Origin: Robinsoniella sp.
Lineage (GTDB): Bacteria; Bacillota; Clostridia; Lachnospirales; Lachnospiraceae
Reading direction: 5' to 3'
NCBI GenBank assembly: GCA_022788205.1
Contig: JALEVQ010000077.1
Span: 1-64,000, forward strand
DNA length: 64,000 nt
A model generated the notes under the pieces. That model was not told the DNA's origin. It saw nothing but the letters and a program-made list of their open reading frames with translations, and ran no database searches. Below, in pieces: positions 1 to 64,000 of this stretch. Every line of letters starts with the position of its first letter. The first letter of the stretch is position 1. The position numbers and the translations under genes are program-made.

Positions 1-58
1 TTACTTCGTATTTCTTTTGTTCATCCATTGATAATTCAACCTTTCTGATAATAGTCAC
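1..58 (-). CDS. Transposase, first codons only (ISNCY-like), cut by window edge
   Basis: Only the first 19 codons lie in the window, read leftwards from about position 58. The visible peptide contains KVELSMDEQKKYEV, which from memory resembles the N-terminus of ISNCY-type transposases common in Lachnospiraceae; no domain can be checked in so short a piece. The start is unclear. A GTG at 58 directly abuts a GGTGGAG ribosome site, in-frame ATT/ATC codons sit at better spacing behind GGAGGTGA, and the first ATG is at 28. The terminal-looking repeats at 93-167 support an IS assignment. Confidence 0.45.
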   Translation of the reverse strand, partial: MTIIRKVELSMDEQKKYEV

Positions 59-168
59 CTCCACCTATTGATGGAAGTATTATACCTCATTGGGACATTT
101 TCATTTGTGGTATATTAGGACATTATCAAAAATGGTTCATATTGGAGAGAGATTGTATGGAATGTCCA
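59..168. repeat. Probable insertion-sequence end with GGACATT repeats
   Basis: Between the transposase start and the folC promoter the heptamer GGACATT occurs at 93-99 and 118-124 in direct orientation, and inverted as AATGTCC at 161-167. The two direct copies extend into a looser shared pattern, GGACATTwTCAwwwrTGG. Spaced short repeats next to a transposase start are what transposase-binding sites in IS ends look like. The exact outer boundary and any target duplication cannot be fixed from one side. Confidence 0.4.
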
Positions 169-169
169 C

Positions 170-198
170 TTTACAAAAACAGGGCAGTGTACTATAAT
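170..198 (+). promoter_or_regulatory. Sigma-A promoter of the folate operon
   Basis: TTTACA at 170-175 and TATAAT at 193-198 are separated by 17 bp. This is the only good promoter upstream of folC, and it begins within a few bases of the outermost IS-like repeat. Confidence 0.65.
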
Positions 199-207
199 AA
201 ATAGTCA

Positions 208-297
208 ATGGAACAAAAGATACAGCCGCTTCGAATCACCAGAAAAAATGGGATTTCTATAGAAGATGACGCCGAAAAAGTAACAGGAGCGCTGTAA
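208..297 (+). other. 29-codon ORF in the folC leader, function unknown
   Basis: An ATG at 208 opens a 29-codon frame (begins MEQKIQPLRITRKNG, ends VTGAL) ending at TAA 295-297. It lies about 10 bp after the promoter -10 box and has no clear ribosome binding site. It could be a leader peptide, a remnant of a gene truncated by the neighbouring IS, or chance. I do not recognise it. Confidence 0.2.
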
Positions 298-327
298 AAA
301 GATTTTGTGGAAAGTGAAAATAGGAAG

Positions 328-1617
328 ATGGATTATCAAGAAGCGAGAGTTTATTTAGAAAATGTGACTAAATACGGAAGTGTACTTGGCTTGGAAAATA
401 TGAAAGAGCTTTTAGACAGACTTTCAAATCCGCAGGATGAATTGAAATTTATACATATCGCAGGGACAAATGGAAAAGGTTCCGTGCTCGCATACGTATC
501 GACGGTTTTGGCGGAAGCTGGATATCGTGTTGGCAGGTATATTTCACCGACATTGTTTTCCTACCGTGAGCGTATTCAAGTGAACGGGGAGTATATAGAG
601 AGAGAAGCCCTGGCGAGGTGGGTGACACAGATCAAGACAGTCATCGATCAGATGACAGGGGAAGGAAAAGCGCATCCTACGGTTTTTGAGATTGAGACAG
701 CTCTTTCTTTTTTATATTTTAAAGAAAAAAAATGTGATTTTGTAGTCCTTGAGACAGGGATGGGCGGAACGCTTGATGCCACAAATGTGGTGAAGACAAC
801 GGTGGCGGAGATCATCGTCTCGATCAGTCTGGATCATCTGGGGGTACTTGGCAATAACCTGCGTGAGATTGCCCAGAATAAGGCAGGCATCATCAAGCCA
901 GAAACGGTCGTGATCACTGCAAAACAGGAGCAAGAAGCGATGGAAGTGTTGGAAGATACGTGCCGTGAGAAAAAGTGCAGGCTGTATGTGGCGGACGATC
1001 GCGAGGTAAAGGAAATCCATTACGGCTATGAAAGACAGTCGTTTGATTACAAGCAGTACAAAAATCTTGAGATTTCTCTTGCAGGCAGTTATCAGATCAC
1101 AAATGCTGTGATTGCGGTGGAGGCACTCGACCAGATCAGAGAGCTTGGCTACTCGATTCCTGAGAAGGCACTCAGAGAAGGTCTGAAGAAGACAACGTGG
1201 AAAGGAAGATTCACCATACTGCGAAAAAAACCGATTTTTGTGATCGACGGGGCACACAATCGCGATGCGGCGCGGGTTTTGAGACAGTCGATCGATTTGT
1301 ATTTCGCTGACAAAAAGATTTTTTACATCATGGGAATGTTTAAAGATAAAGAGTATGAAGAGGTATTGAGACAGACGGCGGACAGGGCAGAGCATATTTT
1401 TACGATTGAGACACCGGACAATGTGCGTGCACTTCCCGCAGAAGCGCTGGCAGAGGCAGCAAGAAAATATAATGAAAAAGTAGAACCTGCGGGCACGATA
1501 GAGGAAGCTGTGGAGCGAACGCTTGCGATGACAGGAAAGGACGACGTGGTTATCGCTTTTGGATCCTTGTCTTTTTTGGGACAGCTGACGAAAGCGGTCG
1601 AGGGCGGTAAGGAGTGA
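328..1617 (+). CDS. folC: Folylpolyglutamate / dihydrofolate synthase
   Basis: Mur-ligase-type ATPase that adds glutamate to (dihydro)folate, giving the retained cytoplasmic form of the cofactor. The P-loop [10 protein letters not shown] lies near residue 50, followed by the family pattern [12 protein letters not shown] and a typical ligase core ([12 protein letters not shown] near residue 140, DGAHN near 310). Length, about 429 residues, is normal. The GTG at 307 would also be in frame, but neither start has an ideal Shine-Dalgarno; the ATG at 328 matches where family members begin ([18 protein letters not shown]). First gene of the folate operon; its stop overlaps the folE start region. Confidence 0.93.
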
Positions 1618-1622
1618 AGAGA

Positions 1623-2177
1623 ATGATAGATCAGGAAAAAATTAAAGCAGGAGTAAGATTATTGTTGGAAGGAATGGGAGAAGATGTCAGCCGTGAAGGA
1701 CTGATTGAGACCCCAGATCGAATTGCACGCATGTACAATGAGATTTTCGGAGGAATGAGCGAAGATCCCGGACAGCATCTGAGCAAGCGGTTTCATGTCG
1801 ATAACAATGAGATGGTTCTGGAGAAGGATATCACGTTCTATTCGATGTGCGAACACCACATGCTGCCGTTTTACGGCAAAGCACACATCGCCTACATTCC
1901 GGATGGAACGGTCGTGGGATTGAGCAAGATCGCCAGAACCGTGGAGGTATTTGCCAGAAGACTTCAGCTTCAGGAGCAGCTGACCGCTCAGATTGCGGAT
2001 GCTTTTATGGAGTATCTGAATCCGCATGGCGTGATGGTGATGATTGAGGCGGAGCATATGTGTATGACGATGCGCGGAATCAAGAAACCGGGTTCCAAGA
2101 CGGTGACGACAGTGACAAGGGGTGCATTCACAGATGATATTGCACTGCAGAATAAATTTTTCCAGATGGTGAGATAG
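1623..2177 (+). CDS. folE: GTP cyclohydrolase I
   Basis: Converts GTP to 7,8-dihydroneopterin triphosphate, the first committed step of folate synthesis. The 184-residue protein has the family signatures [20 protein letters not shown] (zinc and active-site Cys/His) and [16 protein letters not shown], so it is the classical zinc type IA enzyme. The ATG at 1623 is preferred over the overlapping GTG at 1614 because AAGGAG at 1608-1613 is correctly placed only for the ATG. It is separated from folC by five bases and from the HD gene by one, indicating one transcript. Confidence 0.96.
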
Positions 2178-2178
2178 A

Positions 2179-2661
2179 ATGGACAGAATCAATCAGATCT
2201 TAAATGACAGGCAGTATCAGGAGTTTTTAAACGAGATTGCTCTGTGCGAGAAGGAGCGTATTTTCTGCCGCCATAATATGGCACATTTTCTCGATGTGGC
2301 GAGACTGGCATGGATTTTTAATCTGGAAGAGCATATGGGATTGGAGAGAGAGCGGATCTATGCGGCCGCTCTTCTTCACGATATAGGAAGGCATTTACAG
2401 TATCAGGAAGGTATTCCCCATGAAACTGCGAGTGCAAAGCTCGCAGAGCCGATTTTGGAGCGGTGCGGATTTTCAGGGGAGGAAAAAAAAGAGATCTTGC
2501 AGGCGATTTCCGACCACAGGACAAAAGAAATCGCAGGTCAAGCGTCACTTTCTGGAATTTTATACCGTGCGGACAAGATGTCGAGAAGCTGTTTTGGTTG
2601 TCAGGCAGAGTCTCAGTGTGATTGGAGCGCGGAAAAAAAGAATATGATGCTGCGAAGATAA
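2179..2661 (+). CDS. HD-domain phosphohydrolase in the folate operon
   Basis: A 160-residue HD-superfamily protein with the metal-binding set visible in order: H32/H36, H67-D68 (LLHDIG), H81 (PHETAS) and a late Asp in RADKMSR near residue 131. A C-terminal cysteine-rich segment (SCFGCQAESQCDW) follows. HD proteins of this kind are metal-dependent phosphohydrolases; the substrate is not known. It starts one base after folE and is followed by folP. Since dephosphorylation of dihydroneopterin triphosphate has no other candidate gene here, that step is a plausible job, but this is inference from position only. Confidence 0.75.
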   Translation: MDRINQILNDRQYQEFLNEIALCEKERIFCRHNMAHFLDVARLAWIFNLEEHMGLERERIYAAALLHDIGRHLQYQEGIPHETASAKLAEPILERCGFSGEEKKEILQAISDHRTKEIAGQASLSGILYRADKMSRSCFGCQAESQCDWSAEKKNMMLRR

Positions 2662-2797
2662 AAAGGAAACATTGTCAGGCAGAGAAGGTTTCGTTTCTCT
2701 GTGGAGAGATGAATACGATAGACTGGTGTGCCGGCAGCGGTGCAGGAAGGTTTGGAAAGGAGAATGTGCATTTCCAACTGTGCAGACAGAGAGGAAA

Positions 2798-3625
2798 ATG
2801 CGCTTGTTAAAATTTATGAAGATTGGAAACAGAGTGTTTGACACAGAAAATCATACTTATATTATGGGAATTTTGAATGTGACACCGGATTCCTTCTCGG
2901 ACGGAGGAAAGTGGAACAATAAGGATGCAGCTTTAAGGCACACAGAGGAGATGATCAAAGAAGGTGCTGATCTGATCGATATCGGAGGGGAATCGACAAG
3001 ACCAGGATACACCATGCTCTCGGATGAGGAAGAGATGGAGCGCGTTCTGCCGATGATTGAGATGGTGAAGTCAAATTTTGATATCCCGATTTCGGTGGAT
3101 ACATACAAGTCAGCGGTCGCAGAGGCGGCAGTGAAGGTGGGTGCTGATCTGGTCAATGACATTTGGGGCTTGAAGTATGACAGAAAGATTGCGGATGTGA
3201 TCGCAAAAAGCGGTGTAACATGCTGTCTGATGCACAACCGCACGGAAGCAAATTATCAGAATTTTGTCGAGGATATGTTAAATGATCTGCGCGAGACGGT
3301 CGCGATCGCAAAGGAGGCAGGGATCGACGATGACAAGATCATGCTTGATCCGGGTGTTGGCTTTGGAAAGACATATGAGAATAACCTGGAGGCGATCAAC
3401 CACTTAGAGAGAATGCATGAGCTGTCCTACCCGATTCTGCTTGGAACTTCGAGAAAATCGGTGATCGGTCTGACTTTGAATCTGCCGTCGACTGAGAGAG
3501 TGGAGGGAACGGTGGCGACAACGGTTCTCGGCGTGGTGAAGAGAGCGGCATTTGTGCGTGTTCATGACGTAAAGGAAAACAAGAGAGCCATCCTGATGAC
3601 AGAGGCGATTTTGGGCAGAAGATAG
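2798..3625 (+). CDS. folP: Dihydropteroate synthase
   Basis: Condenses 6-hydroxymethyl-dihydropterin diphosphate with p-aminobenzoate; the sulfonamide target. Signatures: MGILNVTPDSFSDGG near the N-terminus, DIGGESTRPGY, VNDIWG, LDPGVGFGKT and LGTSRKSVIG, in the right order over about 275 residues. The open frame runs back to 2672, but that upstream stretch does not resemble the family. ATG 2798 (after GAGAGG) or ATG 2816 are the likely starts. About 135 bp separate it from the HD gene, the widest gap in the operon. Confidence 0.95.
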   Translation: MRLLKFMKIGNRVFDTENHTYIMGILNVTPDSFSDGGKWNNKDAALRHTEEMIKEGADLIDIGGESTRPGYTMLSDEEEMERVLPMIEMVKSNFDIPISVDTYKSAVAEAAVKVGADLVNDIWGLKYDRKIADVIAKSGVTCCLMHNRTEANYQNFVEDMLNDLRETVAIAKEAGIDDDKIMLDPGVGFGKTYENNLEAINHLERMHELSYPILLGTSRKSVIGLTLNLPSTERVEGTVATTVLGVVKRAAFVRVHDVKENKRAILMTEAILGRR

Positions 3626-3640
3626 GAAAGGCGGGATGGA

Positions 3641-4459
3641 ATGGATAAGATAAAGGTCAAAGATTTGGAAGTGTTTGCCAGACATGGCGCGTTTCCGGAA
3701 GAAAATGTGCTTGGTCAGAAGTTTCTGGTCTCCGTGACGATGTATATGGACACGCGGGAAGCAGGAATGACAGATAACCTGACGAAATCAATCCATTACG
3801 GTGAAGTGAGTCATTTTATCAAAAAGTTTATGGAAGAAAATGTGTTTAAACTGATTGAGACGGTCGCTGAGAAACTGGCGAGAGAGCTTTTGATTGCGTT
3901 TCCTCTGATGGAAAAGCTGGATCTGGAGATCAAAAAGCCGTGGGCACCGATCGGACTTCCGCTAGAGATGGTATCTGTCGAGATTTCAAGGGGATGGCAT
4001 CTGGCTTATCTGGGCATGGGTTCCAGCCTGGGGGATAAAAAGCAATATTTAGATGGCGCGGTGCGGGCACTGCAAGAAACCGAGGGATGTGAGGTTTTAA
4101 AAGTTGCCGATTATCTGGCGACAGAGCCTTACGGCGGAGCAGCGAAGGAAGAGTTTTTGAATAGCTGTATGGTGCTTCGGACACTGTTCACACCGAGAGA
4201 ACTTTTGGAGCGCCTTCATGAAATTGAGCAGGAGGCAAACAGAGAGCGACTGGTTCACTGGGGAGACCGGACGCTGGATCTTGATATTTTAATGTATGAT
4301 GATCTTGTGATGGACAGCGCAGAGCTGACGATCCCCCATGTGGAGATGCATCTGCGCAGCTTTGTGTTAGATCCACTTTCCCAGATTGCGCCATACAAAA
4401 AACATCCTGTCTTGCAGAAGACAGTCATGCAGTTAAGGAGTGAATTGGAAAATGATTGA
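3641..4459 (+). CDS. folB-folK: Bifunctional dihydroneopterin aldolase / HPPK
   Basis: Fusion of two consecutive folate enzymes. Residues 1-118 are dihydroneopterin aldolase (KVKDLEVFARHGAFPEE, then the C-terminal EISR). Residues 122-272 are 6-hydroxymethyl-7,8-dihydropterin pyrophosphokinase (AYLGMGSSLGDKKQYL, then the signature WGDRTLDLDILMYDD with its Mg-binding aspartates, then IPHVEMHLRSFVL). Together they turn dihydroneopterin into the diphosphate used by FolP. The gene follows folP by 15 bp and its stop overlaps the pheA start, suggesting translational coupling. Both halves look intact. Confidence 0.95.
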   Translation: MDKIKVKDLEVFARHGAFPEENVLGQKFLVSVTMYMDTREAGMTDNLTKSIHYGEVSHFIKKFMEENVFKLIETVAEKLARELLIAFPLMEKLDLEIKKPWAPIGLPLEMVSVEISRGWHLAYLGMGSSLGDKKQYLDGAVRALQETEGCEVLKVADYLATEPYGGAAKEEFLNSCMVLRTLFTPRELLERLHEIEQEANRERLVHWGDRTLDLDILMYDDLVMDSAELTIPHVEMHLRSFVLDPLSQIAPYKKHPVLQKTVMQLRSELEND

Positions 4460-5582
4460 GTTAGGTGAACTGCGAAAAGAAATCGACGAGATTGACAGAG
4501 AGATAGTGGAGCTGTTTGAGAAGAGGATGAAGATCTGCGGCGAAGTGGCGGAATTTAAGATCGAGACAGGCAAAAAAGTGTTTGACAAAGAGAGGGAGAA
4601 ATCAAAAATCAAGACTTTGACAGAGCTTGCGCACAGCGATTTTAACCGCCACGGTGTCGAGGAGCTGTTTCAGCAGATCATGGCGATGAGCAGAAAGCTG
4701 CAGTATCAGCTGCTTGCAAAGAATGGTGTGATCGGTCGGCTCCCGTTTATCGCAGTCAAAGATGTGGACAGAGAGAAAGTGCGCGTTGTCTTTCAGGGAG
4801 TGGAAGGCGCATACAGCGAAGCAGCGATGCGCCAGTATTTCAGCGAGAATATCACTTCCTTCCATGTCGAAAAATGGAGGGATGCGATGGAGTCGATACA
4901 GGAAGGTGCAGCGGATTACGCGGTGCTTCCCATTGAAAATTCTTCCGCTGGGATTGTGGCAGATGTGTACGATCTTCTGATGGAATATGACAATTATATT
5001 GTCGGTGAGCAGGTGATTCGCTGTGAACATGCGCTGCTCGGTGTGGAAGGGACAAAGCTTGACGAGATCAAGACGGTATATTCGCATCCGCAGGCACTCA
5101 GCCAGTGCAGCAAATTTCTGGATGAACACCGCGAATGGCAGCAGGTTCCGCTGGCAAACACGGCGGTCGCAGTCAAAAAAGTGGTCGAAGAACAAGACAA
5201 GACACAGGTGGCAATCGGAAGTCTGTTTGCCGCAGAATGTTTCCACGCTGCGGTTTTGAAGGAGCACATTTACTATAATGAGGCGAACTCGACAAGATTT
5301 ATCATTGTGTCGAACCAGAGAGTATTTCGCGAGGATGCCAAGAAGATCAGCATCTGTTTTGAGCTGCCTCACACAAGTGGATCACTTTACAACATGCTGT
5401 CCCACTTTATCTACAACAATCTGAATATGAGCCGCATTGAGTCGAGACCGATTCCGGGAAAAAACTGGGAGTATCGCTTTTTTGTTGATTTTGAGGGAAA
5501 TTTAGCGGACAGCGGGGTGAAGAATGCACTGCGCGGCATCAGGGAAGAGGCAAACTATTTTAAAATTTTAGGGAATTACTAG
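4452..5582 (+). CDS. pheA: Chorismate mutase / prephenate dehydratase (P-protein)
   Basis: Makes phenylpyruvate from chorismate. N-terminal AroQ chorismate mutase (about residues 4-85, LRKEIDEIDREIVELFEKRM), then prephenate dehydratase (about 105-285; GVEGAYSEAAM, PIENSSAGIV, NSTRFIIVS with the catalytic Thr) and a C-terminal ACT domain for phenylalanine feedback (about 295-370, with ESRP). Start ATG 4452 overlaps the folBK stop and lies 11 bases after AAGGAG; GTG 4440 is an alternative. It shares the folate transcript, and chorismate is also the source of p-aminobenzoate. Confidence 0.93.
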   Translation: MIELGELRKEIDEIDREIVELFEKRMKICGEVAEFKIETGKKVFDKEREKSKIKTLTELAHSDFNRHGVEELFQQIMAMSRKLQYQLLAKNGVIGRLPFIAVKDVDREKVRVVFQGVEGAYSEAAMRQYFSENITSFHVEKWRDAMESIQEGAADYAVLPIENSSAGIVADVYDLLMEYDNYIVGEQVIRCEHALLGVEGTKLDEIKTVYSHPQALSQCSKFLDEHREWQQVPLANTAVAVKKVVEEQDKTQVAIGSLFAAECFHAAVLKEHIYYNEANSTRFIIVSNQRVFREDAKKISICFELPHTSGSLYNMLSHFIYNNLNMSRIESRPIPGKNWEYRFFVDFEGNLADSGVKNALRGIREEANYFKILGNY

Positions 5583-5596
5583 AGAGGACAAAAACA

Positions 5597-6889
5597 ATGA
5601 CAAGAATATCAGAACTTGTGATTTATCGACATTTTGAACACGAAGAGATCTTAAATGACATGACATGGATTATGGACCATTATCAGAATGAGACAGAGGA
5701 TCGTGAAAAAGTCAGAACCTTGTTTTTTTCCTGTATACATGGACTGATTGATCTTGCCGTCTCTTATGGATTTGAACATAACCTGTGGCACAATTATCTG
5801 ACTTTTCTGCTGGTGAATAACGAGAATGCCTACAGCAAATCATGTGAGATTGTAGGAGCGGTGCAGGGAAGTATCAATAACCTGGCACGCCATGACTTCG
5901 AGATTTTTAAGGAGCTGTATGACTACAATTTTTCCGATCTCTCGACAGCGCTTGGGACAGATTGCTTTCAGGTGATTGAAGATTACGAGAATGTGGATCA
6001 GAACAGTAAGCTGTTCAACAAGAGAATTCGCGACCGTATCTGTGATTTGAGCATACGGCTGAAGAATTCGAGAGATGTCGATGAGTTTATGACCGATATG
6101 ACATTGTTTTACCAGGATTTTGGCGTCGGCAAACTGGGACTTCACAAAGCGTTCCGCATTGTCCACAGGGAAGAGGGCGCTGAGATTGTGCCGATCACCA
6201 AGATCGCTCATGTGAATCTGGAAGATCTTGTCGGATATGAGATTGCGAAAAAGAAACTGATCGATAACACGGAGGCATTCGTGAAGGGAAAGAAGGCAAA
6301 CAACTGTCTTCTCTTCGGCGCAGCAGGTACCGGAAAATCTTCCAGTATCAAGGGAATTTTGAACCGCTATTATGACCAGGGACTTCGCATCATTGAGATT
6401 TACAAGCATCAATTCCAGGATCTGAACGATGTGATTGCCCAGATCAAAAATAGAAATTATAAATTTATCATCTATATGGATGATTTGTCATTTGAAGAAT
6501 TCGAGATCGAATATAAGTATCTGAAAGCAGTGATCGAAGGAGGTCTCGAGAAGAAACCGGACAATATTTTGATTTATGCGACGAGCAATCGCCGTCATCT
6601 GGTGCGCGAGAGCTTTAAAGACAAGGAGGAGCGCGATGAGGAAATTCATTCCTCCGACACCGTCCAGGAAAAGTTATCGCTCGTCTACCGATTCGGAGTG
6701 ACCATCTTTTTTGGATCACCGGATAAAAAAGAATTTCAGAATATTGTCAAGACGCTTGCTGACCGGTATCATGTGAATATGCCGGAGAATCAGCTCTATC
6801 TGGAGGCAAACAGATGGGAGTTAAATCATGGAGGACTTTCAGGCAGAACGGCACAGCAGTTTATTGATTATCTGCTCGGACAACAGTAG
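5597..6889 (+). CDS. DUF815-family AAA ATPase
   Basis: A 430-residue protein whose C-terminal half (from about 215) is an AAA-type ATPase: Walker A GAAGTGKSS near 240 and Walker B FIIYMDDLSFEE near 295. The N-terminal half is helical with no domain I recognise. The layout matches the DUF815 (YhhZ-like) family, whose function is unknown. It follows pheA by 14 bases, so it is probably on the same transcript, and a strong terminator follows at 6937. Nothing ties it biochemically to folate or phenylalanine. Confidence 0.8.
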   Translation: MTRISELVIYRHFEHEEILNDMTWIMDHYQNETEDREKVRTLFFSCIHGLIDLAVSYGFEHNLWHNYLTFLLVNNENAYSKSCEIVGAVQGSINNLARHDFEIFKELYDYNFSDLSTALGTDCFQVIEDYENVDQNSKLFNKRIRDRICDLSIRLKNSRDVDEFMTDMTLFYQDFGVGKLGLHKAFRIVHREEGAEIVPITKIAHVNLEDLVGYEIAKKKLIDNTEAFVKGKKANNCLLFGAAGTGKSSSIKGILNRYYDQGLRIIEIYKHQFQDLNDVIAQIKNRNYKFIIYMDDLSFEEFEIEYKYLKAVIEGGLEKKPDNILIYATSNRRHLVRESFKDKEERDEEIHSSDTVQEKLSLVYRFGVTIFFGSPDKKEFQNIVKTLADRYHVNMPENQLYLEANRWELNHGGLSGRTAQQFIDYLLGQQ

Positions 6890-6936
6890 AGAAGGCACCG
6901 CGCCCAAAAGGCGCAGAAAGACAGAGAGCATCGACA

Positions 6937-6994
6937 AAGAAGTCATAGAAGATGAAAGCAGGGATTGCTGAGATTCTGATATGGCTTCTTTTTT
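6937..6994 (+). terminator. Terminator after the folate/pheA/DUF815 operon
   Basis: An 11-bp stem (AAGAAGTCATA with TATGGCTTCTT, one G-U pair) encloses a loop of about 33 nt and is followed by a T run. Confidence 0.7.
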
Positions 6995-7131
6995 GCATGA
7001 GAAAACATATATATAATAAAAAAAGAAAGAAAAAAGAAGAATATTACAAAAAAATGTACAAAAACTCTAGTCTTTTTTTGCGTTTGATAGTAAAATATAA
7101 GTAATTATTTAGAAGCAGTGAGGTGAAGTTT

Positions 7132-8673
7132 ATGCAAATTATGACGTTTGCGGCGATTGATGTAGGCTCCTATGTGACAGAGATGAAGATTTATGAATTG
7201 TCCGCTCAATACGGGATGAAGGAGATTGATTGTATACAGAGTGCCCTGGAATTGGGAAAAGATTCTTTTACACGGAAAAAAATCGGTGTTGAGCTGATGG
7301 ATGAATTGTGCAAGGTCTTGAGTGATTTTAAGAGAATTATGAACGGCTACAAAGTAGATGCGTATCGTGCGTGCGCGACAAGTGCCATCAGAGAGGCAAA
7401 GAATAAGCTGATTATGCTTGATTATATTGAAAAGCATACAGGGATTCATCTGGAGGTACTTGGAAACTCAGAGCAGCGTTTCCTGGACTGCAAATCGATC
7501 GCGTCAAGTGAGAGTGAATTTAACCAGATTATTCAGGATGGAACGGCGATTGTGGATGTGGGCGGAGGAAGTGTCCAGATTTCACTGTTTGAGAATGGAA
7601 AGCTGATGACGACACAGAATATTCGAATCGGAAATCTTCGTGTCCGCGAAAAATTGTCCACGATAGAACAGACAGAGGAACATTTTGAGAAGATGGTAGA
7701 GGAGCTCATCAACAATGAGCTGGAGAGTTTTGAAAAGTTGTACTTAAAAGACAGAGAGATCAAAAATATTATCATCATCGGAGATTATCTTCTGGAGCTG
7801 ATGCAGAGAGAGTCGGACGGTGAACCGACGACGATGATCAAAAGAGAACAGTTTCAGAAGCGATATGAGGAGATTGTCAGCCAGAGCCAGGAAGAGGTGG
7901 CAGAAAAATATGATATCCCATCGGAGAGCAGTTCTCTGATTTTGCCTTCTCTTGTCATCTACAAGCGATTTATTGAGATATGCAATGCGCAGATGATCTG
8001 GATGCCGGGATTTAGTTTGAGTGACGGCATTGCGTATGATTATGCCGAGAAAAAGAAAATCATCAAAAATGGTCACAATTTTGATGATGATATCATCGCT
8101 GAGGCGAGAAATCTTGCCAAGCGCTATCAGTGTAATAAAGGGCATATCAAGACCATGGAAAATCTTGCCTTGGCGATTTTCGACAAGATGAAAAAAAATC
8201 ACGGTATGGGTAAGAGAGAACGCCTGCTCTTGAGAATCGCTGTCATTTTACACGGATGCGGAAAATATATTAGCCTGACAGAAGTCTCCGATTGCTCCTA
8301 CAGCATTATTATGGCGACAGAGATCATAGGGCTTTCTCACATGGAACGCGAGATGATCGCGAATGTAGTCAGATACAATACAAAAGAGTTTGAGTATTAT
8401 GATGTGATCACAGCCCATTCGGAGATGCACAAAGAAGAGTATTTGCTGATCACAAAATTGACTGCGATTTTGCGCGTGGCAAATGCACTTGACCGCAGCC
8501 ATCAGCAAAATTTTGAAAATGCAAAGTTTGCACTGAAGGATGACCGTCTTTTGATTACAGTGGAGACGCAGAAGGATATCACTCTGGAGAAGGCTTTGTT
8601 CGAGGAGAAGGCAGATTTCTTTGAGGAAGTCTTCAGTGTCCGCCCGGTAATCCGTCAGAAGAGACATTTTTAG
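7132..8673 (+). CDS. ppx: Exopolyphosphatase / Ppx-GppA phosphatase with HD domain
   Basis: ASKHA-fold phosphatase acting on polyphosphate or pppGpp. The N-terminal half shows AAIDVGS (first phosphate loop), CATSAIREA near residue 80 and IVDVGGGSVQIS near 140. The C-terminal part (about 305-510) is an HD-like helical domain of the kind found in longer Ppx proteins. Start ATG 7132 is chosen because GAGGTGA lies five bases upstream; GTG 7123 is also in frame. Sixteen bases separate it from ppk, so synthesis and breakdown of polyphosphate are co-transcribed. Confidence 0.88.
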   Translation: MQIMTFAAIDVGSYVTEMKIYELSAQYGMKEIDCIQSALELGKDSFTRKKIGVELMDELCKVLSDFKRIMNGYKVDAYRACATSAIREAKNKLIMLDYIEKHTGIHLEVLGNSEQRFLDCKSIASSESEFNQIIQDGTAIVDVGGGSVQISLFENGKLMTTQNIRIGNLRVREKLSTIEQTEEHFEKMVEELINNELESFEKLYLKDREIKNIIIIGDYLLELMQRESDGEPTTMIKREQFQKRYEEIVSQSQEEVAEKYDIPSESSSLILPSLVIYKRFIEICNAQMIWMPGFSLSDGIAYDYAEKKKIIKNGHNFDDDIIAEARNLAKRYQCNKGHIKTMENLALAIFDKMKKNHGMGKRERLLLRIAVILHGCGKYISLTEVSDCSYSIIMATEIIGLSHMEREMIANVVRYNTKEFEYYDVITAHSEMHKEEYLLITKLTAILRVANALDRSHQQNFENAKFALKDDRLLITVETQKDITLEKALFEEKADFFEEVFSVRPVIRQKRHF

Positions 8674-8689
8674 TCTAGGAGGAGAAAAA

Positions 8690-10840
8690 ATGGGAGAGAT
8701 TGATTTTACAAAACCAATTTATTATACAAACAGAGAGTCAAGCTGGCTTAGCTTTAATGCTCGTGTGCTCAGCGAGGCGAGGGATAAGACGCTGCCTCTA
8801 TTTGAGCGCCTGAAATTCTTGAGCATCACTTCTTCAAATCTTGACGAGTTTTTTATGATCCGTGTGGCATCGTTAAAAGATATGGTGCATGCACGATATA
8901 CGAAAAAGGATATCGCAGGTCTGACAGCGGAGGAACAGTTGGCGCAGATCACAAAAGAGGCGCATGATCTTGTCAATGTCCAGTACTCCACCTACAATCG
9001 TTCTGTTCTGCCTGCCTTAAAGAACGTGGGGCTGACCATCATCACAGCTCACGAGGATTTGAAAGAGGAGGAGGCGGATTTTGTCGATCAGTACTTTGAG
9101 GAGAATGTCTATCCGGTACTGACGCCGATGGCGATGGATTCCTCGAGACCGTTCCCTCTGATCCGGAATAAGACGCTGAATATCGGTGCACTGATCCGCA
9201 AAAAAGACGGGGAGTCAAAGACAGAATTTGCGACGGTTCAGGTCCCGAGTGTGCTGCCGAGAATGGTAGTTCTCCCGGAAAAAGAGGCGGGAAAGAAAAA
9301 GGTCATTTTGCTTGAGGAGATTATCGAGCGAAACATTGGAAAATTGTTCTTAAATTATGATGTTGTCTGCGCACACCCGTATCGAATCATGAGAAATGCG
9401 GATCTGACGATCGATGAGGATGAGGCGGCCGATCTGCTCAAAGAAATTCAGAAACAGCTCAAAAAGCGCCAGTGGGGCGAGGTGATCCGGCTTGAGATCG
9501 AGGACAAGATGAATGCAAAGCTGCTCAAGATTCTGAAAAAAGAGTTTGATATCAAGGAAGAGGAAATCTTTGAGATTAACGGACCGCTGGACTTGACCTT
9601 CCTGATGAAGATGTATGGTCTGCCGGGATATGAAGAGTATAAATATAAGCCATATCGTCCGCAGCCTGTCCCAGCAATGATGGAGGAGGGAGATATTTTC
9701 TCTCATATACGAAAAGGAGATATCTTACTGCACCATCCATACATGACCTTCGACCCGGTAGTCGATTTTGTTCGCCAGGCGGCAAAGGATCCAGATGTAC
9801 TTGCGATCAAGCAGACACTGTACCGTGTCAGCGGAAACTCACCGATCATTGCGGCGCTTGCTCAGGCGGCTGAGAATGGAAAGCAGGTTTCCGTTCTGGT
9901 CGAGCTGAAAGCGCGCTTTGATGAGGAGAACAATATCGTCTGGGCGAAGATGCTCGAGAAAGCAGGGTGCCATGTCATCTATGGACTGGTCGGATTAAAG
10001 ACACACAGTAAGATCACACTCGTCGTACGCAGGGAGGAAGACGGAATCCGGCGTTATGTTCATCTGGGAACCGGAAACTATAATGATTCAACGGCAAAAC
10101 TGTACACAGACTGCGGTATCTTGACGTGTTCGGAGCCGATCGGGGAGGATGCGACAGCAGTATTTAACATGTTGTCCGGTTATTCGGAGCCAAAGAGATG
10201 GAATCGCCTTGCGGTGGCGCCGATCTGGCTGAGAAATAAATTTACAAAGCTGATTGAGCGTGAGACAAAAAATGCGAGAGAGGGCAAACCGGCACACATT
10301 ATCGCAAAGATGAATTCCCTGTGCGATCCGCAGATTATCGCCACACTGTATGAGGCATCTGCAGCGGGAGTGAAGATTGAGTTGATCGTGCGCGGAATCT
10401 GCTGTTTGAAGGTAGGAATTCCGGGAGTGAGTGAAAATATTTCCGTCCGTTCCATTGTTGGAAATTTCCTGGAGCACAGCCGCATTTTCTATTTCCTGAA
10501 CAATGGAATGGAAGAAATTTATATGGGCAGTGCAGACTGGATGCCTAGAAATCTGGACAAACGTGTGGAGATTCTCTTCCCGGTAGAGTGCGAAGAGCTG
10601 AAGAAGGAAGTGTTCCATATCCTGCAGATTCAGCTGGAGGATAATGTAAAAGCACATATCTTACAGCCGGATAATACATATGTGAAGCAGGATAAGAGAG
10701 GGAAAGTGTTGCTGGATTCACAGAACTACTTCTGCAGGGAGGCTGTTGAGAGGGCGAAAATGCCACAGGATCAGCAAGATCCGATCAAAAACAGAGTGTT
10801 TATTCCGGCAGAACCGATTGAGATCGAAGAAGAATCGTGA
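8690..10840 (+). CDS. ppk1: Polyphosphate kinase 1
   Basis: Reversible transfer of ATP gamma-phosphate onto polyphosphate. The 716-residue length fits PPK1. N-terminal domain (NRESSWLSFNARVLSEA), head domain, then the two phospholipase-D-like C-terminal domains with the phospho-acceptor histidine in GLKTHSKITLVVRR and the second conserved histidine in EHSRIFYF. RBS AGGAGG lies 9 bases before ATG 8690. Partner of the upstream phosphatase. The C-terminus has a short acidic tail. Confidence 0.95.
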   Translation: MGEIDFTKPIYYTNRESSWLSFNARVLSEARDKTLPLFERLKFLSITSSNLDEFFMIRVASLKDMVHARYTKKDIAGLTAEEQLAQITKEAHDLVNVQYSTYNRSVLPALKNVGLTIITAHEDLKEEEADFVDQYFEENVYPVLTPMAMDSSRPFPLIRNKTLNIGALIRKKDGESKTEFATVQVPSVLPRMVVLPEKEAGKKKVILLEEIIERNIGKLFLNYDVVCAHPYRIMRNADLTIDEDEAADLLKEIQKQLKKRQWGEVIRLEIEDKMNAKLLKILKKEFDIKEEEIFEINGPLDLTFLMKMYGLPGYEEYKYKPYRPQPVPAMMEEGDIFSHIRKGDILLHHPYMTFDPVVDFVRQAAKDPDVLAIKQTLYRVSGNSPIIAALAQAAENGKQVSVLVELKARFDEENNIVWAKMLEKAGCHVIYGLVGLKTHSKITLVVRREEDGIRRYVHLGTGNYNDSTAKLYTDCGILTCSEPIGEDATAVFNMLSGYSEPKRWNRLAVAPIWLRNKFTKLIERETKNAREGKPAHIIAKMNSLCDPQIIATLYEASAAGVKIELIVRGICCLKVGIPGVSENISVRSIVGNFLEHSRIFYFLNNGMEEIYMGSADWMPRNLDKRVEILFPVECEELKKEVFHILQIQLEDNVKAHILQPDNTYVKQDKRGKVLLDSQNYFCREAVERAKMPQDQQDPIKNRVFIPAEPIEIEEES

Positions 10841-10887
10841 GGTCAAGCAGACACCGAAAAACATGTATAAATGATTCCTTATGGAGA

Positions 10888-10923
10888 AACTCCGCTGTTC
10901 TATTTAAGAATGGCGGAGTTTTT
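10888..10923 (+). terminator. Terminator after ppk1
   Basis: Perfect stem AACTCCGC / GCGGAGTT with a 17-nt loop and a T run. Confidence 0.85.
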
Positions 10924-10973
10924 CAATGCTCGGTTCTCTTTTTTCGATCCGTTGAGTGCACAAAAGAGACGCT

Positions 10974-11804
10974 TCACCGGCAAAGCATAAAGCGTTCAAT
11001 GATTTCGGCGATCCCGCCGTGGTTGTTGTCGCGGGTGGTGACGTAGTCCGCACAGGATTTCATCTCCTCGGATGCATTTGCCATGACGACGCCTGTGTGC
11101 GCTGCCTGGATCATGGAAAGGTCGTTCTCAGCATCTCCGGCTGCGATGGTGCAGGAGAGAGGAAATCCGAGCAGATCACACAAAATTTTGAGACTGTTTC
11201 CCTTGGACACGCCGTGTGGGATAAATTCCAGGTATCGCGGGCAGGAAAAGAGGGAATCGATTTTGCCCTCACGCCAGGAAAAGCTGGAGAGACGAAAGGC
11301 TTCCAACTGATCGTGCTCTCCGATCATGAGCACTTTAGGAGGCTCTTGAGAGCCAAGTTCCCTGATGACATCAGGGACTATTTTTTTGCCCATATGTACT
11401 TGGGCGATATATTCATCCAGATTTTTACTGGGATTCTCACACAGAACGTCTGTGCCGGCGTACGTCTGAATGTGGAGGTTTGCTTGTTTTGCCTCATCGA
11501 ACAGGCGGCGTACGAATGCGTGTGAGAGCGTCCGCTCAAAAATGACTTTTTTTTCATAAGAGTCGTAGATCACGGCGCCGTTGAAGCAAATCGCATAGCA
11601 TCCTTTTGAGGTGAGGCGCAATTCCTCGCACAGTTTGGCTGCGCTGGACAAGGCACGACCGGTGGTGATGACAATCTTGTGACCGGCGAGCAGAGCGCGG
11701 TGAATGGCAGCGCGATTCTCGGCGCCGATCTCTTTTCGGTCATCGAGCAGAGTGCCATCGAGGTCTGTAAATAAAATTTTGGGGGAAAGAGCACGGTTTG
11801 TCAT
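10974..11804 (-). CDS. HAD-superfamily Cof-type sugar-phosphatase
   Basis: A 276-residue HAD hydrolase of the Cof/YidA class. Motif I FTDLDGTLLDD (nucleophile Asp) near residue 13, motif II ITTGR near 47, motif III Lys in KGNSLK, motif IV AAGDAENDLSM near 222; the C2B cap sits between. Such enzymes dephosphorylate sugar phosphates, FMN or PLP; the substrate cannot be told from sequence. It follows the 66-codon gene by five bases and is last in a minus-strand operon with the PHP gene. Confidence 0.9.
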   Translation of the reverse strand: MTNRALSPKILFTDLDGTLLDDRKEIGAENRAAIHRALLAGHKIVITTGRALSSAAKLCEELRLTSKGCYAICFNGAVIYDSYEKKVIFERTLSHAFVRRLFDEAKQANLHIQTYAGTDVLCENPSKNLDEYIAQVHMGKKIVPDVIRELGSQEPPKVLMIGEHDQLEAFRLSSFSWREGKIDSLFSCPRYLEFIPHGVSKGNSLKILCDLLGFPLSCTIAAGDAENDLSMIQAAHTGVVMANASEEMKSCADYVTTRDNNHGGIAEIIERFMLCR

Positions 11805-11809
11805 AGCGA

Positions 11810-12010
11810 TTATGCCTCTTCCCTTTCTTTCTCCATAAAGGCTTGCAGTGCCTCATCGCTCTGGCTGACCCAGATGTCCTCTTCTTCCTCCGTCAATCCC
11901 AGATATTCGCGCAGGGTGCGGTTGTCGTCACTGAAATTCCAGTCTTCAGTGTAATCAAAAATTTCATCAAACTCGATGGTTCCAGCCATAAATTGTTCTC
12001 TAAATGTCAT
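11810..12010 (-). CDS. Small acidic protein, function unknown
   Basis: A 66-residue, strongly acidic protein (MTFREQFMAGTIEFDEIFDY start, EEEEDIW in the middle, helical C-terminus). RBS AAAGGA lies seven bases before the ATG. It has no transmembrane segment and no domain I recognise. Tight packing between the PHP gene and the HAD gene and a proper ribosome site argue that it is real. Function is not inferable. Confidence 0.7.
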   Translation of the reverse strand: MTFREQFMAGTIEFDEIFDYTEDWNFSDDNRTLREYLGLTEEEEDIWVSQSDEALQAFMEKEREEA

Positions 12011-12064
12011 GATAGTATCCTTTCTGATTGATCCATATTTTTTGTTGATAGTTGCAGCTACCGT

Positions 12065-12904
12065 TTAGAGCTGAGCGCGCATTGTCTCGAGAAGATCATA
12101 CGGAATTTTTAAATTTCCTCTGCCACAGCCAAGATCGATGGTCGGCTTGATGGAGCCGTGGAAATCCGATCCGCCTGAGATACAAAGACCATGGTGTCTG
12201 GCGAAGCGGCGCATGTCATCTTCCTGATATCCGATATAGGTAGAATAGATTGCCTCAATGCCAATCAAGCCTTCTTTTTTCAGGGCGTCGGCAAGGATAG
12301 CGAGTTCCTCTTCGGACATATGATATAAAAGCGGATGCGCAAGCACCGGAATGCCGCCGGATTCGCGGATCAGGCGGACGGCTTGGGCTGGCGAGACTTT
12401 TTCACGCGGCACATAACAAGGACAGTGATCGCCGACAAAGCGTGAAAATGCCTCCTCTGTAGTCTTGACATATCCCTTTTGCATCAGATATTCTGCAAAA
12501 TGTGCGCGGGTCCAGATGGCTTCTCCAAATAGGTTTTCCATCTCCTCCCAGGAAATCGCGATGTGATATTCCTGAAGCTTGGCGATCATCTTTTGGTTTC
12601 GGATTTCTCTGGAATGTTGGAATTGACACAGCTGATCCTGAAAAGATTGTGATCGGTAATCGATGTCCAGACCGACGATGTGGATGTCTTTTCCTTTATA
12701 TTCCGTGGAAAACTCGATGCCCGGTATGACCTCCAGATTCGTGTGGGCAGCAGCCTGCATTGCTTCGTCGAGACCTGCTGTCGTGTCGTGGTCAGTCAGC
12801 GCAAAGGCAGCCAGATTTTTTTCGAGCGCATAGGCGACCAGCTGGGAAGGAGAGTAGGTTCCGTCGGAGCAGTTTGAGTGTACATGTAAATCGATATATT
12901 TCAT
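12065..12904 (-). CDS. PHP-domain phosphoesterase
   Basis: A 279-residue PHP protein. Metal-binding motifs: DLHVHSNCSDGT near residue 5, FALTDHDTTAGL near 39, PGIEFSTEY near 65, later LAHPLLY, and GSDFHG near the C-terminus. This is the stand-alone YciV/TrpH-like class; E. coli YciV (RNase AM) removes 5-prime nucleotides from RNA, so a nuclease role is possible. The ATG at 12904 with AAAGGTGG upstream is the start; the longer frame to 13054 lacks family similarity. First gene of a three-gene minus-strand operon. Confidence 0.88.
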   Translation of the reverse strand: MKYIDLHVHSNCSDGTYSPSQLVAYALEKNLAAFALTDHDTTAGLDEAMQAAAHTNLEVIPGIEFSTEYKGKDIHIVGLDIDYRSQSFQDQLCQFQHSREIRNQKMIAKLQEYHIAISWEEMENLFGEAIWTRAHFAEYLMQKGYVKTTEEAFSRFVGDHCPCYVPREKVSPAQAVRLIRESGGIPVLAHPLLYHMSEEELAILADALKKEGLIGIEAIYSTYIGYQEDDMRRFARHHGLCISGGSDFHGSIKPTIDLGCGRGNLKIPYDLLETMRAQL

Positions 12905-12991
12905 ACAAAACCACCTTTCGTTTTCAGAACACAGTATAAGAGATTTATGAGAAAGTTGCAAGGAAGAAATCTTTTCTCGTAAAAGGAAGGC

Positions 12992-13020
12992 TTGACAAAA
13001 GAGGAGTGCAGGTGTAATAT
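12992..13020 (+). promoter_or_regulatory. Sigma-A promoter of the copper operon
   Basis: TTGACA at 12992-12997 and TAATAT at 13015-13020 with a 17-bp spacer, 170 bp before copA. Confidence 0.8.
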
Positions 13021-13024
13021 ATAC

Positions 13025-13045
13025 ATATACAGGGTAGGGGTATAT
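13025..13045. promoter_or_regulatory. Likely CsoR operator
   Basis: An inverted repeat ATATAC-N9-GTATAT whose centre is AGGGTAGGG, a G-tract arrangement similar to CsoR operators. It covers the expected transcription start of the promoter just upstream, and CsoR is encoded in this operon, so copper-released autorepression is likely. Confidence 0.6.
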
Positions 13046-13188
13046 GGAATGCAACCAATTGTTTTTTCAGCGTGTGTGAAATGTGAAAAGGGACGTGACA
13101 GATACTTGGCTTGAATCATGCATCAAACAAAAAGTTTTGGAAACGATGGATAAAAATAGAGATAGAAGAGAGGAACAGGAGGAAGAAC

Positions 13189-15432
13189 ATGAAAAAAGAG
13201 TGTTATCTGATCAAAGGGATGACGTGTGCTTCGTGCAGCAGTGCTGTGGAGCGTGTGACGCGCAAGCTCGACGGTGTCAAGGAAAGTCAGGTGAATCTGG
13301 CGACGAATCGGATGACGATCGAGTATGATGAGGAGAAGTTAAAACCAGAGGATATCATCGCCAAGATTGAGCGTGCCGGATTCGGGGCGGAGCTGGAGAT
13401 TCCAGAGGAGATCAAAAAAGAGAAAGAGCAGGAGAAGACAGAGAGTGAGAACACGCACGAGCAGATGAAGCGGAGATTGATTTTGAGTATCTGTCTTGCG
13501 ATTCCGCTTTTATATATCTCGATGGGGCATATGCTGCCGGTTACACTGCCGTTGCCGAATTTTTTAGACATGCACACACATCCGATGAATTTTGCGGTGA
13601 CGCAGCTGATCTTGACGGTATTGATCTTGATCTGCGGAAGAAAATTTTATATTGTGGGATTTAAGACGCTGTTTCACGGGCATCCAAACATGGATTCCCT
13701 TGTGGCAATCGGCACCGGAAGCGCTTTTCTTTATAGTCTTGTGATGACCATCTCGATCCCGAGTCATCCGGAAAATGCCCACAACCTTTACTATGAGTCA
13801 GCGGCAGTTGTGGTGACGCTGGTGATGCTCGGAAAATTTATGGAGAGCCGCAGCAAAGGTAAGACTTCAGAGGCGATCCAGAAATTGATGCAGTTAGCTC
13901 CGGATACAGCGATCCGGATGAGAGATGGAAAAGAAGAGGAAGTTCCGGTGGAGCAGATTCGAGAAGGAGAAATCCTGCTGGTTAAGCCGGGCAGTAAAGT
14001 GCCCCTCGACGGAGAAGTGATTTCAGGCAGCAGCAGTGTCGATGAGGCAATGCTGACAGGAGAGAGCATTCCTGTTGAGAAGGAAGTGGGAGATACGGTG
14101 ATCGGGGGAAGCATGAACTATAATGGCGCAATGCAGATCAAAGTGACGCACACAGGGGATGACACGACTTTGGCGAAGATCATCAAGCTGATGGAGGATG
14201 CACAGGGGAAGAAGGCTCCGATCTCAAAACTTGCGGATACGGTGGCGGGGTACTTTGTGCCGACCGTGATGGGAATTGCGTTGCTTGCTGCCTTGATCTG
14301 GAGTTTTACAGGATATCCGCTTTCTTTTGTGCTGACGATTTTTGTGTCTGTCCTTGTCATCGCATGCCCATGTTCCCTGGGGCTTGCGACGCCGACCGCG
14401 ATTATGGTGGGAACAGGTGTAGGTGCTTCAAATGGAATTCTGATCAAAAGCGGTGAGGCACTGGAAGTGACACACAAGACCGATATCGTGGTGCTCGACA
14501 AGACGGGAACGGTCACGGAGGGAAAGCCAAAGGTGATTGAGGTCATTCCTAGACAGGGAGAAAAAAAAGAATTGCTGTTTTTGGCGGCATGCTGTGAGAA
14601 GATGTCGGAACATCCGCTCGGCAATGCGATTGTGGAAGAAGCGAAAAGTCAGGGGATGGAACTGAAGACACCAGAGAAATTTGAGAGCCTGACCGGTCGC
14701 GGGATCTATGCAGAGCTGGAGGGAAAGAAGATTTTTATCGGCAATGAGCGGATGATGAGAGAACAGAAGGTTGGTCTGGAAGAGCTGAAAGAGAAATCCG
14801 ATGAGATCGCTCAGAAAGGGCAGACGCCCATGTTTGTCGTGGTAGATGGAAAGCTGGCGGGGATTATCAGCGTCGCTGATACGATCAAGAGCACGAGTGT
14901 GGAGGCCATCGACAAGATTCGAAAGATGGGTGTAGAGGTCGTGATGCTGACGGGAGACAACAAGAGAACTGCAGAGTATATCGGCAGCCAGGTGCATGTG
15001 GACCGTGTAGTCTCAGAGGTACTTCCGGGCGATAAGGCGATCGTAGTGGAACACCTGCAAAAAGAAGGAAAAAAAGTGATGATGGTAGGCGATGGAATCA
15101 ACGATGCGCCCGCACTGGCGCAGGCGGATATCGGATGTGCGATCGGGAGCGGAAGTGATATCGCGGTGGAATCGAGCGACATTGTCTTGATGAAATCAGA
15201 CCTTCTCGATGTGTACAAGGCGATTCGCCTGAGCAAGCTGACGATCCGCAATATCAAGGAAAATCTATTCTGGGCGTTTCTCTTTAACAGCCTTGGGATT
15301 CCAGTGGCAGCAGGAGTGTTGTATGCCTTTGGGGGACCACTCTTAAATCCGATGATCGCAGGATTTGCCATGTCGTGCAGTTCCGTGCTGGTTGTCAGCA
15401 ATGCGCTGCGTTTAAAGAGAGTAAAGCTGTAG
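13189..15432 (+). CDS. copA: Copper-exporting P1B-type ATPase
   Basis: Pumps Cu(I) out of the cytoplasm. One N-terminal heavy-metal domain (GMTCASC, C13/C16), then membrane helices, the actuator TGES loop, the intramembrane metal site CPC at residues 393-395, the phosphorylation site DKTGT at 437, SEHPLG and [10 protein letters not shown]. The last helices carry MSCSS before [10 protein letters not shown]. Length 747. The ATG at 13189 follows AGGAGG by six bases; the open frame upstream is not family-like. First gene of copA-csoR-copZ. Confidence 0.95.
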
Positions 15433-15513
15433 AAAAACACTACAAGATCGCAGAAGATGCGGAAAGATTTTCGCGTCGGACTAGAAGGCGTGGATGCGCC
15501 GTTGGAGGAAAAA

Positions 15514-15819
15514 ATGGAAGAAAGATGCTGTGAACAATGTGAAAGACATAAACATCGTGAGATGACAGAATATAAAGATCTGATGAATCGCCTCAGCAGA
15601 ATTGAAGGGCAAGTGCGCGGTGTTCGGAAGATGGTAGAAGAAGAGCGGTATTGTGTCGACATTTTAAATCAGGTGTCGGCGATCCAGTCGGCCCTCAATG
15701 CCTTCAATAAGTGTCTGCTCTCCAATCATATCAAGGGGTGTGTGGTGGAGCAGATCAAGCAGGGTGACGAGACAGTTGTCGATGAGCTGTGCAGCACAAT
15801 ACAAAAATTGATGAAATAA
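15514..15819 (+). CDS. csoR: Copper-sensing repressor CsoR
   Basis: A 101-residue DUF156/CsoR-family all-helical repressor. The Cu(I) ligand set Cys-His-Cys is present: C47 (RYCVDIL), H72 and C76 (NHIKGCV). The helix-1 signature NRLSRIEGQVRGV is complete. An extra Cys/His-rich N-terminus (ERCCEQCERHKHRE) precedes the domain and may bind metal. Start ATG 15514 after GGAGG; the earlier in-frame ATG at 15457 has no ribosome site. It most likely represses its own operon through the palindrome at 13025. Confidence 0.92.
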   Translation: MEERCCEQCERHKHREMTEYKDLMNRLSRIEGQVRGVRKMVEEERYCVDILNQVSAIQSALNAFNKCLLSNHIKGCVVEQIKQGDETVVDELCSTIQKLMK

Positions 15820-15928
15820 TAAAATGTGTTGATAGCCGAATAGACGGCAGACTTGCGGTTTGCCGCGTGTCCGGTTAGAATATATAAAAGAAAAATCAAG
15901 AAAAAGAAGAGTAAAAGGAGGAAAAAAT

Positions 15929-16123
15929 ATGACAGTATTAAAGGCAGAGGATATGCACTGTGGAAAATGCGTGGAGAGAATCACAAAGGCGATGGAGAGA
16001 GAAGGACTGAAATTTGAAGTGTCTCTTGAGAACAAGACAGTGACGATCGACGGAGATGCGAAGGCAGTGGCACTGGCGAAAGAAGTGATGGATGATCTGG
16101 GATTCGACACAGTAGAGATCTGA
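15929..16123 (+). CDS. copZ: Copper chaperone (heavy-metal-associated domain)
   Basis: A 64-residue single HMA domain with the metal loop MHCGKC (C11, C14) and a beta-alpha-beta pattern. It hands Cu(I) to CopA and CsoR. RBS AAGGAGG precedes ATG 15929; the longer frame from 15860 is unlikely. Last gene of the copper operon. The 109-bp gap after csoR holds a weak CGGCA/TGCCG hairpin but no T run. Confidence 0.88.
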   Translation: MTVLKAEDMHCGKCVERITKAMEREGLKFEVSLENKTVTIDGDAKAVALAKEVMDDLGFDTVEI

Positions 16124-16230
16124 TAACGGAAAGCGGTAAGAAAAGAAATGTGGCAGAGAAGAAAGGTTTGCAGTATGGATCTTTCGGCTCTGCCATATGT
16201 GTTATCTGTGGCACATGAAGGTTTAACAAA

Positions 16231-16261
16231 AATAAAAAATCCTCAACGAAATCGTTGAGGA
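16231..16261 (-). terminator. Terminator of tRNA-Glu copy 1
   Basis: Perfect 10-bp stem TCCTCAACGA / TCGTTGAGGA, followed on the minus strand by a T run. Confidence 0.9.
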
Positions 16262-16268
16262 TAAAGAG

Positions 16269-16340
16269 CAGCTTGTAGGGGAATCGAACCCCTGTTTCCG
16301 CCGTGAGAGGGCGGCGTCTTAACCGCTTGACCAACAAGCC
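16269..16340 (-). tRNA. tRNA-Glu (anticodon CUC), copy 1
   Basis: Read on the minus strand, the gene begins GGCTTGTTGGTCAAGCGG and ends ACAAGCTG. The anticodon arm CCGCC-CTCTCAC-GGCGG gives anticodon CUC, glutamate (GAG codons). The T arm AGGGGTTCGATTCCCCT is standard. The acceptor stem has a G1-U72 wobble and CCA is not encoded. It has its own promoter (16352-16379) and terminator. Confidence 0.93.
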
Positions 16341-16351
16341 TTACAAATGGT

Positions 16352-16379
16352 ATTATAGCACATTTTTTTAAAAATGCAA
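16352..16379 (-). promoter_or_regulatory. Promoter of tRNA-Glu copy 1
   Basis: On the minus strand TTGCAT and TATAAT are separated by 16 bp, just upstream of the tRNA. Confidence 0.7.
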
Positions 16380-16522
16380 GAGGAATTTTAAAAAAATTTA
16401 TTTTTTTTCGATTATTAAAAAAATGGGGAAAATTTTGATATTTTTGAAGACTCAGCGAAATAAGAGTGAAGTTTTTTATTTTTGGGAATGTTTTCATTCC
16501 TGAAAATAAGATTTTAGAAAAG

Positions 16523-16550
16523 AAAAAATCCTCAACAAAATCGTTGAGGA
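16523..16550 (-). terminator. Terminator of tRNA-Glu copy 2
   Basis: Stem TCCTCAAC / GTTGAGGA with a T run on the minus strand; the same hairpin as copy 1 with one base changed at the loop. Confidence 0.85.
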
Positions 16551-16557
16551 TAGGGAG

Positions 16558-16629
16558 CAGCTTGTAGGGGAATCGAACCCCTGTTTCCGCCGTGAGAGGG
16601 CGGCGTCTTAACCGCTTGACCAACAAGCC
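16558..16629 (-). tRNA. tRNA-Glu (anticodon CUC), copy 2
   Basis: Identical in sequence to the copy at 16269-16340 over the whole 72-nt gene, with the same CUC anticodon. It has its own promoter and terminator, so the whole transcription unit has been duplicated in tandem. Flanking bases differ at a few positions, so the duplication is not brand new or is under relaxed selection outside the tRNA. Confidence 0.93.
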
Positions 16630-16640
16630 TTACAAATGAC

Positions 16641-16668
16641 ATTATAACGCATTATAAAAAAAATGCAA
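16641..16668 (-). promoter_or_regulatory. Promoter of tRNA-Glu copy 2
   Basis: TTGCAT-16 bp-TATAAT on the minus strand, the same architecture as copy 1. Confidence 0.7.
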
Positions 16669-16807
16669 GTAGAAATTTAAAAAAAATTGTATTTTTTTAG
16701 ATACAATCTGCTGCCGGATCAGCAGTTTGAAGTAAGAGTTTGGATGGATTGTATCAAGCGAAAAAGTTTTGAATATGATGTAGAAAAGAATAAATGAGGG
16801 TAACAGT

Positions 16808-16839
16808 ATGGCAAAAATTGTGATTGATCCAGGGCATGG
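16808..16839 (+). pseudogene. 5-prime fragment of the split CwlC-like amidase
   Basis: ATG 16808, behind GAGGGT, encodes MAKIVIDPGHG, the opening strand and first zinc motif of an Amidase_3 N-acetylmuramoyl-L-alanine amidase. Directly after the histidine codon the sequence changes to serine-recombinase sequence. The rest of the amidase resumes at 18386. The first codons stay in frame with the recombinase, so the amidase start and its upstream signals can drive the recombinase frame. Confidence 0.9.
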
Positions 16840-16850
16840 GGAAGGAAAGA
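16825..16850. other. attL junction of the recombinase element
   Basis: Amidase sequence GATCCAGGG runs into the core CATGG at 16835-16839 and then into element sequence GGAAGGAAAG. The shared 5-bp core with attR marks the crossover region; the exact cleavage dinucleotide cannot be decided. Confidence 0.8.
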
Positions 16851-18390
16851 TGCGCAAGATGGATGCCCGGGTGGCAGCGTATGTCCGATTGTCGCGGGAA
16901 GATGGGGATAAACTGGAGAGTGACAGTGTGGGAAACCAAAAAACGCTCCTCCAGGAGTTTATCCGCAGGCGAGAAGGGTTAAAATTGATCGACCTCTATA
17001 TTGATGATGGGTGGAGCGGGACGAATTTTGAACGACCGTCTTTTCAGCGCATGATCCGGGACATCGAGGGCGGGAGGATTGACTGTGTCATCGTGAAGGA
17101 TCTCTCAAGATTTGGCAGGGACTATCTGGAGACGGGGCGTTACCTGGAGCGCTATTTCCCGCAGCACAATATTCGGTTTATCTCTGTTTTGGATGGGATC
17201 GACAGCGAGAAAAGGCAGTATGATCTGATGATGCCGATCAAAAATTTATTCAATGAGCAGTATGCCCGTGACATCTCGAAAAAAGTGCACGCTGCGGTGA
17301 GGACAAAACAGGAGGCGGGACAATTTATCGGCGCTTTTGCGTCGTATGGATATCAGAAGTCACCGGAGAATAAAAATAAGCTGGTGGTAGACCCGTATGC
17401 AGCTGAAATTGTGAAGAAAATTTTTTCGATGTACGGCGAGGGATACTCAAAGACTCAGATTGCGAGATGGCTGAATGAGCATCAGATTCTCCCGCCGTCC
17501 GAGTATAAAAGGCAGAACGGAGAGCGCTATCGCAACGGAAATTGTCTGGGAGGTACCGCGTGCTGGACCTACTCTACAGTGTATAAGATTTTGCAGAATG
17601 AGATGTATGTCGGAAATATGGTTCAGGGGAAAAAATATCAGGAGATGCACCGGAGACAGAAGATGACAAGGAAAGAGGAATGGGTCGTGGTGGAGAAGAC
17701 GCAAGAGGCGATTATCGACAAGACAACTTGGGAGAGAGTGCAGCGAATGATGCAGAGGCAGACACGTGTAGTGGGATCGGGAGGCGAACAGAACCGGTTT
17801 GCCGGACTTCTCAGGTGTGCAGACTGTGGGAGAATGCTTGTGAGAAAAGGTGAGGGGGAGAAAAGCCGTTATTACTGTGGATCTTATATTCGCTCAGGGA
17901 GAAGCTGTTGTACACCTCATACGGTGACGTATGCAGTTTTGATGGAACTGTTATCACGAGATTTTGAGAAGATGATTCCGATGGTCGAGCAAGAGAGGGA
18001 AAGACTCCGTCAGGAAATGTTGAAAGACAGACAGAAGGAAGTGCACAGAGCATATAAAAAGTTAGAGGCAGAGTGTGAAACGGTGCTGAATTTGAAGAGA
18101 GAAGTGTATGAGGATTTTAAAAAAGGTATTCTGTCAGAGGAAGAGAAAAACTTCTACATGGAGAGTTACCGGGAAAAAGAAAAAAGTTTGAGAATGCAGA
18201 TGGATTGCCTGGAGGGGAAAAAGAAGTTTGATACAGGGCAGGATAGCGAAGTCCAGAAAGAGACGGCACAGGGGAAAGAGAGGATGGAAGCATGGATGAA
18301 GAGGGCAGTTTTGGCAGAGATGATGGAAGAGATTGTGGTCGGAGAGGGAAAAATTGAACTGGTCTATCGCTTTTGACATCCGCCCCATGG
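16835..18390 (+). mobile_element. Minimal serine-recombinase element inserted in an amidase gene
   Basis: The element is bounded by CATGG at 16835-16839 and CATGG at 18386-18390. Removing one copy plus the 1551 bp between the starts of the two copies joins CCAGGG-CATGG to CATGG-CGGCAG and rebuilds a continuous amidase frame (IDPGHGGRDPG). Almost the entire insert is one recombinase gene: it begins 11 bp after the left core and its stop is 9 bp before the right core. No cargo, second integrase or excisionase gene is visible. Its size, a multiple of three, keeps the two amidase parts in one frame. Confidence 0.9.
16850..18376 (+). CDS. Large serine recombinase
   Basis: Site-specific recombinase of about 505 residues. 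N-terminal resolvase domain with the nucleophile in VAAYVRLSRED (Ser about residue 15), DDGWSGTNFERPSFQRM and VKDLSRFGRD; then the Recombinase domain (about 170-290), a zinc ribbon (RCADCGRML with YYCGSY), a coiled coil and a short C-terminal tail. GGGGAAGG at the left junction serves as ribosome site for ATG 16850 (or ATG 16859). The frame also continues upstream to the amidase ATG at 16808, so a fusion start is possible. It is the only gene of the element and presumably catalyses its insertion and excision. Confidence 0.92.
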   Translation: MRKMDARVAAYVRLSREDGDKLESDSVGNQKTLLQEFIRRREGLKLIDLYIDDGWSGTNFERPSFQRMIRDIEGGRIDCVIVKDLSRFGRDYLETGRYLERYFPQHNIRFISVLDGIDSEKRQYDLMMPIKNLFNEQYARDISKKVHAAVRTKQEAGQFIGAFASYGYQKSPENKNKLVVDPYAAEIVKKIFSMYGEGYSKTQIARWLNEHQILPPSEYKRQNGERYRNGNCLGGTACWTYSTVYKILQNEMYVGNMVQGKKYQEMHRRQKMTRKEEWVVVEKTQEAIIDKTTWERVQRMMQRQTRVVGSGGEQNRFAGLLRCADCGRMLVRKGEGEKSRYYCGSYIRSGRSCCTPHTVTYAVLMELLSRDFEKMIPMVEQERERLRQEMLKDRQKEVHRAYKKLEAECETVLNLKREVYEDFKKGILSEEEKNFYMESYREKEKSLRMQMDCLEGKKKFDTGQDSEVQKETAQGKERMEAWMKRAVLAEMMEEIVVGEGKIELVYRF

Positions 18391-18400
18391 CGGCAGAGAC
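18376..18400. other. attR junction of the recombinase element
   Basis: Element sequence CATCCGCCC runs into core CATGG at 18386-18390 and then into amidase sequence CGGCAGAGAC. The predicted circular attP reads CGCCCCATGGGGAAGG, with CCCCATGGGG perfectly palindromic; the predicted attB reads CCAGGGCATGGCGGCAG. Confidence 0.8.
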
Positions 18401-19117
18401 CCTGGGGCAGTCTATGAAGGAAGACAGGAAAAAGATGATAATCTGAATCTGGCATTAGCAGTGGGGGATCTCTTGCAGGAAGCAGGGGAGGATGTCGTCT
18501 ATACGAGAGTGGAGGATGTCTATGATTCACCGCTGCAAAAGGCGCAGATGGCGAATGAGGCGGATGCAGACTGGTTTCTCTCTTTCCACAGAAATGCAGG
18601 CGATGAGCCAAATCAGTATGAAGGGGTACAGACTTTGGTGTTTGACATGTCGGGGGATAAGGTGGCGCTTGCCAAAAAGATCAACGAAAATCTGGCAGAA
18701 CTTGGCTTTCGAAACATCGGTGTAGAAGAGCGACCGAATCTGACGGTGCTGCGGCGCACAAAGATGCCTGCAGTCTTGATCGAGACTGGATTTATCGATT
18801 CAGACCGCGACAATGAGCTCTTCGACACGCAGTTTGAGGCGATCGCAAAGGCAATCGCTGAGGCAGTTCTTGAGATGACAGGGGGCGAGGAGAACTTGCA
18901 GACCTATCATGTCCAGGTAGGTGCGTACCGGAACAGACAAAATGCGGACGCGATGGCACAGAGACTTGCGGAGGATGGCTTTCCTGCCGAGATTATTTCG
19001 GATCAGGGATACAACAAAGTCATCAGCGGATCCTTCCGGAGCCTGGACAATGCGATCCGCATGGAGCGCAGACTGCGCAGAGCGGGATACCCGACGTATA
19101 TTATAAAAAAACTTTAA
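18386..19117 (+). pseudogene. 3-prime part of split N-acetylmuramoyl-L-alanine amidase (CwlC-like)
   Basis: Joined to codons 1-9 at 16808 this gives a 252-residue protein. Amidase_3 domain (1-175) has zinc ligands H10, E24 and H77 (LSFHRNAG) and catalytic E142 (LIETGF); a SPOR domain follows (181-252, HVQVGAYRNRQNAD). There is no signal peptide. Size, order and lack of a signal match B. subtilis CwlC, the sigma-K-dependent amidase that helps lyse the mother cell. In the inserted state H10 stays with the 5-prime fragment, the 3-prime part has no ribosome site, and no active enzyme can be made. No frameshift or stop is seen, so the gene looks kept for use after excision. Confidence 0.88.
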
Positions 19118-19308
19118 GAAAAATACACTTTTAAAATAGAAGAGAAGATGATATGATAATAAAGATTCAGCCATAGATGGTGCCGAGACAGAACAAACGG
19201 CGTGATAAGAAGCTGAACAATGAAAAGCCAGAAAATCAGGGAAATTTTTCAGACTGTCGTGTATGGCAGCAACATCCCTGATCAGCAATAAGGAATAAGA
19301 GGGATAGA

Positions 19309-21315
19309 ATGGGCGAGATCACAAAAGGAAAAAAGACAGACGAGACATTTCTGGACGATCCAGATATCAATTTTTCTGATGAGGCGCAAGAAGAGGAGCA
19401 GGCGGAAAATGTCGTAAAATTGGAAGACCCGCCGACATACGACTCAGTGGATAACATGGTATCTAATGAGCAAAATACAAAAGAGAAAGAAGAAATTTTT
19501 GAGGATTTTCCAAAGAAAAAGTTGATTTGTCAAAATTGTCATGCAGAGCTTAGAGAAAGCGACCGTTTTTGCCCTTCCTGCGGAGTAAAATGCAGCATTG
19601 AAGAGACGGACGCGCCAAAAGAAGACGACAGTACACAGGAGGATTCGGAGGTCCCGAGAATCTGTGCAGAGGAATTGAGAAAAAGTGTTGAGAGAGAGCA
19701 GGAGATTGAGGCGGAACAGAAAGAAGAATCTGAACCTCAAAATCAGGCAGAATCAGATTCAGATCAATTACAGACAGAAAATTCATCTTCTGAGACAGTC
19801 AGCTATACCGAGGAAGAACGGCGCGGCCAGGTGCTGCGCATGACACAGGACAGAATCAATTATGAGAGCCAGATTGAGCATCTGGGAGCAGATCCAGAAG
19901 AAGAGAAGCCAAAGAAAAAGAAAAAAAAGTGGAAAGTTGTGCTTGGAACGATCGGGGCAATCCTGGGTGTCACTGTGGTCGGCGTGTACGCCGCGGGTGT
20001 CTACCATTTTCAAGATCGCTTCTTCTTAAATACGACGATCAACGGTATCGATGTGTCAGAAGACACGGTAGAAAACTTTAACAAAAATGTAGGCGATGAG
20101 ATCGCGAAATATCAGATTGCGGTGAAGGAGAGAGGCGGTGTGACCGAATATCTTACCTCCGCAGATCTTGGATATGGCTACACGCCAAAAGGTGAGACGG
20201 AGCAGATCAAAGGATTCCAGAATGCATTCTTGTGGCCGGAGTGTCTGTTCACGACGTATATCTATACCTTTGAGACAAGTACCGCTTACAGCGATGCAAC
20301 TCTGGAACAGAGCGTCAAAAACATGGCATGTTTCAAAGAAGAAAATGTGGTGCAGCCAAAAGATGCGTATGTCAAATACGATGGAGAGATCTATGAGATT
20401 GTGTCAGAGGTAGAGGGAAATCTGCTTGACCAGGAGAAAGTGATTGAGCTGGTCAGAAATGCGGTAGAGACAGGCGCACAGGAGATTTCTCTTGAGGATG
20501 CCGACTGTTATATTGAGCCACAGAGAAGGAAAGATGACACGGCGATGAACAGTGCGGTAGACCAGTTGAACACATACCTGAGCACAGAAATCGAATATAT
20601 CTTCGGTGACAACAGAGAAGTTCTGGATGTGAGTGTGCTGCGGGATTGGATTTCGTTTGATGAGACAACCTTCACAGTAAGTTTTGATGAAGAAAAACTT
20701 GCAGAGTATGTGTCACAGCTTGCAGAAAAATATGACACATACAATAAAGACAGACAATTCACTACCCATGACGGAAGTGTGGTGACAGTAAGTGGCGGAA
20801 GTGGATATGGATGGATGATTGATCAAGAGTCCGAAGTGCAGGAAGTAGAACAGTGGATTGCGCAAGGCGCTCAGAACATTCGCTATGCAGTGTTTGCCAA
20901 GGAGGCGGAGAGTTGGTATAATTGCGATTTGGGGGACAGTTATATCGAGATCGACCTGACAAACCAGCATGTCTGGCTGTATATCGATGGGCAGGAAATC
21001 GTCTCCTCCGACTGTGTCTCCGGGGATATGACGATTCCGGATCGGATGACACCTGCCGGAACGTATACTCTGTATTATAAAGAATCTCCCTCTATCTTAA
21101 AAGGAGAGGGATATGAAGATGGTGTGGAGGTGCAGTACTGGATGCCGTTCAACGGAGGAGTTGGACTGCATGATGCATCCTGGAGAACAGAATTTGGAGG
21201 TCAGATCTATGTCAGCAACGGATCACACGGATGTGTCAATCTGCCGACAGAGATGGCGAAGAAGCTTTATGATAATGTCTATCCGGGAATTCCGATCATT
21301 TGTTACTATCGATAA
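19309..21315 (+). CDS. Membrane-anchored L,D-transpeptidase with cytoplasmic zinc ribbon
   Basis: A 668-residue protein. Residues 1-200 are acidic and cytoplasmic, with a zinc ribbon CQNCHAELRESDRFCPSCG near 70. A lysine run and one transmembrane helix follow (about 203-232, WKVVLGTIGAILGVTVVGVY). Outside are peptidoglycan-binding-type repeats (about 240-530) and a C-terminal YkuD catalytic domain (about 545-668) with GLHDA and the catalytic cysteine in SHGCVNLP. It should make 3-3 cross-links in peptidoglycan. It lies 190 bp after the split amidase; the gap has no clear promoter. Confidence 0.9.
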   Translation: MGEITKGKKTDETFLDDPDINFSDEAQEEEQAENVVKLEDPPTYDSVDNMVSNEQNTKEKEEIFEDFPKKKLICQNCHAELRESDRFCPSCGVKCSIEETDAPKEDDSTQEDSEVPRICAEELRKSVEREQEIEAEQKEESEPQNQAESDSDQLQTENSSSETVSYTEEERRGQVLRMTQDRINYESQIEHLGADPEEEKPKKKKKKWKVVLGTIGAILGVTVVGVYAAGVYHFQDRFFLNTTINGIDVSEDTVENFNKNVGDEIAKYQIAVKERGGVTEYLTSADLGYGYTPKGETEQIKGFQNAFLWPECLFTTYIYTFETSTAYSDATLEQSVKNMACFKEENVVQPKDAYVKYDGEIYEIVSEVEGNLLDQEKVIELVRNAVETGAQEISLEDADCYIEPQRRKDDTAMNSAVDQLNTYLSTEIEYIFGDNREVLDVSVLRDWISFDETTFTVSFDEEKLAEYVSQLAEKYDTYNKDRQFTTHDGSVVTVSGGSGYGWMIDQESEVQEVEQWIAQGAQNIRYAVFAKEAESWYNCDLGDSYIEIDLTNQHVWLYIDGQEIVSSDCVSGDMTIPDRMTPAGTYTLYYKESPSILKGEGYEDGVEVQYWMPFNGGVGLHDASWRTEFGGQIYVSNGSHGCVNLPTEMAKKLYDNVYPGIPIICYYR

Positions 21316-21355
21316 GCAGGCTGAAAAACAAAACAAAGATGACGCCTGAGAAAGG

Positions 21356-21429
21356 ATGCTGCAAAATCAAACACTTTGCGCTCGGAAGCAAGTCTCCGAA
21401 CAGAAAGGTGAAATTTTTGCAGCATTTTT
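21356..21429 (+). terminator. Terminator after the L,D-transpeptidase
   Basis: ATGCTGCAAAA and TTTTGCAGCAT pair across a long loop and are followed by a T run. Confidence 0.6.
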
Positions 21430-21449
21430 GTTGAAAAAAAGGAAAAATC

Positions 21450-22532
21450 ATGACAGAAAAAATTGTAAAACCGCTTTTAAAGTGGTATGATGAAAATGCA
21501 AGGATTTTGCCGTGGAGAGAAGAACCGACGCCGTATCGTGTCTGGGTATCTGAGATTATGCTTCAGCAGACAAGAGTGGAGGCGGTGAAACCGTTTTTTG
21601 AACGATTTGTGAAAAATCTTCCGGATATCACAGAGCTGGCGGAATGTGAGCCAGAGCGGCTTCTGAAGCTTTGGGAAGGGCTTGGATATTATAACCGGGT
21701 GAAAAATATGCAAAAAGCGGCGATTGTGGTCAAAGAACAGTATGGTGGGAAACTTCCGGACGATTACGAGAGATTGATGAGCTTACCGGGGATAGGAAGT
21801 TATACTGCAGGAGCAATCGCATCGATCGCATATGGAATCGCTGTCCCAGCGGTGGATGGAAATGTGCTTCGGGTGATCACGAGAGTGACGGCAGACAGCG
21901 ATGATATTATGAAGCAGTCTGTGAGGCGGAAGGTGGAAGACGAGCTTGGAAGGATCATTCCGAAAGAGCGACCGGGCGCATTCAATCAGGCGCTGATGGA
22001 ACTTGGAGCCACTGTCTGTGTGCCAAACGGTATGGCAAAGTGTGAACAATGTCCGCTCGCAAAATTTTGCACAGCTCACATACAAGGGCGGGAGATGGAC
22101 TTTCCGTCGAAGAAAAAGAAAAAAGAAAGAAAAATAGAAGAAAAGACGGTGCTGGTTATTCGGGACGGCGAAAGGGCGGCTATACGAAAAAGACCGACAA
22201 AGGGACTTTTAGCGGGGATGTACGAGCTGCCAAATTTGGCGGGACATCTCAGCGAGGACGAAGTGCTCAGAGAGATGAAAGAGATGAATTTTTCGCCGAT
22301 CAGAATTCAGAAGCTGGGAGTCGCAAAGCATATCTTCAGTCATGTGGAATGGCATATGATCGGATATGTTGTCTGGGTGGAAGAGTCAGAAGATATGCCA
22401 GATCAGATGATACTGGTCGAGCCAGAGGAGACAGAAAAAACATATCCTATTCCGGCGGCATTTACAGCTTACGCGAGATATCTGAATATCCGGCTTGGAC
22501 AGGAAAAATACGAAAAGAATGAGAAAGAATAA
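21450..22532 (+). CDS. mutY: A/G-specific adenine DNA glycosylase
   Basis: Removes adenine mispaired with 8-oxoguanine. Helix-hairpin-helix LPGIGSYTAGAIASIAYG with catalytic Asp in PAVDGNVLRV; catalytic Glu in VSEIMLQQTRVE. The iron-sulfur loop CVPNGMAKCEQCPLAKFC has the four cysteines, although the first spacing is seven residues, one more than in E. coli MutY. The C-terminal Nudix-like domain (about 225-350) recognises 8-oxoguanine. Length 360 is normal. Twelve bases separate it from the glycosyltransferase, so they are probably co-transcribed. Confidence 0.95.
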   Translation: MTEKIVKPLLKWYDENARILPWREEPTPYRVWVSEIMLQQTRVEAVKPFFERFVKNLPDITELAECEPERLLKLWEGLGYYNRVKNMQKAAIVVKEQYGGKLPDDYERLMSLPGIGSYTAGAIASIAYGIAVPAVDGNVLRVITRVTADSDDIMKQSVRRKVEDELGRIIPKERPGAFNQALMELGATVCVPNGMAKCEQCPLAKFCTAHIQGREMDFPSKKKKKERKIEEKTVLVIRDGERAAIRKRPTKGLLAGMYELPNLAGHLSEDEVLREMKEMNFSPIRIQKLGVAKHIFSHVEWHMIGYVVWVEESEDMPDQMILVEPEETEKTYPIPAAFTAYARYLNIRLGQEKYEKNEKE

Positions 22533-22544
22533 CGAGGTCATGAG

Positions 22545-23561
22545 ATGAAAATACTTTCAGTCGCAATTCCATGTTATAATTCGGAAGCGTATATGGAAAA
22601 ATGTATCAAATCCCTTCTGGTGGGGGGAAATGATGTGGAGATCTTGATCGTAGATGACGGGTCATCGGACAGGACAGCCGAGATCGCAGACGACTATCAG
22701 AAAAGATACCCCAATATTGTAAAGGCAATTCACCAGGAAAACGGTGGTCACGGCGAGGCGGTCAACGCAGGACTGCGCAACGCGACAGGCTTGTACTATA
22801 AAGTCGTTGACAGTGACGATTGGGTGGACGCAGAGGCGTACCATAAAATCCTTCACACTTTAAAAGAACTCGTGGGTGGACCTGATACAGTGGATATGGT
22901 GATCAGCAACTTTGTCTATGACAAAGTGGGTGCAAAGCGTAAAAAGGTGATGCAGTACCGCTCAGCGCTGCCGAAAGAGAAAATTTTTACCTGGAGTGAG
23001 ATGGGAAAACTGCACACAGGTCATTATATTTTGATGCATTCTGTCATCTACCGCACAAAGCTTTTGCGAGAGTGTGGTCTGGAGCTGCCAAAGCATACAT
23101 TCTATGTGGACAATCTGTTTGTGTATCAACCACTTCCAAGTGTAAAGAAGATGATCTATCTCGATGTGAACTTTTATCACTATTTCATCGGAAGAGACGA
23201 TCAGTCCGTCAATGAAGAGGTCATGATCCGCAGAATCGATCAGCAGATCAGAGTCAACAAGATCATGATCGATTGTTTTGTCTCACAGAAGATTACAAAC
23301 AAAAAATTGAAAAAATATATGATCAGTTACCTTGATATCATAACAACGATTTCTTCTATCATGCTGATCAAATCGGGAACAGAAGAAAACTTGAAGAAAA
23401 AAGAAGAACTGTGGCTGTACTTAAAGAAGAGTGATCTGTGGCTGTACTACAAGCTGCGCAGAGGATTACTCGGGACGGTGATGAACCTTCCTGGAAAGAC
23501 AGGAAGAAAACTTTCCGTCGTAGCGTACAAAATCACACAAAAATTTTATGGATTTAACTAA
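22545..23561 (+). CDS. Family 2 glycosyltransferase
   Basis: GT-A fold enzyme of 338 residues. The N-terminus has SVAIPCYNSEAYMEKCIKSL and VDDGSSDRT, with the metal-binding motif VVDSDDWVDA near residue 90. No transmembrane segments are obvious; the C-terminus is basic. The sugar donor and acceptor cannot be inferred; with no wall-polymer cluster nearby, its role is open. It follows mutY by 12 bases and is closed by a strong hairpin. Confidence 0.85.
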   Translation: MKILSVAIPCYNSEAYMEKCIKSLLVGGNDVEILIVDDGSSDRTAEIADDYQKRYPNIVKAIHQENGGHGEAVNAGLRNATGLYYKVVDSDDWVDAEAYHKILHTLKELVGGPDTVDMVISNFVYDKVGAKRKKVMQYRSALPKEKIFTWSEMGKLHTGHYILMHSVIYRTKLLRECGLELPKHTFYVDNLFVYQPLPSVKKMIYLDVNFYHYFIGRDDQSVNEEVMIRRIDQQIRVNKIMIDCFVSQKITNKKLKKYMISYLDIITTISSIMLIKSGTEENLKKKEELWLYLKKSDLWLYYKLRRGLLGTVMNLPGKTGRKLSVVAYKITQKFYGFN

Positions 23562-23570
23562 GGCAGAAAG

Positions 23571-23620
23571 ATGCCCGGGAGCTTTGCACACAATGGTGGC
23601 GAGGAAGCTTCTGGGCATTT
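23571..23620 (+). terminator. Terminator after the glycosyltransferase
   Basis: A 14-bp stem (ATGCCCGGGAGCTT with AAGCTTCTGGGCAT, two G-U pairs) followed by a short T-rich stretch. Confidence 0.7.
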
Positions 23621-23683
23621 ATCATGCGCCCTTTGCCGCTGCAATTTTTTCGGAGAGATACAATCAATAGTTGCCACTAAAAG

Positions 23684-23712
23684 TTGTATTTTGAAAAAAA
23701 TTATGATATGAT
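23684..23712 (+). promoter_or_regulatory. Probable glnS promoter
   Basis: TTGTAT and TATGAT separated by 17 bp, giving a leader of about 175 nt before glnS. Confidence 0.55.
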
Positions 23713-23741
23713 GGTCAGGAAACTGATTTTGAAAGAAGGTG

Positions 23742-23763
23742 ACCGCTGTCTCAGCGGTTTTCT
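23742..23763 (+). promoter_or_regulatory. Terminator-like hairpin in the glnS leader
   Basis: ACCGCTG-TCT-CAGCGGT followed by TTTTCT, about 25 nt after the expected transcription start. The following AGCGGCGGTTC could pair with the left arm instead, so an attenuator is possible. No T-box sequence is present. Confidence 0.4.
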
Positions 23764-23894
23764 ATAGCGGCGGTTCAACGCAGGAAACTGTAGAGTGATC
23801 CTCCCGGAATATGGCAACAGCATATTTGGCAATGAAATCAGAAAAATAAGAGAAAGAAAAATGGAAGAAGGAAAGGGTTAGGAGGTTCGAGAAT

Positions 23895-25568
23895 ATGGAA
23901 GAAACAAAAGAAGTTGTCTCCAAAAATTTTATTGAGCAGATCATTGAAAAAGATATCCAGGAAGGAAAATGTGAGACCGTTCACACACGATTTCCTCCGG
24001 AACCAAATGGATATCTCCATATCGGTCATGCAAAATCGATTCTGTTGAACTATGGTTTGGCGCAGAAATATAATGGAAAATTTAACATGCGTTTTGATGA
24101 TACGAATCCGACGAAAGAAAAAGAAGAATTTGTAGAGTCGATTAAGGCAGATATCCAGTGGCTCGGCGCAGACTGGGAGGACCGTCTTTTCTTTGCATCG
24201 GATTACTTTGAACAGATGTATGAGGCGGCCGTGAAGCTGATCAAAAAAGGAAAAGCGTATGTCTGCGATTTATCCCCGGAGGAGATTCGCGAATACAGAG
24301 GAACGCTGACTGAGCCTGGAAAAGAAAGCCCATACCGCAACAGAAGTATTGTGGAGAATCTGGAATTATTCCAGAATATGAAAGATGGAAAATATGAAGA
24401 CGGGGAGAAAGTCCTGAGGGCAAAAATTGATATGGCTTCCCCAAACATCAATATGAGAGATCCGATCATCTACCGTGTTGCGCATATGAGACATCACAGA
24501 ACGGGAGATACATGGTGCATCTATCCGATGTATGATTTTGCTCATCCGATTGAGGATGCGATCGAGGGAATCACACATTCGATCTGTACGCTGGAGTTTG
24601 AGGATCACAGACCTCTGTATGACTGGGTTGTCAGAGAGCTGGAATATCCGCATCCTCCAAAGCAGATCGAGTTTGCAAAAATGTATCTGACGAATGTTGT
24701 CACCGGAAAGCGTTATATCAAACGCCTTGTGGAGCATGGCATCGTGGACGGATGGGATGACCCGAGACTGGTATCGATCGCTGCGCTCAGAAGAAGAGGA
24801 TTTACGCCAGAATCCATTAAAAATTTTGTCGAACTATGCGGCGTGAGCAAGAGTAACAGTTCTGTCGACTATGCGATGTTAGAGTACTGTATCCGTGAGG
24901 ACTTGAAGCTGAAGAGACCGCGTATGATGGCAGTTCTGGATCCGATCAAACTGATCATTGATAATTATCCGGAGGGTCAGGTGGAATATCTCGATGTCGA
25001 GAATAACCTGGAAAATGAAGCACTTGGAAAGAGAACGGTGCCATTTTGCAGAGAACTGTACATTGACCGCGAAGATTTCATGGAAAATCCGCCGAAAAAA
25101 TATTTCCGTCTTTTCCCGGGAAATGAAGTGCGCTTGATGCATGCATATTTTGTAAAATGTGAGAGCTTTGTCAAGGATGAGAATGGAAATGTGACAGAGA
25201 TCCACTGTACTTACGATCCAGAGACGAAATGCGGAACAGGATTCACCGGAAGAAAAGTAAAAGGAACGATTCACTGGGTGGCAGCTCCGACAGCAATCGA
25301 GGCAGAGGTGCGCCTGTATGAAAATATCATTGATGAAGAGAAAGGTGTCTACAACGAGGATGGTTCGCTGAATCTGAATCCAAATTCACTGACTGTCAGA
25401 AAATGCTATGTGGAGCCAGCGTTAAAAGATGCCAAAGCATATGACAGCTTCCAGTTTGTGAGACAGGGATATTTCTGCGTCGATGCAAAAGATTCCAAGC
25501 CAGATGCGATGGTATTTAACCGGATCGTATCGCTGAAGAGTTCTTTTAAACTGCCAAAACAGGACTAG
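23895..25568 (+). CDS. glnS: Glutaminyl-tRNA synthetase
   Basis: Charges tRNA-Gln directly. Class I signature HIGH at residues 42-45 ([12 protein letters not shown]), GlnRS-type [15 protein letters not shown] and [19 protein letters not shown], then DGWDDPRL and the C-terminal beta-barrel anticodon domain. The loop that normally reads MSKR-like is TGKR at 270-273. Length 557 is normal for bacterial GlnRS. RBS TAGGAGG is 11 bases before ATG. Many Firmicutes instead make Gln-tRNA by amidation; both routes can coexist in Clostridia. Confidence 0.94.
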
Positions 25569-25596
25569 AAAAGAATAATCTGATAATAATCAAAAA

Positions 25597-25675
25597 AAGC
25601 GTATCTGTAAATGCTGCCCTGGAAAAGAGATCCTTGTTTTTCGGAACAGTACACGCAGATACGCTTGATTTTTTT
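25597..25675 (+). terminator. Terminator after glnS
   Basis: Stem AAGCGTATCTG / CAGATACGCTT with a loop of about 48 nt, followed by GATTTTTTT. Confidence 0.75.
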
Positions 25676-25786
25676 AACATTTCCCTCAACTGTCTTTTTT
25701 TCACGATTCTTTCTTTGATCATTTCTTAGCCTGAATGGAGATGAAATTAGTCTCAACTGCCACTTTTGTCTTTTGATTTTTTGAGA

Positions 25787-26233
25787 TTATACGGTATAGT
25801 GGTCAGACGAGAAGTCGTTCTCTTCTTCGGCTTCCTCTGTGTCCAGCGGCTTGTCTTCATCGTCAGACGTTTCGTCCTCGCCGGATGCTTCCTCTTCGAC
25901 GTCAGACGTTTCGTTTTCGTCGGATGCTTTGTCCTCGCCGTCAGATGGATTTTCTTCCGTCTCGGATTCCTCTGCCTGTGTCTCGTCTTCGGATGGATGC
26001 GCGCCATGTTCCGGGCGTTCTTTTGGGATCGTCACATACCCACGCTCTACGGAAGAAAAAGTATCTTCAGTCTCTTCCTCTTCTTCCTCTTCAAATTCAT
26101 CCTGAAAATCATCGAAGTCGTCATCCAGTGAGTTGGAGTTTTCTTTTGATTTTTTGTAATAAGCGATTCCGCCTAAGATAGCAGCACCTAAAAGTGCGCC
26201 TCCGGCAAGAATCTTGCCAAATTTTTTAGCCAT
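25787..26233 (-). CDS. Membrane-anchored acidic low-complexity protein
   Basis: A 148-residue protein: MAKKFGKILAGGALLGAAILGGIAYY-type N-terminal helix (single membrane anchor), then an extremely Glu/Asp/Ser/Thr-rich tail built of degenerate repeats (variants of DEDETSD, EEEASGEDET). The start is ATG 26233 after AAAGGAG, seven codons inside the open frame. Low complexity makes homology unreliable. Function unknown; similar anchored acidic proteins are common in Clostridia. Confidence 0.65.
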   Translation of the reverse strand: MAKKFGKILAGGALLGAAILGGIAYYKKSKENSNSLDDDFDDFQDEFEEEEEEETEDTFSSVERGYVTIPKERPEHGAHPSEDETQAEESETEENPSDGEDKASDENETSDVEEEASGEDETSDDEDKPLDTEEAEEENDFSSDHYTV

Positions 26234-26416
26234 AGTGTAAGCTCCTTTCCACAAATATTATAAATATTTTAATACTTTTTCATAAAAAAAGAAAGGGCTT
26301 TTTGCATTTCGATAGAAAATTTGTAAAATTTCGGCACAATTATCCTGCAAACAAAGCGATGTACAGGTGTTCAGAAACCAAAAGTACTATGGCGGCTGTC
26401 AAGCAAAAGCAGATGG

Positions 26417-26758
26417 CTATGCGAAGATAGTCTGGACAAGGACCATATAGAGGATCGTGCCTCCACCGATACTCAGAAGAGAGTTACGTTTCCAGATGTG
26501 CAGCAAAACCGTGACAGCGATAGCGATCAGCTCAGGCAGACAATACGGAGGGAGTGCTGCAGAAAGGATCACCTCTTTTAAACAGTAAATGACAAGCATA
26601 CCGATGATCGCAAATGGCAGTACTTTGCCGAGATAGAGGACATAGTTCGGTGTTGGCTTGCCGGCAGGAAATAATAAAAATGGTAAAATGCGAAGCAAGA
26701 AAGTAATTCCCGCCATGATGAGTACACGGATCAAAACTTGACTGTCAGAGAGTATCAT
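26417..26758 (-). CDS. azlD: Branched-chain amino acid export subunit AzlD
   Basis: A 113-residue membrane protein with four predicted helices and the AzlD-family start (LIRVLIMAGITFLLRILPFLLFP). It is the small partner of AzlC in branched-chain amino acid efflux. Its start overlaps the 3-prime end of azlC by 14 bases, as is usual for this pair. Confidence 0.87.
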   Translation of the reverse strand: MILSDSQVLIRVLIMAGITFLLRILPFLLFPAGKPTPNYVLYLGKVLPFAIIGMLVIYCLKEVILSAALPPYCLPELIAIAVTVLLHIWKRNSLLSIGGGTILYMVLVQTIFA

Positions 26759-27449
26759 GCGAATCTGCCTCCTTTTCCAGTTTTTTTCGAGAGACGGTTA
26801 AAAGTGCGAGGATCACAATCATGGATGGGATGATAAAGCGGTCAGCCCCGAAAATCAGCAGACAGGCAAGGCTGCCTAAAAGTCCGATCAATGCAGGAAT
26901 GTGATTTTGGCTGTCCATCCACTGTTCGGTAAAGATCACGACAAAAAGTGCCGTCATAGCAAAATCAATCCCTTTTGTGCTAAAGGGGATGAAAGAGCCT
27001 AAAATTGCTCCGGCACAGCAGCCGATGATCCAGTAAAGATGATTCAGAATGGAGATAAAAAAGAAAAACCAGCTTTCGTCGACATCGTTGGGTGCCTTGA
27101 GGGAAGAGGTCAGGGAGAAGGTCTCATCGGTCAGCTCATGGATGATCAGGAACTTTTTCTTCCCTGCACGGTTATATTTTTCGATCATGGAAAGACCGTA
27201 GAACAGGTGGCGTGCCTGAAGCATCAGGCTGATGATCGCAGTATTGATGAGGGAGACTCCTTGTGTCAAAATGGTAACTGCGACATACTGCATCGATCCA
27301 GCATAGATAAAGACACTCATAGCAAAGGCCCAGAGGAAAGAATAACCGTTCGTCTTTAAAAGAATTCCAAAGCCGATTCCCAAGACGATGTAGCCTGCCA
27401 TGATAGGGATTGTATGGGGAAATGCCGCTTTCAGTGCTTTTTTCTTCAT
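26745..27449 (-). CDS. azlC: Branched-chain amino acid export permease AzlC
   Basis: A 234-residue polytopic membrane protein of the AzlC/YgaZ family (AFPHTIPIMAGYIVLGIGFG, then AGSMQYVAVTIL and ARHLFYGLSM). With AzlD it exports branched-chain amino acids. Start ATG 27449 follows AAAGGAG; the longer frame to 27473 is less likely. No azlB-type regulator gene is next to it in this window. Confidence 0.9.
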   Translation of the reverse strand: MKKKALKAAFPHTIPIMAGYIVLGIGFGILLKTNGYSFLWAFAMSVFIYAGSMQYVAVTILTQGVSLINTAIISLMLQARHLFYGLSMIEKYNRAGKKKFLIIHELTDETFSLTSSLKAPNDVDESWFFFFISILNHLYWIIGCCAGAILGSFIPFSTKGIDFAMTALFVVIFTEQWMDSQNHIPALIGLLGSLACLLIFGADRFIIPSMIVILALLTVSRKKLEKEADSHDTL

Positions 27450-27621
27450 GAAAAAACTCCTTTCATATGGCAAAGTGGTACGGAATTTAGTATAGTGAGA
27501 GAGGACAAAGATGTCAATGGCAAGGAAGACAGATTTTTCTTTGTGTGCCAGAGATAAAATGATTGGAAAGAAATTTCAAATCAGAGAAGACGAGAAAAAG
27601 AGAAACGAAAGGGAGAAGACC

Positions 27622-28221
27622 ATGACGACAAGAGATATGATCACAGACTTTATATTTGTAGAAGACGAGCTGGAAAAGGCGGATGCGATTTTGATTCCGG
27701 GGAGCAATGAGGGGAGTTTAGCAGTCCATGCGGCAGACCTGTACAGGGAAGGCTATGCGCCTCTTGTGATCCCATCTGGGAAATATAGTATTTTGCAGGG
27801 AAAATTTTTGGGAGCGGCAGAGAAAGGGTTGGCTGCAGAAAAGTCGTACGAGACAGAGAGTGATTATCTGGCGGCTGTGCTGATGGAGCACGGCGTGCCG
27901 CAAGAGGCGATCTGGAAGGAAAGGGAAGCCACATACACATACGAGAATGCGATTTTTACGAGAAAGTTGCTGGAGAGGAACAAGAGAGTGATCCGCACAG
28001 CAATCCTATCCTGCAAGGCATATCACGCCAGAAGATGCCTGATGTATTATCAGCTTTTATTTCCAGAAGTGAAACTGATCGTAAGCCCGGTGGTCACGAA
28101 TGGGATCAGCAGAGAAAATTGGGATCTGGATGATGGCAAGATTGATATTGTTTTGGGTGAGATGGAGCGCTGTGGGAGTCAATTTCACGAAATTTTTACA
28201 GAAAAGATTTCCAGAAGATAA
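27622..28221 (+). CDS. YdcF/DUF218-type protein
   Basis: About 199 residues of the DUF218 (ElyC/SanA/YdcF) fold: ADAILIPGSNEGSLAVHAADLYREG near residue 20, ESDYLAAVLMEHGVP, then EREATYTYENAIFTRKLL and SCKAYHARRC. It lacks the N-terminal membrane anchor of ElyC/SanA, as does E. coli YdcF. The biochemical function is unsettled. ATG 27622 with GGGAG upstream is preferred; the frame is open back to 27511. Confidence 0.75.
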   Translation: MTTRDMITDFIFVEDELEKADAILIPGSNEGSLAVHAADLYREGYAPLVIPSGKYSILQGKFLGAAEKGLAAEKSYETESDYLAAVLMEHGVPQEAIWKEREATYTYENAIFTRKLLERNKRVIRTAILSCKAYHARRCLMYYQLLFPEVKLIVSPVVTNGISRENWDLDDGKIDIVLGEMERCGSQFHEIFTEKISRR

Positions 28222-28384
28222 TTGGGTTGCATGGCAAAACATTTCGTGATACCATAGCAAGGAAAACGAAAAGACAGAAGATAGGAGAGAGTGTGACAGA
28301 GAATCCTGAGAACAGCTAGGGAACAGAACATAGAAAAACAAAAAGAAAAAAGCTGGAAAAATAACGGATATAGAAGAAGGAAGA

Positions 28385-29089
28385 ATGGACATGTATAAGG
28401 TATGTATTTTTGACTTGGATGGAACATTGGCAGATACATTGGTGTCGATTGCATACAACGCAAACCGCGCCCTGGAAGCTTTCGGGCTTCCGACACATCC
28501 GGTGCAAAAGTATCGCTATTTTGCAGGGGATGGCGCAGACGAGCTGATCAGACGGTGCCTGAAGGAGTCCGGCGATGAAAAGCTGGAGTATTACACACCA
28601 GTGCGGGAGATCTACAGAGAATTTTTTAGAGAGGATTGTCTGTATGAGGTCAAACCGTTCGACGGGATGGTTGAGGCACTGAAAGGTTTGAAAGAGCAGG
28701 GAGTAAAAATCGCGGTTTTGTCGAACAAGCCTCATGAAAATTCAATCAAGGTGGTTGAGACACTGTTTGGAAAAGGATTTTTCGACTATATTCAGGGACA
28801 ACAGGTAAATATCCCGAGAAAACCATCACCGGCAGGGGCGCTTCACATAGCAAAAATGTTTGGAGCACAGCCGTGCGAATGCCTTTATTTTGGCGACACA
28901 AACACAGATATGAAAACAGGAAAGAGTGCGGGGATGAAGACAGTCGGTGTGACATGGGGTTTCCGTGAAAAGAAAGAGTTAGAGGAAAATGGGGCTGATC
29001 TGCTGATCGATCATCCATCTGAGATTGCAGATCTGATAAAAAGAAAGTGTGATATAGGAGGAAATCATGATTCGGCTGATTGCGAGTGA
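28385..29089 (+). CDS. HAD-family phosphoglycolate-phosphatase-like hydrolase
   Basis: A 234-residue HAD enzyme of the Gph/PGMB class: motif I FDLDGTLADTL near residue 10, helical cap, motif II VLSNKPHENS near 118, Lys in PRKPSPAG, motif IV FGDTNTDMKTGKSAG near 175. It probably dephosphorylates phosphoglycolate or another small phosphate ester. Start is ATG 28385 or 28391, after AGAAGGAAG. The 3-prime end overlaps a decayed second HAD gene at 29067. Confidence 0.87.
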   Translation: MDMYKVCIFDLDGTLADTLVSIAYNANRALEAFGLPTHPVQKYRYFAGDGADELIRRCLKESGDEKLEYYTPVREIYREFFREDCLYEVKPFDGMVEALKGLKEQGVKIAVLSNKPHENSIKVVETLFGKGFFDYIQGQQVNIPRKPSPAGALHIAKMFGAQPCECLYFGDTNTDMKTGKSAGMKTVGVTWGFREKKELEENGADLLIDHPSEIADLIKRKCDIGGNHDSADCE

Positions 29090-29123
29090 TTTGGATAGCA
29101 CTCTTCTGCTGAACGATACATAG
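29067..29123 (+). pseudogene. Remnant of a second (Cof-type) HAD phosphatase gene
   Basis: ATG 29067, behind a perfect TAGGAGG, encodes 18 residues, MIRLIASDLDSTLLLNDT, then stops at TAG. This is the start of a Cof-type HAD phosphatase, with the motif I Gly changed to Ser. No continuation of the domain can be read in the next 70 bases. It overlaps the previous gene end in the style of a former operon partner. Confidence 0.65.
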
Positions 29124-29196
29124 AAAGGCGGGCATGAATGATACACCGCGACACACAGTTAATCATCAAAAAAATTGTTACTGAGGAGGAAGAAAG

Positions 29197-29460
29197 ATGG
29201 GAGAATACAGCAAAGAAGCAATCGAAGTATTTTTAGAGCAGCAGGGCAAATTGTTTAGGGAAAATGTAGCTGAGACGCCGGAGGAGGCAGAGTGGTTTCT
29301 GGAAGATTGTTTTGCCGTTGAAGTCGGATCGATCAGAGAAGTGCGCAGATATTTTGAGGAGAATGGAATGGATATCGATGGCATGAGTCTTGAAGAATTA
29401 AAAGAGGCAGATGAAGTGTTTGCGCTGCCAGGCGGAAGATATCTGATTGTAGAGGGATAG
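29197..29460 (+). CDS. Small conserved-looking protein, function unknown
   Basis: An 87-residue, acidic, soluble protein (MGEYSKEAIEVFLEQQGKLF start, GGRYLIVEG end) with GAGGAGG upstream of the ATG. The pattern helix, EEAEWFLEDCFA, strand looks folded and not random. I do not recognise the family. It stands alone between the HAD genes and an ABC transporter. Confidence 0.65.
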   Translation: MGEYSKEAIEVFLEQQGKLFRENVAETPEEAEWFLEDCFAVEVGSIREVRRYFEENGMDIDGMSLEELKEADEVFALPGGRYLIVEG

Positions 29461-29595
29461 AGAGAAACAGAAAAAGAGAACAACTGCGCAAAAAACAGAG
29501 AAATATTTGCGGAAAAATGAGGGAAACCAGCTGTGAGAGACAATGGATTTTGCAGCTGGTTTTTTTTATAAAAAAAACAGAAAGGGGAAAGAAAA

Positions 29596-30369
29596 ATGAT
29601 TGAGATTGAAAATTTGACAAAGATCTACAAACTCAACAAAAAACAGCAAAAAGAGCTGAAAGTAAAAGAGACACAAAAAATTGCGGTTTCGGATCTTTCG
29701 ATCACGGCAAGGGAAGGAGAAATTTTTGGACTGCTGGGAACAAACGGGGCAGGTAAGACGACAACGCTGCGATGCCTCGCGACTCTGTTAAGACCGACCA
29801 GCGGGAGAATCCTTGTCAATGGATGTGATACAGTCAAAGATGGGGAGAAAGTGAGAGGACAGATTGGATTCCTGACAAATGAGATGAAGCTCGATCCACA
29901 GTTTTCTCCAGACTATCTGGTAGAATTTTTTGGAAGACTTCACGGCATGGAGGAAAATTTGATCAAGAAGAGGAAAAGGGAGCTGTTTGAGTACTTTGGC
30001 ATTGATGCGTTTGCTGAAAAACGTGTCGAGGAATTGTCAACGGGTATGAAGCAGAAGGCATCGATTGCCGTCAGCTTGATCCATGATCCAAAGGTTATCA
30101 TTTTTGATGAGCCTACAACGGGACTTGACATTATCACGGCAAGGGCAGTGACCGATTATTTGAAAGAATTGAGAAAACAGGGGAAACTGATTATCATGTC
30201 TACCCATATCATGTCAGAGGCAGAGAAGCTGTGTGACCGCATCGCAACGATCGTCGACGGAAAGAAAGTGGAAGAAGGAACGATACCGGAAGTTTTGGCG
30301 AGAGCAGGCACAGATGATCTGGAAGAGGCATTTTTTAAGCTGTATCAAAGATATGGAAAGGCGGTGTAA
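29596..30369 (+). CDS. natA: ABC transporter ATPase (NatA-like)
   Basis: A 257-residue ABC ATPase: Walker [14 protein letters not shown] near residue 48, signature [12 protein letters not shown] near 143, Walker [14 protein letters not shown]-loop [12 protein letters not shown]. It is of the drug/sodium-exporter subgroup and resembles NatA of B. subtilis. It is separated by three bases from the permease. Substrate specificity (Na+ or other) is inferred from the pair only. Confidence 0.87.
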
Positions 30370-30372
30370 ACG

Positions 30373-31590
30373 ATGAGAGGAATTCAGATTGTTTTTCAAA
30401 AAGAATTAAAACGTGTATTTAAAGATAAAAAGATGATTTTTTCCCTTTTTATTCTTCCAGTTGTCTTGATGGTCGGCATTTATGGGCTGATGGGATATCT
30501 GACCGATCAGATGATGGAGGATGTAGAGACACACAAATCGCTGGTGTGGATACAAAATGAACCGGAAGATCTCAGGATATATGTCCCGCAGCTTGATCAG
30601 ATCGCTGAGATTCAGAGCTTGACAGCGAGTGACTCGACGGATGAAGTAAAGCAGATGATCTACGATGGAATGGTCGATCTTCTGATTGTGTTCCCGGAAG
30701 ATTTCACCGAACAGATTGCAGAATATGAGAGCAGCGAGCAGCCTCCGGAAATCAAAACCTTTTATAATCCATCTGAGGACTATTCCAGCGCTGCCAGACA
30801 AAGCATCGTAGAACTTTTGGAATCGGTCTATGAAAAAGCATTGCTGGAACAGAGATTTGGAAATCTGAATGTGGTGACAGCCTTTACTGTGGATTCGACA
30901 AATGCGGAGGAATCTACGATTCAGAATGAGAGTAAGGCAGCGGGAAGAATGCTGGGAATGATGCTTCCGTATCTGATCACGATTCTCCTGTTTGCGGGGA
31001 CGATGAGTCTTGGAACAGACACGATCACCGGAGAAAAAGAGCGAGGAACACTTGCCTGTATGCTCGTGACACCGGTCAAGAGAAGTGAGATTGTTCTGGG
31101 CAAGCTGCTTGCCTTGACAGTGATGTCGATTTTAAGCGCATCCGTGTATATCATTGCACTTGTCATTGCGATGCCAAAGGCATTAGGTTCGATGGGCGCA
31201 GGAGATTTGACAGTCAGCTTCGGGGCGTCACAGATCGCGATGATGGCGGCGGTCATCCTTGCTCTGGCATTTTTGTATGTGCTTTTGGTGGCAGTGGTCA
31301 GTGTGTTTGCGCGGACAGTCAAAGAGGCTGCAACGTATGTGACACCACTTTATATGATTGTCATTGTGGCAGGGCTGTTTACGATGTTCGCGACGACAGG
31401 CACAAGAGAAGTGTATGAATATCTGATCCCGATCTACAGCAGCAGCATTTGTCTGAGTGAGATTTTTGCAAATGAATTGACAGTGGCACACTTTGCGATG
31501 TCGTTTGGAATGACGATTTTGCTCAGCGTGATTCTGACTGGGGTGATGATCAAGGCATTCAACAGTGAGAAAGTGATGTTTAACGCCTAG
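30373..31590 (+). CDS. natB: ABC transporter permease (NatB-like)
   Basis: A 405-residue ABC-2 type permease. One helix near residue 20-40, a large external domain (about 45-190), then five helices from about 195 with the conserved TGEKERGTLACMLVTPVKRSEIVLGKLLA segment split across a cytoplasmic loop. This is the NatB/YhaP layout. Forms an exporter with the preceding ATPase. Confidence 0.87.
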   Translation: MRGIQIVFQKELKRVFKDKKMIFSLFILPVVLMVGIYGLMGYLTDQMMEDVETHKSLVWIQNEPEDLRIYVPQLDQIAEIQSLTASDSTDEVKQMIYDGMVDLLIVFPEDFTEQIAEYESSEQPPEIKTFYNPSEDYSSAARQSIVELLESVYEKALLEQRFGNLNVVTAFTVDSTNAEESTIQNESKAAGRMLGMMLPYLITILLFAGTMSLGTDTITGEKERGTLACMLVTPVKRSEIVLGKLLALTVMSILSASVYIIALVIAMPKALGSMGAGDLTVSFGASQIAMMAAVILALAFLYVLLVAVVSVFARTVKEAATYVTPLYMIVIVAGLFTMFATTGTREVYEYLIPIYSSSICLSEIFANELTVAHFAMSFGMTILLSVILTGVMIKAFNSEKVMFNA

Positions 31591-31656
31591 GGATGGGCAT
31601 ACCTGAGGGCATCGCTGAATGAATCCATACCGCCTGTGCGCGGTGCATTTTAAAGA

Positions 31657-31728
31657 AAACAGGGGATGCTGAAAAAAGAAAAACTGACAAAGCGGGCAGT
31701 ATATCTTTTGACAGCGTCCCCTGTTTTT
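31657..31728. terminator. Terminator between natB and traX
   Basis: AAACAGGGGATGCT pairs with AGCGTCCCCTGTTT across about 42 nt and is followed by a T run. It can serve both converging genes. Confidence 0.7.
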
Positions 31729-31734
31729 CATGGC

Positions 31735-32472
31735 TTAGGAGGCAAAAAATGGAATCACGACAAAAGTCAGGATACCAAAAATCATCAGATGGGCTGGATA
31801 AAAAGCATAAAAGAAATATTTTAACCTGATGCCACGTTTTCCATTGTAGAGCCAGATCGGAAGGAAGGCGATGGGGGCTGTGGCTTCCCATGAGATCGCA
31901 AAGGTCCCCGCGATGATCTGCATCAGTCGTTCGTTGCGGAATAAAAATAAAACTTCGATCAAGAAGACTCCTTTGAATCCATAGTCGACATAACCATATT
32001 TTCCGGCAAGAAGACCGAGTATGAGAACGCCATATTTCAGCAGCGGGCGGTCGTAAAATTTTGTGTAAAAAATCATGACCATCAGACCGATGAATAATGT
32101 AAAGAAGACGTTTTGATGTTGTGATACAAAAAAGCTCCCGCGAAGACCGTAGTCAAAAGGAATCTCAGAAATCAGAGCAAACAAGAAAAGACGCGAGGCA
32201 TATTTTGTCCAGCTTCTTGTGTGAGAGAAACCTTCCACTAAAAGAAAACAAAAGATAGGAAAAGCAGGACGCCCGATGGCGCGCATGGCGGAGTAGATGG
32301 ATCTGAGAGACCGCATAAGCTCTGCATTGGAGGAAACGGAAGGCAAGGTCATAACTCCACGGTATAGAACAGAAGCGGCAAAGTGATCGATGGTCATAGA
32401 GATTATGGCGAGGATTTTCAGAGTACTGCCGGAGATTCCAAAGCGTTCTCGAAAATGTTCTAAATGTTCCAT
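31735..32472 (-). CDS. TraX-family membrane protein
   Basis: A 245-residue polytopic protein with the TraX start (LKILAIISMTIDHFAASVLY) and RAIGRPAFPIFCFLLVEGF. TraX of F plasmid acetylates pilin; chromosomal homologues in Firmicutes probably acylate other surface molecules. No conjugation gene is near. It lies alone on the minus strand, converging with natB. Confidence 0.82.
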   Translation of the reverse strand: MEHLEHFRERFGISGSTLKILAIISMTIDHFAASVLYRGVMTLPSVSSNAELMRSLRSIYSAMRAIGRPAFPIFCFLLVEGFSHTRSWTKYASRLFLFALISEIPFDYGLRGSFFVSQHQNVFFTLFIGLMVMIFYTKFYDRPLLKYGVLILGLLAGKYGYVDYGFKGVFLIEVLFLFRNERLMQIIAGTFAISWEATAPIAFLPIWLYNGKRGIRLKYFFYAFYPAHLMIFGILTFVVIPFFAS

Positions 32473-32794
32473 ATATTATTCAGTCCTTTCAGCTTTAGTT
32501 TAAGTATAATTTTATTATAAGATACCAGGGGGGCAAAGACTTTTGCCCCCAACATCATTATAACAGAAAAGGAAAAAGTGTAAAGAAAAAGAATTTTCAG
32601 GATTTGCATCAAGAAAACGTACTCCATTCTTTTAACGTAAGGTTTGCATATCGTCAAAAGTGATAGTGCAGAATCCTATTTTGTGCTATACTTTCTATGA
32701 TAAAGAAGTGGACTGTACATGTCTGTTTTGTGTGACCTGTAAGTGGACAAAAAGAAAACAATAGAAGTCTGGAGTCAGGAGGAATACTGGAAAA
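32473..32794. other. Intergenic region: GC hairpin and extended -10
   Basis: The region holds a hairpin GGGGGGCAAAG...CTTTTGCCCCC at about 32527-32551, upstream of traX. An extended -10 element (TGCTATACT, 32684-32692) points toward the glycosyltransferase, with no good -35. Nothing else stands out. Confidence 0.4.
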
Positions 32795-33889
32795 ATGAGT
32801 GAAACACCAAAAGTGACAATTGTGATCCCGGCGTATAACCGAGAAGAGACCATTGAGAGATGTCTGGACAGTGTGCTTTGCCAGACATACGCGAATCTGG
32901 AGATTCTTGTGATTGACGATGGAAGTGTAGATAGGACGCCGGAGATTTTGAGAGAATATGAAGAAAAAGATACGCGCGTCCTTGTGATTACGAAGGAAAA
33001 TACAGGCGTCTCAGACAGCAGAAACTGTGGAATCGGATATGCGAGTGGAGAATATATCCAGTTTCTTGACTCAGACGACTGGCTTCCGGAAAATGCGACG
33101 GAATTATTTGTGAGTGCGATACAGAAAAATGACAGTGACATGGTGATTGCGGATTATTACCGTGTGAGGGGACATCAGCTTTATCAGAGCGGAGCAATCG
33201 AGGAGCCAGGTACACTCTCGAGAACTGAATTTGCTGAGATCATGATCGATAAAGCCTCCGATTTCTACTATGGGGTAGTCTGGAACAAATTTTACCGCAG
33301 AGAGATCTTGATGGAACAGGAGATCCGCTTTTCGGAAGATTTGCAGTGGTGTGAAGATTTTCTGTTTAATCTTGATTATCTGAGATATGCGGCGCATATC
33401 GAGGTGATCAAAGAACCTGTCTATTATTATGTGAAGACAAAGGGAAGCCTTGTGAACACTCAGACGACACCGGTCAATGTGATCAAGACGAAGATGCGTC
33501 TGTATGAATATTATAAAGATCTCTATGAATCTCTTGATCTGTATGAGGATAATAAATTAAAGATCCAGATGTTTTTGGTTCAGGCGGCGCGTGATAAAAA
33601 GCAGAGACTGAAAAAGGCAGAGTATCCGCCTCAGCTTTTGCAGGAAGAGTCTCTGAAAAATAAGAAGGTCACAAAGAGATGGAGGGAAACCATCAAGGAG
33701 AATCGTGCAGCCTGGGCGGAGAAGATTTACGGAAATGACACAGAGACCATCGCAAAAGCGCAGATGGAAGGAATCCGGATTGCAAAAGAAGTCATGAAAC
33801 GGAAAAAGCAGGGAATGGAAGAGGAGGCAATTGCGGGAGAGCTTGGGATTGACAGAGAGATCGTGCATTTTGTGTTAGAGGAAGAATGA
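32795..33889 (+). CDS. Family 2 glycosyltransferase
   Basis: A 364-residue GT-A enzyme. VTIVIPAYNREETIERCLDS and VIDDGSVDRT at the N-terminus, metal-binding QFLDSDDW near residue 92. The C-terminal 60 residues are charged and helical and end in a helix-turn-like stretch (GMEEEAIAGELGIDREIVHFV), resembling the recursive helix segments seen in Firmicutes transposon-type and PD-(D/E)XK nuclease-related proteins; its role here is unclear. Acceptor unknown. Single-gene unit with ATG 32795 and GGAGG upstream. Confidence 0.82.
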   Translation: MSETPKVTIVIPAYNREETIERCLDSVLCQTYANLEILVIDDGSVDRTPEILREYEEKDTRVLVITKENTGVSDSRNCGIGYASGEYIQFLDSDDWLPENATELFVSAIQKNDSDMVIADYYRVRGHQLYQSGAIEEPGTLSRTEFAEIMIDKASDFYYGVVWNKFYRREILMEQEIRFSEDLQWCEDFLFNLDYLRYAAHIEVIKEPVYYYVKTKGSLVNTQTTPVNVIKTKMRLYEYYKDLYESLDLYEDNKLKIQMFLVQAARDKKQRLKKAEYPPQLLQEESLKNKKVTKRWRETIKENRAAWAEKIYGNDTETIAKAQMEGIRIAKEVMKRKKQGMEEEAIAGELGIDREIVHFVLEEE

Positions 33890-33907
33890 CGGATTAAGTA
33901 TAGGAAA

Positions 33908-33937
33908 GCCCGCCGCTTCGTATTTTGAACGGCGGGC
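33908..33937. terminator. Bidirectional terminator hairpin
   Basis: Perfect stem GCCCGCCG / CGGCGGGC between two converging genes; the minus strand continues TTTCC. Confidence 0.65.
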
Positions 33938-33962
33938 GCAAGAGGCAGAAAATGTGTTTTTG

Positions 33963-34907
33963 TCAAATGAATGCGAGAGAGCGGAGAAGATAAAGCCATC
34001 CCGTCAAAGTGAATGCACTGAAAAGAGTCGTGAGCATGACAGTGCTTGAAGTCAGAATTCCCTCATGTCCCATATTTTTTGCCATAATATAGCAGCTCAC
34101 AGTTGTGCATGAGCCTAACATCACAAGGATAGCGATCAGTTTTTCCTGGCGAAATCCGAGATGCACTGCGATTGGCAAAAAGATTGCGACGAGAACTACC
34201 AGTTTGATCACGCTGGCAACTATGGCAGGCTTTAAGCGCGAGGAAGCCTGTTTTACTTCGAACGAGGCACCCATCGCCATAAGTCCGAGAGGAGTGGCGA
34301 GGACAGCGACATTTTTGACCGTCTTTTCGAGAATGACCGGGACAGGGAGCTTCAGCAAAGACCAGAGCATCCCTGCGACAATCCCGAGAATGATGGGGTT
34401 TGTGAGGATTCCCTTCAGTGTCTTTAGGAGGAGCTGACGGTTCAACGGTTCCCTCTGCGGTTTCATGAGAGAGAGCACAACCACCGCCATGACATTGTAC
34501 AGAGGGACTGTGGCGATGATCATCAGCGGAGCCATGCCGGCATTGCCATAAATATTCTGTATAAATGCGATTCCAAGGATGGCTGCGCTGCTGCGGTACG
34601 ATGCCTGGATAAATTCGCCTTGAATGGATTTGTCCTTCAAGAAAAAGGAAAGGGCGGTCACGCCGAGGATACTGATCAGTGTGGCAGAAAAGCAGAAGAG
34701 CACAAATGTGGTGTCCCAGACTTCAAAGAAGTTTACCGTCGCCAAATCTTGAAAAAGCAGTGCAGGGAGCGCAGCCTGGAAGACAAATTTATTCATCTTT
34801 TTCACAAAAGCTTCGTCCATGAGCCCTACTTTTCTAAAAAACCACCCTAAAATCATGGTAAAAAAGATAGGGAGCGTGGCATTTAAACTAAAAATTAAAT
34901 TTTCCAT
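33963..34907 (-). CDS. Auxin-efflux-carrier (AEC) family transporter
   Basis: A 314-residue membrane protein with about ten helices (MENLIFSLNATLPIFFTMIL start; ILGWFFRKVGLMDE; internal repeat typical of AEC/BASS fold; PNxIL-like NPIILGIVAGM in the second half). Bacterial members are linked to malate, malonate or amino acid transport; substrate unknown here. ATG 34907 best fits the family; ATGs at 34928 and 34919 are nearer the AAAGGA site. Single-gene minus-strand unit. Confidence 0.85.
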   Translation of the reverse strand: MENLIFSLNATLPIFFTMILGWFFRKVGLMDEAFVKKMNKFVFQAALPALLFQDLATVNFFEVWDTTFVLFCFSATLISILGVTALSFFLKDKSIQGEFIQASYRSSAAILGIAFIQNIYGNAGMAPLMIIATVPLYNVMAVVVLSLMKPQREPLNRQLLLKTLKGILTNPIILGIVAGMLWSLLKLPVPVILEKTVKNVAVLATPLGLMAMGASFEVKQASSRLKPAIVASVIKLVVLVAIFLPIAVHLGFRQEKLIAILVMLGSCTTVSCYIMAKNMGHEGILTSSTVMLTTLFSAFTLTGWLYLLRSLAFI

Positions 34908-35035
34908 AATTGATGACATTCCTTTCATGAGAAAATAGAGAAACAGAGTGGAAATGTCTGTTCTGCAAATATTCTGCTACATCGTACCACAAAAAAAGAA
35001 GAAAGAAAACCATTTCTTTGCGAAAGCAAGCAAAA

Positions 35036-35103
35036 GGGTATTTTCAGACCCTTCCCCAAAAACATGTGGTTGTTTTTGAGTGAGAAGAATCTGAAAATAC
35101 CCC
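35036..35103 (-). terminator. Terminator of htpG
   Basis: TCTGAAAATACCC pairs with GGGTATTTTCAGA, with CCC followed by TTTTGCTT on the minus strand. Confidence 0.6.
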
Positions 35104-35110
35104 GTTCATT

Positions 35111-37195
35111 TTATTTTACTAACAGCATCATGATTTCATTGCTGCGCGCGATGAATTTTGTCATCTCATCTGGATTGAGCTGTTTGTGGCTCAGCATTGC
35201 AAGGTCATACAGCTGGCAGCACATCATCGGGACATGCTCGGAATCTTTGTGCTCGAGAATATACTGCACCAGCTTATTGTTTGCGTTCAGCACCAGTGTC
35301 TGTTCGTTGCCGAACATGGATGGATCCATGCCGTACATGCCATACATCTTCATCATTTCCTGCATACGTCTGCTCTCTTCAGAGAGGATCATCATGGAGG
35401 AAACATTCTCGTTTTTCAGCTTTTCTACCTTGACTTCCAGCTTGTCATTGTCCAGTGCCTTGCGGAAGGTTTCGGTCAGGGCATCGGTAGTTTCTTTCAA
35501 GTCTTCGCTGGAGCCTTCTGTCACACTCTCATTGACATCGGCATCGATGCGCTGGAAGCGGATCTCACCGTTTTTGTTCTCGAGATGTGTGATGAAAGCG
35601 GAATCGATATTATGATTCAGGATGGCAGCGTCGAGACCCTGCTCCTTGAAGAGGTTGATATACTGACTCTGCTGAATCACATCGGTCACATAGAAAAGCG
35701 TTGTTTTCTTTTTCTCTGCCTCTTCCGGATCGATCTCTTCTTTGGCCTCGTCTGCCTTTGTATCAGCGCCTTCTGCTTTCTCGTCAACGACTTCAACTGC
35801 CGGTTCGTCTTTTTTATTCTCAGCGATGAAATCTTTCAGTGTCAGGTATTTGCCGTCCAGATTCTTAAACAGAATGTAATCTGTCATCTTTTCTGAGAAT
35901 TTCTCATCTTTGATGTAGCCGAACTTGATGAATGGGCTGATATCGTCCCAATATTTCTCATAGGATTCACGGTCTGTCTTGCACATACCGGTCAGCTTGT
36001 CGGCAACCTTCTTTGTGATGTAGTCAGAAATCTTTTTGACGAATCCATCATTCTGGAGTGCACTTCTGGACACATTCAGCGGCAGATCCGGACAGTCGAT
36101 CACACCCTTTAACAGCATCAGGAATTCTGGAATCACCTCTTTGATGTTGTCGGCGATGAAGACCTGATTGTTGTACAGCTTAATGGTGCCTTCGATCGAA
36201 TCATACTCCGTGTTGATCTTCGGGAAATACAGAATACCTTTTAAGTTGAAAGGATAGTCCATGTTCAGATGAATCCAGAACAGAGGCTCTTTATAGTCCA
36301 TGAAGACCTTGCGGTAAAATTCTCTGTATTCTTCCGGTGTACAATCATTTGGATGTTTTGTCCACAGAGGATGGATATCACTCAGAGAGACAGGGCGTTT
36401 GTTGATCTTAACGCGGTCTCTTGCAGGGGAAACCTCAACGATCTCTTTTTCGCCATTTTCGTTTTCTTTTTCTTCTGTCTTCGCATCCTCATGGATATGT
36501 TCTACAACGACATCGTCATCTCTTAAATCGCTCTCGTCGATGGTCTCATATTCCTGCGGGGCATCTTCCTTGGAGAGGAAAATTTCTACTGGCATGAAAG
36601 AGCAGTATTTCTCGATGACTTCTCTTGCACGGTATTCGTTGGCGAATTCCAGGCTTTCTTCATTTAAGAAAAGAGTGATCTCTGTTCCAACAGTTGTTCT
36701 GGTGCCGTCGCCCATGGTGTACTCTGTTCCGCCGTCACACTCCCAGTGAACAGGGGTAGCACCTTCGCGGTAGGACAATGTGTCGATGTGCACTTCATCG
36801 GCAACCATAAATGCAGAGTAGAATCCTAAACCGAAATGACCGATAATCTCATCGTTGTCAGCCTTGTCTTTGTATTTTTCAAGGAAGTCGGTTGCACCTG
36901 AGAAAGCGATCTGTGTGATGTACTCTTCAACCTCGTCAGCAGTCATACCAAGACCGGTGTCGATAAATTTCATTGTCTTTTTCTCTGGATTGACAATGAC
37001 CTGGATTTTATTTTTGAAGTTGTCAGGGAAGGTGTATTCCCCCATCATCTCTAATTTTTTCAGTTTGGTGATTGCGTCGCAGCCGTTGGAGATTAGCTCA
37101 CGCACGAAAATGTCATGGTCAGAATACAGCCATTTTTTGATGATCGGAAAAATATTTTCGCTGTTGATGGAAAGACTTCCTGTTTTGTTGCTCAT
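35111..37195 (-). CDS. htpG: Molecular chaperone HtpG (Hsp90)
   Basis: ATP-dependent Hsp90 chaperone of 694 residues. GHKL ATPase domain with ELISNGCDAITKL, DTGLGM and GHFGLGFYS near the N-terminus; middle domain (SDIHPLWTKHPNDCTPEEY) and C-terminal dimerisation domain. Two acidic linkers are visible, one near 230-260 (HEDAKTEEKENENGEKE) and one near 495-520. ATG 37195 follows AAAGGAG. A CIRCE element upstream indicates HrcA control. Confidence 0.95.
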   Translation of the reverse strand: MSNKTGSLSINSENIFPIIKKWLYSDHDIFVRELISNGCDAITKLKKLEMMGEYTFPDNFKNKIQVIVNPEKKTMKFIDTGLGMTADEVEEYITQIAFSGATDFLEKYKDKADNDEIIGHFGLGFYSAFMVADEVHIDTLSYREGATPVHWECDGGTEYTMGDGTRTTVGTEITLFLNEESLEFANEYRAREVIEKYCSFMPVEIFLSKEDAPQEYETIDESDLRDDDVVVEHIHEDAKTEEKENENGEKEIVEVSPARDRVKINKRPVSLSDIHPLWTKHPNDCTPEEYREFYRKVFMDYKEPLFWIHLNMDYPFNLKGILYFPKINTEYDSIEGTIKLYNNQVFIADNIKEVIPEFLMLLKGVIDCPDLPLNVSRSALQNDGFVKKISDYITKKVADKLTGMCKTDRESYEKYWDDISPFIKFGYIKDEKFSEKMTDYILFKNLDGKYLTLKDFIAENKKDEPAVEVVDEKAEGADTKADEAKEEIDPEEAEKKKTTLFYVTDVIQQSQYINLFKEQGLDAAILNHNIDSAFITHLENKNGEIRFQRIDADVNESVTEGSSEDLKETTDALTETFRKALDNDKLEVKVEKLKNENVSSMMILSEESRRMQEMMKMYGMYGMDPSMFGNEQTLVLNANNKLVQYILEHKDSEHVPMMCCQLYDLAMLSHKQLNPDEMTKFIARSNEIMMLLVK

Positions 37196-37297
37196 ATTCA
37201 AACACTCCTTTAAATTCTGTTTTTTGATAGATTCCCACCTCAGCACAAGACAGAGGCGAGACGGATGCAGACGATTGTTTTGTCTGTTGTTGTTCTA

Positions 37298-37326
37298 AGT
37301 GTAATACGCAAACAAAAAAAAGTCAA
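37298..37326 (-). promoter_or_regulatory. htpG promoter
   Basis: On the minus strand TTGACT and TACACT with a 17-bp spacer, about 100 bp before the htpG start codon. Confidence 0.6.
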
Positions 37327-37333
37327 GAGAAAA

Positions 37334-37360
37334 TTAGCACTCAAATCGAGTGAGTGCTAA
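37334..37360. promoter_or_regulatory. CIRCE element (HrcA operator)
   Basis: A perfect TTAGCACTC-N9-GAGTGCTAA inverted repeat, identical to the consensus CIRCE element. It lies seven bases upstream of the best -35 box of htpG. Confidence 0.95.
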
Positions 37361-37464
37361 TAATTTTATAAAAAATTTATAAAATAGAAATAAAATCATA
37401 TCCGCGAGGGGAGAAAATCCTCCCATAAAAGCGAAAGATAGCCTGTGTTTTGGCGGTCAAATGA

Positions 37465-37968
37465 TCAGAGAAGATCAAAAACGATGCCGGCGTGTTCGAA
37501 CCACAGTTGGATTTTTTGATCCCATGCGTGTTCGAGCGATTTGTCGAGAGAGAAGAGACGGAGGGATATCCCTGTGATGCAACTTAGAGAAGAGCCGTCG
37601 TATTTGATATTCAGGAAAAGACCATTGACATCATGGACAGTAAAAGGAACTTGTGCTTTCTGTATTAATTGTTCCAGATCTGGGAGGGAAAGCTGAAAAA
37701 TCAACTTAAACTGGGAAGGCGTTCTGGAGCCTTTGATGATATCATAACAGTAATGGCGCAGCTGATACCAGGGTGTCAAGGCATACTCTGATGCGGTCAA
37801 TTCTTCATATTCTTCTTTTGTGTAAAAGTCACGGTTTCTGTGACCGTCGATCGTAAAAATGTTTCCGGTGCTGATGGAAGCTTCCAGAAGTAAAAAACAG
37901 TCAAAAACGTCCTGAAGCAGGAGTTTTGACATAAAAGGTTTAATTTCTAAAATTTTTAAATGAACCAA
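37465..37968 (-). CDS. DUF5721-like protein, function unknown
   Basis: A 167-residue soluble protein (MVHLKILEIKPFMSKLLLQD start; FTIDGHRNRDFYTKEEY; helical middle with YDIIKGSRTPSQFKLIF; end IVFDLL). The layout resembles the Lachnospiraceae family annotated DUF5721, judged from memory. No catalytic motif or membrane segment. It stands alone on the minus strand upstream of htpG. Confidence 0.6.
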   Translation of the reverse strand: MVHLKILEIKPFMSKLLLQDVFDCFLLLEASISTGNIFTIDGHRNRDFYTKEEYEELTASEYALTPWYQLRHYCYDIIKGSRTPSQFKLIFQLSLPDLEQLIQKAQVPFTVHDVNGLFLNIKYDGSSLSCITGISLRLFSLDKSLEHAWDQKIQLWFEHAGIVFDLL

Positions 37969-38074
37969 TCTATATTCTCCTTATCTGAAAGAAAAGTAGT
38001 GTAAGAATTCCAAAGCTGGGGGAAATCTTTCGAAGTCTTAGAATAAGAAAAATTATATTCTTATTTTGCCCCCT

Positions 38075-38103
38075 TTTCAAGAAGAAATATATGTGCTATG
38101 ATA
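38075..38103 (+). promoter_or_regulatory. Possible degV promoter
   Basis: TTTTCA, 17-bp spacer, then TATGAT preceded by TG (extended -10). The 150-nt leader shows no other feature. Confidence 0.4.
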
Positions 38104-38255
38104 ATCTGGTATTGAATACTACATAATAAAACCCGAAGAATTTATGATATAGAAGTCTGGCACACAGAAGATGGTTTTTGGATCTGGAGTGCAGGGCAGG
38201 AAAGGCGGATTCGTCGTCCGCACTTCCATATAGTTCACAGCTAGGAGGAAATGAT

Positions 38256-39095
38256 ATGAGTTTTAAAGTAGTCGTTGACAGCTGCGGAGAGCTTACAAGA
38301 GAGATGAAGGAAAGCGGAAACTTTGTGACCGCTTCTCTGACGATGCAGGTAGATGAAGAAATTTTTGTGGATGATGAGACATTTGATCAGAAGAAATTTT
38401 TAGAGAAGATTGCACAGAGCCCGAACTGTCCGAAATCGTCCTGTCCTTCTCCTGATGTTTACAGGGAAGCGTTTGACGTGGATGTGGATCACATTTATGC
38501 AGTGACACTGTCTGCGGAGCTGAGTGGCTCTTATAACAGTGCACAACTGGGAAAAAATCTGATCTTGGAAGAAAAACCGGAGAAAAAGATTTACGTCTTT
38601 AATTCTCGGTCGGCATCCATCGGTGAGACATTGATTGCGATGAAAATTCAGGAATGTGAAGAAAAAGGGATGGAATTCGAGGCAGTGGTAGAGCAGGTAG
38701 AGAATTATATCGCAGAGCAGAATACGTTTTTTGTCCTCGAGAATCTGGAAACCCTCAGAAAAAATGGTCGTCTGAGCAATCTGAAAGCGTTTGTGGCAAA
38801 TGCGCTCAAGATCAAACCAGTGATGGCTTCTACACCGGAAGGAACGATTATCCAGCTTGACCAGGCGCGCGGGATCAATAAGGCGTTGGTAAAGATGGTA
38901 AATTACATCGTGGAGAAGACAGAGCATCCGGAGGAGAAAATCTTAGCTATCTCGCACTGCAATTGCCCGGACCGCGCCCAGATGGTAAAAGAGGCGCTCC
39001 AGGAAAAGATGAATTTAAAAGAAATTTTTGTGCTCGACACGGCGGGTATCAGCTCGATGTATGCCAATGACGGTGGAATCATCATTGCAGTCTGA
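38256..39095 (+). CDS. DegV-family fatty-acid-binding protein
   Basis: A 279-residue DegV protein. These bind fatty acids and present them to fatty acid kinase FakA (FakB role). Family signatures: FKVVVDSCGEL start, SCPSPDVYREAF, VTLSAELSGSYNSAQ and VENLETLRKNGRLS. ATG 38256 follows TAGGAGG; the upstream open frame is not conserved. No fakA gene is in the window. Confidence 0.87.
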   Translation: MSFKVVVDSCGELTREMKESGNFVTASLTMQVDEEIFVDDETFDQKKFLEKIAQSPNCPKSSCPSPDVYREAFDVDVDHIYAVTLSAELSGSYNSAQLGKNLILEEKPEKKIYVFNSRSASIGETLIAMKIQECEEKGMEFEAVVEQVENYIAEQNTFFVLENLETLRKNGRLSNLKAFVANALKIKPVMASTPEGTIIQLDQARGINKALVKMVNYIVEKTEHPEEKILAISHCNCPDRAQMVKEALQEKMNLKEIFVLDTAGISSMYANDGGIIIAV

Positions 39096-39180
39096 GGAGT
39101 TTTTACAAAAAGATGGTGCAAAATTGCCGGTTATGGTGTATAATAACTCTAATAGTTACAGAAAATAAGGAGCGATAAGT

Positions 39181-39417
39181 ATGAGTCAGGCAAAAGTAGA
39201 CCGTTATAAAAAGGAAAAAGCAAACCGCGCAAAAATCATGAAGAAACAGAAACAGCAGAAACTCATCGCACAGGTATGTGCCGGGGTGATCGGAGTCGCA
39301 CTGTGTGTGTGGATCGGTTTCTCTGTCTACGATAAAGTTCATGTGGAAGTGGCACAGAGCTATGAGGTAAATGTTGACGCTCTGACAGAGTATCAGAATT
39401 CTCTGAGCGTGGATTAA
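39181..39417 (+). CDS. Small single-pass membrane protein
   Basis: A 78-residue protein with a very basic N-terminus (KKEKANRAKIMKKQKQQK), one transmembrane helix (about 29-48, LIAQVCAGVIGVALCVWIGF) and a short outer tail. ATG 39181 follows AAGGAGCGATAAGT. Function unknown. Topology (basic side in) and a terminator right after support a real gene. Confidence 0.65.
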   Translation: MSQAKVDRYKKEKANRAKIMKKQKQQKLIAQVCAGVIGVALCVWIGFSVYDKVHVEVAQSYEVNVDALTEYQNSLSVD

Positions 39418-39472
39418 GGATGTTTTGAGCAGCGGATGTGAAGTGTTCGTTGAAAATGGGCTAAAAATGGAG

Positions 39473-39527
39473 AAAGGAGCTGGAGCAAAAGCAGTGGATA
39501 AGCTGCTGATGCATCGGCTCCTTTTTT
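39473..39527 (+). terminator. Terminator after the small membrane protein
   Basis: Stem AAAGGAGC / GCTCCTTT with an inner GCAG/CTGC pairing and a T run. Confidence 0.75.
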
Positions 39528-39542
39528 GTATCTGAAAACAGA

Positions 39543-39593
39543 GGGGAGTCCCGCTTCATTCACCGAATGAATCCGTTTTTTGCGGCACTCCCC
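39543..39593 (-). terminator. Terminator of argG
   Basis: GGGGAGTGCCGC pairs with GCGGGACTCCCC apart from a small internal mismatch, with a moderate T tract on the minus strand. Confidence 0.6.
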
Positions 39594-39619
39594 ACTTTGG
39601 GATAAAACCAGATCAGCGT

Positions 39620-40858
39620 TTATTTATTTTCTTTCTGTTCTTTTTTTGCGATCTCAGCCATCTTCATCGCGCGAACTTTCAGTGGAAGTCCGAACAGGGT
39701 GATGAATCCGTCTGCGTCGTGGTGGTCATACAGATCTCCTGTTGTGAAAGAAGCGAGGGATTCGCTGTATAAGGAATATGGTGAGGTCGTTCCAGCTTTG
39801 ATGATGTTTCCTTTGTACAGCTTGAATTTCACTTCGCCTGTCACATACTGTTCTGTGGAGGTGACGAAAGCCTGTATTGCCTCGCGCAGAGGAGTGAACC
39901 ATTTTCCCTCGTATACTAACTGAGCCATCTTGTTGCCCATATCTTTCTTCACATTCATGGTGTCGCGGTCTAACACCAGTTCCTCGAGCTGTCTGAGAGC
40001 TTCCACCAGGATCGTTCCGCCAGGAGTCTCATATACACCACGGGATTTCATGCCGACAACGCGGTTTTCTACGATATCAACAATACCGATGCCATGTTTT
40101 CCGCCCAGAGCGTTCAGCTTTGTGATAATCTCGGAAACTTTCAACTTCTCTCCGTTTAAGCTTGTTGGAATTCCTTTTTCAAATGTCATGGTGACATATT
40201 CTGGCTCATCTGGAGCTTTTTCCGGGGATACACCCAGAACTAACAGATGATCGTAATTTGGCTCATTTGCCGGGTTTTCCAGTTCCAGTCCTTCGTGGCT
40301 GATATGCCAGAGGTTGCGGTCACGGCTGTAGCTGTTGTCTGCGGAGAAAGGCAGATGGATGCCGTGCTGTTTGCAGTATTCGATCTCGTCTTCACGGGAC
40401 TGCATGGTCCATACATCTGTCATACGCCATGGAGCGATGATTTTCAGATCTGGTGCAAGTGCCTTGATGGCAAGCTCAAAACGAATCTGGTCGTTTCCTT
40501 TTCCCGTTGCACCGTGGCAGATTGCACTGGCGCCTTCCTTGCGGGCGATCTCTACCAATTTCTTAGCGATGCCAGGGCGCGCCATGGAAGTTCCGAGTAA
40601 ATATTTATTCTCATAGACAGCACCGGCCTGTACACACGGCATGATGTAGTCATCACAGAATTCATCGACAATATTTTCAATATATAATTTAGAAGCACCG
40701 GATAATTTTGCTCTCTGATCGAGACCTTCCAGCTCGTTTCCCTGTCCGCAGTCAACACAGCAGCAGATAACTTCATAGTCGAAGTTTTCCTTTAACCATG
40801 GAATAATGGCAGTGGTATCCAGTCCTCCGGAATAGGCAAGAACTACTTTTTCTTTCAT
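39620..40858 (-). CDS. argG: Argininosuccinate synthase
   Basis: Joins citrulline and aspartate using ATP. PP-loop [11 protein letters not shown] at residue 8, then [15 protein letters not shown] and [12 protein letters not shown] in the expected order over 412 residues. ATG 40858 follows AGGAGG; the frame extends nine codons further upstream without support. It is divergent from argCJBD across 243 bp with ARG boxes. argH is not in the window; in many Lachnospiraceae it is adjacent. Confidence 0.96.
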
Positions 40859-40918
40859 CTTAAAAATCCTCCTGATTTTAGTCATTTGTGTTTCGCTGCC
40901 TACTACTATACATCAATT

Positions 40919-41004
40919 ATCATAATTATTCAAGCCCTAATCTTAAAATTGTGAAAAGCTCCAATAAATATGAATAATATGCGATAAAAATGTATAATTA
41001 TACG
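40919..41004. promoter_or_regulatory. ARG boxes between argG and argC
   Basis: Three sites resemble the ArgR box core TGAATAATTATTCA: 40919-40932 (11 of 14), 40971-40984 (about 9-10 of 14) and 40991-41004 (11 of 14). The last two start exactly 20 bp apart, the usual pairing of ARG boxes. Arginine-dependent ArgR repression of both divergent units is likely. Confidence 0.6.
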
Positions 41005-41101
41005 CGAAAAAGTGCTTTACTTTAAGAAAAGGATAGTATATCATAGAAAAGAACTCACCCTGAAGACGTGGGAAATGAGAAAAGAAAAAGGAGTAGAACA
41101 T

Positions 41102-42142
41102 ATGATAAAAGTAGGTATCATCGGAGCTACCGGTTATGCCGGCGGTGAGCTTGTGAGATTATTGTTAGGACATAAAGAAGCAGAGATCAAATGGTATGGT
41201 TCTAGAAGCTATATCGACAAGAAGTATTATGAAGTATACCAGAATATGTTTCAGATTGTAGACGAGAAATGTATGGACGATAATATGGAAGCACTTGCCG
41301 ACCAAGTGGATGTCGTATTCACAGCGACGCCGCAGGGACTTTGCGCTTCGCTTGTCAGCGAAGAGATTCTCTCAAAAGTGAAGGTTATCGACTTAAGTGC
41401 TGATTTCCGCATCAAGAATGTCAAGACGTATGAGGAGTGGTATAAGATAGAGCATAAAGCACCGCAGTTTATCGATGAAGCGGTGTATGGACTGTGCGAG
41501 ATCAACCGCGAGCAAATCAAAAAAGCGAGACTGATCGCAAATCCAGGATGTTATCCGACCTGCAGCACGCTGTCGATCTATCCACTGTTAAAGGAAGGAA
41601 TGATTGACCCTGACACGATCATCATCGATGCAAAATCAGGCACCTCAGGTGCGGGAAGAGGAGCAAAACTTGACAATCTCTACTGCGAGGTCAATGAGAA
41701 CATCAAGGCATACGGCGTTGCCACACATCGCCACACACCGGAGATCGAGGAACAGTTAGGGTATGCAGCAGGCAAAGAGATCCGCTTAAATTTCACTCCG
41801 CATCTGGTTCCGATGAACCGTGGAATTCTGATCACAGCATATGCATCTTTACTGAGAGATGTGACGTATGAGGAAGTCAGAGCGGCATATGATAAATATT
41901 ATGAAAAAGAACGGTTTGTGCGCGTCCTCGATAAAGATGTGACACCTCAGACAAAATGGGTAGAAGGAAGTAACTATGTGGATGTCAACTTCAAAATTGA
42001 CCCGAGAACAAAGCGCGTGATCATGATGGGCGCGATGGACAATCTCGTCAAGGGAGCAGCAGGGCAGGCAGTTCAGAATATGAACCTGATGTTTGGACTC
42101 AACGAGGCAGAGGGGCTGGCTCAGGTTCCAATGTTCCCGTAA
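41102..42142 (+). CDS. argC: N-acetyl-gamma-glutamyl-phosphate reductase
   Basis: Third step of arginine synthesis, NADPH-dependent. VGIIGATGYAGGEL at the N-terminus, catalytic cysteine in IANPGCYPTCSTLS near residue 150, then THRHTPEIEEQL and HLVPMNRGIL. Length 346 is typical. ATG 41102 follows AAGGAG; the open frame to 41012 is spurious. First gene of argCJBD. Confidence 0.96.
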   Translation: MIKVGIIGATGYAGGELVRLLLGHKEAEIKWYGSRSYIDKKYYEVYQNMFQIVDEKCMDDNMEALADQVDVVFTATPQGLCASLVSEEILSKVKVIDLSADFRIKNVKTYEEWYKIEHKAPQFIDEAVYGLCEINREQIKKARLIANPGCYPTCSTLSIYPLLKEGMIDPDTIIIDAKSGTSGAGRGAKLDNLYCEVNENIKAYGVATHRHTPEIEEQLGYAAGKEIRLNFTPHLVPMNRGILITAYASLLRDVTYEEVRAAYDKYYEKERFVRVLDKDVTPQTKWVEGSNYVDVNFKIDPRTKRVIMMGAMDNLVKGAAGQAVQNMNLMFGLNEAEGLAQVPMFP

Positions 42143-42201
42143 AAGGAAGAAGACACATGAGCATTTGAAGATAAATGGAAAAAAAGAGGAGAAGACAGAT
42201 C

Positions 42202-43422
42202 ATGGAGATTATAACAGGTGGTGTGACAGCCGCAAAGGGATTTAAAGCAGTTGGGATTTGTGCCGGGATCAAAAAAGGCAAAAAGGATATGGCGATGATT
42301 GCAAGCGAAGCTCCGTGCACCGTGGCGGGAACTTTTACCACCAACATCGTGAAGGCAGCTCCTGTCAAGTGGGACAGAGAGATCGTGACGAATTCAGAGA
42401 GTGTGCAGGCGGTTGTCGTAAACAGCGGTGTCGCCAATGCATGTACCGGTGAAGAGGGATACGGGTACTGCAAGGACACGGCGCAGGTCGCAGCAGAGCT
42501 GCTTGGGATTCAGACGGATGCGGTTCTGGTTGCATCGACAGGCGTGATCGGGAGACAGCTTCCGATGGACAAAATTACAGAAGGTGTAAAATGTATGGTT
42601 CCACTGTTGCTGCCTACCATTGAAGCGGGATCAAGCGCAGCGGAGGCGATCATGACAACGGACACGGTAAAAAAAGAGATTGCAGTGACGGTGCCGATTG
42701 GAGGAAAGACAGTCACTGTGGGAGGAATGTGCAAAGGAGCAGGCATGATTCACCCAAATATGTGCACGATGTTGAGCTTTGTGACGACCGATGCCTGTAT
42801 CTCAAAGGAAATGCTGCAAAAAGCACTGAGCGCGATCGTCAAAGACAGCTATAATATGATCTCTGTCGATGGAGATACTTCCACAAACGATACGGCACTG
42901 GTGCTCGCCAACGGCATGGCAGGGAATAAGATGATCGATGAGGAAGGTGAGGACTACCAAAACTTCTACCAGGCGCTGGAGTATGTCAGCATTTATCTGG
43001 CAAAACAGATGGCAGGAGACGGGGAAGGAGCGACGGCTCTGTTTGAAGTGAAAGTAATCGGAGCTGAGTCAAAAGAGCAGGCAGTCATCCTGAGCAAATC
43101 GATCATCACGTCAAATTTGACAAAAGCTGCAATTTTTGGACACGATGCAAACTGGGGAAGAATTCTGTGTGCGATGGGATATTCCGGGGCACAGTTTGAC
43201 CCGGAAAAGGTGGATCTGTTCTTTGAGAGTGCAGCAGGAAGACTGCAGATTATTGAAAATGGAGTGGCGCTTGATTACAGTGAGGAAGAGGCGACCAAGA
43301 TCCTTTCTGAGAAAGCCGTGACAGCGATCGCAGATGTGAAGATGGGAACATACAGTGCCACAGCGTGGGGCTGTGATTTGACTTACGAGTATGTAAAAAT
43401 TAATGCAGATTACAGAAGTTGA
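42202..43422 (+). CDS. argJ: Bifunctional ornithine acetyltransferase / N-acetylglutamate synthase
   Basis: Recycles the acetyl group between acetylornithine and glutamate. The family autoprocessing site normally reads MATML; here it is PNMCTMLSF near residue 190, so the nucleophilic Thr is kept but the preceding Ala is Cys. [15 protein letters not shown] follows. Length 406 is normal. ATG 42202 follows GAGGAG at 11 bases; ATG 42175 is also in frame. Having argJ means no separate argA or argE is needed. Confidence 0.95.
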
Positions 43423-43438
43423 TGGAGGAAAAGAGAAA

Positions 43439-44335
43439 ATGCAGACAATGGAAATGGACATGTGGGTGGAGAAAGCCAATGTCTTGATTGAGGCTTTGCC
43501 GTATATCAAAAAGTTTAGAGGAAAGATTATTGTCGTCAAATACGGCGGGAGTGCGATGGTAGATCACGACCTGAAAAAAAGCGTGGTGCGCGATGTGGCA
43601 CTGTTAAAGCTGGTAGGATTTCGACCGATCATCGTCCACGGCGGCGGAAAGGAAATCACAAAGTGGTGCAAAAAGGTCGGAATCGAGAGTGAGTTTGTCA
43701 ATGGTCTGCGTGTGACGGACAAGGCAACGATGGAAGTCGCAGAGATGGTTCTGAATAAAGTAAACAAAGGACTTGTCTCCATGATGGAAAAAGTCGGCGT
43801 CCATGCTGTCGGCATCAGTGGAAAAGACGGATCTGTGCTCAGAGTACAGAAGAAATATTCAAAAGGACAGGACATCGGATTTGTCGGCGAGATTAAAGAA
43901 GTCAACACGCAGCTTTTGAACACGCTGCTGGACAATGAACTTGTCCCTGTCATCTGCCCGATCGGATCGGACGATGGCTATTATTCCTACAATATCAATG
44001 CCGATGATGCGGCATGCGCGATCGCCACAGCGATGGGGGCAGCCAAGCTTGCTTTCCTGACAGATATCGAGGGAGTTTACCGTGATCCGATGGATAAGAC
44101 AAGCCTGATTACCAGAATGAATGTACCTCAGGCAGAAGAATTTATTGCATCAGGAATGGCAGGCGGAGGAATGCTTCCGAAGCTGCAAAACTGTATCGAT
44201 GCGATCAAAGCAGGCGTAGCCAGAGTTCATATCCTGGACGGAAGAATCGAGCACAGTCTGCTTTTGGAATTCTTTACCGATCACGGAATTGGAACAGCAA
44301 TCATTGGAGATCAGGAGGACGGAAAAGATGAGTAA
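43439..44335 (+). CDS. argB: N-acetylglutamate kinase
   Basis: Amino-acid-kinase fold, 298 residues. [12 protein letters not shown] near residue 27, [10 protein letters not shown], the acetylglutamate-binding segment [12 protein letters not shown] and the ATP-site [14 protein letters not shown]. It is probably feedback-inhibited by arginine, as in the hexameric class with an N-terminal helix ([18 protein letters not shown] is present). RBS GGAGG. Its 3-prime end overlaps the argD start by eight bases. Confidence 0.96.
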
Positions 44336-45518
44336 GACACAAGCTTATATTGATCGCGCAGAAGAAGTGATTTTGCACACTTACAATCGGTATCATATCG
44401 TGCTGGAGAAGGGACAGGGAGTCTATCTGGAGGATGTCGACGGAAAACAATACCTTGATTTTGCGGCAGGAATCGCAGTTTTTGCTCTGGGTTACGGACA
44501 TCCTGCATACAAAGAAGCTTTAAAAGAACAGATCGACAAGGTGATTCACACCTCAAATCTGTATTACAATATACCTGCGATCGAGGCGGCTGAGAAGCTG
44601 TTGAAGGCGTGCGGGATGAGCCGTGTGTTTTTTACTAACAGCGGCACGGAGGCAATCGAAGGAGCGATCAAGGCAGCGAGAAAATATGCCTATAATAAAG
44701 AGGGCTGTACAGACCATGAGATCATCGCTATGAACCACTCTTTTCATGGAAGAAGCATCGGGGCGCTGTCCGTGACTGGAAATCCACACTACCAGGAGGC
44801 TTTCAAACCTTTGATGGGAGGAGTCAAGTTTGCAGATTTCAACGATCTTGACAGTGTAAAGGCACAGATCACGGATAAGACATGTGCGATTATTCTGGAA
44901 ACCGTTCAGGGAGAAGGCGGCATTTATCCGGCGGACAAAGCGTTTTTGGAGGGAGTCAAGGCAATCTGTGAGGAAAGAGATATCCTGCTGATTCTCGATG
45001 AAATTCAATGTGGCATGGGAAGAACGGGCGATATGTTTGCATGGCAGGCATATGGTGTCGAGCCTGATATCATGACATGTGCCAAGGCGTTGGGATGCGG
45101 TGTCCCAGTCGGAGCTTTTGTTCTGAATGAGAAGACTGCAAAAGCTTCCCTTGTCCCGGGAGATCATGGCACGACATACGGAGGAAATCCTCTGGCATGC
45201 GCCGCCGTGTCTAAGGTGTTCGATATCTTTGAAGAGGAAAAAATCATCGATCATGTGCGCAAAGTGACACCATATTTGGAAAAGAAGCTGGATGAACTGA
45301 CACAGAAATATGAATTTTTGACAGAAAGACGAGGCAGAGGATTGATGCAGGGACTTGTCGTAGAAGGACGTCCGGTCGGAGAAATTATCACAAAAGCTCT
45401 CGACAATGGTCTGATCGTGATTTCGGCGGGCAGCAATGTTCTGCGCCTTGTTCCTCCTCTGATCATCACGGAAGAAAATATCGATGAGATGATCGAAAAA
45501 CTGGAGAAAAGTTTCTAA
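44328..45518 (+). CDS. argD: Acetylornithine aminotransferase
   Basis: PLP class III transaminase of 396 residues. [46 protein letters not shown] with the PLP-binding Asp, and the Schiff-base Lys in [18 protein letters not shown] 44328 follows AGGAGG inside argB. Last gene of the arginine operon; terminator at 45557. Confidence 0.96.
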
Positions 45519-45556
45519 ATCTTCATGCGCCACAAATGGCGCACCACAATAGGGAA

Positions 45557-45615
45557 AAGAAAGCCTCTCGCCTTTGTGCATTTGACAACACAGAGAAAGG
45601 GAAGGCTTTCTTTTT
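45557..45615 (+). terminator. Terminator of the arginine operon
   Basis: AAGAAAGCCT / AGGCTTTCTT stem followed by a T run. Confidence 0.75.
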
Positions 45616-45651
45616 GACTAAAAAAGCGTTTTATAATATATGTCAAGAACA

Positions 45652-45671
45652 CCCGTGACTATAGTCATGGG
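45652..45671. repeat. Palindrome resembling an IS200/IS605 foldback end
   Basis: CCCGTGACTA followed directly by TAGTCATGGG forms a 10-bp stem with one G-T pair, embedded in GTCAAGAACA...ATGAATTGA. It has no T run, so it is not a terminator. It looks like the subterminal foldback of an IS200/IS605 end, but no transposase or TnpB gene is here. Confidence 0.3.
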
Positions 45672-45717
45672 ATGAATTGATGTGGGAAATCCCTTAAAAG
45701 ATGATAAGAAAAAACTA

Positions 45718-45746
45718 TTGTAATTGTTTTCGTTTTTGGATACAAT
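45718..45746 (+). promoter_or_regulatory. Promoter upstream of comEA
   Basis: TTGTAA and TACAAT with a 17-bp spacer, about 60 bp before the comEA start. Confidence 0.6.
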
Positions 45747-45804
45747 AGAGAGGACGCACGAGGAGGACTTTGCAGAACGGGGGTTCTACAGAGGAGAAAA
45801 GCGT

Positions 45805-46395
45805 GTGAAAAAACAAGAAATTTTGAAACATTTTTTATGGATTTGTATGGGGATGATGCTGGGTGGATGCCAGAAGGAGGCGATGGAGCTGTCTTGGGAT
45901 GCGGCGCAGGAGGTCACAGATCAGGAGATGGCAGAGTCCGAAACCGAAGATGACATGATACAGACGGAGGAGACGATATTTGTACATGTGTGCGGTGCCG
46001 TTAACAATCCGGGTGTGTATGAGCTGTCAGTTTCTTCACGCATTGTCGATGCGGTGGAAGCGGCGGGTGGATTTGCGAAAGAGGCAGCATTGGATCAGAT
46101 CAATCTTGCGGCAGTTGTGAGGGATGGAGATCAGATCAGGGTTTGGACACAGCAGGAACTTGAGAAGAAGACCGAGATTGAGACAGAGAATTTGCAGGAA
46201 GGACTTCTGGATCTCAATCGTGCCACTCTGGAGCAGTTGATGGAGCTGCCGGGTATCGGTCAGGCGAAAGCAGAGGCGATTTTATCGTACAGGGAACAAG
46301 TGGGAAAATTTCAGACGATTGAGGAGTTGAAGAACGTATCAGGTATCAAGAAATCCATTTTTGAAAAAGTAAAAGACAAAATAATTGTCCATTGA
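45805..46395 (+). CDS. comEA: ComEA-type DNA-binding protein, predicted lipoprotein
   Basis: DNA-uptake receptor of 196 residues. The N-terminus (MKKQEILKHFLWICMGMMLGGC) ends in a lipobox, MLGG-C, so it should be a lipoprotein and not the usual helix-anchored form. An acidic linker is followed by a SLBB domain (about 62-130, FVHVCGAVNNPGVYEL) and a C-terminal helix-hairpin-helix DNA-binding domain (about 140-196, DLNRATLEQLMELPGIGQAKA). GTG 45805 is chosen for GAGGAG at the right distance. comEC lies 3 kb downstream on the same strand. Confidence 0.87.
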   Translation: MKKQEILKHFLWICMGMMLGGCQKEAMELSWDAAQEVTDQEMAESETEDDMIQTEETIFVHVCGAVNNPGVYELSVSSRIVDAVEAAGGFAKEAALDQINLAAVVRDGDQIRVWTQQELEKKTEIETENLQEGLLDLNRATLEQLMELPGIGQAKAEAILSYREQVGKFQTIEELKNVSGIKKSIFEKVKDKIIVH

Positions 46396-46413
46396 ATTTA
46401 AGGAGAAAATTGT

Positions 46414-47103
46414 ATGGCGAAAAAGGTTCTAGTTGTTGATGATGAGAAATTAATCGTGAAGGGAATCCGCTTTAGTCTGGAGCAGGATGGAATGGAAGTG
46501 GACTGCGCTTACGATGGAGAAGAAGCAGTCAATATGGCAAAAGAGAAAGAATATGATATCGTACTTCTCGATGTCATGCTGCCAAAGCTCACGGGATTTG
46601 AGGTATGTCAGCAGATTCGGGAGTTCTCTAGCATGCCGATTGTCATGCTGACCGCAAAGGGAGATGACATGGATAAGATTCTGGGGCTGGAATACGGCGC
46701 AGATGACTATATCACAAAACCATTCAATATCCTGGAAGTAAAGGCAAGAATTAAAGCGATTATGCGCCGCACAGCAAAAAAGGCAGCAGCGGAAAATAAG
46801 AAAAAATATGTGGAAGTCGGAGATTTGGTTTTGGACTGTGAGGGAAGAAGAGTGTCCATTGCGGGCAAGGAAATCAATCTGACGGCGAAGGAGTTCGATG
46901 TTCTGGAGCTTCTTGTATTCAACCCGAACAAGGTGTTCAGCCGTGAAAATCTGCTGAATATTGTATGGGGCTATGAGTATCCGGGCGATGTCAGAACCGT
47001 CGATGTTCATATCAGACGACTGAGAGAGAAGATCGAAGAAAACCCAAGCGAGCCGAAGTATGTACATACGAAGTGGGGAGTTGGTTATTATTTCCAGTAT
47101 TAA
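46414..47103 (+). CDS. OmpR-family response regulator
   Basis: A 229-residue regulator. Receiver domain with DD at 9-10, phospho-acceptor D53 (IVLLDVMLP), Thr in MLTAKG and Lys in ITKPF; C-terminal winged helix (VDVHIRRLREKIEENPSEP). It resembles WalR/PhoP types. ATG 46414 follows AAGGAG. The kinase gene overlaps its 3-prime end, so they form a pair. Confidence 0.92.
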   Translation: MAKKVLVVDDEKLIVKGIRFSLEQDGMEVDCAYDGEEAVNMAKEKEYDIVLLDVMLPKLTGFEVCQQIREFSSMPIVMLTAKGDDMDKILGLEYGADDYITKPFNILEVKARIKAIMRRTAKKAAAENKKKYVEVGDLVLDCEGRRVSIAGKEINLTAKEFDVLELLVFNPNKVFSRENLLNIVWGYEYPGDVRTVDVHIRRLREKIEENPSEPKYVHTKWGVGYYFQY

Positions 47104-48532
47104 AAAATATCTCCATGCGCTGGGAGAGTTTCAAAAAAGCCTGCAGTTTCGTATTTTTATCTTTTTTATTTTGGTTGGTACGATCCCTCTTTTTATTCTG
47201 AAATATGGGATGCTGTACAGCCATGAGGAACAGATGATGGATCGTCACAGCGCGATGATCCGGAATCAGTGCGCGCAGATCTCGAAGGATCTGGTGGAGA
47301 CGGGATATCTGGAAGGACAGACATCGAACATTGTGGATGTGGAACTTGCCCAGCTTGCCAGACTATACAATGGAAGAGTCGTCGTCGTCGACGAGAATTT
47401 TCGCATCATCAAGGATACGTATGGTATTGACGAGGGAAAATTTTTGATTTCCAAGGAGGCGATGGATTGTTTCAGTGCAATCAACACCACGTTCTATGAC
47501 AATGAGACGGAATCAGCAAAGATTATGATCCCTGTGGTGTGTGATAACACAGAAGAAATTCAGGGAATGATGGTGATCAGTTTCCCGACGACAGATATCA
47601 GTCAGTCGAGAAAGATGCTGAACAAAAATGTGCGCGTGCTTCAGTGGGGTGTGCTGGCTTTAGTGATTATCTTTGCATTTTATATATCGAGATTTTTGGT
47701 AAAACCTTTCCGAAAAGTGACAAAATTTCTGGAAGAAAGCTCTACGGGTGTGGAGGATGAAGAGATTTCTCTGCCGGATTACACGGAGACACAGCTTTTG
47801 ACAGATGCGTACAATAAGATGATGGCGCGCATGAAGGAGCTGGATGATTCCAGACAGGAATTTGTCTCCAATGTCTCACATGAGCTGAAGACACCGATCA
47901 CTTCCATGAAAGTGCTTGCAGATTCTCTTTTGATGCAGCCGGACGCACCGCTCGAGCTGTATCAGGAGTTTATGAAAGATATGTCTGAGGAGATTGACAG
48001 GGAAAATAAGATTATCAACGATCTGCTCTCCCTTGTCAAGATGGACAAAAAGGCAGGGGATATCCACATCCAGCCGACCAACATCAATGAGCTTTTGGAG
48101 TTGATTCTGAAGAGATTGCGACCGATTGCCGACAAGAGAGAAGTGGAGCTGGTCATGGAGACATTTCGCACGGTGACAGCCGAGGTGGATGAGATGAAGC
48201 TGACGCTCGCACTGTCAAATCTGGTCGAAAATGCGATCAAGTACAACAAAGAAGGCGGATGGGTTCATATTTCACTGAATGTAGATCACAAATATTTTTA
48301 TGTGAAGATTGAAGACTCAGGAATCGGCATTCCGGAGGAGTCACAGGAGCGTATCTTTGAGCGTTTTTATCGCGTAGATAAGTCACATTCGCGGGAGATT
48401 GGCGGGACAGGACTTGGACTTGCCATCACAAGAAATGCGATCCTGATGCACAGAGGTGCAATCAAGGTTTACAGCAAAGAAGGCGAAGGAACCACATTCA
48501 CGGTGCGCATACCGATCAACTATGTAGGATAG
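47060..48532 (+). CDS. Membrane sensor histidine kinase
   Basis: Up to 490 residues. First transmembrane helix about 31-52, extracellular sensor (about 55-185), second helix about 193-212, HAMP-like linker, HisKA with SHELKTPITSMK (phospho-His), and HATPase with NLVENAIKYN, DSGIGIP and GGTGLGLAI. Start is ATG 47060, overlapping the regulator by 44 bases, or TTG 47081. It is of the WalK/PhoR class, without a PAS domain that I can see. Signal unknown; the next gene encodes a GerMN lipoprotein. Confidence 0.9.
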   Translation: MYIRSGELVIISSIKKYLHALGEFQKSLQFRIFIFFILVGTIPLFILKYGMLYSHEEQMMDRHSAMIRNQCAQISKDLVETGYLEGQTSNIVDVELAQLARLYNGRVVVVDENFRIIKDTYGIDEGKFLISKEAMDCFSAINTTFYDNETESAKIMIPVVCDNTEEIQGMMVISFPTTDISQSRKMLNKNVRVLQWGVLALVIIFAFYISRFLVKPFRKVTKFLEESSTGVEDEEISLPDYTETQLLTDAYNKMMARMKELDDSRQEFVSNVSHELKTPITSMKVLADSLLMQPDAPLELYQEFMKDMSEEIDRENKIINDLLSLVKMDKKAGDIHIQPTNINELLELILKRLRPIADKREVELVMETFRTVTAEVDEMKLTLALSNLVENAIKYNKEGGWVHISLNVDHKYFYVKIEDSGIGIPEESQERIFERFYRVDKSHSREIGGTGLGLAITRNAILMHRGAIKVYSKEGEGTTFTVRIPINYVG

Positions 48533-48544
48533 GCGGAGGAATCG

Positions 48545-49564
48545 ATGAGAATAAGAAAAGGCTTTTTATGTTTGATCCTCGCAGCGCTATTGCTCGGAGG
48601 ATGTCAAAAAGAGGAAGTACAGCAAGAAGGATATCAGATTTATTATATGGATAAAAATGAAAACACACTGGCGACGGAGACCTATCTTCCAGAGTCTGGG
48701 ATATCAGATGATCTGGTGGATGAGCTGATCGGAAAATGGGTGGCGAACCCGCAGAGTCAGAAAATGACTTCAGCCAAGCCTAAAAATGTCTCCATGATCT
48801 CCTATGAGATGGAGAAAAGTTGCCTCATTGTCAATTTCAGCGCTTCTTACAAAGAAATGTCAAATGTGGAAGAGATGATACTGAGATATTCACTTGTGAA
48901 GACGATGCTCCAGGCGCCGCAGGTAAAAAGTGTGCGCATTACCGTGTCAGGGGAGGCTCTGACGGACGCAAAAGGACAGGAGATTGGAGCCATGACAGAT
49001 AAAAGCTTTGTCGATTCTGAGAAGGTGGGGGTCGATGGCTTTGAGGAGATGGACTATGTGTTCTATTTTGCGGATGAGAACGGGACACTCAGGGAAGAGA
49101 CGCAGACGATCCACTATTCGACCAGCTCAGAGAAAATTCAAGTGGTGCTCAAAAATTTGATCGCTGGAACGCAGAAAAGTAATCTGCTCTCAGTGATATC
49201 GGAAGACACGAAAGTTTTGAGTGCAAGGATCGAAAATGGCGTCTGCACAGTCAATTTCAGTGAAGAATTTAATCAGCCGATGGAAGGTGTTATGCCGGAT
49301 ACGAGCATCTATGCCGTGGTCAATACATTGTGTGGACTAAACGGTGTCACTTCTGTCAAGATTAATATCGCGGGGGATACGGAGAGTTATTATCAGGATA
49401 CGATTGATTTGTCCGTGCCGCTGGAGAGAAGGGAAGAGTTAGTCAACACTGGTGTGCAAGACACCCAGAAAGTGGGTGTCGATTACCTGATGAAAAAAGT
49501 GTCAGAAGATGATCAGGAGGAAGATCTGCAGGAGGAGCAAGAAGATGAGCAAGACAATGAGTAG
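48545..49564 (+). CDS. GerMN-domain lipoprotein
   Basis: A 339-residue lipoprotein: signal MRIRKGFLCLILAALLLGG then lipobox Cys20. Two GerMN (sporulation/germination) domains follow, about 70-150 (VNFSASYKEMSNVEE) and 210-290 (VNFSEEFNQPMEG), as in B. subtilis GerM. The C-terminus is a Glu/Asp run. It sits after a two-component pair, as lipoprotein regulators of sensor kinases often do, and overlaps comEC by 20 bases. Confidence 0.87.
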   Translation: MRIRKGFLCLILAALLLGGCQKEEVQQEGYQIYYMDKNENTLATETYLPESGISDDLVDELIGKWVANPQSQKMTSAKPKNVSMISYEMEKSCLIVNFSASYKEMSNVEEMILRYSLVKTMLQAPQVKSVRITVSGEALTDAKGQEIGAMTDKSFVDSEKVGVDGFEEMDYVFYFADENGTLREETQTIHYSTSSEKIQVVLKNLIAGTQKSNLLSVISEDTKVLSARIENGVCTVNFSEEFNQPMEGVMPDTSIYAVVNTLCGLNGVTSVKINIAGDTESYYQDTIDLSVPLERREELVNTGVQDTQKVGVDYLMKKVSEDDQEEDLQEEQEDEQDNE

Positions 49565-51809
49565 ACGTCCGCTGTGGACGGCGTTGCTCTTGTGCGTGGT
49601 ACTGTTCTTCCTGATGGAAAAAGGCGGACTTTTGAGAGAAGATCCGCCTCCTTCCTGGCTGGAAGACGGGAGAAAAATTGTGCTGGAGGGGCGCATCTGC
49701 CGTCAGGAACGGAAAGAAAATTCAATTCTATTATATCTAAATCAAGTCACAGTGAAGTCAGAGTCAGACTTCAAATTTTCAAAATATGCAGTAGTATCTA
49801 TCAAAGAGAAAAAAGAGTGGTCAATCGGGACGGTGATTCTTGTATCCGGCACGGTGGAAGAGCTGAAAGAAGCATCCAACTGGGGTGGATTCGATCAAAA
49901 AACGTACTATGAACAGCAGGGCGTGGGATTGTCCGTGCGCGATGCGAAGGTGGAAGAGGAACTTCGAAAAGCGTCTCTTTATTTTACTATGCTCGCAAAA
50001 ATGAGACAGTCTTTTCGAGAGAGCATTGAGCAAATCAGTAGTCCCAAGGATGGTGCCGTTTTAAAGGCGATGATTTTGGGGGATAAATCAGATCTTGACC
50101 AAGAGCAGAAAGAAATTTATCAGAGAGGCGGGATTTCGCATATTCTTGCCATATCGGGGCTTCATATCTCATTCTTGGGTATGCTGTTGTATCAGTTTCT
50201 GAGAAAAAGGGGACTTCCGTTCGCAGCATCAGGGAGCATCGCAGCAGTTGTGATCGGGAGCTATGCGGTTCTCACAGGGATGAGTGTTTCCGCACAGCGC
50301 GCTGTTGTGATGTTTTTTCTATATCTTGGGGCAGAGATTTTGGGGCAAACGTATGATGTGCTGTCGGCGCTTTCTTTTGCGGGATTGATTCTATTGGCAA
50401 AACAACACCAGAATCTGGGACAGGCAAGCTTTCTGCTGTCTTTCGGCGCTGTTTTAGGACTGGCACTTTTGCTCCCTGAAATGGAAGAGGCTTTCAAAAG
50501 AGAAAAGGAAAGACAGGCAGAAAAAGTGATGCGGGCTTCGATCTGTGTGTCGCTTGCCACTTTGCCGATTTCACTGTGGTTTTTCTATGAGTGGTCTGTG
50601 GTGGGGATTTTTTTAAACCTGTTGGTGATTCCGACGGTGCAGATCGTGTTGTTGTCCGGGATTGCAGGGATGGCGGCAGGGATCTTTGGAGAGGCGATCG
50701 GGACAGTGGTTGCAGCGCCTGCGCATTATCTGCTTTTGCTGTATGAAAATCTGGCAAACTTTGCGGGGAATATCCCGTTTGGAGTCTGGAAAGCGGGGAG
50801 ACCGGAGAGATGGCAGATTGTGATGTATTATGTCCTGCTTGTTCTGATTGTCCTGACAGCACATTGGAGTAAAAAAAGGTGGAAAAAAGGAGTCTGGGTG
50901 GCTGGAGGAATTTTACTTTTTCTGGCGATCGGAAAGCTGCCAGATACACGGCTTTTGGTGACTGTGCTCGATGTAGGGCAGGGAGACGGTATTTGTATTC
51001 AGAATGGGACGAAAGGCTGCTATCTGATTGATGGCGGCAGCACGACTTCGTCAGAGCTGGGGAGATTTTGTCTGGAACCGTATTTGAAATTTGAGGGAAT
51101 TTCTGAAATTGACGGATGGTTTGTGACTCACACCGACTTAGACCATGTCAGTGGGCTTCTCGAAATCTTGCAGTCTTACAGGCGCACCTGGGATGGAAGG
51201 AATGGGGAGGGAGTCACGATTGACCGTATTTTTCTGCCATGCCGTGAAAAGAAGACAGAAATGTATGATCTGTTAGAAAAATTAGCGACAGAGAACAAAA
51301 TTGCGCTATACTATATGGAGAAAGGAAAGACGATAAGAGAAGGGAAGATGGAGCTGGAATGTGTGGCGCCAGACAGAGCAGTGCTGAGCGGGGAAGAAAA
51401 CAGTGATTCTATGGTGCTTTTATTGAAATATGGAGAATTTCAGGCGCTTTTTATGGGAGATCTGGAAAGGGAAGGCGAGCAGAAGCTGTTGCAGAGTGGG
51501 CTTTTGCAGAATGTTGATTTCCTAAAGGTGGCGCACCACGGGTCACAATTCTCTACGACAGAAGAATTTTTGCGTCAGACACAGCCAAAACTTGCTGTGA
51601 TCTCCTGTGCAGAAAACAATCGTTATGGTCACCCTCATACCGCTTTGCTGGAGCGTTTAGAGAAGATACATGCAATCATCAAAATGACGAAGGAAAGTGG
51701 AGGGATCAAAGTGGCAAGCGATGGGGAACACTTTGGCTTGGAGGAATATTCTGTGCAGCGGGAAAACAAGATGGATGATGAGAAGGAGGAGAAAGATGAA
51801 CATTCGTGA
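49545..51809 (+). CDS. comEC: ComEC/Rec2 DNA-uptake channel
   Basis: A 754-residue protein for moving single-stranded DNA across the membrane. N-terminal helix and OB-like DUF4131 region, polytopic Competence domain (about 195-480; GGISHILAISGLHISFLGMLL), then a C-terminal metallo-beta-lactamase-like domain (about 485-730): VLDVGQGDG, LIDGGS, THTDLDHVSG, KVAHHGS. All metal ligands look intact. ATG 49545 sits after AGGAGG-AGCAAGAAG. Its end overlaps dgt by 14 bases. Confidence 0.93.
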   Translation: MSKTMSRRPLWTALLLCVVLFFLMEKGGLLREDPPPSWLEDGRKIVLEGRICRQERKENSILLYLNQVTVKSESDFKFSKYAVVSIKEKKEWSIGTVILVSGTVEELKEASNWGGFDQKTYYEQQGVGLSVRDAKVEEELRKASLYFTMLAKMRQSFRESIEQISSPKDGAVLKAMILGDKSDLDQEQKEIYQRGGISHILAISGLHISFLGMLLYQFLRKRGLPFAASGSIAAVVIGSYAVLTGMSVSAQRAVVMFFLYLGAEILGQTYDVLSALSFAGLILLAKQHQNLGQASFLLSFGAVLGLALLLPEMEEAFKREKERQAEKVMRASICVSLATLPISLWFFYEWSVVGIFLNLLVIPTVQIVLLSGIAGMAAGIFGEAIGTVVAAPAHYLLLLYENLANFAGNIPFGVWKAGRPERWQIVMYYVLLVLIVLTAHWSKKRWKKGVWVAGGILLFLAIGKLPDTRLLVTVLDVGQGDGICIQNGTKGCYLIDGGSTTSSELGRFCLEPYLKFEGISEIDGWFVTHTDLDHVSGLLEILQSYRRTWDGRNGEGVTIDRIFLPCREKKTEMYDLLEKLATENKIALYYMEKGKTIREGKMELECVAPDRAVLSGEENSDSMVLLLKYGEFQALFMGDLEREGEQKLLQSGLLQNVDFLKVAHHGSQFSTTEEFLRQTQPKLAVISCAENNRYGHPHTALLERLEKIHAIIKMTKESGGIKVASDGEHFGLEEYSVQRENKMDDEKEEKDEHS

Positions 51810-52803
51810 GATGGCGGAACAACGAGAGAGAGAGTTCTTCAGCCCGTATGCAGCGCTCAGTCAAAATTCGAGAGGGCGCGACAGAGAGGAGGAGCCTTGT
51901 GATATCCGACCTGTCTATCAGAGAGACCGTGATCGGATTATGCACTGTAAGGCATTCCGAAGGCTGAAACAGAAGACGCAGGTGTTTTTAAGCCCTGTAG
52001 GAGATCATTATCGGACAAGGATGATGCACACGCTTGAGGTGGCACAGACAGCGCGGACGATCGCAAAGGCGCTGCGGCTCAACGATGATCTGGCGGAAGC
52101 AATCGCACTGGGGCACGATCTGGGTCATACGCCGTTTGGACATTGTGGGGAGCATGCGCTGAATGAGATTGCGCCGTGTGGTTTTACACACTATGAACAG
52201 AGTGTCCGCGTTGTGGAGCTTTTAGAGAAAGGCGGAGAGGGATTAAATCTGACATGGGAGGTGCGCGATGGGATCCGAAATCACAGGACAGCCGGCAATC
52301 CTTCCACGCTGGAAGGAAAGATTGTGCGCCTGTCAGATAAGATTGCCTATCTCAACAGCGATATCGACGACGCGAAGCGCGCCGGGATTTTGACGGAGGA
52401 GAGTATTCCGAAAGCATACAGAGAAGTTCTCGGAAACACCACAAGAGAGAGGTTGAATCATTTGATTCATGATATTATAATAAACAGTATAGATCGAGAT
52501 GAGATTGCGATGTCCTCTGAGACAGCCGAGGCGATGAGGGATTTGAGGAGCTTTATGTTTTCCAATGTCTATTACAACTTAGCTGCAAAAGAAGAGGAGG
52601 AAAAGGCGATGGGACTTGTAAAAGCGTTGTATGAATATTACAAGGAACACTTAGAACAGATGCCCAGGGAATATCTCGATTTGATGGAAAAGAAAGGGCA
52701 GTCAAAAGAGAGGGTAGTCTGTGACTATATCGCAGGTATGACAGATACGTATGCGACAAAGAAGTTTACAGAATATTTTATCCCGAAATTTTGGCAGCTG
52801 TAG
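51796..52803 (+). CDS. dgt: dGTPase-like deoxynucleoside triphosphate hydrolase
   Basis: HD-domain hydrolase of 335 residues that splits dNTPs to nucleosides and triphosphate. RIMHCKAFRRLKQKTQVF near residue 45, metal motif H...HD in HTLEVAQTARTIAKAL and GHDLGHTPFGHCGE, later DKIAYLNSDIDD. The ATG at 51796 follows AGGAGG inside comEC. It precedes dnaG by nine bases, a common Clostridia arrangement. Confidence 0.92.
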   Translation: MNIREMAEQREREFFSPYAALSQNSRGRDREEEPCDIRPVYQRDRDRIMHCKAFRRLKQKTQVFLSPVGDHYRTRMMHTLEVAQTARTIAKALRLNDDLAEAIALGHDLGHTPFGHCGEHALNEIAPCGFTHYEQSVRVVELLEKGGEGLNLTWEVRDGIRNHRTAGNPSTLEGKIVRLSDKIAYLNSDIDDAKRAGILTEESIPKAYREVLGNTTRERLNHLIHDIIINSIDRDEIAMSSETAEAMRDLRSFMFSNVYYNLAAKEEEEKAMGLVKALYEYYKEHLEQMPREYLDLMEKKGQSKERVVCDYIAGMTDTYATKKFTEYFIPKFWQL

Positions 52804-52812
52804 GGGAAACAG

Positions 52813-54579
52813 ATGTATTATTCGGAAGAATTGATTGAAGAGATCCGGCAGAGAAATGACATTGTCGATGTGATTTCCGGCTATGTAAAATTACAGAGGA
52901 AGGGCAGCTCCTATTTTGGCCTCTGCCCGTTTCACAATGAAAAGTCTCCTTCTTTTTCTGTGAGTCCTGAAAAACAGATGTACTATTGCTTTGGATGTGG
53001 GGCAGGCGGAAATGTGTTTACCTTTATCATGCAGTATGAAAATTATACCTTCCAGGAGGCGGTAAAGATGCTGGCAGACCGCGCCGGGATCGAGCTGCCG
53101 TCTCAGGAAATGACAGAACAGATGAAGCAGGAGCAGAGTATTAAGGCGCAGATTTTAAATCTGAATAAGCAGGCGGCGAAGTATTATTACTATCAGCTTC
53201 GGACAGAAAACGGAGCGCAGGCGATGGAATATCTGACAAAGAGAGGGCTTTCGACGGAGACAATGAAGAATTTCGGACTAGGATTTTCCACGAAATACAG
53301 CGATGATCTGTACAAATATCTGAAGAGGCAGGGAGCCTCTGACGAGCTGCTGCGCCAGTCAGGGCTGATGAATGTGGATGAACGCCGCGGAATGTATGAC
53401 CGATTCTGGAATCGTGTTATCTTTCCGATCCAGGATGTCAATGGTCGAGTGATTGGATTTGGCGGTCGAGTGATGGGCGACGGAAAACCAAAGTATTTAA
53501 ATTCGCCTGAGACGATTGTCTTTGATAAAAGCCGAAACCTGTACGGTCTGCATGTGGCGCGCACCTCACGCAAAAAATATTTTTTAGTCTGTGAAGGATA
53601 TATGGATGTGATTTCTCTTCACCAGGCTGGTTTCACGAATGCGGTGGCATCTCTTGGGACTGCGCTGACCATGCAGCATGCCAATCTGTTAAAGAGGTAT
53701 GTGGAAGAAGTCGTGCTGACATATGACAGCGATGAGGCGGGAAGGAAAGCGGCGCTCAGAGCGATTCCGATTTTTAAGGAGGCAGGGATCAGCACAAAGG
53801 TGCTTCACATGGAGCCGTACAAAGACCCGGATGAGTTCATCAAAGCAGAGGGGTCACAAAAATTTCAGGAGAGGATTGACCACGCTGAGAACAGTTTCCT
53901 CTTTGAGATCTCTGTCCTTGAAAAGAATTACCAGATGAGTGACCCGGAGAGCAAAACGTTGTTCTTCCGGGAGGTCGCTGCAAAGCTGATGGAGTTTGAC
54001 CAGGAATTGGAAAGAGAAAACTACATTGAGGCGGTGGCAGTCCGCTACGGCGTGGGGTTCGAAAATCTGAGAAAGATGGTGAACCAGCTTGCGATGAAGG
54101 GATACCAGCCAAAGGCAGAGGAGCCCAGAAAAGAGCGAAAAGCACAGGAGAAGGAAAATGGCATGAAAACATCGCAGAAGCTGCTGCTGACATGGCTGAT
54201 CGAATATCCGAAACTGTTTGAGACGACGAAAGCGTATATCTCTCCGGAAGATTTCACAGAAGAACTGTATCAGACGGTGGCAGAGATGTTGTATGAGCAG
54301 AAAAATGCGGGAGAGATCAACCCAGCGAAGATTATCAACCATTTTGAAGATCCTGAACAGCAAAGACAAGTGGCAGAATTGTTCAATACGACTGTCCCTG
54401 TGGAGACCAAGGAAGATCTCGAGAAAGCTGTCAGGGAGACGATCGCCAGAGTGATGGAGAACAGCCTTGCGGCTCAGAATGCGAAGCTTGACCCGACTGA
54501 CATGGCGGGACTTCAGAGGCTGATTGCAAATAAGAGAAAATTGCAGGATTTATCAAAAAGTCCAAAAAATTTTTTGTGA
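52813..54579 (+). CDS. dnaG: DNA primase
   Basis: Makes RNA primers for replication; 588 residues. N-terminal zinc finger with C38, H41, C59, C62 (GLCPFHNEKSPSFSV...YYCFGCGAGG), RNA polymerase core with TOPRIM motifs (LVCEGYMDVISL; TYDSDEAGRKAA) and a C-terminal helicase-binding domain (about 440-588). It follows dgt. The usual next gene, rpoD, is not present; trmK follows after 13 bases. Confidence 0.96.
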   Translation: MYYSEELIEEIRQRNDIVDVISGYVKLQRKGSSYFGLCPFHNEKSPSFSVSPEKQMYYCFGCGAGGNVFTFIMQYENYTFQEAVKMLADRAGIELPSQEMTEQMKQEQSIKAQILNLNKQAAKYYYYQLRTENGAQAMEYLTKRGLSTETMKNFGLGFSTKYSDDLYKYLKRQGASDELLRQSGLMNVDERRGMYDRFWNRVIFPIQDVNGRVIGFGGRVMGDGKPKYLNSPETIVFDKSRNLYGLHVARTSRKKYFLVCEGYMDVISLHQAGFTNAVASLGTALTMQHANLLKRYVEEVVLTYDSDEAGRKAALRAIPIFKEAGISTKVLHMEPYKDPDEFIKAEGSQKFQERIDHAENSFLFEISVLEKNYQMSDPESKTLFFREVAAKLMEFDQELERENYIEAVAVRYGVGFENLRKMVNQLAMKGYQPKAEEPRKERKAQEKENGMKTSQKLLLTWLIEYPKLFETTKAYISPEDFTEELYQTVAEMLYEQKNAGEINPAKIINHFEDPEQQRQVAELFNTTVPVETKEDLEKAVRETIARVMENSLAAQNAKLDPTDMAGLQRLIANKRKLQDLSKSPKNFL

Positions 54580-54592
54580 GAGGAGCAGAAAG

Positions 54593-55297
54593 TTGCAGTT
54601 ATCGAAAAGGTTATCGGCGATAGCGTCGATGGTGGAGGAGAGAGAGTGCCTCGCAGATGTGGGGACAGACCACGGATATATTCCGATTTTTCTTGTAGAG
54701 CAGGGAAAGATCGCGCGTGCGATTGCGATGGATATCAACGAAGGACCGTTAAAGCGCGCAAGAGAACATATTTTGGAACATGGGCTGGAGGATCGCATCT
54801 GTACCAGGCAATCCAACGGTGTGGCACAGCTGAGAGAGGGGGAAGCGCAGAGTGTAGTCATCGCAGGAATGGGAGGATTACTTACGATGCAGATTCTGAG
54901 TGAAGGGCGCGAGGTCTTAAAAAGTGTCAAAGAGCTGATTTTGCAGCCACAGTCTGAGATTGGTCTGGTACGCCGTTTCCTGCAGGAACAGGAATATCAG
55001 ATTGTCGATGAAAATATGGTAGAAGAGGATGGAAAATATTATCCGATGATGCGGGTGCTTCACGGCAAAATGGATGCGTGGACAGACACGGAGTATCTCT
55101 ATGGGAGATATCTACTTTTGAAAAAAGATCCTACGCTGCTTGCTTTTCTGGAAAGAGAGGAGCAGACATATGATGGCGTGATGGAAAGACTCAGAGAAAA
55201 CGAAAGCTTAAAGACGCAGAGGCGGAGAGAAGAGATTCACGCGAAACTGCTCTTGATTGGGGAGGCAAAGAAAGCCTATGTAAGAGAGCAGGGATAA
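54593..55297 (+). CDS. trmK: tRNA (adenine-N1)-methyltransferase TrmK
   Basis: SAM-dependent enzyme making m1A22 in tRNA. A 234-residue class I methyltransferase with LADVGTDHGYIPIFL (SAM loop), DINEGPLKRARE and VIAGMGGLLTMQIL (the family NPPF-equivalent region). Start is TTG 54593, seven bases after AGGAG; no ATG is suitably placed. In most relatives it follows rpoD. A 135-bp gap separates it from the nif3-like gene. Confidence 0.88.
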   Translation: MQLSKRLSAIASMVEERECLADVGTDHGYIPIFLVEQGKIARAIAMDINEGPLKRAREHILEHGLEDRICTRQSNGVAQLREGEAQSVVIAGMGGLLTMQILSEGREVLKSVKELILQPQSEIGLVRRFLQEQEYQIVDENMVEEDGKYYPMMRVLHGKMDAWTDTEYLYGRYLLLKKDPTLLAFLEREEQTYDGVMERLRENESLKTQRRREEIHAKLLLIGEAKKAYVREQG

Positions 55298-55432
55298 AAG
55301 TGCAGAAAAGAGAAGAGAATAAGAAGAGGCAGGGAGAAACAGCAGAGACGAAAAGTTTGGGAGAAAGGATTGGCAGCAGATATGCGGCGCTCCGGAAAGA
55401 ATAGAAGACGTTTCCGGAGATGGGTATACCAT

Positions 55433-56221
55433 ATGAAATGCAGAGAAATAATAGCAAAACTAGAACAATTGTATCCACCTAAATTTGCGGCTTCCTGGGA
55501 TAACCCAGGACTGCAGGTGGGAGACAGAGAAAAGGAGATTCAGACGGTCTATCTGGCACTCGATGCCACAGATGAGGTGATAGAGCATGCCATTCAGGAG
55601 AAAACGGATCTTCTGATCACGCATCACCCGATGATCTTCTCAGGTTTAAAGTCCGTGACGGCAGAACATTTTATTGGCAGGAGAGTGATGCGCATGATCC
55701 AGAGTGGGATGTGCTATTATGCCATCCACACCAATTATGATGTCGCGAAGATGGCGGAGCTGAGCGCGGATTATCTCGAATTGAAAGACACCAAAATTTT
55801 GAGTGTCTCTTACTGCGAAGGCGAGACGGGTATCCAGGAAGGATATGGAAGAGTGGGTGATCTTGCGGAGGAGATGACGCTGGAACAATGCGCAGATGCG
55901 GTAAAACGGGCTTTTTCTCTGAGGGAGGTCAAAGTATTTGGCGATCCTTGTCAGAAGATACGGCGCGCTGCAATTCTTCCGGGTTCCGGCAAAAGCATGA
56001 TTTTGGATGCACTGAAGAGCAAAGCGGATGTGATGATTACAGGCGATATCGACCATCACGCAGGGATTGACGCGGTGGCACAGGGACTTGCCATCATCGA
56101 TGCGGGACATTATGGGACAGAACACATTTTTATGGAGCAGATGAGGAAGGAGCTTGAACAAGATTTTCCGGAGCTCACTGTAAAAAGGGAGGCTTTCGCC
56201 GTGCCTTTCCGGATGATGTGA
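55433..56221 (+). CDS. Nif3-like dinuclear metal protein
   Basis: A 262-residue Nif3/YbgI/YqfO family protein, single domain without the PII-like insertion. Metal motifs TDLLITHHPMIFSGL near residue 63 and GHYGTEHIF near 230. Bacterial homologues bind two metals; a GTP cyclohydrolase I type 2 role has been proposed for some but not settled. It nearly always follows trmK, as here. Start ATG 55433 (MKCREIIAKLEQLYPP) is at the conserved position. Confidence 0.88.
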   Translation: MKCREIIAKLEQLYPPKFAASWDNPGLQVGDREKEIQTVYLALDATDEVIEHAIQEKTDLLITHHPMIFSGLKSVTAEHFIGRRVMRMIQSGMCYYAIHTNYDVAKMAELSADYLELKDTKILSVSYCEGETGIQEGYGRVGDLAEEMTLEQCADAVKRAFSLREVKVFGDPCQKIRRAAILPGSGKSMILDALKSKADVMITGDIDHHAGIDAVAQGLAIIDAGHYGTEHIFMEQMRKELEQDFPELTVKREAFAVPFRMM

Positions 56222-56238
56222 CAGAAGGGAGTGGAGAT

Positions 56239-57897
56239 ATGGGTCAGATTACCGTACAAGTCGGGGAAGAGAGGAGAATATATCCATCTGGAGTGACATT
56301 CTTGGAGGTGGCAAAAGAATTTGCCCAGACAAAAGAACAGGATATCGTGCTCGCTGAGGTGGACAACAGGCTGTTTGAACTGTGGAAAACAGTCGAGAGA
56401 GACTGCGAGATTCGATTTATCACAACGGGACAGAAGAGAGGATATGAGACATACCGCAGAAGCATGACACTTCTCATGCTGAAAGCGATGTATCATGTGG
56501 CAGGACACGAGAATATTGAAAAGGTGAGCGTTCATTTTTCCGTCGGAAGTGGATATTACTGCACGGTGAGAGGAAAAGTTGTGCTGACAGAGGGATTTCT
56601 GGAAGAAGTCAAGGCATACATGAGAGAACTTGTGGAGAAAAAAATTCCGATCCGCAAGAGAAGCGAGAACACGTACCGTGCGGTCGAGCTGTTTCACGAC
56701 TATGGGATGTATGACAAAGAGGCACTGCTGAAATATCGAAGAGTGTCAAAGGTGAATATCTACGATATCGATGGATTTGAAGATTATTTTTATGGATTTA
56801 TGGTTCCTGACACCTCCTATCTGCGCTATTTTGATCTTCTTCCGTACGAGGACGGATTTGTCCTGTTGTTTCCATGGATGTCAAATCCGAGGGAAGTGCC
56901 GCAATTTTTGCCGAGAAAAAAGATTTTTCAGGTACAGAAACAGACGCTTTTATGGGGAGAAATGCTGAATGTGCCGACAGTCGCCGCACTGAATGATCGT
57001 GTTGTGAATGGAAATATGGATGATCTGATTTTGTGCCAAGAGGCTTTGCAGGAGAAAAAGATCGGGGAGATCGCCGAGCAGATTGCAAAGAAAAAGGCAA
57101 GGATCGTGCTGATCGCAGGACCATCCTCTTCTGGAAAGACGACATTTTCACACCGTCTGTCGATTCAGCTTGTAGCGCATGGCTTAAAGCCACACCCGAT
57201 TCCTGTAGATGACTATTTTATCGATCGCGACAAGACACCGATAGATGCGTTTGGCAACCGAAATTTCGAGTGCCTGGAGGCTCTGGATGTAGAGCTGTTT
57301 AACGATCACATGACACGGTTGCTGGAGGGCGAGAGTGTAGAACTTCCATATTATAATTTTAAACTTGGAAAGAGAGAATACCGCGGCAAGACACTGAAAC
57401 TGGGAGCAGAAGATGTCCTGGTGATCGAGGGAATCCACGGACTGAATGAACAGATGACGTACCGCCTGCCAAAGGATGAAAAATTTAAGATATATATCAG
57501 TGCCTTGACACAGCTCAATGTAGATGAGCATAATCGGATTGCAACCACAGACGGGCGTCTTCTGCGCAGAATGATCCGCGATGCGCGCACGAGGGGAACC
57601 TCAGCAAAAGATACGATTGCTATGTGGCCTTCTGTCGGGCGAGGAGAAGAATCTTATATTTTCCCATATCAGGAAGAGGCAGATGTGATGTTTAATTCCG
57701 CTCTGATCTATGAACTGGCTGTGTTGAAGACGTATGCTGAGCCACTTTTGTTTGGAATACCAATGGAGGCGCCAGAGTACCAGGAGGCGAAGCGACTCTT
57801 GAAATTTTTGGATTATTTTGTCGCCATCCCGAGCGAAAATGTTCCACAAAATTCGATTTTGAGAGAATTTATCGGGGGCAGCTGTTTTCAGGTGTGA
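56239..57897 (+). CDS. TGS / ThrRS-second-domain / uridine kinase fusion
   Basis: A 552-residue nucleoside kinase. Residues 1-60 are a TGS domain, about 60-210 resemble the second additional domain of threonyl- and alanyl-tRNA synthetases, and about 285-500 are a uridine-kinase-type P-loop domain (IAGPSSSGKTTF, DDYFIDRDKTP, IEGIHGLN). It is annotated as uridine or nucleoside kinase in Clostridia; the link to tRNA-type domains is unexplained. ATG 56239 follows GGAG. A GTG at 56218 overlaps the nif3 stop. Confidence 0.88.
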   Translation: MGQITVQVGEERRIYPSGVTFLEVAKEFAQTKEQDIVLAEVDNRLFELWKTVERDCEIRFITTGQKRGYETYRRSMTLLMLKAMYHVAGHENIEKVSVHFSVGSGYYCTVRGKVVLTEGFLEEVKAYMRELVEKKIPIRKRSENTYRAVELFHDYGMYDKEALLKYRRVSKVNIYDIDGFEDYFYGFMVPDTSYLRYFDLLPYEDGFVLLFPWMSNPREVPQFLPRKKIFQVQKQTLLWGEMLNVPTVAALNDRVVNGNMDDLILCQEALQEKKIGEIAEQIAKKKARIVLIAGPSSSGKTTFSHRLSIQLVAHGLKPHPIPVDDYFIDRDKTPIDAFGNRNFECLEALDVELFNDHMTRLLEGESVELPYYNFKLGKREYRGKTLKLGAEDVLVIEGIHGLNEQMTYRLPKDEKFKIYISALTQLNVDEHNRIATTDGRLLRRMIRDARTRGTSAKDTIAMWPSVGRGEESYIFPYQEEADVMFNSALIYELAVLKTYAEPLLFGIPMEAPEYQEAKRLLKFLDYFVAIPSENVPQNSILREFIGGSCFQV

Positions 57898-57950
57898 GGC
57901 TTTTATGCTCATACGGGTTAGCGCCTCTAGTGACAGAAAAAAATAATCTA

Positions 57951-57979
57951 TTTACAAGAAGAAATTTTCGTGATAAAAT
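57951..57979 (+). promoter_or_regulatory. rnpB promoter
   Basis: TTTACA and TAAAAT with a 17-bp spacer, eight bases before the RNase P RNA 5-prime end. Confidence 0.7.
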
Positions 57980-57987
57980 TTGATGCG

Positions 57988-58333
57988 GCATAAGTAGAAT
58001 AAATGATCGCGGATGGCAAGACGAAAGGTGTCATACGAGGAAAGTCCGGGCTTCACAGGGCAGGATGCCAGATAACGTCTGGTGGAGGTGACTCCAAGGA
58101 TAGTGCAACAGAAATGTACCGCCAGCTCTGCTGGTAAGGGTGGAAGGGTGGTGCAAGAGACCACCGCCTTCTTGGTAACAAGGAGGGCATATGTAAACCC
58201 CATTCGAAGCAAGACCGAAAAAAAGCATATGGCGGCCCGTCAGCTTTAGGTAGGTCGCTGGAACCTGCTGGCGACAGCAGGTCTAGATAGATGATCATTC
58301 AAGACATAACCCGGCTTATCGTTCTGCTTATGC
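57988..58333 (+). ncRNA. rnpB: RNase P RNA, bacterial class A
   Basis: The catalytic RNA that trims tRNA 5-prime leaders. Conserved landmarks: GAGGAAAGTCCGGGC near the 5-prime end, ACAGAAATG-type loop, GGTAAGGGTGGAAGGGTGGTGCAAGAG with ACCACCGC (class A P12-like region), and AACCCGGCTTAT near the 3-prime end. The P1 stem is explicit: GCATAAGTAGAA at 57988 pairs with TTCTGCTTATGC at 58322-58333. A hairpin terminator follows at 58386. Confidence 0.95.
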
Positions 58334-58385
58334 AATCGAAAAAGGAATCCAGATTCTCATGTGAGAGGGAAACATGAGATGGAAA

Positions 58386-58443
58386 AAAGAGGCTGTTGAA
58401 AAAATTGCTTGGATGTCAAGCTGTTTGAGAGACAGTCTCTTTT
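58386..58443 (+). terminator. Terminator after rnpB
   Basis: AAGAGGCTGT / ACAGTCTCTT stem (one G-U) with a T run; about 50 nt after the RNase P RNA and 50 nt before the next gene. Confidence 0.6.
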
Positions 58444-58496
58444 CGTAAAAAAATTTTATGAGAGAAAAAGCTGCTGGGGCAGCGACGGAGGAGAAA

Positions 58497-59021
58497 ATGA
58501 AGAGAGTAAAAATAATATTAAGCTGGCTGTTAGTGATGCTCTGCCTGTTGACGGGTTGCAGTACCGTTTTGAGCAGAACAGATCTTTCAGATAGCGGCAA
58601 AACGGCAGTCACATCCCAGAAGACAGGGAACGGTAAACAGAAAGTTGATCTTGTGGAAGATCAGGAGATTTCGGTGGAGGAGGACGGTGTTTACACTTCA
58701 AAGGAAGAAGTGGCACTTTATATCCATGCATTTGCTAAACTGCCCTCTAACTTCATCACAAAGGAAGAGGCAAAGAAGTTAGGCTGGAAGAGCAACGAAG
58801 GAAATCTGGACAAGGTTGCCCCTGGAAAGAGCATCGGAGGAGACCGGTTTGGAAACTACGAAGAGCAGTTGCCAGTGGAGCAGGGCAGAAAATATTATGA
58901 GTGCGATATCAATTACGAGGGCGGATATCGAAATGCCGAGAGACTGATCTATTCCAATGACGGACTGATTTATTACACGAACGACCATTATGAGACATTT
59001 GAACTGTTATATGGAGAATAG
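58497..59021 (+). CDS. Barnase-like ribonuclease, predicted lipoprotein
   Basis: A 174-residue secreted RNase. Signal peptide ends in lipobox LLTG-C21; residues about 63-174 align without gaps to barnase (LPSNFITKEEAKKLGW, KSIGGDRFGN, DINYEGGYRNAERL). All catalytic residues are present at a constant offset of 62: K89, E135, R145, R149 and H164 match barnase K27, E73, R83, R87 and H102. ATG 58497 follows GGAGGAG. It should be active and anchored outside the cell. The inhibitor gene follows six bases later. Confidence 0.92.
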   Translation: MKRVKIILSWLLVMLCLLTGCSTVLSRTDLSDSGKTAVTSQKTGNGKQKVDLVEDQEISVEEDGVYTSKEEVALYIHAFAKLPSNFITKEEAKKLGWKSNEGNLDKVAPGKSIGGDRFGNYEEQLPVEQGRKYYECDINYEGGYRNAERLIYSNDGLIYYTNDHYETFELLYGE

Positions 59022-59027
59022 ACGGAT

Positions 59028-59300
59028 ATGAGAGAGATTGTTCTGGATAGCAGAAAATTGGAGGAAAAAGAGGCGGCACAGGAATATCTGAAAAGGCAGT
59101 TTTGTTTTCCGGATTACTATGGAAAGAATCTGGATGCGTTTTTCGACTGTCTGGGGGAAATTTCCAGTGAGACACAAGTGATTGTCAATGTGGGGGAAAA
59201 GACAGGAGAGTATCTGAAAAAAATTTTGCGTGTTTTGGAGGTTGCTGCGGAGGAAAACAAAAAAATCTGCGTGAAGCTTTGCGAAATAGATGGTGAATGA
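59028..59300 (+). CDS. Barstar-like ribonuclease inhibitor
   Basis: A 90-residue intracellular inhibitor of the preceding RNase. The barnase-binding helix YYGKNLDAFFDCL is present, with D36 and D40 at the places of barstar D35 and D39, and F39 replacing W38. No signal peptide. It protects the producer from any RNase that folds in the cytoplasm. Start ATG 59028; the two genes are probably one transcript. Confidence 0.92.
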   Translation: MREIVLDSRKLEEKEAAQEYLKRQFCFPDYYGKNLDAFFDCLGEISSETQVIVNVGEKTGEYLKKILRVLEVAAEENKKICVKLCEIDGE

Positions 59301-59343
59301 GCTGGAACAGAAAGAAAAATATGGCAAAATTTATAAAAAATGC

Positions 59344-59372
59344 TTGCATGTTGGGAAAAAAAATCTTATAAT
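59344..59372 (+). promoter_or_regulatory. gdhA promoter
   Basis: TTGCAT and TATAAT with a 17-bp spacer, giving a leader of about 225 nt before gdhA. Confidence 0.75.
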
Positions 59373-59387
59373 AAGAAAGACAAAGGC

Positions 59388-60942
<1,555 letters not shown>

Positions 60943-61012
60943 TCGGACAGCAGGCAGTAAGATAAGAGAGATCCTGAAAAAGTTTGATTAATAGAGTGTG
61001 TGTTTTCTTATT

Positions 61013-61068
61013 AAAGAGAAGCAGAAGCAAGATAGATATTTCTCTGTCTTGCCTCTGCTTCTCTTTTT
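61013..61068 (+). terminator. Terminator after gdhA
   Basis: Very strong stem AAAGAGAAGCAGAAGCAAGA with TCTTGCCTCTGCTTCTCTTT and a T run; it can also serve convergent arcC. Confidence 0.9.
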
Positions 61069-61082
61069 GTGGAAAAAATGAT

Positions 61083-62015
61083 TTATGCTGTGATAATCGT
61101 TCCGGTTTTCCCGTTTAGTGCGTCCTTTGCGGCATCGATGGATGTGATGATCGCAGTGCGTCCTGGCTTCTTGGTGACAAAACCGACCGAGGCAACCATT
61201 TTTGGAAGCATCGCGTTCTCGCCGAACTCGTCGTTGGCAATGTGGGTTTTGATCTCATCAGCAGTTACATGGAACAAAGGCTGCGGATTGTCAGAGCGAT
61301 ATTTGATGCAGACTTGATCTTCGTTTGTCAGAATCATCAGCATGTCTGCGTCGAGCATCTCTGCGAGTTTTCCACTGATCAAATCTTTTTCAATGACAGC
61401 GCTTGCCCCTTTGAGCTCGTTGCCCTGCTGAAGGACAGGGATACCGCCGCCGCCACAGGCGATGACAATCTGACCGGCATCAACTAAAGCGCGGATCGCA
61501 TCAATTTCAATGATATCCTTAGGATTGGGCGAGGAGACGATGCGGCGAAATCCTTTGCCCGGTTCCTCTATTACGTAGTTTCCTTTCTTTTCTTCGGCTT
61601 CGGCTTCCTCTGCCGTCAGATAGCGACCGATCACTTTGACTGGCTTATAGAATGCCTCGTCATAAGGATCGACTAAAACCTGAGTGAGAATGGTGCTGAC
61701 GGTCTTACAAATTCCGCGATTCAATAATTCCGCGCGCAGAGCATTCTGCAGATCGTATCCGATATATCCCTGGCTCATAGCAGAGCAGACAGACATAGGG
61801 GCATACGTATAATCAGGGTGCATTTTTGCAAATTCATTCATTGCAGTGTGGATCATGCCCACCTGAGGACTGTTGCTGTGAGTGAGGATGAGCTGATATC
61901 CTTCTGCGACAAGGTCAGCCAGCTTTTTTGCAGAACTTTTTACCGCAGCTTTCTGCTGAGGCAAGGTGACACCGAGTGCTCTGTGACCAAGAGCTACGAC
62001 AATTTTTTTCTTCAT
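61083..62015 (-). CDS. arcC: Carbamate kinase
   Basis: Amino-acid-kinase fold, 310 residues, making ATP from carbamoyl phosphate and ADP. VALGHRALG start, THSNSPQVGMI, VIACGGGGIPV and AVIEKDL are family motifs. The usual start pattern VVALGGNAL is altered to VVALGHRALG. No arginine deiminase or ornithine carbamoyltransferase gene is near, so carbamoyl phosphate may come from another catabolic route. Own promoter on the minus strand. Confidence 0.92.
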   Translation of the reverse strand: MKKKIVVALGHRALGVTLPQQKAAVKSSAKKLADLVAEGYQLILTHSNSPQVGMIHTAMNEFAKMHPDYTYAPMSVCSAMSQGYIGYDLQNALRAELLNRGICKTVSTILTQVLVDPYDEAFYKPVKVIGRYLTAEEAEAEEKKGNYVIEEPGKGFRRIVSSPNPKDIIEIDAIRALVDAGQIVIACGGGGIPVLQQGNELKGASAVIEKDLISGKLAEMLDADMLMILTNEDQVCIKYRSDNPQPLFHVTADEIKTHIANDEFGENAMLPKMVASVGFVTKKPGRTAIITSIDAAKDALNGKTGTIITA

Positions 62016-62030
62016 ATTAAATCAGACTCT

Positions 62031-62117
62031 CTTTCTATCACTTATATACAAAAACATTCCAAGCCTTTCTGCCGAGAATGGTTTGTGGTATGTGTTTATT
62101 ATATAATTGATAGAAAG
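62031..62117. repeat. 10-bp inverted repeat around the arcC promoter and leader
   Basis: CTTTCTATCA at 62031-62040 and TGATAGAAAG at 62108-62117 are perfect inverted copies with 67 bp between them. One arm lies between the promoter boxes and the other near the ribosome site, so a repressor loop or mRNA structure is possible. Confidence 0.45.
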
Positions 62118-62126
62118 AAAAATCAA
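62098..62126 (-). promoter_or_regulatory. arcC promoter
   Basis: On the minus strand TTGATT and TATAAT with a 17-bp spacer. One arm of the 10-bp inverted repeat lies inside the spacer. Confidence 0.65.
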
Positions 62127-62263
62127 TAAAGTTCTTAGGGACGTTTCCGCCAAGTTTGTATCATGGGAGCTGTCTTTTGCCAATTACAGCGTCTAAAAAA
62201 TCTGAATGAAAGAGCGTATCAACATAAATTAAAAGAAAATAAAAGGAAAAATACAGAAAATAC

Positions 62264-62292
62264 TTGACAAATATGGACGCATTCGATATAAT
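62264..62292 (+). promoter_or_regulatory. Consensus promoter with no obvious gene
   Basis: TTGACA (62264-62269), 17 bp, TATAAT (62287-62292): a perfect sigma-A promoter, the best in the window. Confidence 0.85.
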
Positions 62293-62298
62293 GAAGAT

Positions 62299-62638
62299 AC
62301 AAAAAAAGAAAGAGAGGTACATTCCACCAAGAACATAAGTTACAGTTCTTTTTGTAGAGCACAGAAAGAAAGGAAGATTCAAACCAAACTGTTTCAGAAA
62401 AAATAGAGAGCGTTGGAATTCCTGAATTTTCGCAGAGAAGAGAATTCTGCAGTTGAGACAAGAGAAGTACGAGAACAATCAAAAAAATCCCACATTCTGG
62501 AAATCAGTAAATTCAGGCAGACACAGATCGAATCATCTGAGGCAGACAAAAGAACAGAAAAAGAAGAGGTATAATATGATCGAAGTTCAGTAGGGTCGGT
62601 TGTCATTTTAAGAAAAGATGGCAGCCGATCCTTTTTTT
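62299..62638 (+). ncRNA. Candidate non-coding transcript upstream of spoIIIAA
   Basis: A perfect promoter ends at 62292 and a strong terminator lies at 62592-62638, giving about 340 nt. No frame of credible length and coding character with a ribosome site is seen. The sequence is purine-rich and A-rich. An internal hairpin, AAGAAC...GTTCTTTTT (about 62328-62350), could stop some transcripts early. A five-codon ORF with RBS (MIEVQ, 62578 region, GAAGAGG upstream) abuts the terminator. No known RNA family is recognised. Confidence 0.5.
62592..62638 (+). terminator. Terminator of the orphan transcript
   Basis: A 15-bp stem, AGGGTCGGTTGTCAT with ATGGCAGCCGATCCT including G-U pairs, followed by a T run. 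Confidence 0.9.
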
Positions 62639-62784
62639 GTGGGCACAGATGCATTCCCAAAAGAAATTGTCATCAAAATATGGACAGCCTCATATATTAA
62701 TGAAAAGAGAAGGCGGCGATTTAAGAGCTTGGAAAGAGAAGGAAAAAACTTGAAAAGGCTTAGATTGTTGCAGAGGAGGAAGCG

Positions 62785-63744
62785 ATGAACATACATAGAG
62801 AACTGATTCAGATTTTTTCGGAGAATATCCGGGAGATCATGAAAAAGATGGAGATTGAGGAAGAAAATCTCCAGGAAATCCGCATGAGAGTGGGAAAGCC
62901 GTTTTTAATTTTGTTTGACGGAGACGAATATTTTGTCACGCAGGAAGGGGAGCTGACAAAAAAGAAGGAGGATGGCTATATTATCACAAAAGAGGAAATG
63001 ATGGAGACGATCTCTTATGTCACACATTATTCTCTGTATGCATATGAAGATGAGATGCGCCAGGGGTTCTTGACGATCGAGGGAGGACATCGCATTGGGA
63101 TTGCGGGGAAGATGGTGATGGAGGGCAACAAGGTGAAAAGTATAAAATACATCTCTTTTTTAAATATTCGCCTGACACACGAGAAAAAAGGGTGCGCGAA
63201 TTGCCTCCTTCCGTATATCATCGACCACGGGAGAATTTGTCATACGCTGCTTGTCTCACCGCCGCGCGGAGGAAAAACAACCATTTTGCGTGATCTTGTG
63301 AGGCAGCTCTCGAACGGGACAAAGTTTTTACAGGGGGTGACGGTGGGGGTAGTCGATGAACGTTCAGAGATAGGAGGATCATATCTTGGGGTACCGCAGA
63401 ATGATCTGGGAATCCGGACAGATGTATTGGATTGCTGCCCGAAGGCAGAGGGGATGATGATGCTGATTCGTTCGATGTCTCCGCAGGTGATTGCGGTGGA
63501 TGAGATCGGCGATTATGAAGACAGCAGAGCGATTGAGGCAGTGATGAATTGTGGATGCAAGGTGATCGCTACAGTCCATGGCAGCTCGATTGAGGATATC
63601 CAAAAAAAGCCGCTTTTACAGCAGATGGTCACACAGCGCGTGTTTGAACGATATGTGATTCTTGGAAAAAAACCAGGAAAAATCAAAGAAATTTTTGATG
63701 AGAGGGGGACAAGGCTGTATCAGGAGGAGACGAGTCTGTGCTGA
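62785..63744 (+). CDS. spoIIIAA: Stage III sporulation protein AA
   Basis: Cytoplasmic ATPase of the SpoIIIA-SpoIIQ channel between mother cell and forespore. 319 residues; P-loop SPPRGGKTTILRDL near residue 155, Walker B VIAVDEIGDYED near 235, type II/IV secretion ATPase-like. AGGAGG precedes ATG 62785. No clear sigma-E promoter was identified in the 145 bp upstream. Its stop overlaps spoIIIAB. Confidence 0.94.
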   Translation: MNIHRELIQIFSENIREIMKKMEIEEENLQEIRMRVGKPFLILFDGDEYFVTQEGELTKKKEDGYIITKEEMMETISYVTHYSLYAYEDEMRQGFLTIEGGHRIGIAGKMVMEGNKVKSIKYISFLNIRLTHEKKGCANCLLPYIIDHGRICHTLLVSPPRGGKTTILRDLVRQLSNGTKFLQGVTVGVVDERSEIGGSYLGVPQNDLGIRTDVLDCCPKAEGMMMLIRSMSPQVIAVDEIGDYEDSRAIEAVMNCGCKVIATVHGSSIEDIQKKPLLQQMVTQRVFERYVILGKKPGKIKEIFDERGTRLYQEETSLC

Positions 63745-64000
63745 GATGGCTGGGGATGGGAGTGATTTTGTTTTCTTGCTCTTCCATCGGAGTGACAGCG
63801 GCACAAAAGATGAAAAAGCGAATCCAAAACCTGTATGATCTGCGTGAGGGGATGATGTTGCTGCAAGGCGAGATACGGTATGCAAAGGCGACGCTCCCGG
63901 AAGCCTTTGAGCACGCAGGAGCACATGCAGCGCCTTCCTGCAAAGCTTTTTTTGAGGCAGTGGGAACACAAATGGAGCGTCTAGAGACGAGGTCGGCGAA
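63738..64000 (+). CDS. spoIIIAB: Stage III sporulation protein AB, 5-prime part
   Basis: The window ends inside this gene; 87 codons are visible. It starts LRWLGMGVILFSCSSIGVTA (membrane helix) and continues KKRIQNLYDLREGMMLLQGEIRYA, the SpoIIIAB pattern (RxxLxxLxxxLxxLExEI). GTG 63738 overlaps the spoIIIAA stop and lies ten bases after AGGAGG. Second gene of the spoIIIA operon. Confidence 0.9.
   Translation, partial: MLRWLGMGVILFSCSSIGVTAAQKMKKRIQNLYDLREGMMLLQGEIRYAKATLPEAFEHAGAHAAPSCKAFFEAVGTQMERLETRSA

Follow-up and report, generated by a model that had tools for sequence, protein, structure and literature searches.

A one-gene serine recombinase element splits a CwlC-type amidase gene in Robinsoniella and is predicted to be excised during sporulation

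Results

An amidase gene in two pieces

The window analysed here is a stretch of 64,000 nucleotides from a Robinsoniella genome (G000), in which an amidase gene lies in two pieces. Its ATG is at position 16808 and, by direct reading, the first ten codons (MAKIVIDPGH) end in a CATGG at 16835-16839. A second CATGG is found at 18386-18390, 1551 bp from the first. Features of the region are the following.

16771..16782, + strand: candidate -10 element GAATATGATGTA, where many orthologues have the SigK-type CATANNNTA; assigned by eye, weak here
16808..16837, + strand: first ten codons (MAKIVIDPGH) of the CwlC-type amidase, 5' piece
16808..16849, + strand: lead in frame with the recombinase ORF, made of amidase codons and linker; alternative start at 16850
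16835..16860, + strand: putative attL, core CA at 16835-16836 and P' arm; GGNGNAGRAAARATGCG at 16838-16854
16850..18376, + strand: large serine recombinase, PF00239, PF07508 and PF13408
18362..18387, + strand: putative attR, P arm at 18362-18385 and core CA at 18386-18387
18386..19117, + strand: amidase 3' piece, beginning with the repeated H10 codon and ending at the stop
18398..18871, + strand: part of the Amidase_3 domain (Pfam)
18899..19108, + strand: SPOR domain (Pfam)

An initial annotation of this DNA had described a split at the zinc-histidine codon by a 1551-bp insert, and a join of the two halves in frame. Both descriptions held when coordinates and residues were re-read: the joined halves give 252 amino acids in frame, with H10, E24, H77 and E142, and the same split is present in the other two species searched in the genus (G001 and G002). 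As the assemblies of three species agree, an assembly artefact was ruled out as the cause of the split. Pfam recognised Amidase_3 (122.6 bits) and SPOR (61.4 bits) in the 3' part, and no signal peptide was seen by eye. Among NCBIfam models no CwlC model matched, the best being CwlD with 71.5 bits, below its cut-off of 221.55. We infer that the amidase is of the CwlC type, with a probable role in sporulation. At E<=1e-40, one match to the joined protein was found in this genome (6 of 14 first-look candidates scored).

The ORF of the insert combines the Pfam domains Resolvase, Recombinase and Zn_ribbon_recom, which makes it a large serine recombinase, and it is the sole recognised gene between the insert ends. 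It is in frame with the amidase's own ATG, and an alternative start, ATG 16850, follows GGAAGGAAAG. The 3' amidase frame has a stop three codons before the histidine codon and no start codon in between, so the whole amidase domain is untranslatable without the join. Across the three species of the genus, this stop lies three to seven codons before the histidine codon.

Split cwlC genes in the genus and family

In G001 and G002, cwlC is split as in the window; identity to the window's proteins is 65-67% for the recombinases and 75-77% for the amidases. Among 397 genomes of the family, taken to be Lachnospiraceae, the right junction pattern of the split type was found in 10, and the reversed pattern in none. 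One of the 10 (G468) was in the wrong frame and was dropped as a chance match. The joined protein was matched in 209 of the 397 genomes (E<=1e-40, at most six candidates scored per genome), and most of the matches listed were without a break, starting at residue 1-4 and ending near 250 or near 175. A split-type right end at the histidine codon is present in at least 11 of these 209 genomes (G000, G001, G002, G034, G097, G199, G217, G274, G301, G334 and G382), and the left piece was also found in six of the 11 (G000, G001, G002, G199, G274 and G334). In G334, the insert is a phosphofructokinase gene. Beyond the core, the frame is open for 165 to 264 codons in the 11 genes, the count of 183 for G199 being limited by the stretch ending there. 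In G274, a frameshift disrupts the recombinase and the cwlC 3' part has only 165 codons, as if decaying there. Another candidate, G238 (L104), has cwlC behind two recombinases of 34-36% identity, yet DAGHGG is intact at the junction, and it was not counted.

Two outcomes had been named beforehand as speaking against an excisable element: decay of the amidase 3' part in other carriers, and uninterrupted relatives that do not join at the CATGG site. No decay was seen in the two sister species, and the uninterrupted relatives run through the site, joining at the histidine codon. A search of 5.8 billion proteins gave 3959 matches, and no excised cwlC of this clade was among the best 120 listed. 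Among these 120, the 13 clusters at 74-84% identity were all 3' ORFs of 213-225 amino acids, and the five of the 13 that were read were gene-caller predictions from internal starts. P0002, likewise a 3' cwlC ORF of this type, contains an internal duplication. The absence of an excised copy fits an excision confined to the mother cell, and equally no excision at all.

Selection on the parts was estimated by pairwise dN/dS (NG86) in the three species of the genus, where "<" means that dS was saturated and taken as 3. Values were <0.053, <0.051 and 0.102 for the cwlC 3' part, <0.061, 0.115 and 0.064 for the cwlD 3' part (see below), and <0.076, <0.085 and <0.076 for the recombinase. The amidase 3' part and the recombinase are thus both under purifying selection in the genus. 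A gene that is split in the sequenced DNA, with parts that are nevertheless selected, matches the prediction of an excision restricted to a terminal cell.

Other spore-wall genes are split in the same genome

In the window's genome, cwlD (contig C73) is interrupted by a 1960-bp insert in which a 482-aa esterase-like ORF (below its cut-offs) but no recombinase was recognised. Two inserts divide pdaB (contig C37) into three. The first, of 1553 bp, has a ThrE-like ORF and no recombinase, and the second encodes a recombinase with 34% identity along with two small ORFs. G002 has a split cwlD and a pdaB in two pieces; there and in G000, both sides of the split cwlD and pdaB were found. In G001, pdaB is in three pieces and the cwlD 3' part has a split-type end. 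G301 combines a recombinase against cwlC with a GshA-like, recombinase-free insert in pdaB. ORFs in or beside the inserts (ThrE-like, GshA-like, PFK, MATE and esterase-like) are taken as passengers. Seven cwlD genes have a frame open for 180-192 codons beyond the core, and an ATG lies a short way ahead of the core in a few inserts, G002 cwlD among them. The SpoIVA and SigK proteins of G000 score above their family cut-offs.

An uninterrupted CwlD of 233 amino acids (P0248) was found in a relative. Its residues 1-49 correspond to the G000 5' piece and residues 50-229 to the 3' piece, and its identity to the G001 3' part is 82%. Its join at 49|50 is the one expected from excision, so that it may represent an empty site or an excised copy. 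In the former case, the clade is not fixed for the cwlD insert.

Related recombinases lie at sporulation genes

Close relatives of the recombinase (E<=1e-110, at most three candidates scored per genome) are present in 24 of the 397 family genomes, and 22 of the 24 are located within or directly beside a split sporulation gene. Targets were identified by flanking ORFs, by tblastn with uninterrupted references and by NCBIfam:

cwlC, 7 genomes: G000, G001, G002, G199, G217, G274, G301
cwlD, 4 genomes: G029, G034, G218, G228
pdaB, 10 genomes: G018, G028, G031, G059, G084, G108, G246, G340, G443, G461
spoVAD, 1 genome: G360

Both gene halves flank the recombinase on one contig at 12 of these 22 loci (G000, G001, G002, G199 and G274; G034; G018, G028, G031, G084, G108 and G461), and one half adjoins it at the other ten. 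The two remaining recombinases, those of G097, which runs off the contig end, and G252, were assigned to no target. The latter genome has a split-type cwlD at a contig end, beside a recombinase fragment. In six of the 22 loci (G018, G031, G108, G246, G301 and G461) the recombinase is antiparallel to its target gene, which means that expression from the target's promoter is no general rule.

The spoVAD piece matches positions 201-327 of TIGR02845 with 166 bits. The cwlD pieces score best with TIGR02883 (159-207 bits in the three tested, cut-off 221.55) and the pdaB pieces with TIGR02764 (131 and about 205 bits, cut-off 237.4). Uninterrupted copies are mostly below cut-off too, with CwlD above it in 1 of 24 genomes and PdaB in 0 of 24; the CwlD and PdaB names are therefore best-family calls.

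At the level of the order, the recombinase was found in 12 of 392 genomes, four of them new: G693 and G705 have it against cwlC, G548, from another family, in pdaB, and G555 without an assigned target. Two recombinases that are 97% identical over 542 amino acids lie one against cwlD (G029) and the other against cwlC (G693), and the G217 recombinase, against cwlC, is 88% identical to the type of that pair. Such near-identical enzymes at cwlD and cwlC are natural evidence that one enzyme type may use more than one gene. A tree was made from 26 recombinases, leaving out that of G274 because of its frameshift. Among phage records, the ten listed have roughly 34-41% identity to the recombinase (31-41%), and the ten plasmid records listed 34-36%. 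Viral carriage was considered and rejected: none of 20 viral stretches with the junction pattern matched the recombinase at 1e-5, and judged by frame the pattern there looks like chance, or, in L097, like an amidase reading PAHGG.

A shared design of the insert ends

Cores were set by the conserved codon (histidine CAY in the amidases, tryptophan TGG in pdaB), and arm symmetry was measured afterwards. The first two core bases, CA or TG, agree on both sides in all 19 inserts for which both ends are available; for the amidases this agreement is partly built in, because both sides retain the histidine codon. Differences occur at the third base (CAG/CAT in G002 cwlC, CAC/CAT in G002 cwlD, TGA on the left of G000 pdaB). 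The repeated CATGG of the initial annotation is indeed present at both ends in the window, but five base pairs mean little alone, and with G002 cwlC, whose ends read CAGGG on the left and CATGG on the right, the common core is reduced to CA. By eye, the top strand of the amidases and the bottom strand of pdaB both fit CAYGSNGS, a likeness that follows from CA reading TG on the other strand.

The P arm is an inverted repeat of the P' arm, with matches at 250 of 456 positions over the 19 inserts (mean of 125 and maximum of 155 in 2000 shuffles). CGCA occurs at -18 in 27 of the 38 half-sites, and at no other offset. The element ends therefore resemble an attP, with inverted half-sites around a 2-bp core. 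The insert ends have a common design, with a CA/TG core, inverted arms and CGCA at a fixed distance; recombination between the att-like sites at the two ends would restore the frame.

Within G000, the arms of the three inserts agree at 32 (cwlC-cwlD), 26 (cwlC-pdaB) and 30 (cwlD-pdaB) of 48 positions. Pairs from one genome (n=7) range from 20 to 32 of 48, and pairs between genomes (n=164) average 23.1. As likeness within a genome is not clearly higher, the site is a family trait and no proof of enzyme-site pairing. A P' arm pattern was written from the cwlC, pdaB and cwlD sites of G000 plus G001 cwlC, and its matches thus speak for specificity, not discovery. Exact matches in G000 are found only at cwlC, pdaB and cwlD, and allowing one mismatch adds six, where the reversed control gives two. 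The cwlC site is the sole exact match in G001, and in G002 none of three one-mismatch matches is at a known insert end.

Promoter and candidate excision factor

Upstream regions were scanned for the SigK-type and TATAAT consensus motifs in a set of 24, made up of 21 uninterrupted orthologues (of 27 loci, with the start found by script) and three split genes. The exact SigK-type CATANNNTA is present in 12 of the 24; the expected number is 0.6, and none of 200 single-base shuffles gave more than 4. TATAAT in exact form likewise exceeds chance, with 6 of 24 versus 1.7 expected (shuffle maximum 5). The window's own GAATATGATGTA departs from the SigK consensus.

Directly upstream of the recombinase, a family of small ORFs, with a consensus of about YTVEREFLSKFSVEELLxRIIKSHL, was found by position and profile at 18 of the 23 loci examined, which do not include G097. 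The profile was built from nine seeds, from six of the 18 loci, G000 and G002. Pfam gave no family for the four small ORFs submitted. Loci without the small ORF are the three cwlC elements of the genus, G360 and G059, where the contig ends; in the window's genus it is found in the pdaB inserts instead. A natural guess is that it encodes a directionality factor, given that C. difficile has a 53-aa factor by which skin excision is restricted to the mother cell.

Discussion

We propose that the one-gene element which splits the CwlC-type amidase gene is excised in the mother cell during sporulation, whereby the gene would be made whole. We consider this reading probable. The amidase's own late mother-cell promoter would drive a transcript from which the recombinase is made. 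Together with a small partner protein, supplied in this genus from the pdaB inserts, the recombinase would recombine attL with attR at the CA core, releasing a circle and restoring DPG|HGG. The cwlD insert and the first pdaB insert would likely be cut out by the same enzyme, since they have like ends and no recombinase. Three spore-wall enzymes would thereby be turned on in a cell that divides no more, and the spore would retain the split genes. That the recombinase resident in cwlC excises its own element and also acts in trans on the recombinase-free cassettes of cwlD and pdaB, with its partner encoded in a pdaB insert, is a more far-reaching proposition, to which we give even chances.

The initial annotation had suggested a developmental or phase switch made of one gene in one amidase. 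Its developmental part agrees with the sporulation-type targets, with a 3' part that is not decaying and with the SigK-type -10 of the orthologues. The restriction to one amidase was too narrow, because a set of spore-wall genes is split, some of them by like-ended inserts without a recombinase. Phase variation, by which the element would come and go reversibly in vegetative cells instead of being excised terminally, had been allowed for there, and large serine recombinases can be made reversible by a partner protein (accessible text of PMC5025042). It is disfavoured because the four targets, cwlC, cwlD, pdaB and spoVAD, are all sporulation-type; moreover, orthologue promoters are SigK-like and the joined allele of the clade is absent among the 120 of 3959 matches listed, which makes this explanation very improbable. 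Even slightly less credit goes to decay, in which the pieces would be pseudogenes of a lineage on its way to losing sporulation. G000 does have three broken spore-wall genes, and the G274 recombinase and cwlC 3' part look damaged, but dN/dS is low for the cwlC and cwlD 3' parts in three species, the frames remain open over 165-264 codons in 11 cwlC and 180-192 codons in seven cwlD, and SigK and SpoIVA are above cut-off. On a par with decay we place a shortened amidase translated from another start in the 3' piece, with an insert of no regulatory meaning. Gene callers do propose 213-225-aa ORFs from internal starts, and an ATG stands just before the core in a few inserts (G002 cwlD); against this, a stop lies three to seven codons ahead of the histidine codon in cwlC of G000, G001 and G002, and internal starts would lose H10 and the first strand.

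The most serious rival, although still unlikely, is that these are selfish mobile elements which found a safe harbour. The attB would by chance coincide with the metal-site motif that is conserved in spore cell-wall genes, and excision would serve transfer, with no set developmental role. This would account for recombinases 88-97% identical in different genes and genera, for the larger inserts with other genes, and for TndX, at 34%, being a named relative among the plasmid records listed. It sits less well with an element reduced to one gene in all three species of the genus and selected alongside the gene it splits, or with the persistence of recombinase-free inserts in cwlD and pdaB; besides, a spore-former that never excised them would be without these enzymes. 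The mobile explanation covers the spread between genera, and both may hold, a mobile lineage having been reduced to a switch in this genus.

If mother-cell excision is correct, the inserts must be removed to make all three enzymes, probably during spore formation, which would bear on the timing of cortex maturation and mother-cell lysis in such clostridia. It would also explain why automatic annotation may report CwlD, PdaB or CwlC as missing. If action in trans is also true, this would amount to a bacterial DNA-splicing programme, with pdaB as a gene of three exons. The natural sets of recombinase, sites and partner could then be used to test how one serine recombinase handles several loci. 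We found no description of a split cwlC, cwlD, pdaB or spoVAD in the openly accessible literature, including the accessible text of the recombinase survey PMC10083194, and the accessible part of PMC10747680 names no element in these four genes. The element would thus be an excision switch far smaller than those named in the literature we found, and the first case found of several genes of one pathway split by inserts that share one site design.

Among known systems, the skin element in sigK of Bacillus subtilis and Clostridioides difficile is described, in the accessible text of PMC5025042, as a serine-recombinase element whose removal joins the gene in the mother cell. Excision in C. difficile needs the small directionality factor CD1234 (PMC5025042), and this 53-aa factor restricts it to the mother cell (PMC5025042, PMC10747680, both as accessible). 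Like skin, the window element has a serine recombinase and splits what is probably a mother-cell sporulation gene; skin is prophage-like and hits one gene, whereas here the element is a single gene in 1.55 kb and several genes are split in one genome. The gin element in gerE of Bacillus cereus is, from the portion of PMC5595907 available, a non-phage gene-intervening element with a serine recombinase, as is the window's, excised in sporulation by GirC and GirX at a 9-bp consensus. It differs in having 28.6 kb, 31 genes and three recombinases for one target gene (PMC5595907). vfbin (spoVFB), SPbeta in spsM and yin (yabG), likewise elements in sporulation genes, are listed in the available text of PMC10747680, which also predicts a small directionality factor and att repeats; they are prophages or prophage-like, unlike the one-gene element of the window. 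The heterocyst elements nif, fdxN and hupL are cited in PMC8987985, as far as its accessible text goes. With the skin and gin class, the window element shares a split sporulation gene, an encoded recombinase and, judging by sequence, att sites that join in frame. Its recombinase is about 34% identical to TndX over 99% of its length. TndX-type recombinases are integrases of multi-gene conjugative elements, from which the window element, with its one recognised gene, differs. In heterocysts, several split genes (nif, fdxN and hupL) are joined in a terminally differentiated cell. To our knowledge every known heterocyst element brings its own recombinase, whereas here several inserts have none.

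Split pdaB and cwlD genes

In the window's own genome (G000), the sporulation-type genes pdaB and cwlD are both split by inserts. The positions below, given together with those of a pdaB insert in G548, count within each extracted stretch (L number).

L140 (G000:C37:1-9000) 4544-4747, 2730-3005, 262-576, minus strand: pdaB, three pieces
L219 (G000:C73:11000-18000) 4205-6163: cwlD insert
L244 (G548:C1:1084000-1098000) 5723-12283: pdaB-splitting element of G548

The second pdaB split contains a different recombinase (34% identity), flanked on both sides by a small ORF. The cwlD insert, without a recombinase, carries an esterase-like secreted ORF of the PHB-depolymerase type, which scored under the cut-off.

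In G548, from another family of the same order, pdaB is interrupted by an element encoding a 42-43% recombinase; by eye, GerAB/GerAC-like spore-germination genes also lie inside. In G084:C49 (L137, L211), pdaB has two splits and its final piece is located about 40 kb off. SigI/RsgI-like genes were seen by eye inside the first insert.

cwlC in related genomes and its surroundings in the window

L107 (G334:C9:8000-24000) 6013-7411: cwlC insert of G334

This insert has att-like ends and, without a recombinase, carries a diphosphate-dependent phosphofructokinase gene on the strand opposite to cwlC. In G238:C153 (L104), two recombinases (34-36%) precede the cwlC gene, and the junction lies immediately before DAGHGG, not at the histidine codon.

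Immediately upstream of the window's split amidase sits a tandem tRNA-Glu pair.

16268-16340, minus strand: tRNA-Glu (CTC)
16557-16629, minus strand: tRNA-Glu (CTC)

At 13111-16123, a copper-type P-ATPase, a CsoR-like repressor and a heavy-metal-binding protein are encoded consecutively, as judged by eye.
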